From: a virus
Strand: one strand, 5' to 3'
IMG/VR virus record: IMGVR_UViG_3300044615_002187
Location: 1 to 36,458 of that record
DNA length: 36,458 nt
Below are positions 1-36,458 of the stretch, piece by piece. Every line of letters begins with the position of its first letter. The first letter of the stretch is position 1. The notes under the pieces were generated by a model. The model searched no databases. It saw nothing but the letters and a program-made list of their open reading frames with translations, and was not told the DNA's origin. The translations under genes and the position numbers were made by a program.

Positions 1-966
1 GAGCTCTGCCAGGTTGCGGCAGCGCTGTTTTCTGGGCTAAGCCAGTTGCATTGGAATTCGGTTGATTTTCCAATAGAGCGCGTATTGTCTTCTCAAACGT
101 ACGCCAACATATTCACGGAAAACAACGTACGTGATGATGACAAGAATCGCGTGCTCTTAGAGTCGCTATTCGCGTTTGTTGCGTTATTGCAAGACAGCCC
201 AGAATACGCAAAAGAGCCTGTTTTGCGCGGTATTGTTCAGGAGGGCGTGCAGACCAAAACGACTGCGGCGCCAGCACCTGAGCTCAATTACCGGGCAAAC
301 ATACTCAAGATCTTCGACCCTAATACGGTATCTGCCGTAGATCTCGAGCCGCTGGCCGTCGTTGTGTACCGCGGCGAATTGCTGGGCGGTGGTTTTGGCC
401 CTGAGCTTTGGGGTTTGGCGTATCTCAAAAATGAGGAAGCGCACGTATTGCTCGAGACTGGTGAGTATGTTCGTACGCCAAGCGCATCTTTGTCGTTAGC
501 CGTGACCAAGAACTACGACACAAACGAACTGCCGCCGTACTTGCTGGCTTGCGCAAAGCTGTTTATTCCAATCATTCTTTCTCAGGCTATGGATCTAAAT
601 GATCCGGCTACGCAAGAAACGATTGAAAGATTGAGCAAAAGCTTCGGTAATTTCACTACAAATCCGAGCCTGTGCGTATTGCCAATAGCAGAGCTTGAAG
701 CGTGCGAAAATGTGATTGACAGAGCCCGATGGGGAAGTCATGATACGGCTGACGGCGCAATGAAAATGATCGATGTGCCGGATACACAGCTCAAGATTGT
801 TGTGACCGCGCAGCATGCCACCATTCGGCCCTACATTACGTCAACGCTTGTTAACGCTGAGACCGGCGCTATCTTAATGCGTCTGGATGTCCCGAGAGAA
901 TTCACAGCTCGTGGCGTCTATCTATTTCCCCTAAACGGTAAATCGTCAGTTCTTATTGTCGTATGA
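1..966 (+). CDS. Unknown phage protein, 5' end cut by the window edge
   Basis: The reading frame is open from base 1, so the real start probably lies outside the window. A TTG at 46 is the first possible start inside but has no Shine-Dalgarno sequence, and the codons before it read smoothly as protein. The visible part is about 321 residues. I recognise no domain. It contains a Gly-rich stretch (GELLGGGFGPELWG) in the middle and ends in a hydrophobic segment (SSVLIVV). There is no obvious signal peptide, membrane segment or Cys cluster. Its stop overlaps the start of the HldE-like gene by 4 bases (ATGA at 963-966), which implies translational coupling and one operon. That placement does not show the function. 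It could be structural or a sugar-pathway partner. Confidence 0.7.
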   Translation, partial: ELCQVAAALFSGLSQLHWNSVDFPIERVLSSQTYANIFTENNVRDDDKNRVLLESLFAFVALLQDSPEYAKEPVLRGIVQEGVQTKTTAAPAPELNYRANILKIFDPNTVSAVDLEPLAVVVYRGELLGGGFGPELWGLAYLKNEEAHVLLETGEYVRTPSASLSLAVTKNYDTNELPPYLLACAKLFIPIILSQAMDLNDPATQETIERLSKSFGNFTTNPSLCVLPIAELEACENVIDRARWGSHDTADGAMKMIDVPDTQLKIVVTAQHATIRPYITSTLVNAETGAILMRLDVPREFTARGVYLFPLNGKSSVLIVV

Positions 967-2465
967 AAACTGAACCGGCAACGCATCGTGGAAAAATCGT
1001 CGGAATTGGCGACTTTCTTGTGGATGTCTGGTGGCAGGTTAATACGGCTGACAGGAATATCGAGCACGCTGCGGTGGCTATTTGCAGCCTGCCTGGGGAT
1101 TGTCAGGTTCGTCCCGGTGGCGTTGGATTGTTAATGAACGCCATCGGGCGATTGGGGTTTTCTGGAGTCTTGCTGTCTACCGCGGACAACAAACTTCCTA
1201 CGCAGATTGCTCTTTCTCGGTTAGACAAGGCACACATCGACGTAGACAGCCGCATTATTCGCGACTCTGATTTCGTTACGCCTGTAAAAACGCGATATGT
1301 CAACGCCAACGGGCACATCCTTGTGCGGCATGATTCTGAAGTGCGGCAGCAAGCTAGTCCGCGCGGTGCGGGTTCGATTGATGCTTTAACGGCTGAGTGT
1401 GCTGATGCTCGTTGCGTTGTGGTGTCGGATTACGGCAAAAATTGTATTCCGGAGTTTTTACGCAGCGGCGCAGTATCGAACGCCAAGGCATGCGGTGTCC
1501 CGGTGTTTGTAGACGCCAAGCCGCAGTTCTTGGCGAACTATATTGGCGCGGACATGGTCAAAATTAACATGTCTGAGATGCATTCTTTTGCGCTGAGCTT
1601 CGGATATTTTTCTGACGTGGTGCAGAAGACTCTGAGCGCTGTTGCGGCTGGGCTGCGCACGACGCTGCTTGTTGTCACAGACGGTAGCCGCGGCGTATGG
1701 CACGTGTTTAAGCAGCAGGCTCCTGTGTTTGTTCGTAATCCCAGCGCTTATACGTCTGGAAATTGCGTAGGCGCCGGCGACATGTTTCTGGCCGGGCTTG
1801 TGCTGGGTTACTCTGAGCTCGGCAAGTTCGCACCCCGCGAGCTATCTGAGTTAGAAGTACATAAGCTGCTGCAGTTTGGTTTCACGACCGCTGGGCAGCA
1901 TATTCGTAACAACAGCACGAAAGCCGTGAGCGAGATTCAGGTATTGAAAGAAGTCAGCAAACGTGATAAACCGCTAGCTCGGTTAATGGCTGTGGCGGAT
2001 TTTGTGCAGTTTGCCAAAACGCGTCGCGCCGCTGGGTTCAAGGTGGTGTTTACGAACGGCTGTTTTGATTTGCTGCATGGCGGGCACAGAACGCTTTTGC
2101 GCAGCGCGCGTGCCGAAGGCGATGTACTCGTTGTCGCCGTAGATTCGGACGATAACGTGCGCCGGAATAAGGGCGAAAATAGACCAATTCAGGATCAGCT
2201 TACGCGAGCAGAGAATATAGCCGCGCTGTCTGGCGTAGACGCGGTTTGTGTGTTTGACGACGCTGATCCAGCAGCTGATAATGCGCTGCACAATCTCATT
2301 CGAACTATACAGCCCGATGTTCTGGTAAAGGGCGCAGAATACGCAGGACGTTTAATTGTTGGTTCGGATGATGTAATGAAACAGGATGTTCCCGGACGTG
2401 TCGTTCTTGTGCCAATGTTAGCTGGCGCAAGCACGACCGCCCTTGTTACAAAAATGAAGGCATGA
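963..2465 (+). CDS. hldE: HldE-like bifunctional heptose-7-phosphate kinase / heptose-1-phosphate adenylyltransferase
   Basis: A fusion of a PfkB/ribokinase-type sugar kinase (about residues 10-325) and a nucleotidyltransferase of the RfaE2 type (about 345-500). In the kinase half PGGVG (51-55) matches the substrate-side motif, and GAGD (270-273) gives the catalytic base D273 and anion hole. In the second half TNGCFDLLHGGH (364-375) is the HxGH nucleotidyltransferase motif, and DVLVKGAEY (452-460) and the STTAL near the end match the family. Bacterial HldE (about 477 residues in E. coli) phosphorylates D-glycero-D-manno-heptose-7-phosphate at C1 and later adenylylates it to ADP-heptose in the cytoplasm for LPS core or glycan synthesis. 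Order and length fit a complete enzyme. No GmhA, GmhB or HldD partner is visible here, so host enzymes or genes elsewhere would be needed. Whether the substrate is still heptose is inference. Confidence 0.87.
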   Translation: MKTEPATHRGKIVGIGDFLVDVWWQVNTADRNIEHAAVAICSLPGDCQVRPGGVGLLMNAIGRLGFSGVLLSTADNKLPTQIALSRLDKAHIDVDSRIIRDSDFVTPVKTRYVNANGHILVRHDSEVRQQASPRGAGSIDALTAECADARCVVVSDYGKNCIPEFLRSGAVSNAKACGVPVFVDAKPQFLANYIGADMVKINMSEMHSFALSFGYFSDVVQKTLSAVAAGLRTTLLVVTDGSRGVWHVFKQQAPVFVRNPSAYTSGNCVGAGDMFLAGLVLGYSELGKFAPRELSELEVHKLLQFGFTTAGQHIRNNSTKAVSEIQVLKEVSKRDKPLARLMAVADFVQFAKTRRAAGFKVVFTNGCFDLLHGGHRTLLRSARAEGDVLVVAVDSDDNVRRNKGENRPIQDQLTRAENIAALSGVDAVCVFDDADPAADNALHNLIRTIQPDVLVKGAEYAGRLIVGSDDVMKQDVPGRVVLVPMLAGASTTALVTKMKA

Positions 2466-2469
2466 AGCT

Positions 2470-2706
2470 ATGGCAAATGACAAAGAAGCGAGCAGCTGGC
2501 AGATCAATGAGGTTGTTGGTACGGGCGGCAAGCCCGAAACGATCGAGGCGTTTTTCATTGAACGGTTAGGCAACAGTGCCGGCCGCCGCACGTATAAAGA
2601 GCTAGTTGCGTTCGCAAAAGAGAAGATCAAAACTACAGCGGGTGATCCTGCCGTGTTGCTGGGCGCCAAGGGCGGGCACATTGTGGGCATTCGCGAAATA
2701 TCGTAG
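2470..2706 (+). CDS. Small hypothetical protein (78 aa)
   Basis: It starts 4 bases after the HldE-like gene, with a weak AAGG about 9 bases upstream of the ATG. The 78-residue product is soluble and of mixed charge, with an N-terminal stretch rich in polar residues and a helical middle (RTYKELVAFAKEKIK), ending GGHIVGIREIS. There is no Cys cluster, signal peptide or membrane segment. It sits tightly between the HldE-like gene and another small gene, so it is probably co-transcribed. I do not recognise the family and assign no function. Clean spacing and codon use like the neighbours support it being a real gene. Confidence 0.68.
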   Translation: MANDKEASSWQINEVVGTGGKPETIEAFFIERLGNSAGRRTYKELVAFAKEKIKTTAGDPAVLLGAKGGHIVGIREIS

Positions 2707-2715
2707 GAGTTTACT

Positions 2716-3018
2716 ATGCCGCTTTCAGATTCAATTAAGCAGCGTTCGGCAGAAGCAGCAAATGCGCTGAAGCAGTTGCGTGAAGACTACCGCGACGTTC
2801 TAGTTGTTCTAGACGCCGTTACGATAGTTGACATATCGAAGCACGCAGTCGATTCAGACGAGCATGACGACATCTCGTACGACCTGGACGAGGATGAGCT
2901 GCGCGCAATTCTGTGGCACCTGGGCAAGCACGTAGGTAGTAATCAGACCAGTCAGGATCTGCTGCCGTCGATTGTTCGGTTCGCTATGGATGAGCACGAA
3001 CGTAAGCACGGCGCTTAA
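2716..3018 (+). CDS. Small acidic hypothetical protein (100 aa)
   Basis: A good Shine-Dalgarno (AGGAG at 2706-2710) stands at normal spacing before the ATG. The product has a charged N-terminal helix, then a strongly acidic middle (HAVDSDEHDDISYDLDEDELRAI) and an amphipathic C-terminal helix ending in EHERKHGA. No catalytic motif or membrane segment is visible. Small acidic phage proteins are often inhibitors or DNA mimics, but nothing here proves that. It lies between two co-directional genes in the left operon. The family is unrecognised. Confidence 0.7.
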   Translation: MPLSDSIKQRSAEAANALKQLREDYRDVLVVLDAVTIVDISKHAVDSDEHDDISYDLDEDELRAILWHLGKHVGSNQTSQDLLPSIVRFAMDEHERKHGA

Positions 3019-3040
3019 ATTCTCTCAACGCAGGACGCAC

Positions 3041-3607
3041 ATGTTTGTATTTATTGACACAGAGACCGGCGGCTTGACGACCGACTACAGCCTTCTGACA
3101 GTGGCTGCGGCCATTGCAGACGAGAAACTCAACGTTGTCGACACTGTTTGTTTTGGCGTCAAGCCGCCGCTTTATATCGTTAGCCCGGACGCTATGCGGG
3201 TAAACAAGATCAACCTGTCAGAACACGCAGCCACATCGATGTCTACTGAGCGGGCGTCAGAGGAGTTTGAGCATTTTCTGCAAAAAGGTATGCGGCACAA
3301 CGCTGATAAAAAGCTGATCCCGGTCGGGCATAACATCAACTTTGATCTCGGGTTTGTGTGGCACCAGCTGCTTCCAGAAGATCTGTGGCGGCAATACTGC
3401 ACATACCCAGCCATTGATACGGCCGGGCTAGCGCGGTTTTTTAGCGTGCTGAACAAGATCCCCGGCTTCTACAACCTCGTTGCGTTGCGGCAGCTGTTTC
3501 AAATCGAAACCGGGGAGGCGCACAACGCGATGGCCGACGTGCTGGCCACCGTAGCGCTGCTAAAGAAGTTCGTGGCTATTGCCAACGGCGAGCAAGTACT
3601 CGGGTAG
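3041..3607 (+). CDS. DnaQ-like DEDDh 3'-5' exonuclease
   Basis: The ATG at 3041 is chosen because AGGA lies 6 bases upstream and the DnaQ fold begins at once (FVFIDTETGG). The frame is open further upstream to 2972, but that part overlaps the previous gene and adds nothing. Exo I is D6/E8 in IDTET, Exo II is in GHNINFD and Exo III in AHNAMAD, giving the D-E-D-H-D set of the DEDDh family. The 188-residue length is typical of a stand-alone epsilon/RNase T type enzyme. Likely roles are proofreading, RNA or DNA end trimming, or nucleotide recycling. The family A polymerase in this window carries its own exonuclease domain, so this enzyme is probably not its proofreader. It lies directly before the tRNA gene. 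Confidence 0.85.
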   Translation: MFVFIDTETGGLTTDYSLLTVAAAIADEKLNVVDTVCFGVKPPLYIVSPDAMRVNKINLSEHAATSMSTERASEEFEHFLQKGMRHNADKKLIPVGHNINFDLGFVWHQLLPEDLWRQYCTYPAIDTAGLARFFSVLNKIPGFYNLVALRQLFQIETGEAHNAMADVLATVALLKKFVAIANGEQVLG

Positions 3608-3611
3608 TCAC

Positions 3612-3682
3612 TGCCCGATGGTGTAACGGTAGCACAAGGGATTTTGGTTCCCTTTGTCTAGGTTCGAATCCTAGTCGGGCAT
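3612..3682 (+). tRNA. tRNA-Gln (anticodon UUG)
   Basis: A full cloverleaf can be drawn. The 7-bp acceptor pairs 3612-3618 (TGCCCGA) with 3675-3681 (TCGGGCA). The D stem is 3621-3624 with 3632-3635 and its loop contains GG. The anticodon stem AGGGA/TCCCT (3637-3641, 3649-3653) holds loop TTTTGGT with anticodon TTG at 3644-3646. The T arm CTAGG-TTCGAAT-CCTAG spans 3658-3674. The U1-A72 end pair is a known feature of bacterial glutamine tRNAs. CCA is not encoded, so host CCA-adding enzyme would be needed. It is the only tRNA gene I can see in the window and stands at the edge of a GC-rich island. Confidence 0.95.
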
Positions 3683-3719
3683 TGGTTTGTTTTTTGTTTA
3701 CCCTGAAAGGTTTTAACGC

Positions 3720-3869
3720 ATGAAAACGCATTTACAATTAAACATTGAATTTGAAGCAGCCGTACCGAACGCTGATGTGGGTTTGACGACAGAACATTAC
3801 TGTGCGGTCTGCCGCAATGCTTGGTTTTCAGCGACACAACGGAAACGCCGATACGATGAACACAATTAG
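3720..3869 (+). CDS. Small CxxC-containing hypothetical protein (49 aa)
   Basis: A short frame begins at ATG 3720 with a good GAAAGG about 9 bases upstream and ends at TAG 3867-3869. The product is 49 residues: an acidic first half, a CAVC pair at residues 28-31, then a basic tail (TQRKRRYDEHN). The single CxxC next to H26 could bind metal as a dimer, which is only a guess. Its 3' end overlaps the likely start of the next gene by 14 bases, a typical phage arrangement. No family is recognised, and being short it may also be a chance frame, although the ribosome binding site argues for translation. Confidence 0.5.
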   Translation: MKTHLQLNIEFEAAVPNADVGLTTEHYCAVCRNAWFSATQRKRRYDEHN

Positions 3870-4290
3870 CAATGCTGCTTACGAAGGCGACATCGTTTCG
3901 CGGCTTCGTAATTGGCGCGGCCGGCATCTTGCACACTGCGGCCAGTTGTTTGAGGACGCGGCCGACGAGATTGAGCGGCTGCGAAACGGTTCACTATCAG
4001 CGGCCGAGACGAATGAGCGGTCTGTTGCATCGACTGGTTCTCGGCCGGTGGCGTGGGCGGTGATGCAGCCAGACTCATATTCGGTGTTCGCCAGCCGAAT
4101 GCTCGCTGAAAAGATGCAAGAACTGTGTGCCGGTGGCGAAATCGTCCCGCTCTACCGTCAGCCGCAGCCCACGCTCACCGCCGATGTGCGAGAGGCGGTC
4201 GCTTACTTTGCCACCTTTCACGGCTCTCCCCGCGAGGCCGACGCAAAGCACGCCGCCACGCTACGCGCACTGCTTGAGAGAATGAAATGA
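3856..4290 (+). CDS. GC-rich hypothetical protein with ADEIERLR helix
   Basis: I choose ATG 3856 (GGAAA about 10 bases upstream) over a GTG at 3802, because the latter adds residues that look like the shadow of the preceding small gene. The 144-residue product has an N-terminal segment ending ADEIERLRN, a sequence style common in short phage and plasmid proteins that begin with DIVxRLR and end in a coiled helix. A middle segment follows (RPVAWAVMQPDSYSVFASRMLAEK, then VPLYRQPQP) and a C-terminal helix (AATLRALLERMK). The coding sequence is about 62-70% G+C in 60-base blocks, against about 35% just downstream, so it looks acquired. Function is unknown. Confidence 0.7.
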   Translation: MNTISNAAYEGDIVSRLRNWRGRHLAHCGQLFEDAADEIERLRNGSLSAAETNERSVASTGSRPVAWAVMQPDSYSVFASRMLAEKMQELCAGGEIVPLYRQPQPTLTADVREAVAYFATFHGSPREADAKHAATLRALLERMK

Positions 4291-4529
4291 AAGTTATCGC
4301 GATTCTTTGCGTCGCTTTCCTGAACGCCTGCCCCTGCGTGCCTGCTAAATGGCTCCACAACGGGCAAAGATGCAGTGGGTTGTATGTGCGCGATGCCTCA
4401 TGGAATGGCGGCGGGTATATGACGTGGAAGCGATGCGATGAAAGCGGGGTGTGGTACTGGGACTTCATTCCTATTTCGCTTGCGTCAGACGTTCGACTTG
4501 TTGGCATACCTAATGAAGTGCGGAAATAG
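4287..4529 (+). CDS. Small Cys-containing protein with possible signal/lipoprotein leader (80 aa)
   Basis: It starts with an ATGA overlap on the previous stop. The first 20 residues are a short basic start and a hydrophobic run, MKVIAILCVAFLNACPC, resembling a signal peptide. LNAC at 12-15 is a poor lipobox (Asn at -2), so lipid modification is possible but unproven. The rest is Trp- and Gly-rich with two further Cys (RCSGLYV and KRCDESG) that could form a disulfide outside the cytoplasm. It belongs to the GC-rich island and is probably co-transferred with its neighbour. A role at the host envelope is inference from the leader only. Confidence 0.6.
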   Translation: MKVIAILCVAFLNACPCVPAKWLHNGQRCSGLYVRDASWNGGGYMTWKRCDESGVWYWDFIPISLASDVRLVGIPNEVRK

Positions 4530-4627
4530 TCGCTCCGCGCCATGCTGGCGTACATCAACAACGGTTGGAAGGCAGAGTAGCCACATAACGGTTGCGATCA
4601 GCGGCATCGAACACAGGAGGTTGACAC

Positions 4628-4882
4628 ATGAATGAATGCGGCACGCACGTAAAATACGCACTTGACGGCATGGAAATTGCTACATTGCGTTTTGCGTTAG
4701 ATTTTGCGCGCCATAATCTACCACAATTTATTGCTAAATATCGAGAAGTTACTGGTATTGTTGACGACCCATCTGCTATACGTGACGAACTAGAAGAATT
4801 GTCGCAGTTGATCCGAGACGCGCAGTATCTTTTATTGTTGCCGTTAGTGGAAGAGTTACCCGCGTCTAAGATCGAATCTTAG
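4628..4882 (+). CDS. Small hypothetical protein (84 aa)
   Basis: A very strong AGGAGG lies 7 bases before the ATG. The 84-residue product is predicted mostly helical, with an acidic centre (DDPSAIRDELEELSQLIRDA) and a Leu-rich stretch (YLLLLPLVEELP) that is too short and interrupted for a clear membrane anchor. The coding sequence is AT-rich, in sharp contrast with the GC-rich genes ending 100 bases upstream. The 98 bases between (4530-4627) show no terminator and only a 12-codon frame at 4542. Family unrecognised. The stop codon region also carries a partial match to the tRNA T arm (see findings). Confidence 0.72.
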   Translation: MNECGTHVKYALDGMEIATLRFALDFARHNLPQFIAKYREVTGIVDDPSAIRDELEELSQLIRDAQYLLLLPLVEELPASKIES

Positions 4883-4949
4883 TGTGGACGTAGAGTTTTA
4901 AACAGCGTCGTGAACGTAGTTTTGTTTTGCGTAACTATGGAGGTGCGTT

Positions 4950-5165
4950 ATGCACTTGAACATCAGAGTTAAGCTCGAGGACGGGTTCGATGTTGGCGCA
5001 TTTGTTAGAAACTTTGCTGCGCACTGCGATCGTGATTGCGCAGAGTACAACGCCCCCGTAGCGATAATCGAGGGCTACGACGCCTATGAAGATTTTCCAA
5101 AGCCAGTAAAGCTAGCCAAAAGCCGCAAGAAAACCGTCAAAAAAAGCGGTAAACCGCCGCGTTAA
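4950..5165 (+). CDS. Small hypothetical protein with basic C-terminal tail (71 aa)
   Basis: GGAGG stands at normal spacing before the ATG. Residues 1-50 look like a compact alpha/beta unit with two Cys (HCDRDC). Residues 51-71 are strongly basic (KLAKSRKKTVKKSGKPPR), a type of tail that often contacts nucleic acid or phosphates. There is no recognised domain. The acidic-tailed protein encoded next makes an electrostatic partnership conceivable, but that is a guess. Confidence 0.7.
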   Translation: MHLNIRVKLEDGFDVGAFVRNFAAHCDRDCAEYNAPVAIIEGYDAYEDFPKPVKLAKSRKKTVKKSGKPPR

Positions 5166-5188
5166 TTAGCAAATGGAGTTGCGCGTAT

Positions 5189-5833
5189 ATGCAACATTTT
5201 ATCTCTGTCACAACAGCAGCCGCGCAAAAACAATTAGCCATGACGCACTTCGATTCGACAAAAATGTCGGATGATGAGTACAGCTTTATTAGGCTGTACT
5301 GCTTGACGGTAAAAGCGGATTATTCGCTGATACAGACGATCAAGCACATTACGGCCCCCACAAACTTAGGCGTGACTAATATTGCAGACGCAGCTAGCTT
5401 GGCTGTAAAGCTGCACGTCATGGAGCGCGAGTTTTGCGCAACAATTGAAGAGCTCGGTCAGCCGACAAAGCGCCCGAGCAAAAAAGACGAGGTCACGGCG
5501 GCACAAGTGGCTGCCGTGTTTACGCAGTCTTTTTTCAAGCTCGTAGACTCCGCGACTAAAAAAGCGATTGTGTCTGACGCGGGTGCGCTGCTTCACGACG
5601 GTTGGAGCAGCGGGCACCCTATGCAGTGGCAGCAGGTGCTTAAGTCATTAAATGCCATGCACGTGCAGAAAAAGCACGAAAAGTTTGGCAGTTCCGGCAT
5701 CATAAACACGTTGCTGAATTTGCTGTCTATTCTGCCTAAAGAGAATGCGTGGCAGGAATACGACGATGACGACGGCTGGGAGGATGACGATGAAGAGGAC
5801 TCCTGGCCATCCGACGATGATTTTTTCTCCTAA
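5189..5833 (+). CDS. Hypothetical helical protein with acidic C-terminal tail ending DDDFFS
   Basis: A 214-residue protein with GGAG upstream of the ATG at longish spacing. The body (1-185) seems mainly helical with no catalytic motif. Residues about 190-214 form an extreme acidic tail (EYDDDDGWEDDDEEDSW, then SDDDFFS at the end). Acidic tails ending in aromatic residues are known from ssDNA-binding proteins such as bacterial SSB (DDDIPF) and T7 gp2.5, where they recruit replication partners. Here the body does not show a recognisable OB fold, so ssDNA binding is not claimed. The gene stands 12 bases before the SbcD/SbcC pair, which supports a link with DNA end processing or replication. Confidence 0.75.
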   Translation: MQHFISVTTAAAQKQLAMTHFDSTKMSDDEYSFIRLYCLTVKADYSLIQTIKHITAPTNLGVTNIADAASLAVKLHVMEREFCATIEELGQPTKRPSKKDEVTAAQVAAVFTQSFFKLVDSATKKAIVSDAGALLHDGWSSGHPMQWQQVLKSLNAMHVQKKHEKFGSSGIINTLLNLLSILPKENAWQEYDDDDGWEDDDEEDSWPSDDDFFS

Positions 5834-5845
5834 TCGGGGCATTTC

Positions 5846-6973
5846 ATGAAAAAGCTTTTTGTGTTTTGCGCCGACACGCATCTTGCTGACGGCGCTTGGA
5901 CTACCCGCCCAGGTATTTACGGCGACTCGTATTACAGTTTTGAACAGATCGTGTCTCATTGCATCGACAACGCGCTGCCCCTGATATTGGGCGGCGACGT
6001 GCTTGAAAAGAAGACAAACTCTGCCCGGCCTATTTCAATGCTGTGCCGGCAGATGTCCCGAATGGAATCCGCCGGTATCCCGGTGTACTACATTCAGGGC
6101 AACCACGAGTACGACCGAAATGCTCCGTGGCTGTCTGTGCATTCGTGGCCGCAGCATATGCACAACAAGCTGATCGATATCAACGGCGCCAAGGTATTTG
6201 GATTAGATTGGCTTCCAAAGGGGGACATTCAAAAAGCCCTTGCGGATACCCCGGCCGAAACCGACGTGTTAATTACACATCAGGTGTGGCACGATTTCAT
6301 GAAAAACGTTGGGAGGCCTGAGTGCGCCCTCTCCGATGTGCATCATGTCAAAGTTGTCTTGGCCGGCGATTTCCATGTGACAGAGACTGTAACCGGCGTA
6401 AATGCGCAGGGTCAGTCGGTTGTGATGCTGTCGCCCGGCTCGACCTGTATGCAGGACATCAGCGAAGCCGACGACAAGTATTTCTTTGTCATTGCCCGGC
6501 GGGACAACGGTGAACTGTACTGCAATAACCAGCAACTGCAGACTAGGCGGTTTACAAATTACACCGTGAAAGATGCTGAAACACTGGATCAGCTTTGCGC
6601 AGGCAAGCTGGCAGCAGATATCACCGAGCTGGCTAAAAACGCGCCAGAGCCAATTGCGAAGCCACTAGTTCGGATTAAATTCGACAAGCGGCTTCCCGAT
6701 GCATATCTACGTATTTCTACAGCGGTCGGCGAGCAGGCGCATCTGTTCTGCGACGCGATTGTGGACAAGTCTCGAGGTGAGACAGAAACAAATAGGACGG
6801 TTACCCGCAACGATTTAGTGGCCGTTGTCGGCGAGTTGCTGAAGGATAACCAACCGGCGCTCAAACTTGCTTTGGCATTGCTTCGGGCTGAAAACGCCGG
6901 ACCAGAGCTGGAGCAGCAGTTTGAGCAATTTCAGCTGCAACAGGAGCAATCAGATGCAGTTGCTACGTCTTGA
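5846..6973 (+). CDS. sbcD: SbcD/Mre11-like metallophosphoesterase nuclease subunit (T4 gp47-like)
   Basis: The five phosphoesterase motifs are in order: ADTHLAD (D10, H12), GGDVLE (D51), GNHEYD (N86, H87), LITHQVWH and AGDFHVTE. These bind the two Mn ions used for 3'-5' exonuclease and endonuclease action. At 375 residues the length is typical for SbcD or phage gp47. The C-terminal part ends in a Gln-rich helix (EQQFEQFQLQQEQ) that probably contacts the SbcC subunit. The stop overlaps the SbcC start by 20 bases, a classic arrangement for this complex. In T4-like phages the pair resects broken ends so that the recombinase can start recombination-dependent replication, and in many phages it also helps degrade host DNA. 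Confidence 0.93.
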   Translation: MKKLFVFCADTHLADGAWTTRPGIYGDSYYSFEQIVSHCIDNALPLILGGDVLEKKTNSARPISMLCRQMSRMESAGIPVYYIQGNHEYDRNAPWLSVHSWPQHMHNKLIDINGAKVFGLDWLPKGDIQKALADTPAETDVLITHQVWHDFMKNVGRPECALSDVHHVKVVLAGDFHVTETVTGVNAQGQSVVMLSPGSTCMQDISEADDKYFFVIARRDNGELYCNNQQLQTRRFTNYTVKDAETLDQLCAGKLAADITELAKNAPEPIAKPLVRIKFDKRLPDAYLRISTAVGEQAHLFCDAIVDKSRGETETNRTVTRNDLVAVVGELLKDNQPALKLALALLRAENAGPELEQQFEQFQLQQEQSDAVATS

Positions 6974-9080
6974 AGTTCGTAATTGGTGTCAACACAAGCA
7001 CCGTGTGTGTACATTCACACGCGGTCTTGTCGCTATTATTGGCCGTATTGGTTCAGGTAAATCAAACCTGCTGGGCGCTATCTGCTGGCTTTTGACCGGC
7101 GAGAATCCAAATGCCGGCGTAAAGGCCGACAACGTATCGCAGCTGTCCCCAGAGGGTGAAGCATCTCACGCCGTCCTCGAGTTTGAGCATGCCGGGCATT
7201 TGGTCGTCGTAACCCGCCACCTGCTTCCCGAGAAAGAGCCGTCTACGCTTGTGGTAGATGGCAACGAGGTAGCCCGCGGCGATAAAGCCGTTACAGCGTA
7301 TATTGAAAAGCTGCTCGGGATTGACAGCAAGTTCTTGTCTCGTTTTGTGATTGTGGCGCAGAACGAGATATTTGCGTTTATTGAGGACGGCGCAACTGAG
7401 GTAGATAAGTTCTTTCAAAAGCTGTTCGGTACGGCCAACGCTGAAAAATGCAATGACCTTATCGGCAAGCAATTGAACAAACTCGTCATTCCGGAAATTG
7501 TTGAAACGTCTGCGCAACTTGCGCCGGCGCTACCTGAAATAGACAAGAATTTGGCGCAGCTAACCGTGGAGATTGACGCGCTTCCTACGGTCGATCAGGT
7601 TCTGGCTACGCAGTTAGAGCAGCAGCGCGTGGCTTCTGACTGGCGTAAACGGCAGGAGTTGAGCCGCGGGTTGGCTGTCGTTGAGACGCAATTGGCGGAT
7701 AATTTAAAAACACAGGCGCAGTTGACCGAGGCCTGCGAGCAATACGCAGACGATATTTCTGCGTTAAAAGAAGCTATCGCTGGTAATGCGGATGCGCACA
7801 CAAATGCGCGTGTTGCTTTGAATCACCTGGCTACCTACAGGCAAATAGCCGCAGCTAGGGCAGTGTCCAAGGCTAGACTGCTTGAGATAGCGAAACTGAT
7901 AGAAGACAACCCGGAACTGGAAGCGCCGACAGAAGAAGAGCGGGCGGCTGTTATAGCAGCAGCATCCGCGGCCGAGGCTGAACTTAAGCGCGCGGAAACG
8001 TTCGTTAAAACATTTGCCGAGCACAAAATCGCAAATTGCCCGACGTGCAATACGCCTGTAGCGGACCTTACCGCGGAGCTTGAACGCGTGCAGCAGGCTA
8101 TTCCAGAGCTTACGGAAAAAATGGAAACAACGCGTAAAACAATGACGCGCGCTATATCCCAGATTTCGCGTAAAACTCAGTGGAGTATTGAAAATCAAAA
8201 ATTGCTATCTGAACAAGCACAGCTAACCGAGTCGCTGAAATCTTTTGGCGATATCTCTGCCCCGGAGCTAGGCGAAGAAGAGCTTGTACAGTTGATAGCC
8301 GACCACGAGGGCTTACAGAACGCGCAAGCCGAGATGGAGCCGATTGCGCAAAAAGCCAGAGAAAAATTGGCCGGAATTACGGGCATTATTAACACGCTAT
8401 TTGTTAACAAGCAAAAAATGCTTGACGACATAAGCGCGTTATCGGTAACCGCATCCGACGCCGACCTTGCCGAGCGCCTGCTGGAATCTTTACGGACACA
8501 GTGCGCACAACGACAGCAAAAAGAAGGCGTCAGAACACAGTTGAAGTTTGAGCGAGAAAAACTGTGCACGCGGATTGATGAGATCAGGGCAAATGAGCAA
8601 AAAGCAACAAAACTACGAGATTGGTCTGTAGTTGCTTCTGCGGCAAAAGATGCTTTAAAGACAGCGCCACGAATCGTAGCCACTCGAAATCTGCAGCGGC
8701 TTGAAATAGCGATAAACGAGTTGCTGCAGATTTTTGGCGTTGATTTCTTCGTTAAAGCGGCTACAGATGATTCGCCTACGTTTATAGCCGAATTCTTTGA
8801 CGGCCGAAAACAGCCGGCAAAGCGGTTGTCATACGGTCAAAAAACGGTGTTGGCGCTAGCGTTTCGTGTGGCTGTTAATGCCATGTTTGCTGAAGAGATT
8901 GGCTTGTTGGCGCTAGATGAGCCGACGGCTTACCTTGACCAGCAGCGAATAAAAGCTCTTGCGCCAGTGCTAGAAAAGCTGCGCGAACTTTCGACTGCTC
9001 GTGGGTTACAATGTCTACTGGTAACACACGAGACCAGCCTGGCTCATTTGTTTGAGTCGGCGGTCGAGCTTGATGCGTGA
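6954..9080 (+). CDS. sbcC: SbcC/Rad50-like SMC ATPase, DNA-end processing subunit (T4 gp46-like)
   Basis: The ATG at 6954 is preferred (GGAG 8 bases upstream, protein begins MQLLRLEVRNW as in the family); the frame extends to 6867 only as overlap with sbcD. Of 708 residues, the Walker A is GRIGSGKS (30-37). Long coiled-coil arms follow, with the zinc hook CPTC at 362-365 at the apex. Then come the signature LSYGQKT, Walker B LLALDEPT (D655, E656) and the H-loop VTHE. The head domains clamp DNA ends and drive the SbcD nuclease, while the zinc hook joins two molecules. All needed motifs are present, so it should be active. Confidence 0.93.
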   Translation: MQLLRLEVRNWCQHKHRVCTFTRGLVAIIGRIGSGKSNLLGAICWLLTGENPNAGVKADNVSQLSPEGEASHAVLEFEHAGHLVVVTRHLLPEKEPSTLVVDGNEVARGDKAVTAYIEKLLGIDSKFLSRFVIVAQNEIFAFIEDGATEVDKFFQKLFGTANAEKCNDLIGKQLNKLVIPEIVETSAQLAPALPEIDKNLAQLTVEIDALPTVDQVLATQLEQQRVASDWRKRQELSRGLAVVETQLADNLKTQAQLTEACEQYADDISALKEAIAGNADAHTNARVALNHLATYRQIAAARAVSKARLLEIAKLIEDNPELEAPTEEERAAVIAAASAAEAELKRAETFVKTFAEHKIANCPTCNTPVADLTAELERVQQAIPELTEKMETTRKTMTRAISQISRKTQWSIENQKLLSEQAQLTESLKSFGDISAPELGEEELVQLIADHEGLQNAQAEMEPIAQKAREKLAGITGIINTLFVNKQKMLDDISALSVTASDADLAERLLESLRTQCAQRQQKEGVRTQLKFEREKLCTRIDEIRANEQKATKLRDWSVVASAAKDALKTAPRIVATRNLQRLEIAINELLQIFGVDFFVKAATDDSPTFIAEFFDGRKQPAKRLSYGQKTVLALAFRVAVNAMFAEEIGLLALDEPTAYLDQQRIKALAPVLEKLRELSTARGLQCLLVTHETSLAHLFESAVELDA

Positions 9081-9086
9081 TGGCGT

Positions 9087-10016
9087 ATGTTTTATCTAGC
9101 CGATGAGACAGCTATTAAATTACACACAGCCCCTGACGGAAACATTTGGTACGCAGCTGGGCTAAATCCGCCTGAAAATTCAAATCAGACACTGGACACG
9201 TTTTTATTGTCCAATCTGGTCAGCAAGCTCAGCACGAATGTCAGGATTCTCGGCGTACCTCAAAACGCAGAGCTGATTACAACGCTGTTTTTGCGAAAAC
9301 GCAGCAAGGAGCTGGCAACGCTTTGTATTGCCGGCCCAAATGTCTGCGAATCGCTTGAAGAGCTGACCGATCCTGTAATAACGCTTTTCCGTATGCGCGA
9401 TGTGGCGCTGCCGCTGTCGTGCGGCGGTTGGCACGAAATGACGCCAGTAGAGTACGCCGTATATGCGTTACTGGCGAGGAAGCAGCGCGGTGGTGACTGG
9501 TTTGACGCCAGTTCTAGGATGTTTTATGAAGCCCATCCGCTGTACAAAATTTTGAATTTTATCCCGGGGTTGTCGCACAAAGCTGCGGCCGACCTGTTGA
9601 CGACCATAATAGATCCGCGATGGTATGTAGATCGGCGCCGGGCGGATAATTCAGTAAAGTTGTTTTTGTATCTGGGTTTAACGCCTAAAACACAACGACG
9701 CGTATCAGATACAAAAACCATTATTAGGCGCGGGCGGGATTTAAGGTGCCATACTGTGTTGAGTTGTTGGAAAACACAGACGCCAGACAATGTTGATTTC
9801 AATGCGCCGGCTAATTTTTTGTGGCGTATTTGGCGTGGAGCTGGCGAGGGGCCCAAGGGTGATCTTCGGGCCTCTCAGGCTTTTGTGCGATATCTGTACG
9901 CAAACTGGATCGATATACTGACAACACGCAGAGGTCCGCGTGACGGATTCTTCATGCTGGATCGTTTCTTCCAAGCTCCGGCAGAGCGTGACGCGTTTAT
10001 CAATCATTTTGCGTGA
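9087..10016 (+). CDS. Unknown protein between SbcC and UvsW-like genes (309 aa)
   Basis: It begins 6 bases after the SbcC stop, within the replication operon. The 309-residue product has no motif I can name. Visible marks are an early FYLADETAIKLHTAPDG segment that may be a beta hairpin, GWHEMTPVEYAVYALLARKQ in the middle, a helical SHKAAADLLTTII, and a basic region (LTPKTQRRVSDTKTIIRRGRD) near two thirds that could bind nucleic acid. No Walker box, zinc site or nuclease triad is evident. Position between a DNA end-processing ATPase and a branch-migration helicase suggests a recombination accessory role (inference). Confidence 0.78.
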   Translation: MFYLADETAIKLHTAPDGNIWYAAGLNPPENSNQTLDTFLLSNLVSKLSTNVRILGVPQNAELITTLFLRKRSKELATLCIAGPNVCESLEELTDPVITLFRMRDVALPLSCGGWHEMTPVEYAVYALLARKQRGGDWFDASSRMFYEAHPLYKILNFIPGLSHKAAADLLTTIIDPRWYVDRRRADNSVKLFLYLGLTPKTQRRVSDTKTIIRRGRDLRCHTVLSCWKTQTPDNVDFNAPANFLWRIWRGAGEGPKGDLRASQAFVRYLYANWIDILTTRRGPRDGFFMLDRFFQAPAERDAFINHFA

Positions 10017-10023
10017 GGGTGTT

Positions 10024-10518
10024 GTGCAGGAAGTCGTCATTCAATTGCGGTTCAATCGCGTGTGCCTGGGAAACGCGAAACGCAAAAAGCGCGGGCAAAC
10101 CGTATTTGGGTTTGACCGCGACCCGGCGAATCGGGTAATGTTCATGCCCGCCGCCTGGCTCAGCGTGATGCGCTATGCGGCAAAGCTGGCAAACAAGCAC
10201 TACTCTGTTGTGCAAAAAATCGATTGGTGCCCGGTCGTCGACGGCCGTCCGCGAAACGATTGGCGCCGAACGATAGTCTCTCAGCACAGCGGCGAAACGC
10301 GAGCGCATTATGCGGTTCATGAGGCGTTCCAGCCCGGCGACACGATTACGTTGTCGGCAGTTCTTCCCGACGAGATCACGCTAGCCGACTTTGAGCGGCT
10401 GCTAGAGATTGTCGGAAAATACAAAGGTTTTTCTCCATTCAACAACGCAACTGAGCATTATGGGACATTTGAAGTCATTTCAATCAGTCCAATCCAAGGA
10501 CACAACGGCGATGGTTGA
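10024..10518 (+). CDS. Unknown small protein preceding the UvsW-like helicase (about 165 aa)
   Basis: The start is taken as GTG 10024, with GAGG about 5 bases upstream. An alternative GTG at 9940 would overlap the previous gene heavily. The product begins VQEVVIQLRFNR and is rich in beta-type segments and basic residues (NAKRKKRGQT). It ends with a segment LLEIVGKYKGFSPFNNATEHYGTFEV that resembles the glycine-rich terminal strand of RAMP-like/ferredoxin-fold nucleic-acid proteins. The resemblance is visual, not tested. It overlaps the next gene by 8 bases, suggesting coupled expression with the helicase. Confidence 0.7.
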   Translation: MQEVVIQLRFNRVCLGNAKRKKRGQTVFGFDRDPANRVMFMPAAWLSVMRYAAKLANKHYSVVQKIDWCPVVDGRPRNDWRRTIVSQHSGETRAHYAVHEAFQPGDTITLSAVLPDEITLADFERLLEIVGKYKGFSPFNNATEHYGTFEVISISPIQGHNGDG

Positions 10519-12046
10519 CGCATGGCAAAAGACTCCGCTGCTTGTCGAGCAGTGTGGCAATGTAATAACTGTATCTCGCGCTGACGGAATGCCTTTTGAA
10601 CTAGAGTTTGTAAATTCGCTTACAAAGGACATGCGGTATCAGCACGTTGAACATATTCACGGCGCCGCGCAGCGAAATCCGATAACTGGTCAGCGGCAGT
10701 ATTTCAAAACTACGGAATACAAGCTGTTTAGATATGAGAACGGCAAGCTTGTGCTGTTAGGCGGTTATCTTGCGCGTATCGCGGCTATGCTGAAAAAACT
10801 CGGCTGCCCGACGAGGCTCCGCGACACATCTCCAGCCCGTAAGCGACCAGGGTGCTATGAAGCTAAATGGGACAATCTTACAGGTCGTATTGAGTTTCGC
10901 GCCCGGCAAGAAGAATGCCTACGTCTAATTTCGCGGGCTCGTTGCGGCATCATTAAGGCTGTAACAGGTTTCGGTAAAACAACCATGATTGGCGCACTGG
11001 CGCTTCTGTTTCCAGATGCAAAGATTCATGTTGTTACCAAATCTGTAGACGTAGCCGAGCGTATTGTTAAATCGTTGAAGCGGTTCATTCCGCGTGTCGG
11101 GTTTGTCGGTGATGGTTCCCGCCAGTGGGAGCGCGTTACAGTGATTACGGCCGGCAGCCTTAGCCACTCCGACGGCGAAGCTGATTTTCTTTTCTGCGAT
11201 GAGGTGCATCAGCTTGCCACTATCAATTTCTCTACGCAGCTGGCGCAAAAATATCGGCATAGTCGCAACTTCGGTCTAAGCGCTACGCCGTACGCGCGCA
11301 TGGACAACGCGCACGCCGTCCTTGAGCCGTTGTTTGGCCCAATGATATTTGAGCTGACCTATCAGGAAGCAGTGACGCTGGGCCTAGTCGTGCCTATTCG
11401 CGTGACCTGGTTGCCAATTCGCATGCCGTTCAATCCTGTCGAACGATATTCGAATCGCGTGGCTAAAAAGCGCTACGGCATTTGGACGAACTTGGCGCGA
11501 AACAGGCAGATAGCCGACGCTGTGCGTAGCTATCCGGATACGCATCAGGTTTTGATCTTGGTCGAGACGATTGAGCATGCTGTGCATCTTGGCCATCTTC
11601 TTCCGGACTACACGCTTGTCTATTCGTTTATGCCGCCGTCTGATTGCGCAGCGTACAAGAAGCGCGGGCTTCTTCCAGCAGACTACAAGCCGCTGAATGA
11701 CTACCAAAAACATCAGTTGCGATCCAATTTTGAATCTGGTACGTTACGCCACGTCATCGCCACAGACGTATGGGCGACAGGAGTTGACTTTGAACAACTT
11801 AATGTTCTTGTGCGCGCTGACGATCGTGATAGCGATATTGTTGACGTGCAGGGCCCAGGGCGAGTTAGTCGCGTTTATGTATCGCCAGAGGGTGTTAAAA
11901 AAGAGTTCGGTGAAGTAATCGATTGCATGGACACCTTTGATTCGACCTTTTACAGGAAGAGCATGGGCCGGCGCAATTCGTACAAACTCTTAGGATGGGA
12001 GCAAAACTGGAATGACGCTCAGCGTAGCTGGAGAGACGCAGAATGA
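10511..12046 (+). CDS. uvsW: UvsW-like superfamily 2 DNA helicase
   Basis: ATG 10511 is chosen because the frame upstream overlaps the previous gene and the helicase-like sequence begins here. The 511-residue protein has Walker A TGFGKTT (about 152-158), DEVH (230-233), SATP (257-260) and a C-terminal motif VI QGPGRVSR (447-454). An N-terminal domain of about 120 residues includes the GQRQYFK segment and precedes the RecA-like core. T4 UvsW is about 500 residues, unwinds D-loops and R-loops and drives branch migration, switching replication from origin mode to recombination mode. The presence of UvsX and SbcCD in the same window supports that role. Confidence 0.85.
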   Translation: MVDAWQKTPLLVEQCGNVITVSRADGMPFELEFVNSLTKDMRYQHVEHIHGAAQRNPITGQRQYFKTTEYKLFRYENGKLVLLGGYLARIAAMLKKLGCPTRLRDTSPARKRPGCYEAKWDNLTGRIEFRARQEECLRLISRARCGIIKAVTGFGKTTMIGALALLFPDAKIHVVTKSVDVAERIVKSLKRFIPRVGFVGDGSRQWERVTVITAGSLSHSDGEADFLFCDEVHQLATINFSTQLAQKYRHSRNFGLSATPYARMDNAHAVLEPLFGPMIFELTYQEAVTLGLVVPIRVTWLPIRMPFNPVERYSNRVAKKRYGIWTNLARNRQIADAVRSYPDTHQVLILVETIEHAVHLGHLLPDYTLVYSFMPPSDCAAYKKRGLLPADYKPLNDYQKHQLRSNFESGTLRHVIATDVWATGVDFEQLNVLVRADDRDSDIVDVQGPGRVSRVYVSPEGVKKEFGEVIDCMDTFDSTFYRKSMGRRNSYKLLGWEQNWNDAQRSWRDAE

Positions 12047-12749
12047 GGTAAATCCTCTACTAGCGCCTGATTGGTATAAGGAGCTTAGCCCGCCGCAGTT
12101 AATGGGCTATATCCGGCACTCGTATATCTGGCGAAGCACCGGCGTAACAAACTTATCCAGCCCCGATCAGGCGCGTAAAAACGTGCGCTGGGATGGCGGC
12201 GAGGATTCGTTTGGCTGTAAGTTTACGCCGGTTTGGCCGCGTATTTTGAAGATGATCAATTCGTATGACGCGGAGCCCGGAATCTGGGTTGCTGCGCACT
12301 TCTCGCCGCTGGCCCTTACAATGCGCGGCGACGGCAATGGGTCGTTTGAAATTAGCGAAATATCTCCGACGAGTCTTTGTAGCAAAACATCGGCAAAGCT
12401 TTATTACGACTTTTGTGATTACTTTCCAAAAGCAATCGCAGAAAGCTGTGATACGGCTATGAGGTCTGTTTTTCTACGCATAAAAAGTCTGTCAAAGCTA
12501 CCGCTGTCTCGTACTGCGCAATACGCTTGCGCTGTATCTGACGAGAGTCATGTTACGGCTTCGCCGCTGTTTCGGCACGCAATTGCGTCCAAGGCAGAAG
12601 CGATAGATGCTGCTGCAAAATATCTGTGGCCCGCTGCGTTCGACTATGAAGCGCAGCAACGCTTGTACGTTACCGTACCGGACTGGTGCCACACTAAAGA
12701 TTTAATGAATGCCGTATTGACAATTAGGACGCATTGGAGGCGCGCATGA
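12012..12749 (+). CDS. Unknown protein between SF2 helicase and replicative helicase (245 aa)
   Basis: The ATG at 12012 has GGGAG about 11 bases upstream and overlaps the helicase gene by 35 bases. The C-terminus overlaps the next start by 4 bases. The product contains several Trp (WYKEL, YIWRSTG, VRWDGG, FTPVWPRI) and ends in a helical basic tail (LTIRTHWRRA). No catalytic motif is visible. Tight linkage on both sides with helicase genes suggests a helicase loader or accessory factor, which is inference by position only. T4 gp59, the loader, is of similar size (about 217 residues), but I see no clear sequence resemblance. Confidence 0.75.
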   Translation: MTLSVAGETQNEVNPLLAPDWYKELSPPQLMGYIRHSYIWRSTGVTNLSSPDQARKNVRWDGGEDSFGCKFTPVWPRILKMINSYDAEPGIWVAAHFSPLALTMRGDGNGSFEISEISPTSLCSKTSAKLYYDFCDYFPKAIAESCDTAMRSVFLRIKSLSKLPLSRTAQYACAVSDESHVTASPLFRHAIASKAEAIDAAAKYLWPAAFDYEAQQRLYVTVPDWCHTKDLMNAVLTIRTHWRRA

Positions 12750-14452
12750 ATTACAAAGCAGACCGGCAACAAATAATCAATGAAAACCCAATAACTGCGC
12801 CCGAAATAGAGGCGATGCTGCGCGAATTCCTTCGGCAGCCGCGGCTCCTTAGCGAAGCTCGTCGGGCTGGTTTACAGCAAGAGCATTTTGCGGCCTCTCA
12901 GAGCGAATTGAAATATTACGCATTGTTTGGCGTAATGTGTCATCTCACTGATGAGTACGGCGCTATTACAAAGTCAATGCTCACGCATCAAATTGCTAGC
13001 ATTGCTGTAGCCAGCAACGGCGCGGGATCGATTATGCCGCTGGCTCCTGAAGACGTCTTGTTTCTCATAGGCGATGACGGACGTCGTGGTTTTATTGACG
13101 AAGCTTTTGATAGCCCGGCCCTTGACGACGAGAAACAACGTGCCGAGCGGTCCTTCTGCGAGAGCATTCTCAAACGCTTCCTCAATTCGCGTTTGATCAA
13201 GGATTCTTTGCAAGGCGCGCTTAATCAGTCTGCGTTAGATTCTGCTCCGGTCAACATGGATCAGTTGCTGGCGGACTATTGTAAAAAATCGCATCGTGTT
13301 CAACATGTCGGCGCTGTTATTGAAAACGCAGCCGCCATGCCCGACTTCGGTACGCCTATCAAGCTGCCTCCGGCGCCAGAACCCACAAATGTTCCGTGGA
13401 TTGACGGATTTATTGGCGGCATACGCCCGGGCGATCTCATTGGCTGCTTGGCGCCATTCGGTGGCGGCAAGACAACCATGTTAATTTCTGCAGCAGTACG
13501 GCTGGCAGAGTTGTATCAACTAACTGACCAGAACAAGCTAGCCGTATATATCGGTTTTGAGGACGCGGCTGACAAAACTATGCCGCTGTGCTGGTCCGCG
13601 GCATCACATATTGAACGCAAATTGTTCTCGCAGCGTGAAACAGACAAATTTTGGGAGCTGTTTTCTACGTCAGCTAGTCTTAAAGATTACGAGCTCAAGC
13701 TTCCTGAAAATCAGGATCCGTCCGTCAAACTCGGCGAACGCGAGCGGTGGTCTATTGCGCAGTCTTGGTACAACAAAAACTTCCTGTACGTCGACTACGG
13801 TTCCGGTAGCGACATGTCTAACCGTAAATTCGGCGGCCCGGAAGAACTGGCCGAAGCGCTCCAGCGTGTATGCGAAGAACGCAAATGTGAAATTGGTTTT
13901 GTGGCTATCGATTATGCAGCCAAGTTGATTGACCGTATGTTGGAAAACGAAAACTTTGCCACGGCAGCTAAATTGCAGGAATCGATGTGGCGTTTTCTAC
14001 GGTTGTTGCCGGATCAACTTCGAAGGCACATTGCAGATCCGTTTGGCGCCACGGTGCTTTTAGCTCATCAGCTGGCGCAGGGTGAAATCAAAAAATATCC
14101 GCCCAGCAAGTACATCCATCATCACGACGCGTCTATGGGCAAGAGTTTTGCAGAGAATTTGCATTCTTGCTTTTGTCTCGGCGTTCGAGATCCGGATTCT
14201 CACGTATCGACTATCAATTGGTCGAAGATTCGCTCTAGTCGTCCGTTGTCATCAACAGGCCTTGTGCGTATTAGTGATGATTGGGTAGATGTTGAGCTAG
14301 TAACCGAAAAATACACCGTGTGCCGCGGGTCCAAGAAAATCCTGTCGAAGGGTGATGTGCGACCGTTTAGCGGTGGTGGCGAGTTTGGTGGCCCGAAACA
14401 AAAACGCGACGCCGCCGACCTCATAGACAATTTTGATGAAAACTTCATCTGA
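12746..14452 (+). CDS. Replicative DNA helicase, DnaB-like RecA-fold ATPase
   Basis: ATG 12746 is preceded by GGAGG, so the upstream GTG-type extension to 12734 is discarded. Residues 1-200 form a helical N-terminal domain resembling the DnaB primase-interacting part. The ATPase core starts with GIRPGDLIGCLAPFGGGKTT (Walker A about 236-244). Walker B is VAIDYAAKL (D389), and VLLAHQL is the following sensor strand. It then carries the segment HDASMGKSFAENLHSCFCLGV in the place of the DnaB H4 region. The length (568) exceeds E. coli DnaB (471). It is followed directly by a primase and a polymerase, as expected for a phage replisome. Confidence 0.88.
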   Translation: MNYKADRQQIINENPITAPEIEAMLREFLRQPRLLSEARRAGLQQEHFAASQSELKYYALFGVMCHLTDEYGAITKSMLTHQIASIAVASNGAGSIMPLAPEDVLFLIGDDGRRGFIDEAFDSPALDDEKQRAERSFCESILKRFLNSRLIKDSLQGALNQSALDSAPVNMDQLLADYCKKSHRVQHVGAVIENAAAMPDFGTPIKLPPAPEPTNVPWIDGFIGGIRPGDLIGCLAPFGGGKTTMLISAAVRLAELYQLTDQNKLAVYIGFEDAADKTMPLCWSAASHIERKLFSQRETDKFWELFSTSASLKDYELKLPENQDPSVKLGERERWSIAQSWYNKNFLYVDYGSGSDMSNRKFGGPEELAEALQRVCEERKCEIGFVAIDYAAKLIDRMLENENFATAAKLQESMWRFLRLLPDQLRRHIADPFGATVLLAHQLAQGEIKKYPPSKYIHHHDASMGKSFAENLHSCFCLGVRDPDSHVSTINWSKIRSSRPLSSTGLVRISDDWVDVELVTEKYTVCRGSKKILSKGDVRPFSGGGEFGGPKQKRDAADLIDNFDENFI

Positions 14453-14460
14453 GGAGAGGT

Positions 14461-15501
14461 ATGTCGGAGCCGTTAAATCCTATTCTGTACAGATTGTTAC
14501 ATCAAAAATTCGGCGAAATTAAAATTGCAAATGAAGGTTGTCACGCTTATTTTCAGCGCATGCATAACCCTTTCAATTCTAGTAGAGCAGTTCTACGGGC
14601 ATCGGCTTGGGGGGAGTATTATTGTGTGCGCTGTCCGTTTTGCAATGACCATAGTCCTCGTTTGTGGATTAATCATCGGTATGCATCTGAAGTAGAAAAT
14701 GGGCGTAGGCAGCTCACGCATCTTGCCGTTTGCTACAACAATCAATGCCTGCGAGAGCCCGGCCGACTGGAGCAGCTCGAGCAGATAATATTTGGCATGG
14801 GCGGGCATTTAAAAGCCCGACCAATGACCATACGGCCGGTCACCAGCACGTTTAAGCCCACAGTGGTAGCGCCGCCGGGCGAGATATTGCCGCTTCGTGA
14901 CCTGCCAAAGACTCACGAGGCGCGGGCGTATATCAAATCCCGCGGCTTTGACCCTGATTGGCTGTCTGACAATTTCCAAGTCGGGCTTTGCGTAACTGCG
15001 GCTGAGCCGAAATTTGAGGTCATGAAAAACCGGCTGTATATCCCGGTGACTTTTCGTAATGACCTTGTCGGTTGGCAGTGCCGCGCCATTGGGCCGTCGA
15101 AGGCCGGTAAATATCTCAACGCGCCAAACATGCACAAATCTGCGTTTTTGTACAACTTCGACAAAGCGGAAAAGCAGCCGTTTGTCGTAGTCGTTGAGGG
15201 CGTGACGAGTGTGTGGCGTCTTGGCGGTGGCGCTGTTTGTTTATTCGGTAAAAGCATGTCAATGACGCAGCAAACTCTTATATCTAGAACATGGGCTGGC
15301 AAGCCTGTGTTTCTATTGCTCGACAACGACGCTAGACCTGAAATGGAGAAAGCCAAAATAGCTCTGACGCAGAGTGGCATGAAGGTCGTAACGATTGAGC
15401 TGCCAGACGCCCGCGATCCGGCTGACTACTCACTCGATGCGATTACCGATCTTTTAATGGATCGAGCCACCGCTGCTGGTGTTATCAACGCAATGATTTG
15501 A
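14461..15501 (+). CDS. DnaG-type DNA primase (zinc ribbon plus TOPRIM)
   Basis: GAGGAGAGG lies directly before the ATG. A zinc-binding region is seen at the N-terminus (CVRCPFC at 55-61, with C91 and C96), fitting the template-recognition ribbon. The TOPRIM fold follows, with FVVVVEG (E246) and LLLDNDA (D288, D290) as metal ligands and RDPADYS behind. The 346 residues are short compared with bacterial DnaG but usual for phage primases. It synthesises RNA primers on the lagging strand together with the helicase encoded 8 bases upstream. Confidence 0.87.
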   Translation: MSEPLNPILYRLLHQKFGEIKIANEGCHAYFQRMHNPFNSSRAVLRASAWGEYYCVRCPFCNDHSPRLWINHRYASEVENGRRQLTHLAVCYNNQCLREPGRLEQLEQIIFGMGGHLKARPMTIRPVTSTFKPTVVAPPGEILPLRDLPKTHEARAYIKSRGFDPDWLSDNFQVGLCVTAAEPKFEVMKNRLYIPVTFRNDLVGWQCRAIGPSKAGKYLNAPNMHKSAFLYNFDKAEKQPFVVVVEGVTSVWRLGGGAVCLFGKSMSMTQQTLISRTWAGKPVFLLLDNDARPEMEKAKIALTQSGMKVVTIELPDARDPADYSLDAITDLLMDRATAAGVINAMI

Positions 15502-15513
15502 GGAGCAAATCAG

Positions 15514-18500
15514 ATGAGCCTGAAGCATCTTTTCTCGGAAGCATTAACTGACCCGTCTCGGCGCGAAGCCGTAATGCAGCTGTATCCAGCTGTAGATTTT
15601 GATGCCCCGGGAATGCCGCCGCCGGGGCCAGACTTTGTAAAACACGCCATCGACCTCGGCGACGGTATAGATGAATCGGAGCTCAAGAAAAAGAAACAGC
15701 TGCCGATTAACAAGGAGCTAGATTACAAAAATCTGGATTACTTGTACCGGCAAGCTATGTATGAGCCATCGTTCTCGATAAAGGTGGCTAGCAAGCGCGG
15801 TACGTTTGATTCGCAGTGGCTGCCGGGTCACATAATTGGCGACATGTCCTCGGACGATCCGATAGTACACGGTCCAAAGCCCGCTAAGGTCATGCTTGTT
15901 GGCAAGATGCCGGGGCCGGATAACATCAAAAGCCGTGATGCGATGGCGAGCCGCGGAATGCAGCCATTTATTGCGGCCATGCACGAGGCCGGAGTATCTC
16001 ACAAAGAGTACGCAAAGTGGTACGTGACGTTTGCGTGTAAATTCACCTCCGGCGACGCTGAGAATGAAACTATTCAGGCGTCGTGGCTCAAGGACTGCGC
16101 GCCTATACTGGCGCAAGAACTTCGGCTTGTAAAACCGGATTACATTCTTTGTTTTGGCGCAGATGCTGTTAAAGCTGTTTTGGGTTCTAGCGTAAAATTA
16201 AACGGCCGCGTGGTTACTTTAAAGGTGCCAATGCCAGACGGTTCCGAGCATGAAATTCAAGTCATGTCTTCGTTACATCCGGCGTTTGTCGCGATGAAAT
16301 CCGACGCCGCTGTAAATGTTGAATTTGGCGATCAAATAAAACGTTTCGTTGCGCTGGTTAATGGCGTGTCAGTAGCTAAAGAAGTTGTGGATCATGCCGA
16401 GGTATACACGGAAGATGCGTTACGTGAAATTGTAGACGCGATGATTGCTGACCCAGATCCCAACGCAAACATTATCGCGTTGGACTGTGAGTGGCACGGC
16501 GAGTACCCGACTGAGCCAGGAGCGTATTTGCGCACGATCCAGTTGTCTAATAAAGACAAATGGGCGCGGACAGTTGTGCTTCGTTACGAAAGTGGCGCAG
16601 AGGCGTTTCGGCCAAATCTAGACGCGGCACGTAAACAGCTTTTACGGTTGCTGAAAAGCACAGATAAGCGGCACGTGCGGGTTGGCGGGCACTTTCTCAG
16701 AGCTGATCTTCCGTGGCTCATTGATTTTGGCGTCGACGTACGTGACGAGTACGCCCCAGATCCGGATGTAAATGAACGGACAAAGGGCGGCTGGGATACG
16801 AGCCTGCTGTATCACGCGTATAACGAGACGGCTAAATATGCGTTGGACGACTGCGTTATGCGATTCACATCTGCGCCGACTTATTGGGAGCGGCTGTATA
16901 GCTGGAAAAAGAGCTATTGCGGTTTGCAGAAAATTAAACCAGATCAGCTGGGCGGATACGGTGAGTGCCCGAGCCACGTGCTACATCCGTACGCCAATTA
17001 CGACGTAGATGTCACGCGGCGTATTATGATGCATTTTTACGGCACAAACGGGCACAACGGGCATGTTGCTTGTGACGCCAACGGTAATGACTGCTGGCTT
17101 CCGTATTGGACAGCGCATCGGGCATCGTTAGCGTTTCTTGAAATGGAAATGACAGGACTCGTTATCGATAAAGATCGAACTGACGAGCTTACGAACTTGT
17201 TTATGGCGGAGCAGGAAAAACTTTTGGCTGAGGTGCGGTCCGAGCTAAACTGGCCTGACTTCAATCCTAAGTCGCATCCGCAGTTGGCTATTGCGCTATT
17301 CGGGCGTAAATTCGCAAAGAACTTTACCAATGCGGTTACTATTCCTGATGACGCAAATCTTTTAAATCTGACGCCGGTCAAAACAACCGGTAAGCGCCCG
17401 AAGCTGTGGCGCGAAATTGATGACGCCGCACGGAAAAAATCTCCGCCAAGTACGGACAAGGAAAGTCTTGGTATTTTGGGGCACGCAAATGCCACAGCGG
17501 CCAAAATACGCGATTACAAATTCATTGCGCAGGTACTACAATCCGTGCTGCGCGTACCCAACGTTACGGATGACGGAGCATTTGAAACAGATGAGAACGG
17601 CAATTACTCGTATGAAAAAGGCCTTGTTGGCAGCGTGCACGCCGACGGTAAGGTACGCACTCACTTGTTTCAGACAAAAGAAACCGGCCGCGCGTCCAGC
17701 TCCCGGCCGCCATTACAGAACCTCAGCTCGAAGCGCGAAGACGACTACCGTAGAATTCTCGGCAGCTCGTACACACATCCGGTCCGCTCGGTACTTAAAG
17801 TCCCGGATGGGTGCGTTGGGATCGAGACCGACCTCACTGGTGCGGAACTGGCGGTACTAGCTTGGTTGTCGCAAGATCGGAATATGATTGATCATGTCCG
17901 GCGTAACAATTTGCCGGAAGATCACCCAGACCATTACGACATCCACTCGAGGCAGGCGGTTAAAACTTTTGCATTGTCAGGGGTTGAGCCGACAAAGACC
18001 GGCATGAAAAACGCCGGCAAAAAAGGTTTACGTGTAGCTGCTAAAAATGTGAATTTCGGTATTCCGTATGGACGCGGTGCCGAAGCTATTGCACGGCAGT
18101 GTAAAGAAGAAGGTGTCGACGTCACGGCAGCCGAGTGCCAGGCGATGATCGATGCCTACTTTGACTCGTATCCAGGGACGTACGAATTCCTGGAAGCGTG
18201 TAAAGAACGGTCGCAGAAGCCGGGCTGGATCGTAGGCCCGTATGGCCGTATGCGACGCTTTACGCGGCCGTTTGACAATGATCGCGCCACTATTGCCGAG
18301 CAGCAGCGGCAGGCGCAAAACTTCCCGATTCAGGGCGGAGTTGCCGACGCTGTTTCGATAGCGTTGGCTAACTTCATGAAATATCGAAATGACCACCCAG
18401 AAATTCAATACGATATTGCGCTTCAAATACATGACGCAATTGTTCTTATCGCGCCTATCGAGCATGCCGAGATTGTGTACAAGGAAGTCGTTCCGAAGTG

Positions 18501-18666
18501 CATGATTGATGAAGTTCCGTTTTGGCCGCGTTTTTTGGACGGGCGACCGATACCTGTTCCAGAGCCGTATCATTTCGGCGCTTCACGCGAAGTCTTTGTG
18601 CACTGGGGCGAACCACTTAAGCCCAAAGACGCTGCAAAAATCGGCATGGATTGGCTCGAAGAGTAG
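15514..18666 (+). CDS. Family A DNA polymerase with N-terminal uracil-DNA-glycosylase-like domain
   Basis: A 1050-residue fusion. Residues about 122-285 resemble family 4 UDG (VGKMPG 129-134, C175 and C195, FGADAVKAVLG, SLHPA 253-257). The 3'-5' exonuclease domain shows D324/E326, D398 and YANYD (493-497). The polymerase domain spans about 540-1040: TGRASS, motif A D773 with E778, motif B R840-K844-F848-Y852, and motif C LQIHDA with D974. In the UDG part the Glu of the usual GEAPG is replaced (GKMPG) and the N-terminal Cys pair of the iron-sulphur cluster is absent, so glycosylase activity is doubtful. Motif C has Ala where Glu is usual (HDA, not HDE). Residues 1-120 are unassigned. It is the likely replicative polymerase of the phage. 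Confidence 0.92.
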   Translation: MSLKHLFSEALTDPSRREAVMQLYPAVDFDAPGMPPPGPDFVKHAIDLGDGIDESELKKKKQLPINKELDYKNLDYLYRQAMYEPSFSIKVASKRGTFDSQWLPGHIIGDMSSDDPIVHGPKPAKVMLVGKMPGPDNIKSRDAMASRGMQPFIAAMHEAGVSHKEYAKWYVTFACKFTSGDAENETIQASWLKDCAPILAQELRLVKPDYILCFGADAVKAVLGSSVKLNGRVVTLKVPMPDGSEHEIQVMSSLHPAFVAMKSDAAVNVEFGDQIKRFVALVNGVSVAKEVVDHAEVYTEDALREIVDAMIADPDPNANIIALDCEWHGEYPTEPGAYLRTIQLSNKDKWARTVVLRYESGAEAFRPNLDAARKQLLRLLKSTDKRHVRVGGHFLRADLPWLIDFGVDVRDEYAPDPDVNERTKGGWDTSLLYHAYNETAKYALDDCVMRFTSAPTYWERLYSWKKSYCGLQKIKPDQLGGYGECPSHVLHPYANYDVDVTRRIMMHFYGTNGHNGHVACDANGNDCWLPYWTAHRASLAFLEMEMTGLVIDKDRTDELTNLFMAEQEKLLAEVRSELNWPDFNPKSHPQLAIALFGRKFAKNFTNAVTIPDDANLLNLTPVKTTGKRPKLWREIDDAARKKSPPSTDKESLGILGHANATAAKIRDYKFIAQVLQSVLRVPNVTDDGAFETDENGNYSYEKGLVGSVHADGKVRTHLFQTKETGRASSSRPPLQNLSSKREDDYRRILGSSYTHPVRSVLKVPDGCVGIETDLTGAELAVLAWLSQDRNMIDHVRRNNLPEDHPDHYDIHSRQAVKTFALSGVEPTKTGMKNAGKKGLRVAAKNVNFGIPYGRGAEAIARQCKEEGVDVTAAECQAMIDAYFDSYPGTYEFLEACKERSQKPGWIVGPYGRMRRFTRPFDNDRATIAEQQRQAQNFPIQGGVADAVSIALANFMKYRNDHPEIQYDIALQIHDAIVLIAPIEHAEIVYKEVVPKCMIDEVPFWPRFLDGRPIPVPEPYHFGASREVFVHWGEPLKPKDAAKIGMDWLEE

Positions 18667-18669
18667 GTC

Positions 18670-18697
18670 TGGACTTCTGATTTCTGTGTGGTAGAGT
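18670..18697 (+). promoter_or_regulatory. Possible sigma70-type promoter before the 457-aa protein
   Basis: TGGACT (18670-18675) and TAGAGT (18692-18697) are separated by 16 bases, with a TG one base before the second box like an extended -10. It lies in the only sizeable gap (72 bases) of the replication region and before a gene that has its own terminator. Boxes are imperfect and phage promoters may differ. Confidence 0.3.
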
Positions 18698-18738
18698 ACC
18701 TCTGTTGGTTGGTTTTTTCACTTCAAGGGTTTTTTTCT

Positions 18739-20112
18739 ATGGCACGTTTTCCTGGTCAGAATCTTGCTTCCTTTGGTACGCCGCAACAGGCAAATGGTGG
18801 AGATGGCAAGAGACGCTTTTGTTACGGTAAGCAGCGGAATGTTGTTATTGTCGGCGGTAAGAAAATGCTGGACGAGGGCCTGTGCCTTCGTCTTCTGCCG
18901 ACGTATGTGAGTGATCAGAGTGGTCGTCCGGTTATCGGCGCAGGCGGTGCTCCTGTGCTGAGCACCTTCCGCGAGGACGGCGGCTTTGGTGACTGGTCAC
19001 GCACGTACGAGTGCGTGTCGTGGTTCGGCCAGCCGGGTCTGCACTTCATTGTGTGGGACGGTAATCCGGCCGTTAATCGTTACGAGAGTCCGGTATGGCT
19101 GCTTTATCGGGCGGCTTACAAGAACAAGGAAACGCCGAATGTCGGCCCCTTGTTCTGTGATCTGCTTAATCGCGCAGCTGGCTTTCAGCAGCAGACGCAT
19201 GTCGGTTCGCTGAAGCGTCCTGAGCAGATTCTGTTCGTGAGTGCGACGCAGCTTTACAACAAGCCTGATCGCACTCCTGGATTTGGCTGCCTCGACTTGG
19301 CTGATCAGAAGGAAAACAACGCGCGTATCTTCGGATTTAAGAAGACCGCGGCTGAAAGCCTTCTGAATGCGCTTCAGGTTCAGGGTGCCGACGGGCAGTA
19401 TTTGTGCGGCGACATGCTGAGCTCTGGGCCGGCGAAGCTCGTAACCGTCATCTCGAAGTCCTACGGCGTAACGGCGCATCCCAAGCCGCCGCGACCGTTG
19501 GCCGTTTCGAGTGCGGGGCCTGATTATTTGTATGTGCCGCCGTACGCCATCGCTGCCAATAATCCGGCAGAGACGGTTGTCGTCGGCAAGCCCAATCCGT
19601 CGCCAGACGGTAAGATGTCCGGCGAACAGCACTGGGTCGTGTTGCACGACACGTACAACGGCAACACTGTGCCGTTCGGTAATTACGAGAAAAAGATTGC
19701 AACGGCTAACTGCACGTTCGATGAAATGATGCACGTGCCCAGTTTCGAAGAGCAGGCTGATCTGATGGCTGATTCGTTTCCTCGCGAAGCTCTCGACTTC
19801 GCTTGGCGTGATCATCCGGAGTATCTCCGGTATCTGCGTCGCGGTACCACAACAGTGGAAGCACCGCGTACGCAGTTTCAGCCACAGCAGGCGTTCACGC
19901 CGCCTACGGGCGTGCCGCAAGCTGTAGCTGCAGCGGCGTCTGTTCAAGCAGCTGCAGTGCCGGAGGAAATTGATCCGGAAATGGAAGCGGCGTTTTCGCA
20001 GCTGCAGGGCGGTGTAAAACCAGCGGCGGCGCAACGTGCTACGAACGACATCGTGGCCGAGGCGCGAGCTCGCGCGCAGGCTGCCATGCAGGCTGGTCGT
20101 CGTAACGGCTGA
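18739..20112 (+). CDS. Abundant-looking protein next to UvsX; candidate ssDNA-binding protein
   Basis: ATG 18739 is taken (AAGGG about 11 bases upstream); the frame to 18688 only adds leader-like sequence. The 457-residue product has a globular part to about 375 and an Ala/Gln/Pro-rich tail (QPQQAFTPPTG, Ala-rich, ending in a helical ARARAQAAMQAGRRNG). The codons are strongly biased to CGT, GGT and CTG/CTT, as expected for high expression, and the gene is bounded by a possible promoter and a strong terminator. Phage ssDNA-binding proteins are abundant and lie beside recombinase genes, and the segment NNARIFGFKKTAAESLLNAL loosely recalls gp32-type proteins. There is no acidic tail and no zinc site, so this is inference only. 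Confidence 0.78.
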   Translation: MARFPGQNLASFGTPQQANGGDGKRRFCYGKQRNVVIVGGKKMLDEGLCLRLLPTYVSDQSGRPVIGAGGAPVLSTFREDGGFGDWSRTYECVSWFGQPGLHFIVWDGNPAVNRYESPVWLLYRAAYKNKETPNVGPLFCDLLNRAAGFQQQTHVGSLKRPEQILFVSATQLYNKPDRTPGFGCLDLADQKENNARIFGFKKTAAESLLNALQVQGADGQYLCGDMLSSGPAKLVTVISKSYGVTAHPKPPRPLAVSSAGPDYLYVPPYAIAANNPAETVVVGKPNPSPDGKMSGEQHWVVLHDTYNGNTVPFGNYEKKIATANCTFDEMMHVPSFEEQADLMADSFPREALDFAWRDHPEYLRYLRRGTTTVEAPRTQFQPQQAFTPPTGVPQAVAAAASVQAAAVPEEIDPEMEAAFSQLQGGVKPAAAQRATNDIVAEARARAQAAMQAGRRNG

Positions 20113-20131
20113 TTTATAGCCGCAAATTCGT

Positions 20132-20171
20132 GGATGGGGGCCTGCGTAAGTAGGCCCCCATCCCTTCTTTT
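20132..20171 (+). terminator. Rho-independent terminator
   Basis: A perfect 12-bp stem GGATGGGGGCCT (20132-20143) with AGGCCCCCATCC (20152-20163) encloses an 8-base loop and is followed by the pyrimidine-rich CTTCTTTT. It ends the transcript of the 457-aa protein 20 bases after its stop. The UvsX gene starts 20 bases later, so it needs readthrough or a promoter not visible here. Confidence 0.85.
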
Positions 20172-20191
20172 CATCAAACCACGAGGATACT

Positions 20192-21562
20192 ATGGCTCGA
20201 CGTAAGAAATCTGATTTTGAAGCGCCGGTTGATCTGACAAGTCATCCGGGCGAACACCCTGTGATTACTGAGATTCTCAAGGCTACTGCGGAAGAAAACG
20301 ATCCGCTTATCGGTCTGCCTTTGCCGGCTTTGTCTGCACGGTATTTGCTGCAAAGCAATATCTTCCCGCTGTCGCGGTTCACCCAGCTTCGCGGCGAGTT
20401 TAGTGCTGGTAAGTCAGCCATGCTAGTTGAGATCATGCGCTGGTTTACGATCTATGGCGGCGGCGGTGTCATGATTGACACGGAGAACAAAGGCAGCCGC
20501 AGCATGATCGACGGCCTGTTCGGGCACAATCCCGAATACATGAAGCGCGCTGTTGTTGTAAAAGCGGCCAGCGTCGAGGAGTGGCAGAAGAAGTACATCA
20601 GTCTTTGCCAGCTTATTCACAAGCAAGCTGACAATGGCGGCGATGTTTATCCGATGTGCATCGGCGTCGATTCGATTAGCGCTGTCGAGGTCGAGCGCCG
20701 CGTTGAAAAGGTGGCGGACGAGGGTCATGCTGCTGCAGGCCATCCGTATTTGGCTCGCAATCTTTCTGATTTTATGCGTACGGCGTTAATTCCTACGCTT
20801 CGGCACTATCCGATTGCTTTCGTGGCGACAAACCACTTGAAAGAAGAAATCAATCAGATGGGTTTCGGTGCGCCAAAGAAGTACGCACCCGGCGGCGCGA
20901 GCTTGGATTATTACCCGACGTTGATTATCGACATGGAGCGCGTGTCGAAAAAGCTGGTCGAAAAGAACGGCCAGGAAGGTCAGCAAGTCCGCATGATCGC
21001 GACCAAGAACAATCTTGGCGCTCCTGGCCGGCGTGTAATTGTTAATTTGATGTGGTATCCGAAAACTATCACATATGTCGACGAGACCAACGAAAAGCGG
21101 TACAAGACGCAGCAGCATCATTTCTGGGACTGGCATACGGCCACGACGAGGCTGCTTCTTGACTTGCAGGATCCAGAGCGTAAGCCGCAACCAGGCCACG
21201 ATCCGAAGCTTGCAGAAATCATGAAGCAGGTTTGCGACCTCGAGTACAAGCACGGCACAAAAAATCAGGACGTGCCGCTTGTTTATTCAAACGCGCTGGG
21301 CATTTCCAAGCAGGATGCCGTTCCTGAGGTGGAAATCTCAATGATGATCGAAGAAAACAAGAAGGTGTGCGGGTTGCTGCACGGGCTTCTTGGCATTAAT
21401 GAGTACGCTGTCTGCGATCCTGCTGTTAAATATCGCGAGCAGGTGATTGCACACATGAAAGAACAGCAGACGACTGACAATCCAGAGCTCATGGCAGCTT
21501 CTGGTTCTTTGGACGATATTCTTTCAAACGAGCTCGATCCCCTTGGGCAGTTTTCGGAGTAA
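20192..21562 (+). CDS. uvsX: UvsX/RecA-like recombinase
   Basis: GAGG stands before the ATG. The 456-residue protein has Walker A GEFSAGKS (68-75), the strand-ending MIDTENK segment (94-100), Walker B MCIGVDS (D160) and a sensor strand VATNHL. The DNA-loop region follows with APKKYAPGGASLDYYPTLI, the part corresponding to RecA L2/GGxALKFYAS. UvsX/RecA forms filaments on ssDNA and performs strand exchange, feeding ends made by SbcCD into D-loops. T4 UvsX has about 391 residues, so the present protein has an extra C-terminal region (about 345-456) of unknown function ending in acidic SGSLDDILSNELDPLGQ. Confidence 0.9.
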   Translation: MARRKKSDFEAPVDLTSHPGEHPVITEILKATAEENDPLIGLPLPALSARYLLQSNIFPLSRFTQLRGEFSAGKSAMLVEIMRWFTIYGGGGVMIDTENKGSRSMIDGLFGHNPEYMKRAVVVKAASVEEWQKKYISLCQLIHKQADNGGDVYPMCIGVDSISAVEVERRVEKVADEGHAAAGHPYLARNLSDFMRTALIPTLRHYPIAFVATNHLKEEINQMGFGAPKKYAPGGASLDYYPTLIIDMERVSKKLVEKNGQEGQQVRMIATKNNLGAPGRRVIVNLMWYPKTITYVDETNEKRYKTQQHHFWDWHTATTRLLLDLQDPERKPQPGHDPKLAEIMKQVCDLEYKHGTKNQDVPLVYSNALGISKQDAVPEVEISMMIEENKKVCGLLHGLLGINEYAVCDPAVKYREQVIAHMKEQQTTDNPELMAASGSLDDILSNELDPLGQFSE

Positions 21563-21568
21563 TTCGCC

Positions 21569-22135
21569 TTGGGTAACCGAGAAGAATTCTTCGACAACCT
21601 GTTCGGCGACAGTACGCCAGCTGCCGAGGATATAAAACGACTTCGGCAGCTGGCGTATGAAGAGCGCGTAATTAAACGCGTGTTCACCGAGTGCGGCATT
21701 CGTATGAATGGCTGGGGTCGGCTGGCTAACGATTGCCGCGATAAGACTGAACAGCACAAGCTGAATTTTAGCTGGTTCAACGCAACGTATAACGCGTTCC
21801 CAGCTATTTTGATTGGTCGGCGTGTGCCATATATGCACAAAATCGTCCTGCCCGATTTGTTCAAGCCAGCGCCGAAAAACAGGCTTGTAAAAGCCATAGC
21901 GAAAGAGCTGGCGCGCAACGAAATCGATATAGCCAAAGACAGATACGTGTTCGTATTTCCGATCGTAAAGACGGCTTTTTGCGCACACAGTCTCAGTCGT
22001 TTTGGCGAAGAACGGCCGGCTGACGGCTTTCGGTCGCAGTTCGTTTTGCGACCTTCGGGCGACACGCGTTTGTTGATCGTAGAGCCGTTAAAGACGCTTT
22101 GTAATGCTATTGGCTCGGAGTGGTATTCCGTATAA
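21569..22135 (+). CDS. Unknown protein after UvsX (188 aa)
   Basis: It starts with TTG at 21569, supported by GGAG (21556-21559) 9 bases upstream, and begins 6 bases after the UvsX stop. The basic protein includes a helical N-terminal half (EDIKRLRQLAYEERVIKRVF) and the segment RRVPYMHKIVLPDLFKPAPKNRLVKAIAKEL. No motif is recognised. Basic charge and placement directly behind the recombinase suggest a nucleic-acid or recombinase accessory role; this is inference. Confidence 0.72.
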   Translation: MGNREEFFDNLFGDSTPAAEDIKRLRQLAYEERVIKRVFTECGIRMNGWGRLANDCRDKTEQHKLNFSWFNATYNAFPAILIGRRVPYMHKIVLPDLFKPAPKNRLVKAIAKELARNEIDIAKDRYVFVFPIVKTAFCAHSLSRFGEERPADGFRSQFVLRPSGDTRLLIVEPLKTLCNAIGSEWYSV

Positions 22136-22147
22136 ACTGCGAATACC

Positions 22148-23299
22148 ATGCGGTCGTTTAAAAAACAACGCAGCATCTTCGTGCCGGTCACGGCGCTTTC
22201 TTTCGCGCAATCTCAAGAGCAGGATTGCGTAGATTTAATTGCTCGGCGTAGCGCCAACACCGAGCTTGTACCGCTATCCGACGTAGAGCAGTTAACGCTG
22301 ACCGCGGCTGGCAAACTGGTAGAGAACGGCTACAGGTTCAACATACTTGGGTTCATGGCTGTGTGTGACGCCATTGTGCCTGGGCTTCATCGCGTGTTCA
22401 GCGAGTTGTCCGGTGAGTCGCCGTCCAAGTTATTGGATGTAGACGCATATAACCTGCCAGCCGCGGTCAGCATATATAACGAAGCATTACGCGTACGGTT
22501 TGAGAGCATGCGGGAACGGAGTTTGCTAGTAGATCACAGTAGCCGCATAGTGGACGGGTTTCTCGGACTAAACCACAAGCTCCTCGACAATGCTGTCTTT
22601 CTTGAGGTTATCCAGAATGCCCGGGCTGCCCGATCTGACGAGACAAATTTCTATCGGGCAGAGCTTGTAGGCCGCGAGCTGCGGGTGTATATTCTCGACC
22701 CGGCTACGCGGCGCACGGACATACATCCAAACTCTGAGCATGTATTTGCGTCAGGGTGGTACTTCTGCAACCGCGAAGACTCGGGAAATTCTGTGCGGGC
22801 TATCCCGTGTCTATACACACGATTTGGCGTAGCAATTCGTCTCGAGAAGTCGAAGAATCGGCTAGCGCACGTTGGCACAGATCTAACCGGTAGAGCGGAG
22901 CGACTGGTCAGCCGAATATTTAGTCAGGCGATCGACATGGAGGTCGTAGCGCGGCGAGTGGCCATGCTGACGGCATTCAAGCTTGGCTTTACAGATAAAA
23001 AACCAGAGTTCGATGCCGTAGTTAAAAAGTGGACAACATATCTTGTGAGCTTTGGGCTGTCTAAAGATATTGCCAAAACAATCGTGCGTAATGCTGCTGT
23101 TGTTGGCGCAGACACAGAGCCGCGAAACCCGTTAGACATATTTACAGACAAAGTACTTGTTGAGCGGAGCGGCTATGACCTGGTTTGTTCTGTTTTAAAG
23201 CACGCTAGGAACCAGCCGACACACGTCAGAGAAAATATTCAAACCGTCGGCCTGTCTCTTCTATTGCCGACGACTAAAAAACAGTTTGGTAGTGTTTGA
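22148..23299 (+). CDS. DUF932-like phage/plasmid protein
   Basis: 383 residues. The pattern of the DUF932 family can be followed: a segment DHSSRIVDGFLGLNHKLLDNA (129-149) in the place of the usual SDRY...LDN part, then GWYFCNREDSGNSVRAIPCLYTRFGVAI (203-230) in the place of SNSEVG...RLVC(T)NG, then HVG at 241-243. DUF932 proteins are widespread in phages and plasmids without a settled function. The match is by eye and the key residues differ, so the call is tentative. There is no clear Shine-Dalgarno before the ATG, and the start could be slightly further downstream. It precedes another family frequent in mobile elements. Confidence 0.72.
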   Translation: MRSFKKQRSIFVPVTALSFAQSQEQDCVDLIARRSANTELVPLSDVEQLTLTAAGKLVENGYRFNILGFMAVCDAIVPGLHRVFSELSGESPSKLLDVDAYNLPAAVSIYNEALRVRFESMRERSLLVDHSSRIVDGFLGLNHKLLDNAVFLEVIQNARAARSDETNFYRAELVGRELRVYILDPATRRTDIHPNSEHVFASGWYFCNREDSGNSVRAIPCLYTRFGVAIRLEKSKNRLAHVGTDLTGRAERLVSRIFSQAIDMEVVARRVAMLTAFKLGFTDKKPEFDAVVKKWTTYLVSFGLSKDIAKTIVRNAAVVGADTEPRNPLDIFTDKVLVERSGYDLVCSVLKHARNQPTHVRENIQTVGLSLLLPTTKKQFGSV

Positions 23300-23319
23300 T
23301 TAGCGCAAAGGAGAAATCT

Positions 23320-24171
23320 GTGGAAGCGCAAATTAGTACGACCCCGGCGACAATTATTGACGTAACCAATCTGCACAGCAATTTGCAGAATGTGATTACA
23401 CGCGTAACAGAGCTCGTCACGGAGCAGCACGCGGCAAATATCATGGCTATGTGGCGTGTTGGCGAACTATTAACCGAGATTGACAACAATCCGGACGCCT
23501 ATCTAACAGAGGCGCAAAAAACTCAACATGTAAATCCATCAGCTCTTTTGTTTCAGGCTTTCCATAAGGTGTATACGCCGGATTCTTTTAATGTGTCCCG
23601 GCAGCTGTACGAGAATTATCCAAACAAGGATGCTATTCAGGGGCTAATTAATTTGCGGTGCCCGGCGCGACCAAATTGGCGTGTGACTGCTTCTCACGTT
23701 CAGCTGCTGCTCACTGTATCTGACCCAGACCAGCGTAAGGTGCTGGAGGACCGGTGCGCCAAGCAGGCCTACACCACGAAAGCTTTAGCCGTAGAGCTGA
23801 GCGAAATTCGCGGAGAGCCTAAGAAGACTGAACGAGCTCCGTCAGCGCCAAAGGGGCTTAAGCAGCGAGTATACGACCTGCTCGAGCATCAGCGGAAGTT
23901 CATAACCCGGTCTGAAAAACTTTGGGTAGAGGACGACGGGCTATACGACGCGCTTATGAATTCGCCGGCGGATGAGATTACTGAAACTATCCGCGGCTAC
24001 ATGGCTGAAGTAGCTGAAAATTTCTTCAAGATGCAGGAGATCATTGATACGCATCAAGCGCTCTGTAAGAAATTTGACGCGCATTTTAATTCAGAGGAGG
24101 ATGAGTCTGAGGAAGAAGTAGATGCCGGCGACCACGAATCCCGGCACAAGCAGAAAGGTATTACACGATGA
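23320..24171 (+). CDS. DUF1016/YhcG N-terminal-like DNA-interacting protein
   Basis: GTG 23320 is chosen because AAAGGAG lies 6 bases upstream; the TTG at 23296 overlaps the previous gene. The 283-residue product shows the order typical of the YhcG N-terminal winged-helix family. An opening helix ends MWRVGELLTEI (44-54), DSFNVSRQLYENYP follows (88-101), then NWRVTASHVQLLLTVSDPDQRK (119-140) and a helix CAKQAYTTKALAVELSEI (149-166). The nuclease domain of full-length YhcG is absent. A long helical C-terminal part and a very acidic stretch (EEDESEEEVDAGD) take its place. It probably binds DNA as regulator or partition-like factor, which is inference. Confidence 0.72.
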   Translation: MEAQISTTPATIIDVTNLHSNLQNVITRVTELVTEQHAANIMAMWRVGELLTEIDNNPDAYLTEAQKTQHVNPSALLFQAFHKVYTPDSFNVSRQLYENYPNKDAIQGLINLRCPARPNWRVTASHVQLLLTVSDPDQRKVLEDRCAKQAYTTKALAVELSEIRGEPKKTERAPSAPKGLKQRVYDLLEHQRKFITRSEKLWVEDDGLYDALMNSPADEITETIRGYMAEVAENFFKMQEIIDTHQALCKKFDAHFNSEEDESEEEVDAGDHESRHKQKGITR

Positions 24172-24728
24172 AACGAACCTTGTTTTTCAAAGACGTCCCG
24201 GTTGTAATCGAGCCTGGCGTTGCAGCTCTTGAGGTGGCTGTTTGTCGGCGCGATGAAAATGGTGAGCGGCTGTTTTATGTGCCTTTTGGTCGCGTTGAGC
24301 CAAACAGCGCGGCAGTTGATATGCTGCCATTCGTGGTGTCGTCAAATGCGCCACACGTGTTCTCTATGACTGAAGATTTGAGCGTAAGTCCTTTCTTACT
24401 GGTATATGACCATCTTGGTAAGCTAAACAGCGTGTACACCAGAGATACGCATACGCATGCCTGGATAAAGAACGACGCTGTTCCGGAGCAAACCGGATCT
24501 ACTATTACGCAGTTTTCTGTGCGTTTTTCTTTTGAATCAGCCAAATCCCGCGATAAGTTTTTGCGCGCTTACAATCAGCTTATCTACAAATGCAAGAACA
24601 ACGGCAAAGAAAAAGACATGGCTGTTGATATCGTTACAATTGCAAAGCTGCTTACTGACGCTCCGGCGGGCCCTGTTGTGCTTCCGGTTGCCATCGCTAA
24701 ACCTCAGAAGTATTCTTCCGGCGTATAA
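24168..24728 (+). CDS. Unknown protein (186 aa)
   Basis: Coupled to the previous gene by an ATGA overlap, with AAAGG upstream. The product seems mostly beta-structured in its first 120 residues (VPVVIEPGVAALEVAVCRRDENG, VYDHLGKLNSVYTRD) and includes a helical segment KSRDKFLRAYNQLIYKCKNNGKEKD. No motif, signal or membrane segment. The tail is rich in Pro/Val. Not recognised. Confidence 0.75.
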   Translation: MKRTLFFKDVPVVIEPGVAALEVAVCRRDENGERLFYVPFGRVEPNSAAVDMLPFVVSSNAPHVFSMTEDLSVSPFLLVYDHLGKLNSVYTRDTHTHAWIKNDAVPEQTGSTITQFSVRFSFESAKSRDKFLRAYNQLIYKCKNNGKEKDMAVDIVTIAKLLTDAPAGPVVLPVAIAKPQKYSSGV

Positions 24729-24756
24729 ATAAACGCTAGGCGCAAGGATGTGCCCA

Positions 24757-25485
24757 ATGCCCCAAAATGCCAGATTTAGCGTGTGTGTCTTACTGTACGG
24801 CGCTAATGATTATTGCGTACGTATGGCGCAGCGGGTTGTTAATGACCCGCTGCGGCGGTTGGGGCAGATGGGCTGCGATTTTCGTTTTGGTTTGAATGCA
24901 GTTGGCGACATTACTCGCAGCTTCGTTCAGCAAGCTGTACACGATAGTTTTCCGGGCTCATTAATCGTCGACTGCCCAGAAAACATTCACAAATATCCAA
25001 TGATGCGGCGTTTGCTATACGACCGCATGCTTATGTCGCCGTACGTAATGTGGTTTGACGACGACTCTTGTATCGTGCCCGGTACAGACGTCGATCTATG
25101 GCTTGATCGCATAGAGCGACAGATGCACGCGTACACGATGCTGGGCTCTGTGCATAAGCAACGGTTTATCGGCAATCAGGCAGACTGGATCAAAGCGCAG
25201 CCTTGGTACAACGGCAAAGAGCCGGCGCAATACACACAGTTTGCGGCTGGTGGTTGGTGGGCAATACGCACAGACGCGCTTACACAATTTGACTGGCCAC
25301 CGCCGGTATTTAAGCATCGCGGCGGTGACGTAATGCTGGGCGAATTGTTGCGGCAGCATGATCTATCTCTCGGGCACTTTCGCGATAATTTGTGGATTAA
25401 CGCCAACGAATTCGGCGTTGAATCGCAATCCACTCGCCGCGGCTCGCCCGAGTCGCCTATTGGTTACGACTATCAACCTGTATGA
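24757..25485 (+). CDS. GT-A fold glycosyltransferase (GT2-like)
   Basis: ATG 24757 is preferred over 24748 because AAGGA (24743-24747) is then at 9 bases; this leader resembles that before the gene at 35785. The 242-residue protein begins with the beta-strand VCVLLYGAND and carries the metal-binding acidic cluster WFDDDS (D101-D103). AGGWWAIRTDAL and GGDVMLGELLRQHDLSLGHF fit the acceptor and catalytic-base region of GT2-like enzymes. It should transfer a sugar from a nucleotide donor in the cytoplasm; no membrane segment is present. Target could be DNA, a virion protein or a host glycan. With an HldE-like enzyme in the same genome, ADP-heptose is a conceivable donor but unproven. Confidence 0.75.
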   Translation: MPQNARFSVCVLLYGANDYCVRMAQRVVNDPLRRLGQMGCDFRFGLNAVGDITRSFVQQAVHDSFPGSLIVDCPENIHKYPMMRRLLYDRMLMSPYVMWFDDDSCIVPGTDVDLWLDRIERQMHAYTMLGSVHKQRFIGNQADWIKAQPWYNGKEPAQYTQFAAGGWWAIRTDALTQFDWPPPVFKHRGGDVMLGELLRQHDLSLGHFRDNLWINANEFGVESQSTRRGSPESPIGYDYQPV

Positions 25486-25877
25486 ATACAAAGATTACGC
25501 GGGTAGATATCCTTCGGACAAAAGCCTCGTGGCCGGATGCGGCATTCAAACCAGCGCATGTTTTCCCGCGCGGTTCCGACACCCGAAAATGGCTTATTGC
25601 GGACTCGGCCGTGAGGCCCGATAGCGCAATTAATTGGGCATCCGCAGACCACGACGAATATATACGAATCCCGCTGTTTCAATACAAGCTGTCGGCCCGC
25701 GGTGACGTCGCGCTTGCATTTGCTTTCAAACTTGGTTTAATTTGCGCAGGTCAATTCGATCAGCAAATTGAACATCTACATATAGTCACAGGCGACCCAG
25801 TCGAGCTTCTCAGCGACTCGTCCGGCGCGGTTACGGGTATGTCGTATTGGCTTGGTTTCGCTGTTGCTTTTGAATAG
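25482..25877 (+). CDS. Unknown protein coupled to glycosyltransferase (131 aa)
   Basis: It begins with an ATGA overlap on the glycosyltransferase stop. The soluble 131-residue product has a mid segment DHDEYIRIPLFQYKLSARGDVALAFAFKLGLI and ends in SYWLGFAVAFE. No motif recognised. Tight coupling suggests a functional link with the glycosyltransferase, such as an acceptor-recognition partner; this is inference only. Confidence 0.72.
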   Translation: MNTKITRVDILRTKASWPDAAFKPAHVFPRGSDTRKWLIADSAVRPDSAINWASADHDEYIRIPLFQYKLSARGDVALAFAFKLGLICAGQFDQQIEHLHIVTGDPVELLSDSSGAVTGMSYWLGFAVAFE

Positions 25878-25886
25878 GAGCTGTCT

Positions 25887-26447
25887 ATGTGCGCAAAAAA
25901 ATGCAAGGTCAAGTGCAACAAAACAAAGTGCGACAGTAAATGCGCGCCTGAAAATACGCAGAACGTGCGGGCCAGCATTACTGTTCCTGCACCTGTTATT
26001 GCCGCAGCGACAGGCGTCAACGTGCGAGCTGCAGAATCAAAACAGCCCACGACCGTAGCTATTACGGATCCGCCTGCGGCAATCCGAGACGGTGGTTTAG
26101 AATTTCACAAGCTTTATTCGCAGTACGTCGAGCTCAGCAAACTGGCAAAGCCGCTGCACGGCTTACCGCAGAATGAGGCATTTCCTAGCAATATTAGTGT
26201 TTCTCGTGTCGTAATTGAATTCTCAGTAGACGGCGAAACACACGCTGCAGAAATTCCAGGCGTAAAAATCATCGGTGAAATATCTGGCGTGATTGGCAGC
26301 GGTTTGCGCAATCTAATTGATCAAATGTATCAGACGCTTTTTACGTTAAATCACGTTACGGCGAGTATGCAAACAACAGTTCAAAACGCGGCTACACCAA
26401 AGGGCAGCATGTCTTTGAAAGCTCAGGACAATGAAAAAGCGGTTTAG
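25887..26447 (+). CDS. Protein with Cys/Lys-rich N-terminal cluster (186 aa)
   Basis: A good AGGAG precedes the ATG. The first 19 residues hold five cysteines spaced by Lys-rich intervals (C2, C6, C10, C15, C19), the pattern of a small metal- or nucleic-acid-binding knot. A Pro/Ala-rich linker follows to about 65. A folded C-terminal part includes VVIEFSVDGETHAAEIPGVKIIGEISGVIG and a helical end (GLRNLIDQMYQTLFTLNHVTASMQT). I know no family with this layout. The gene overlaps the next, also Cys-rich, gene by 17 bases, so the two may act together. Confidence 0.75.
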   Translation: MCAKKCKVKCNKTKCDSKCAPENTQNVRASITVPAPVIAAATGVNVRAAESKQPTTVAITDPPAAIRDGGLEFHKLYSQYVELSKLAKPLHGLPQNEAFPSNISVSRVVIEFSVDGETHAAEIPGVKIIGEISGVIGSGLRNLIDQMYQTLFTLNHVTASMQTTVQNAATPKGSMSLKAQDNEKAV

Positions 26448-27267
26448 TCTGACTCGAGTGTTCCGGCTTCGCGATAAGATTTTTGGAAATATTAAGCCAT
26501 ACGTTGGGCGCAAAATAACAGGCGACACGTTTCAAGATTTCGTGGCAGATGTTTATCGCGTCATGCCTAACTATGTGTCGCATTCCGCTTTATTTGAGTC
26601 TAGCCGCGCGCTTGTCGGCGAAACGCTTCTTAGAAAAACGGCGGCGGAATTTGCGTGGCGGCTGTCTGGCAATATAGACACGCTCATGGCCGGAAATCCG
26701 GTTGTGCCATGGACGCGGCAGTATAAAGATGAGTGGCTGCCAATCCTTGTGACGCGGGTTGACTACGGCAAACAACGTGGTCGGCCGGGTTCTTTCTTTC
26801 AATTTCGTGTTTTGGCCGGCTCGCCATGTCCGAATGTGTTTTCGCACTTTATGTCGAAGGCCAGCTGCGCCGGCATTGCGAATACTGTGGGATTTTCCCG
26901 CAATATGCCATACACAAATAGCCTGTATTTTACGGGTCTAAAGTTTTGGGTATTGGCTGAGGCCGCTAAAAGCAGTGACGCGCTTTATTTCCACTCTGTT
27001 GATTGCACGGCGTCAATGCAGGAAAAGAACCGGAAAATAATCGCTATTCGGACCCGGCTAACGCCGTGCCCGCGCAACTTCGAGCACGCCTGCGAAAACT
27101 GTGTTGTCGGGTACGACGCCTGCCCGGCCGGTATTTTTCCGAAGCAACTCGTTGAGCAGCTGTGCCCGAAATGCAATCGTAATTCGTATTTCGACACGAC
27201 GCGGTCAGATGAGTTGTGTATAACCTGCTGGCGTGCCAATAATACTGAAGTCGTAGCCGGACATTAA
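26431..27267 (+). CDS. Unknown protein with C-terminal zinc-ribbon-like Cys cluster (278 aa)
   Basis: Overlaps the preceding gene by 17 bases, with AGGA upstream. The N-terminal 200 residues are basic and unrecognised (KKRFSLTRVFRLRDKIFG; VDYGKQRGRPGSFFQF). The last 70 carry a run of Cys: CPRNFEHACENC, DACPAG, then CPKCNRN and CITCW, so two CxxC pairs about 17 residues apart form a probable zinc ribbon and the earlier Cys group a second metal site. Such ribbons occur in nucleic-acid and transcription-associated phage proteins. The gene ends inside a terminator hairpin, closing its transcription unit. Confidence 0.78.
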   Translation: MKKRFSLTRVFRLRDKIFGNIKPYVGRKITGDTFQDFVADVYRVMPNYVSHSALFESSRALVGETLLRKTAAEFAWRLSGNIDTLMAGNPVVPWTRQYKDEWLPILVTRVDYGKQRGRPGSFFQFRVLAGSPCPNVFSHFMSKASCAGIANTVGFSRNMPYTNSLYFTGLKFWVLAEAAKSSDALYFHSVDCTASMQEKNRKIIAIRTRLTPCPRNFEHACENCVVGYDACPAGIFPKQLVEQLCPKCNRNSYFDTTRSDELCITCWRANNTEVVAGH

Positions 27268-27281
27268 TTCCGGCTTTTTTT
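27255..27281 (+). terminator. Rho-independent terminator overlapping a stop codon
   Basis: AGCCGGA (27255-27261) and TCCGGCT (27269-27275) form a perfect 7-bp stem with a 7-base loop holding the TAA of the previous gene, followed by seven T. The sequence after it (TTTTAGCTATTAG) recurs after the terminator at 31634. Confidence 0.85.
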
Positions 27282-27295
27282 AGCTATTAGCGGTC

Positions 27296-27323
27296 TTGCA
27301 TTTGGTTTTGGTTCATGTAAGTT
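27296..27323 (+). promoter_or_regulatory. Possible sigma70-type promoter after terminator
   Basis: TTGCAT (27296-27301) and TAAGTT (27318-27323) are spaced by 16 bases, about 20 bases before the AAGGAGGG ribosome binding site of the next gene. It lies directly behind a terminator in a 77-base gap, where a new transcript must begin. The match is moderate. Confidence 0.35.
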
Positions 27324-27344
27324 ATGTTGCGCTAAGGAGGGCGT

Positions 27345-28019
27345 ATGTCGATAGGGTACAGGCCGAAAGGTGAAAACGGTCCGGCTTATCATCCGGATCG
27401 AGATTATGCTTATGTAACCCCGACGCTTATGGCTGCGGCTATCGCCAGCATGGAAGCTGGCGATATGCCGTTAGAAGTAAAAGCCTGGAAAGAAGAAAAC
27501 CAGATAACTTCTGATGAGCTTGGCGCGGTTGCCGAAGCCTTGGCGCGAGCGCAGCGTGACTTCATCAATGCAGCCGACCCGGTTACTAGTCTAGAGCAGG
27601 CGTTAAACCGGCGAGATTTTCTAGATGTGCGATACCCTGTCCGGCAATTTTTGTTTGCCGCTATCGGGCAGGCGTTTTGCGCCGCGTGGTTTACGGCTGT
27701 GCGAGAGGTATCCCGCGTAAACGACGAATCTCCTGCTGCCCCCGGCATTGCAGATTTTATTGCAACAGCGCAGAGCTTTTTTGGTCGCAAGTCGACGCCG
27801 GCAGCCAAGGATCTTACAATCGCGCATCTACAGCTCAAAAACGATGTGCTACAGTCTCGATTGCGGACGCTGTATACCGAATACCTTGCGCTACAAGAGC
27901 AGCTTAAAAAAGCGCAACAGCCAGACAAGCCGGATCTAAAACCGGATACGCCACAGAATACTTGGTGGCAGGCCCTAATGCTGGGTTGGAATCTGTCCAA
28001 ACTGTTTGCCCCGAAATGA
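27345..28019 (+). CDS. Unknown protein with C-terminal coiled coil (224 aa)
   Basis: A strong AAGGAGGG before the ATG. The N-terminal 140 residues are helical (TPTLMAAAIASMEAGDMPLEVKAW; a hydrophobic helix around QFLFAAIGQAFCAAWFTAV). A likely coiled coil follows (LTIAHLQLKNDVLQSRLRTLYTEYLALQEQLKKAQ) and then a Pro/Asp linker and a Trp-containing end (WWQALMLGWNLSKLFAPK). The hydrophobic helix could lie in a membrane or in a helical bundle. Function unknown. First gene of its transcription unit. Confidence 0.75.
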   Translation: MSIGYRPKGENGPAYHPDRDYAYVTPTLMAAAIASMEAGDMPLEVKAWKEENQITSDELGAVAEALARAQRDFINAADPVTSLEQALNRRDFLDVRYPVRQFLFAAIGQAFCAAWFTAVREVSRVNDESPAAPGIADFIATAQSFFGRKSTPAAKDLTIAHLQLKNDVLQSRLRTLYTEYLALQEQLKKAQQPDKPDLKPDTPQNTWWQALMLGWNLSKLFAPK

Positions 28020-28031
28020 ACGGAGCCATTT

Positions 28032-28676
28032 GTGCCGAAGTACAGGATGTACAAAGACCCCGACGCTTTTGCAGCCAAGCTGCCAAAGCTTGAGGACGGC
28101 GGCGTACGATGTCTTGGTTTGGATCTAGGCAGCAACTGCGGCGTGGCTATTTATGACTTTATGCCCGGTAAAAAGCTGCTACAGGATAAACTGCAGCTTT
28201 TTCAATGGGATCTGTCTTGCACGGGTTTAGACTCAGGCGCAGCTCGGTTTGTCCGGCTACGCGGGTTTTTGAATACCGTTGAACCAGATGCAATTGCGTA
28301 CGAAGATGTGAAATACACGCCGCCGAAAGAGTTTTTTGTCAACAAGAAGTTTGGTATCCCGGCTATTCTTGCGCGCGTAGCAACAGCGTCTGAAGTGTTG
28401 GGCGGTATGAAGGTGACAGTAGCTACGTGGGCGCAGGAACGCAGCCTGCCGTCTATGGGCTTTGGCGTAACCACGATCAAGAAGTTTGCGACAGGCAACG
28501 GGCGTGCTAATAAAGAGGACATGATCAACGCCGCTAATAAGAACTTCAACACGGCGTTTGATCCGGCCAAGTACAAAGCTGACGGTATAGATAATGTTGT
28601 AGATGCTGCGTTTGTTTTGCTTATGCTTTTACAGCAAGTCAAAACAGGTATTGGTTCTCCGCCCAAACCAAAATGA
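28032..28676 (+). CDS. RuvC-like Holliday junction resolvase
   Basis: GTG start with GGAG 6 bases upstream. The RNase H-type acidic residues are all present: LGLDLGSNCGVAI (D31), AYEDVKY (E91), and GIDNVVDAAFVLL (D187, D191). The segment TTIKKFATGNGRANKEDM (147-164) is the RuvC hallmark region for junction binding. The length of 214 compares with 173 for E. coli RuvC, the extra part being an N-terminal 25-residue extension and a C-terminal tail. It should cleave branched DNA before packaging, a role played in T4 by endonuclease VII, and fits the recombination set of the window. Confidence 0.87.
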   Translation: MPKYRMYKDPDAFAAKLPKLEDGGVRCLGLDLGSNCGVAIYDFMPGKKLLQDKLQLFQWDLSCTGLDSGAARFVRLRGFLNTVEPDAIAYEDVKYTPPKEFFVNKKFGIPAILARVATASEVLGGMKVTVATWAQERSLPSMGFGVTTIKKFATGNGRANKEDMINAANKNFNTAFDPAKYKADGIDNVVDAAFVLLMLLQQVKTGIGSPPKPK

Positions 28677-29296
28677 CGCACTTTGCAAAATCTATAAAGC
28701 AGGTTGACGCTGTTACAGATCAGGCACCTGTGCGGCGTCTTTCTTGTATTGAGGCGCTGCGCGAGCGCCGCGGGGATGTTGTCTGTTTTACTCCGGCTAT
28801 TCTTGTAACGCGCGGTCGCATGCCCAGCGATCCTGCACAAGAGTTTATAGCGCGTTTCAGCGCGCCTGCGGACAAGCAGCCTTTTTGCGTAGAACTACCG
28901 CCGGGGCCAAATAGATTTTTCCGCGGTTTGGGCATGTCGACGATAGACAACAAGCTAGTAGATTGGGACAGGCGCCTTTACGCTATCGCCGCCGCCCGCG
29001 CCGATCTGTGCTTTAGTTTTCTTGGCGGTATCGGTATTCACGCCGGCGACTTTTACGCGAGCTCTGTGGCGTACCAGATCGATATTCCAGACCCAACTTC
29101 GCCGATTGTTGGCGCTGGTACGAGCATTCCTGTTCATGTATTCGGTGTGTTGATTGCTGACAAAATTGCTTATCTAGCGCCTGACGGCAATTCTGCGCCG
29201 TACCTAACCGTCGTCGATGCTGCCGAGCAGATCACTGGTTTCAAGAAAAATCCAGTTACGTTTGAAGAATTGAAGCGCTTACGTGGTGAAATATGA
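28673..29296 (+). CDS. Unknown protein (207 aa)
   Basis: ATGA overlap with the RuvC-like gene. No motif recognised. The protein has a beta-rich centre with FSFLGGIGIHAGDFYASSVAYQIDIPDP and an adjacent SIPVHVFGVLIADKIAYLAPDG. The C-terminal part is helical (TFEELKRLRGEI). Placement suggests a role with the resolvase or a late function; there is no direct evidence. Confidence 0.75.
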   Translation: MTHFAKSIKQVDAVTDQAPVRRLSCIEALRERRGDVVCFTPAILVTRGRMPSDPAQEFIARFSAPADKQPFCVELPPGPNRFFRGLGMSTIDNKLVDWDRRLYAIAAARADLCFSFLGGIGIHAGDFYASSVAYQIDIPDPTSPIVGAGTSIPVHVFGVLIADKIAYLAPDGNSAPYLTVVDAAEQITGFKKNPVTFEELKRLRGEI

Positions 29297-29721
29297 GCAA
29301 AAAAGAAGACAACAATAAGCCACTGTCTGACATCAAGTTTTACGCGGCCATACTCTACCCAGACGGCGACTACCGCGTAGAGCAGTTCGACACGGCCGAA
29401 GAGCTAGCTGCCAAGCTCAAGTCTTTGATCGACAAGGATGTTAGCGTGTTTAATTTTGCTGGCGTGCAGTTGAAAGTATCAAAGCCGCCGTTCAGGCATT
29501 TGCTCACGCCGTGGGGATCGACGCCGCTGTTCAATGCCGAAACCAACATGGAGCCAGACGAGTCGGGTTATTTGGGTGTGGATCCGATTCATTTAGCCGA
29601 GCCGCCGCAGTTATCTGCGCCTAACGCCAGTCGCGCAATGCCGGATGACGACTTTTTTGACGATAAAGACGACAACAGTCTCGGCGTATTTGACAACGTT
29701 TTACCGGATCCGGACAGCTAA
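29293..29721 (+). CDS. Small protein with acidic C-terminal region containing DDDFFDD (142 aa)
   Basis: ATGA overlap with the previous gene. Residues 1-70 look like a small alpha/beta unit (YAAILYPDGDYRVEQFDTAEELAAKLKSL). The remaining part is disordered-looking and acidic, with PDDDFFDDKDD and a final DNVLPDPDS. The DDDFF motif recurs at the C-terminus of the protein at 5189, suggesting a common binding partner. Function unknown. Confidence 0.75.
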   Translation: MSKKEDNNKPLSDIKFYAAILYPDGDYRVEQFDTAEELAAKLKSLIDKDVSVFNFAGVQLKVSKPPFRHLLTPWGSTPLFNAETNMEPDESGYLGVDPIHLAEPPQLSAPNASRAMPDDDFFDDKDDNSLGVFDNVLPDPDS

Positions 29722-29735
29722 ATTTTTGCGCAAAA

Positions 29736-29782
29736 CCTGGCATATTTAGTACGGTTCGTTTTCAAATCACAAATATGCCGGG
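29736..29782 (+). repeat. Inverted repeat (hairpin) over a possible start region
   Basis: CCTGGCATATTT (29736-29747) and AAATATGCCGGG (29771-29782) are inverted copies pairing over 12 positions with one G-T wobble and a 23-base loop. There is no T run after it, so it is not a normal terminator. It covers the ATG at 29775. Confidence 0.6.
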
Positions 29783-29807
29783 TAAGACCCACTGGAGGCG
29801 CTTTGAG

Positions 29808-30038
29808 TTGAACGACGTTTCGGATTTTTACCGTGCGGTTGTCTATGGCAATCGTCCTGTAAAAACTCAACGAAAGGTAGGACGCCAGATCGAGTGGCGC
29901 GACTATCAAGGAAACGTTGAGTTAGTATCAGAGCGAGCATGGATGGATAATGCTCGCAAAGTGTTTGTTCCCAGAAATCTTGGCGCGAGGGAATACGTGC
30001 TAAAAAACTGGGGACAGTATGGTTTGTACTGTAAGTAA
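29808..30038 (+). CDS. Small hypothetical basic protein (76 aa)
   Basis: I favour TTG 29808, which has GGAGG (29794-29798) at 9 bases, over ATG 29775, which has no Shine-Dalgarno and lies in a hairpin arm; the longer form would be 87 residues. The product is basic and rich in Arg, Tyr and Trp (YRAVVYGNRPVKTQRKVGRQIEWRDYQG; NWGQYGLYCK), which suits nucleic-acid or protein binding. Family not recognised. The stop at 30038 is followed by a 34-base gap before a GC-rich gene. Confidence 0.65.
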   Translation: MNDVSDFYRAVVYGNRPVKTQRKVGRQIEWRDYQGNVELVSERAWMDNARKVFVPRNLGAREYVLKNWGQYGLYCK

Positions 30039-30072
30039 CACTGTCTCTGAAACCGTTTGAAGGGAGTTTTTG

Positions 30073-31356
30073 ATGAAAGAAGCTACTAAGTCAGCACCGA
30101 CCAAGGCCTACAAAAAGCCTGGTAAGAAGAACCGCCAGCAGTTCGATGCCGGCGTGAAGTCCAATCACGATGAGAGGACGAAGCGGCAACTGGATCGCCA
30201 TTGGGACTTGATGCGTCAGTACAACATGCTGGCGCACAAGCTCGTTGGCCGAGCCGCGTTCGAGGTGCTACCGGGGCCGGGTATGGAGTTCGACCCCGAG
30301 ATGTTTAGGCCTGTTCACAAGGAACTGCCAAAGTTCCGTGGTCGGCCGACATTCATCGTGCTCCGGGTGGTCCGGCACGATCGGTTGCTGATCTCGGAGG
30401 TTGAGAGCCTGCCGGGTGGCAACAAATTGCAGTATACGGTGAAGCGGTGGTTCGATTTCGGACTACCGCCGCTCCGTGGAGCGAAGGGCGAGGCTCTTGA
30501 CGGGCCTGCCAACCATGTGCTCCTGACCGCTGGTAACAATCTCCTGCAGGAGTTGATTAACACGGTCGACACCGAGTATGAAGAGCTTTCGGAGCCCTCG
30601 CTTCCCAAGCTCGTTATCATGCTCGACCGGGTTCGTATCGACGAGGCCAAGCTCGAAAAGCTGGCCGCGGCGATTGAGCCCGCTGAGCTGCGTCCCCGCT
30701 ACATGCAGGGTCGTCGCGAGGCCGCCGAAATCAGCTCGCTGGGTGAGTTGTTCGGCGACGCCGAGGTCCTTATGGACGCTGAGGTCGCGGCTGGTCTGCG
30801 GCAGCGGCGGGCATATGAGGATTTCGAGGAGCTGCTGGGTGCGCCCGAGCAGAATCCGGCGCGTAAGATCTTCATGGCCAATAACCCGGCCAGAGAGATC
30901 CTGCGGGCGGCGAATCTGACTGGTGATTGGGCTGAGTCTGCGGACGAGGCAACAGTCGACGGTTTGATCGCCAAAATGCGTGAGGCAATCCCGCTGCACG
31001 AGCGGGCGTCTGATTCGGACATGCTCGACGGGCTTACGGCTCCGGGGAAAGATCTCCGGTTCAGCGTGCCCATCGATCGGATCGCGAGTCAGGTTGTAAT
31101 CAAGGCGATGCGGGCGGCCATTCCGCCTGCGCGTGCTATTCTCAAGCACGTAACGGATGCAGAGCTGCTTGAGGCAGCGAAGCACCCGTACTCGCCGCTG
31201 CTCGTGCACGCGTACTCGAAGATACAGGTGGTCCGGGCGGATAGCCTGACTGCCCTCCCGAGTTACGCAAGCGGAACGTTCTTCGCCGTCGATACGCCGC
31301 CCCAGGCGGTTGCGCCGGTGGAGCTCGCCTCCACGCCGGAGATCGCTCCGGAGTAG
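30073..31356 (+). CDS. GC-rich, foreign-looking protein (427 aa)
   Basis: GGGAG stands before the ATG at 30073. Base composition is unlike the rest: several 60-base blocks reach about 70% G+C, Leu is mostly CTC/CTG, Ile ATC, and Arg often CGG, while TTA and ATA are nearly absent. The N-terminus is basic (KSAPTKAYKKPGKKNRQQF). The main part is charged and mostly helical (EAKLEKLAAAIEPAEL; DAEVAAGLRQRRAYEDFEEL), and the C-terminal tail is Pro/Ala-rich (PPQAVAPVELASTPEIAPE). I see no catalytic motif or membrane segment. It may have been acquired recently from a GC-rich relative or be a highly expressed structural or nucleic-acid protein. It lies three genes before the portal gene. Confidence 0.78.
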   Translation: MKEATKSAPTKAYKKPGKKNRQQFDAGVKSNHDERTKRQLDRHWDLMRQYNMLAHKLVGRAAFEVLPGPGMEFDPEMFRPVHKELPKFRGRPTFIVLRVVRHDRLLISEVESLPGGNKLQYTVKRWFDFGLPPLRGAKGEALDGPANHVLLTAGNNLLQELINTVDTEYEELSEPSLPKLVIMLDRVRIDEAKLEKLAAAIEPAELRPRYMQGRREAAEISSLGELFGDAEVLMDAEVAAGLRQRRAYEDFEELLGAPEQNPARKIFMANNPAREILRAANLTGDWAESADEATVDGLIAKMREAIPLHERASDSDMLDGLTAPGKDLRFSVPIDRIASQVVIKAMRAAIPPARAILKHVTDAELLEAAKHPYSPLLVHAYSKIQVVRADSLTALPSYASGTFFAVDTPPQAVAPVELASTPEIAPE

Positions 31357-31360
31357 TCAC

Positions 31361-31648
31361 ATGAGACACTTTCTCCAACCTGAGGGAAAACTATTGCCGT
31401 GGCTCCTTAGACGGGATGCCACGCCGAGTGTTGTTCCTATATTCCCGGAAGATCCCGAGAATGGGTTGGTTGTGGCATACCTGTTAAATGGAACCTGTTA
31501 CGCAGAAGTGTTAACAGGTAAGGAATCTTTGTTCGACGCATGCGGCAAAGGTTTTCCGTTTGGCCGGTTGTTCTTCCACGTAAAAAAGGCTAGTCTCTAC
31601 CTGGTTTGCGACACGCTGACCAGGAAATCCTTTGGGGAGCCGGCGTAA
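31361..31648 (+). CDS. Small hypothetical protein (95 aa)
   Basis: The ATG at 31361 is used (GGAG about 9 bases before it, overlapping the previous stop region). The upstream frame to 31310 overlaps the previous gene. Composition returns to the phage average. The product is a small soluble protein with two Cys (TCYAE and FDACGKG) and a beta-rich end. The TAA stop lies in the loop of the following terminator. Not recognised. Confidence 0.7.
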   Translation: MRHFLQPEGKLLPWLLRRDATPSVVPIFPEDPENGLVVAYLLNGTCYAEVLTGKESLFDACGKGFPFGRLFFHVKKASLYLVCDTLTRKSFGEPA

Positions 31649-31667
31649 GCTGGCTCCCCTTTTTTTA
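31634..31667 (+). terminator. Rho-independent terminator overlapping a stop codon
   Basis: GGGGAGCCGGC (31634-31644) pairs with GCTGGCTCCCC (31649-31659) through one G-T wobble, loop GTAA containing the stop, then eight T. The following gene's ribosome site (GAGG) lies only about 10 bases on, so its expression depends on readthrough or an unseen promoter. Confidence 0.85.
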
Positions 31668-31682
31668 GCTATCAGAGGTTTT

Positions 31683-32582
31683 ATGAGCACGCCAAGCGGT
31701 TACAAAGACCCATCAAAAGAAACACTACTTAGCGGCCGGTCCGTTGCCGACGTTATTGGCGTACGTGGTTTGCGCGGAATGAAAGGCGCAATTGTATCTG
31801 CTGCCGGTGTAGACGGCCGACCCTCTACATTTAACCCGCACGATCAGCAGCAAATCGTAATCAATATTGAACCAGATACGCCTGGCGGTAAATCTTTGAC
31901 GCTAGCGCAATTCACAAAAAATTCTGTAAACCAAGCATTATCGACAGCGGCCAGTAAAATGCCGGGTAATGACATTAACTCTATTCGGGAGCGTACGGCT
32001 ATGGCATTTGAAGAGCTCGCAAAAATCGCCAATTCTGGCGTACAGAAAACAGCAAATGTCTCAGCTCATGCACCCGCCCAGTCCGCCTCACGCACAACTG
32101 CTGCCGAAGCGGCTGCGTCAGAACCAGTACCAGAGACCGATTACGCCCCGATTGAGACCATTGATCGATCGTATAGTCCTATGGCTGCATTCGGGCTAAA
32201 GAAGTCAGGTAGCTCAAATCAGCGCGTCCCTGCGGTGTCTAAAAAGAGCACAGCCGGACCCCCGAATAAACTGGTGTATTTTGAAAAAGAGGGTATTGGT
32301 ACAGTGCCCGCCTTTTTTCACGATATTGTTGTTGATGTGGCGCTGAATGAGGAGGATTTAACAGAGAGCGGTTTTATCGTGCTTGTTTACGATATGCGTT
32401 TTGAGCAAGCGGCCGCGCGCTGGTTTCCACCGTCAAATGATCCGTACAAGCGCCCGTGGGCCGTCCAAATAAATAACGACCGTAAGCTGTACCTTGTCCA
32501 TACCACTGGTTTTCAGTATGTTTATGATGACCGCGAGTTCTGCATATTACTGGTGGAAAAAGCGGTAGATGCGGAGCTTTAA
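31683..32582 (+). CDS. Unknown protein upstream of portal (299 aa)
   Basis: ATG 31683 with GAGG close before it. The N-terminal third is Gly/Ser-rich (GRSVADVIGVRGLRGMKGAIVS). The middle is disordered-looking (Ala/Ser/Thr/Pro-rich, about 125-185). The last 100 residues look folded, with many aromatic residues (VYFEKEGIGTVPAFFHDIV; YDMRFEQAAARWFPPS; FQYVYDDREFCILLVEKAVD). No motif recognised. Position two genes before the portal suggests a virion or head-assembly role, inferred from context only. Confidence 0.78.
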   Translation: MSTPSGYKDPSKETLLSGRSVADVIGVRGLRGMKGAIVSAAGVDGRPSTFNPHDQQQIVINIEPDTPGGKSLTLAQFTKNSVNQALSTAASKMPGNDINSIRERTAMAFEELAKIANSGVQKTANVSAHAPAQSASRTTAAEAAASEPVPETDYAPIETIDRSYSPMAAFGLKKSGSSNQRVPAVSKKSTAGPPNKLVYFEKEGIGTVPAFFHDIVVDVALNEEDLTESGFIVLVYDMRFEQAAARWFPPSNDPYKRPWAVQINNDRKLYLVHTTGFQYVYDDREFCILLVEKAVDAEL

Positions 32583-32583
32583 A

Positions 32584-32757
32584 ATGGAAAAAATGGGTGT
32601 AGTTCGGCCGGATATTACGCCGGACGTTGAAACCGCAAAAACGGCAGATTGCGCAGACGCCGTGATTGTGGATAATAAAGAGCGTAAAATTGAAGCCCTG
32701 GATGCCGATTTTCGCAAACAAGCTGCGGAGCTGGCGTCGCGTCGTTTAAATTCGTAA
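32584..32757 (+). CDS. Very small hypothetical protein before portal (57 aa)
   Basis: ATG 32584 has GGAG about 8 bases upstream within the end of the preceding gene; an earlier ATG at 32569 would add five residues. The product is charged and probably helical (VDNKERKIEALDADFRKQAAEL), ending in ASRRLNS. It sits directly before the portal gene, 15 bases apart. Small ORFs at this place occur in many phages and may be assembly factors; nothing specific is visible. Confidence 0.6.
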   Translation: MEKMGVVRPDITPDVETAKTADCADAVIVDNKERKIEALDADFRKQAAELASRRLNS

Positions 32758-32772
32758 CCCGGAACGCTCATT

Positions 32773-34704
32773 GTGGCTTATCTAAGCTCAAACAATTTCG
32801 CCACTTCCGGCCCTGGCGTATCGGCGGATGACCGGTTCCCGGATCCGTTTTGCGACATCGCGTCTTTGTCGATGCCTGAGTCTATTCAGGCTGCGCTGCG
32901 CTGGTGCGAATTCATCATGAACTGCAATGGCCTGTATCGCCAGGCTATTGACCGCGTCGTGTCGTACTTCCTGACAGACGTAGAGGTAAACGAAGACGGT
33001 AAAAACGAACTCGGTAACGAAGAAAAAGAAAAGTACCTCGAGTTCTTCGAAAATACGCTGGGGATTAAAAACGTTCTGCACTCTGTTGCCATGGATTATC
33101 TGACTTACGGCAACAGCTTCACGAGCGTGCTTGTTCCATTTAAGCGGTATCTGTCTTGCAAAAAGTGCGGTCTGGAGATGCCGCTCTCGCAGGTTTTCAA
33201 CAAACCAGCCTGCGCTTTTAAGTGGCAGGACTTCGAGTTTTACGCCACCTGTCCGCAATGCCACTATTCTGGCGCCTGGAACCACATCGACCGCCGCAGT
33301 GGCGATGCCAGCGATCTGAAGGTAAAGCGTTGGAACCCGCACGAGATGGAACTTATTTGGGACCCGTATACAGATGAGGTCCGATATGTGTGGCGCATCT
33401 CTGAGGAATATCGCGCGCTTATCCGGCAAGGCCATCTGCACCACCTCGAGCGCGCTAGCTGGGAAGTTATTCAGGCTGTCAAATCGAATCAAAATTTGAT
33501 GTTCGACAAAGACGTGATTTTCCATCTCAAGGAAGACGCGCTAGCTGGTTTGCGTAATCGCGGTTGGGGCATTTCTAGGATTCTGGCAAACTTCCGCCAG
33601 GCCTGGTATGTCCAGATTCTTATGCGCTACAACGAAGCAGTAGCGCTTGATTACGTGATTCCGTTCCGCGTAATCACGCCCGCTCCTCGCGGCGGCGATT
33701 CGGCGTCTAGCGATCCGGTGCATACGATTAATCTCAGCAACTTTACAGGCCGTGTTCAGGCCATGCTCCGGGCGCGTCGTCTGGACCCCGCGCGCTGGAA
33801 CGTACTTCCGTTTCCTGTGAACTACCAAGCACTCGGCGGCGATGCGTCGCAGCTTGCCCCGAAAGACTTGCTCGATCAGGGCTTTGATACATTACTGAAA
33901 TGTATCGGTATGCCGGTTGAGTTATTCAATGGCAGTTTAACTCTGCAGGCTGCTCCGGCAGCTCTTCGGCTATTCGAAGCTAACTGGGCGCATTTGCCGC
34001 ACAATCTTAATCGCTTTCTAGATCACGTAGCGTCGTCTGTGGCAAAGATCAAGTCTTGGGAACCGGCATCTGTAAAGCTGATGCGCGTCACGCACGCGGA
34101 CGACCTCAACAGGCAGATGGCGAAGCTGCAGCTGATGATGGGGCAGCAGATCAGCAAGAGCACGGGGCTCAAATCCGTCGGGCTGGATTACGACGAAGAG
34201 ACAAAGCGCATGCTCGAGGAAGAAAAGATCTACGCCGAAGAACAGAGCAAGATGCAGCGCGAGATGGAACAGGCGCAACAAATGGATGCGCTGTCCGAGT
34301 CTGCTGGCCCAGGCGCTGGCGGTATGGGTATGCCCGGCGCAAGCGCTACTGGCATGCCGCAGGGCGCCGCCCCGCAGCAAGGCGCTATGCCGCCTCCGGG
34401 GCCGCCAGCAAACCCTGTCGATCAGTTTCTCATGCAGCGGCAAAACACGCCGAACGTACCGAGAACGCCAGAAGAGCTGCAATCTCAGGCGCAGTTGCTT
34501 GCACAACAACTGCTGTCTCTGCCTGAGTCTGTAAAGGATAGCCAGCTTATTAAGCTCAAAAAGACAGATCCGACCATGCACGCGCTTGTTAAAAGCGTCA
34601 TCGACGATATTCGACAAGATGCGCAAGTCCAGGGTGGTGCGCAGCTGCTTGCGCAGCAGTACGGCCAGCCGGCTGGTGGTCAAGCTCCGCTCCCGCCAGG
34701 CTAA
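32773..34704 (+). CDS. Phage portal protein with inserted zinc-ribbon
   Basis: GTG start. The 643-residue protein has typical portal features: an early helical stretch RWCEFIMNCNGLYRQAIDRVVSYFLTDV, then DYLTYGNSFTSVLVPF, WNPHEMELIWDPYTDEVRYVW, VIFHLKEDALAGLRNRGWGISRILANFRQAWYVQIL (clip-region helices) and LYNGSL-like GMPVELFNGSLTLQAAPAALRLFEANW. CKKC (129-132) and CPQC (160-163) make a small zinc ribbon within the N-terminal wing. The last 160 residues hold a helical crown and a Gly/Pro/Met-rich tail. It forms the dodecameric DNA channel at the head vertex. Terminase is not in the window. Confidence 0.88.
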   Translation: MAYLSSNNFATSGPGVSADDRFPDPFCDIASLSMPESIQAALRWCEFIMNCNGLYRQAIDRVVSYFLTDVEVNEDGKNELGNEEKEKYLEFFENTLGIKNVLHSVAMDYLTYGNSFTSVLVPFKRYLSCKKCGLEMPLSQVFNKPACAFKWQDFEFYATCPQCHYSGAWNHIDRRSGDASDLKVKRWNPHEMELIWDPYTDEVRYVWRISEEYRALIRQGHLHHLERASWEVIQAVKSNQNLMFDKDVIFHLKEDALAGLRNRGWGISRILANFRQAWYVQILMRYNEAVALDYVIPFRVITPAPRGGDSASSDPVHTINLSNFTGRVQAMLRARRLDPARWNVLPFPVNYQALGGDASQLAPKDLLDQGFDTLLKCIGMPVELFNGSLTLQAAPAALRLFEANWAHLPHNLNRFLDHVASSVAKIKSWEPASVKLMRVTHADDLNRQMAKLQLMMGQQISKSTGLKSVGLDYDEETKRMLEEEKIYAEEQSKMQREMEQAQQMDALSESAGPGAGGMGMPGASATGMPQGAAPQQGAMPPPGPPANPVDQFLMQRQNTPNVPRTPEELQSQAQLLAQQLLSLPESVKDSQLIKLKKTDPTMHALVKSVIDDIRQDAQVQGGAQLLAQQYGQPAGGQAPLPPG

Positions 34705-34719
34705 TAATCGGGATGCGCA

Positions 34720-35760
34720 ATGCGTGCAGGTATCTATACTCACTATGCCCATTGTGATCAGGCGTATTTGGCCGTAAGACTCGCGCAGCTTTTGCAAAAA
34801 CTGGGCGCAGAGTTTGACATCTACTCGGACAATCATCCGGGCATGCTGGGCTTACCGTGCGATAACGCTGTCTTTACTCGAGACGTTATAAAGTTCACGG
34901 ACTGGGCTAAGAAGCAGCGTGTGATCGTTTGGACACACGTACCGAGCGTAGAACAAATAAACTACGCAAAACGTCGCGGTATCCGCACCGTAGTGGCGCC
35001 GATGTGGCAGGACATTGTGCCACCGTTTAAAAAAACGTTACAGCGCGCTGATCATGTCATAACGATGAGCGCTGAATGCCAGATGCTATTCTCTGAAATC
35101 TACAAAATTAGATCAGCAGAGCTCGTACCGTTTGACACAGGATTGCCGGTATTCAAAAAATCACGAACTGTGAATCCACGGCGCATTAACATTTTTTTAC
35201 CGTGGTTTGATCGCAATGCTAAGTGCACAGGTGGCGGGTTTATCGCTTCATTAAAATTCTTGATGGAGCACATGGAAGAGGCGTATCTGACCGTAGCTAT
35301 TACGCCTAGCCAGTTCTCTCCCGCTATCGTAAAGTTTTTCATGACGCTGCAAAAAACTTGCAATGGTCGCGTAAACGTCATTCGTGGCGTGCCGGTGTCA
35401 AAACGCCCGCAGCTGTACACGGATCACGACATCACGCTTTTCCCGGCCGAATGCGACAATTATGGACTTTGCGCGCTCACTTCTTTGACTATGGGCACGC
35501 CTATTCTGACCACGGCTATTCCGCCTCAGACTGACTTTCTGTTTCCAGATGTCAACGCTGTACTCGTTAAGACTGACATAGATTATGACGAGAATGGCGT
35601 AGTGCACGCTCTACCGGACTACGCCAAATTCGTTTACGTGCTGCAAGAAATCATTACATCGCCGCGGCACTTGCAGAAATTGAATCAAAAAACTAACTAC
35701 AACCTGAATACACGACGAAATGCGTTTGAGATGAGCTGGGCAAACCTATTCGACGTGTAA
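34720..35760 (+). CDS. GT-B fold glycosyltransferase (GT4-like)
   Basis: 346 residues with a two-Rossmann layout. The N-half starts MRAGIYTHYAHCDQAYLAVRLAQLLQKLGAEFDIY and contains the WTHVP strand. The C-half has GRVNVIRGVPVSKRPQLYTDHDITLFPAECDNYGLCALTSLTMGTPILTT, the GT4 donor-binding segment. The first Glu (E244) of the EX7E motif is kept, but the second is not obvious (Thr/Ser in its place), which may mean altered catalysis. No membrane segment. It lies right after the portal gene, so virion-protein glycosylation is possible; DNA or host glycans are alternatives. It could use ADP-heptose from the HldE-like pathway, which is inference. Confidence 0.8.
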   Translation: MRAGIYTHYAHCDQAYLAVRLAQLLQKLGAEFDIYSDNHPGMLGLPCDNAVFTRDVIKFTDWAKKQRVIVWTHVPSVEQINYAKRRGIRTVVAPMWQDIVPPFKKTLQRADHVITMSAECQMLFSEIYKIRSAELVPFDTGLPVFKKSRTVNPRRINIFLPWFDRNAKCTGGGFIASLKFLMEHMEEAYLTVAITPSQFSPAIVKFFMTLQKTCNGRVNVIRGVPVSKRPQLYTDHDITLFPAECDNYGLCALTSLTMGTPILTTAIPPQTDFLFPDVNAVLVKTDIDYDENGVVHALPDYAKFVYVLQEIITSPRHLQKLNQKTNYNLNTRRNAFEMSWANLFDV

Positions 35761-35784
35761 CTCGCCAGGCGCAAGGAGGTGCCG

Positions 35785-36458
35785 ATGAGTAAGCAAATAT
35801 TACAACTAGAATCTACCGTGTCTTTTGCTAAAGAAGCCTACGGCGATATTAAAACGCAAACAGACTACGCGCTCATCACATATTGCATGGCTACTGCCCG
35901 CCTAGCGGAAGAAATTGCGCACAGGCTTTTTCGCGACATGCGCGGCGATATGGTACCGCAAGACAAAAACGACATCATAGAAAGTATTGTTCATGCCGCT
36001 GTTTTGAGCGAAATCATAGCGTCTGCCCGTAAAAGCTTTGAGCACGTGGCGGCGATAACGAACGTGCAAATTGCCTCTATGGTGTCGGCCTTGACACGCG
36101 ATTTCAGGCTGGTAGAAACAAAGCGCGACATTGAGTATCGCGGCCGACTAAGCGTAAGCCCACTAGCAACACAAATAGTCGCTGTCGCTGGTATTATCTG
36201 TAGCGCCAAAAGCGCCACAAATTTTTTACATCAAAACAAGCTTGCAGCTGTACCTAAAACACGTAAAATCCTTGCGCAATTAGACGGCGACTTACTTGCT
36301 ATTCACGCCACATCGCGCTATTACACTCTTCGCCTTTATTCGCACGCTGCGCGCAATTTAATACTTGACGCAAATCAGACGATCAAAAAATTTAAGTCTG
36401 ACGCGCGCAATGCTCGGCTTGTAGAAAAAAGCACGGCTGGCATTCGTAATCGGCATGC
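35785..36458 (+). CDS. Helical protein, 3' end cut by the window; degenerate HD-domain-like
   Basis: The frame opens at ATG 35785 after a strong AAGGAGG and runs without stop to the last base (224 codons visible). The layout recalls the HD domain of RelA/SpoT-type enzymes: HAAVLSE (70-76) in the place of HDxxED, IASMVSALTRD (96-106) for the usual V..LT.D helix, and a helix up to N146 in the place of the (A)D...N segment. The catalytic HD dyad is not present and the match is weak, so this may be only a helical protein. The remaining C-terminal part outside the window would decide. Confidence 0.6.
   Translation, partial: MSKQILQLESTVSFAKEAYGDIKTQTDYALITYCMATARLAEEIAHRLFRDMRGDMVPQDKNDIIESIVHAAVLSEIIASARKSFEHVAAITNVQIASMVSALTRDFRLVETKRDIEYRGRLSVSPLATQIVAVAGIICSAKSATNFLHQNKLAAVPKTRKILAQLDGDLLAIHATSRYYTLRLYSHAARNLILDANQTIKKFKSDARNARLVEKSTAGIRNRH

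Follow-up and report, generated by a model that had tools for sequence, protein, structure and literature searches.

The window analysed here, i.e., the whole stretch of 36,458 bases making up the viral record, harbors an ORF encoding a 1050-residue protein in which a uracil-DNA glycosylase (UDG)-like domain, a 3'-5' exonuclease and a family A DNA polymerase are fused (Table 1). The gene lies in a replication block that also encodes a primase, a helicase and a recombinase. Three large ORFs in or near this block (18688-20112, 22148-23299 and 32773-34704, all on the + strand) have no Pfam match, and the first two have no PHROG match either. Elsewhere in the window, a PfkB kinase fused to a cytidylyltransferase (963-2465, +) resembles the bifunctional HldE of ADP-heptose synthesis, and a glycosyltransferase-like gene is located at 34720-35760. 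Genes for a calcineurin-like phosphoesterase and, after it, an SMC/SbcC-like ATPase (an SbcD/SbcC pair) occupy 5846-9080 (+), and a tRNA-Gln (TTG, 3612-3682, +) adjoins a DnaQ-like exonuclease gene (2972-3607).

Table 1. Replication genes of the window, domains of the polymerase fusion and residues of its UDG-like domain.
Feature	Position	Strand	Evidence
DnaB-like replicative helicase	12734-14452	+	phrog_19, E 1e-9
DNA primase (DnaG-like), directly upstream of the fusion	14461-15501	+	phrog_47, E 2e-38; PF08275
UDG-like / 3'-5' exonuclease / family A DNA polymerase fusion, 1050 aa	15514-18666	+	ORF; Pfam, PHROG phrog_17 and NCBIfam matches
N-terminal extension, residues 1-110	15514-15843	+	alignment; AF2 secondary structure; ~43% median identity to relatives
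UDG-like domain, residues ~119-285	15868-16368	+	PF03167; UdgX/family 4 profile match, E 3e-16; Foldseek
Motif A GKMPG, residues 130-134 (Lys131 at 15904-15906, replacing Glu of GE(A/G)PG)	15901-15915	+	alignment
Met144, Phe position of PFVG	15943-15945	+	alignment
Phe173, uracil-binding Asn position (TNxxK)	16030-16032	+	alignment; Asn role from PMC10359453
Cys175-Lys176-Phe177 (Phe177 at the canonical Cys3 position)	16036-16044	+	alignment
Cys195 (Cys4), sole residue at a cluster-ligand position	16096-16098	+	alignment
Motif B His255-Pro256 (SLHPA, 253-257); Arg of HPxxxxR is Met261	16276-16281	+	alignment
3'-5' exonuclease domain, residues 293-510	16390-17043	+	PF01612, E 1.7e-4, just under cut-off; invariant columns
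Polymerase domain, residues 641-997	17434-18504	+	PF00476, E 3e-44; invariant columns
UvsX/RecA-like recombinase, downstream of the fusion	20192-21562	+	phrog_97, E 5e-30

The phrog_17 match covers residues 113-1015 of the fusion. Its polymerase domain reaches 151.8 bits against DNA_pol_A, and residues D773, E778, R840, K844, H973 and D974 are invariant in an alignment of 26 sequences; motifs A, B and C of family A polymerases are present with their catalytic Asp (D773), Lys (K844) and His-Asp pair (H973-D974). The match to DNA_pol_A_exo1 (residues 299-505) falls just below the cut-off (21.9 versus 23.6 bits), and D324, E326, D398, Y493 and D497, invariant in the same alignment, form the D-x-E, D, Y-x3-D set of DEDD exonucleases. 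The UDG-like domain is hence followed by a DEDDy-type proofreading exonuclease and a complete polymerase, which is probably replicative. It is preceded by a helical extension, conserved in the clade (PGMPPPGxDF...LYRxALY), which stands where family 4 UDGs have their Cys1/Cys2 region. A model of the full-length protein (pLDDT 83, pTM 0.69) retrieves only PolA-type structures among the 50 Foldseek matches listed.

Residues 119-263 match the UDG superfamily (PF03167) with 49.7 bits (cut-off 24.3, E 5e-13). The AlphaFold2 model of residues 1-295, built from 43 relatives, reaches a pLDDT of 90.5 and a pTM of 0.90, and a Foldseek search of the PDB with this model returns UdgX and family 4 UDGs with E values of 2.4e-10 to 2e-8, the best matches being UdgX and the Tth, T. 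maritima and S. tokodaii UDGs, each with a probability of 1.00. Searching with a profile built from 27 relatives likewise gives crystal structures of UdgX and family 4 UDGs, at E values of 3e-16 to 2.5e-14. Profiles and predicted structure thus identify residues ~119-285 as a family 4-like UDG domain by descent. That a UDG-like domain is fused here to a family A polymerase had been proposed from the letters of the DNA, and both the profile search and the structure prediction bear it out. The fusion nevertheless misses the NCBIfam cut-offs of family 4 (TIGR00758, 33.6 versus 125.3 bits; NF040953, 27 versus 250 bits) and of UdgX (TIGR03914, 43.3 versus 189.95 bits). The window domain shares its fold with M. 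smegmatis UdgX and family 4 UDGs (Tth, 1ui0), but differs from them in having neither the GEQPG nor the GE(A/G)PG form of motif A, nor the 4Fe-4S set, nor the R-loop KRRIH. A reading as a UdgX-like crosslinker was ruled out on the absence of the R-loop His.

The reference for the residue register was a Moorella phage protein, a family 4 UDG that is both free-standing and intact (CQRC, GEGPG, PFVG, YITNTVKC, EAC, HPAYLLR), and most residue losses were read from a single multiple alignment. At motif A, the Glu of family 4 is replaced by Lys131, as the sequence-only reading had pointed out. Met144 occupies the PFVG Phe position, which we take to be the uracil-stacking site. Phe173 stands in place of the uracil-binding Asn. 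Lys176 of the same TNxxK motif is retained as in the Moorella phage enzyme, and the segment FGADAVKAVLG follows at residues 214-224. In motif B, the His-Pro pair is retained while the Arg is lost. With these three residues replaced (Asn, the stacking Phe and the Arg of motif B), the known contacts for specific uracil binding are gone. In the case of UdgX, activation of the nucleophile (His109, whose place is taken by water when it is mutated) falls to the Glu of motif A; uracil is held by Asn91 and His178, Arg184 aids substrate binding, and E52 mutants lose activity (PMC10359453). Out of this set (Glu, His109, Asn91, His178, Arg184), the window domain keeps only the His178-type His.

The 4Fe-4S cluster has fared no better. 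Cys1 and Cys2 are not present in the window protein, in agreement with the earlier observation on its first 130 residues. The Cys pair 175/195, also assigned to the cluster at that stage, holds for Cys195 and not for Cys175: the latter lies two residues upstream of the Cys3 position (TNxxKCRP), where family 4 has a Val. With Cys195 as the one ligand of four in register, the description "half an iron-sulphur cluster" overstates what is left, and the invariance of Cys195 is presumably due to packing. With Glu changed to Lys, the cluster not intact and the pocket residues replaced, the earlier proposal of a non-catalytic domain appears well supported by the alignment, and base excision by this domain seems very unlikely. 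What is new here is how the active site changed; the fusion itself is already known from SPO1, PaBG, SP-15 and others.

Scans of viral contigs yielded 37 loci with the full protein and 65 with the alignment, largely overlapping, and a single locus with the domain alone. Many of these loci sit on contigs of 180-205 kb, the size of jumbo-phage genomes. A tree of the exonuclease-polymerase part places the relatives together in a single group (support 0.81), separate from other fused polymerases. Lys131 is found in all 26 aligned full-length relatives, encoded by both AAA and AAG. In a set of 43 domains reaching down to 22% domain identity, at least 90% have it, the exception seen being a Tyr in L096. 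A Lys at motif A also occurs in Streptomyces phage KimJongPhill (GKFPP), on a separate branch of the tree. K131, T172, K176, C195 and P256 are invariant in the 26 sequences, down to 39% full-length identity. Other pocket positions vary: position 144 is T, V, I, L, W or M, the uracil Asn position is mostly F, H, Y, S, A or C, and the motif B His is changed to Asn or Ser in several relatives, with L044, L070, L082, L089, L092 and L096 replacing this His and keeping the domain.

The relatives share a median of 43% identity with the window in the UDG-like part versus 73-75% in exonuclease and polymerase, the UDG-like and N-terminal parts being the fastest evolving regions of the fusion. In three close pairs with unsaturated dS, the dN/dS of the UDG-like domain is 0.16, 0.09 and 0.03, versus 0.01-0.07 for the polymerase, and in most pairs it is a few times the polymerase value. 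The domain is hence under purifying selection, but a looser one than the polymerase. It was found in all 20 relatives' records searched, and in each it is the sole UDG-family match over cut-off.

Many fused UDG-like polymerases of named phages adjoin genes for thymidylate synthase, a pyrimidine hydroxymethylase or dCMP deaminase. For the window, a link to modified pyrimidines was dropped: among the 20 records, which may be incomplete, those of the 15 closer relatives have no match to thymidylate synthase (PF00303), ThyX (PF02511) or dUTPase (PF00692). In the records of the five distant relatives, the ThyX and dUTPase families both find a match (one dUTPase match scoring below cut-off); four of these relatives (L077, L078, L086 and L037/L095) keep the uracil Asn. 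This is suggestive of uracil handling having been retained in distant relatives and dropped in the lineage of the window, in few data that are confounded with descent. To note, the polymerases of L103 (5001-9602) and L037/L095 carry an insert of ~430-500 residues at polymerase motif B, after the equivalent of residue ~844 (RNAAK followed by CVVEGTRLHTSQGMLLI). This insert resembles an intein and is missing from the window polymerase. The polymerase frame of L086 ends soon after the equivalent of residue 853 while tblastn homology runs on to 1045, due to a frameshift, an intron or a sequencing error.

The explanation we favor, with moderate confidence, is that the domain has been repurposed and now serves the polymerase as an accessory module with no enzymatic role. 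A family 4-like UDG, a DNA-scanning fold, would have become joined to the replicative family A polymerase of a phage. After this fusion, its glycosylase chemistry, its recognition of uracil and its Fe-S cluster would have been lost, DNA or partner contacts being kept while the chemistry decayed. Most likely, the module would hold template/primer DNA or a replisome partner, resulting in higher processivity or in positioning of the fork, in the manner of the poxvirus processivity UDG. The UDG fold, the residue losses (Glu of motif A, Asn and stacking Phe of the uracil pocket, Arg of motif B and all but one of the four cluster Cys), the invariant residues, the presence of the domain in every record searched, its low dN/dS and the replication-gene context all argue for such a module, as do, by analogy, the decay in other phage polymerases, PaBG and the poxvirus precedent. 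Family 5 UDGs have a GLAPG-type motif A, so the Glu is not essential in every UDG family, and this counts against it. Furthermore, the UDG-like domain has a computed pI of ~7.0 and a net charge of ~0, and a general grip on DNA is not evident for a domain devoid of net positive charge. As its dN/dS exceeds that of the polymerase in most pairs, partial decay without function is also possible.

This rapid evolution and the neutral charge would also fit a structural relic that has ceased to contact DNA and persists solely because the fold of the polymerase, its N-terminus or the packing of the exonuclease requires it. We regard this as unlikely, though worth serious consideration: the invariant K131, T172, K176, C195 and P256 belong to the ancestral pocket or its neighborhood. 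Such conservation, together with the fixation of the derived residue K131, suggests that more than bulk folding is at stake. The sequence-only reading had favored a uracil or DNA sensor. A DNA sensor, taken loosely as a module that touches DNA or the replisome, may still hold. For uracil, a device stalling the polymerase at template uracil or a deaminated base would agree with the UDG ancestry, with the retention of His255 in the window and with the Asn kept in four of the five distant relatives that have ThyX and dUTPase families. Such a sensor is improbable here, as the base-contacting Asn, stacking Phe and Arg are replaced (F173, M144, M261) and the possibly incomplete records of the close relatives, devoid of dUTPase, ThyX and thymidylate synthase, give no sign of special uracil handling. 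There is a slim chance that Lys131 represents a gained function, the invariant Lys131 and Lys176 of the old pocket engaging an abasic site, a phosphate or another DNA feature; if so, this pocket would be a lesion or fork sensor inside the replicative polymerase of a whole jumbo-phage clade. An active glycosylase or lyase of changed chemistry, in which Lys131, nearly universal in the clade at the catalytic Glu position, would be the nucleophile or His255 would suffice, as UDG families differ in motif A, is hardly credible given that the base-binding residues are not conserved, that the six clade members named above retain the domain with the His replaced, and that E52 mutants of UdgX are inactive.

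The accessory module finds its closest comparisons among other phage polymerases. In Bacillus phage SPO1 gp31 ("SPO1 DNA polymerase-related protein"), whose fusion had been named as a precedent, a UDG-fold domain likewise precedes exonuclease and PolA in one protein, the cluster Cys are absent and the HP motif is kept. It departs from the window protein at motif A, which is still acidic in gp31 (QENPF), and in lacking the 110-residue N-terminal extension; SPO1 is an hmU-DNA phage with a dUMP hydroxymethylase gene beside gp31, a counterpart of which was not found in the clade of the window. The same UDG / exonuclease / PolA layout has been published for gp205 of the jumbo Pseudomonas phage PaBG, the UDG domain being discussed as able to remove uracil (PMC7412058). 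This role appears doubtful from our alignment, in which gp205 (L127, 15605-18703) is degenerate too, with no GExPG, HP or cluster Cys. It differs from the window domain in its motif A (LDYVP, not GKxPG), shares 22% identity with the window over part of the polymerase, and its phage carries its own thymidylate synthase.

In 16 other PolA fusions of named phages, sampled in one alignment, the full signature (Glu, Asn, His, four Cys) is present in four, namely ctfzr933, Caudoviricetes vir526, Rhizobium RHph_TM39 and Brevundimonas StAshley. As in the window, their UDG is N-terminal to, or encoded just before, PolA; with all four Cys, Glu, Asn and HP present, in contrast to the window, these domains may be active. 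In RHph_TM39 (L115, 2266-5235), the UDG-bearing and polymerase parts are two adjacent genes. The cluster Cys are kept with an altered motif A in PMBT14, Yersinia P744 and LysYB1, and little of the signature is left in SPO1, Exiguobacterium 132, Vibrio R01 and Microbacterium Huwbert. Decay of the signature thus appears common among phage PolA fusions. Bacillus phage SP-15 (L117) has two UDG domains: one is free-standing, family 4-like and intact (1863-2441), the other is degenerate and forms part of its polymerase (from 7965). Phage family C polymerases, too, can carry a UDG-like domain, at their C-terminus, as in DNA polymerase III alpha of Pseudomonas phage Nican01 (L118, 1127-4519) and Rhizobium phage B1VFA (L125, 1085-4453), where the motifs are altered too; this C-terminal layout has already been described for some bacterial DnaE-type proteins (PMC3919608). 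The UDG-like domain of the window also has a weak profile match to residues 7-168 and 8-174 of the 1142-aa PDB entry 9qhs_A ("Putative DNA-directed DNA polymerase I"), which is too distant for direct transfer.

UDG-like domains of phage polymerases are commonly annotated as uracil repair enzymes, as in the above discussion of PaBG. The domain described here has lost nearly every residue for seeing or cutting uracil, and a whole group of large phages has kept it. The comparison of signature residues suggests that many such domains are no uracil repair enzymes, and it raises a general, testable question: what benefit does a dead glycosylase bring to a replicase? In poxviruses, a UDG (E4/D4) belongs to the factor that makes the polymerase processive (PMC10115419). 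The resemblance is a functional analogy only, since D4/E4 is a separate subunit, acting with A20/A22 and a family B polymerase, but in both cases, if our proposal holds, a UDG fold serves the replicative polymerase and not repair. The phage sequences suggest that, in parallel to this poxvirus system, the UDG fold may have turned into a non-catalytic part of the polymerase in several phage lineages.
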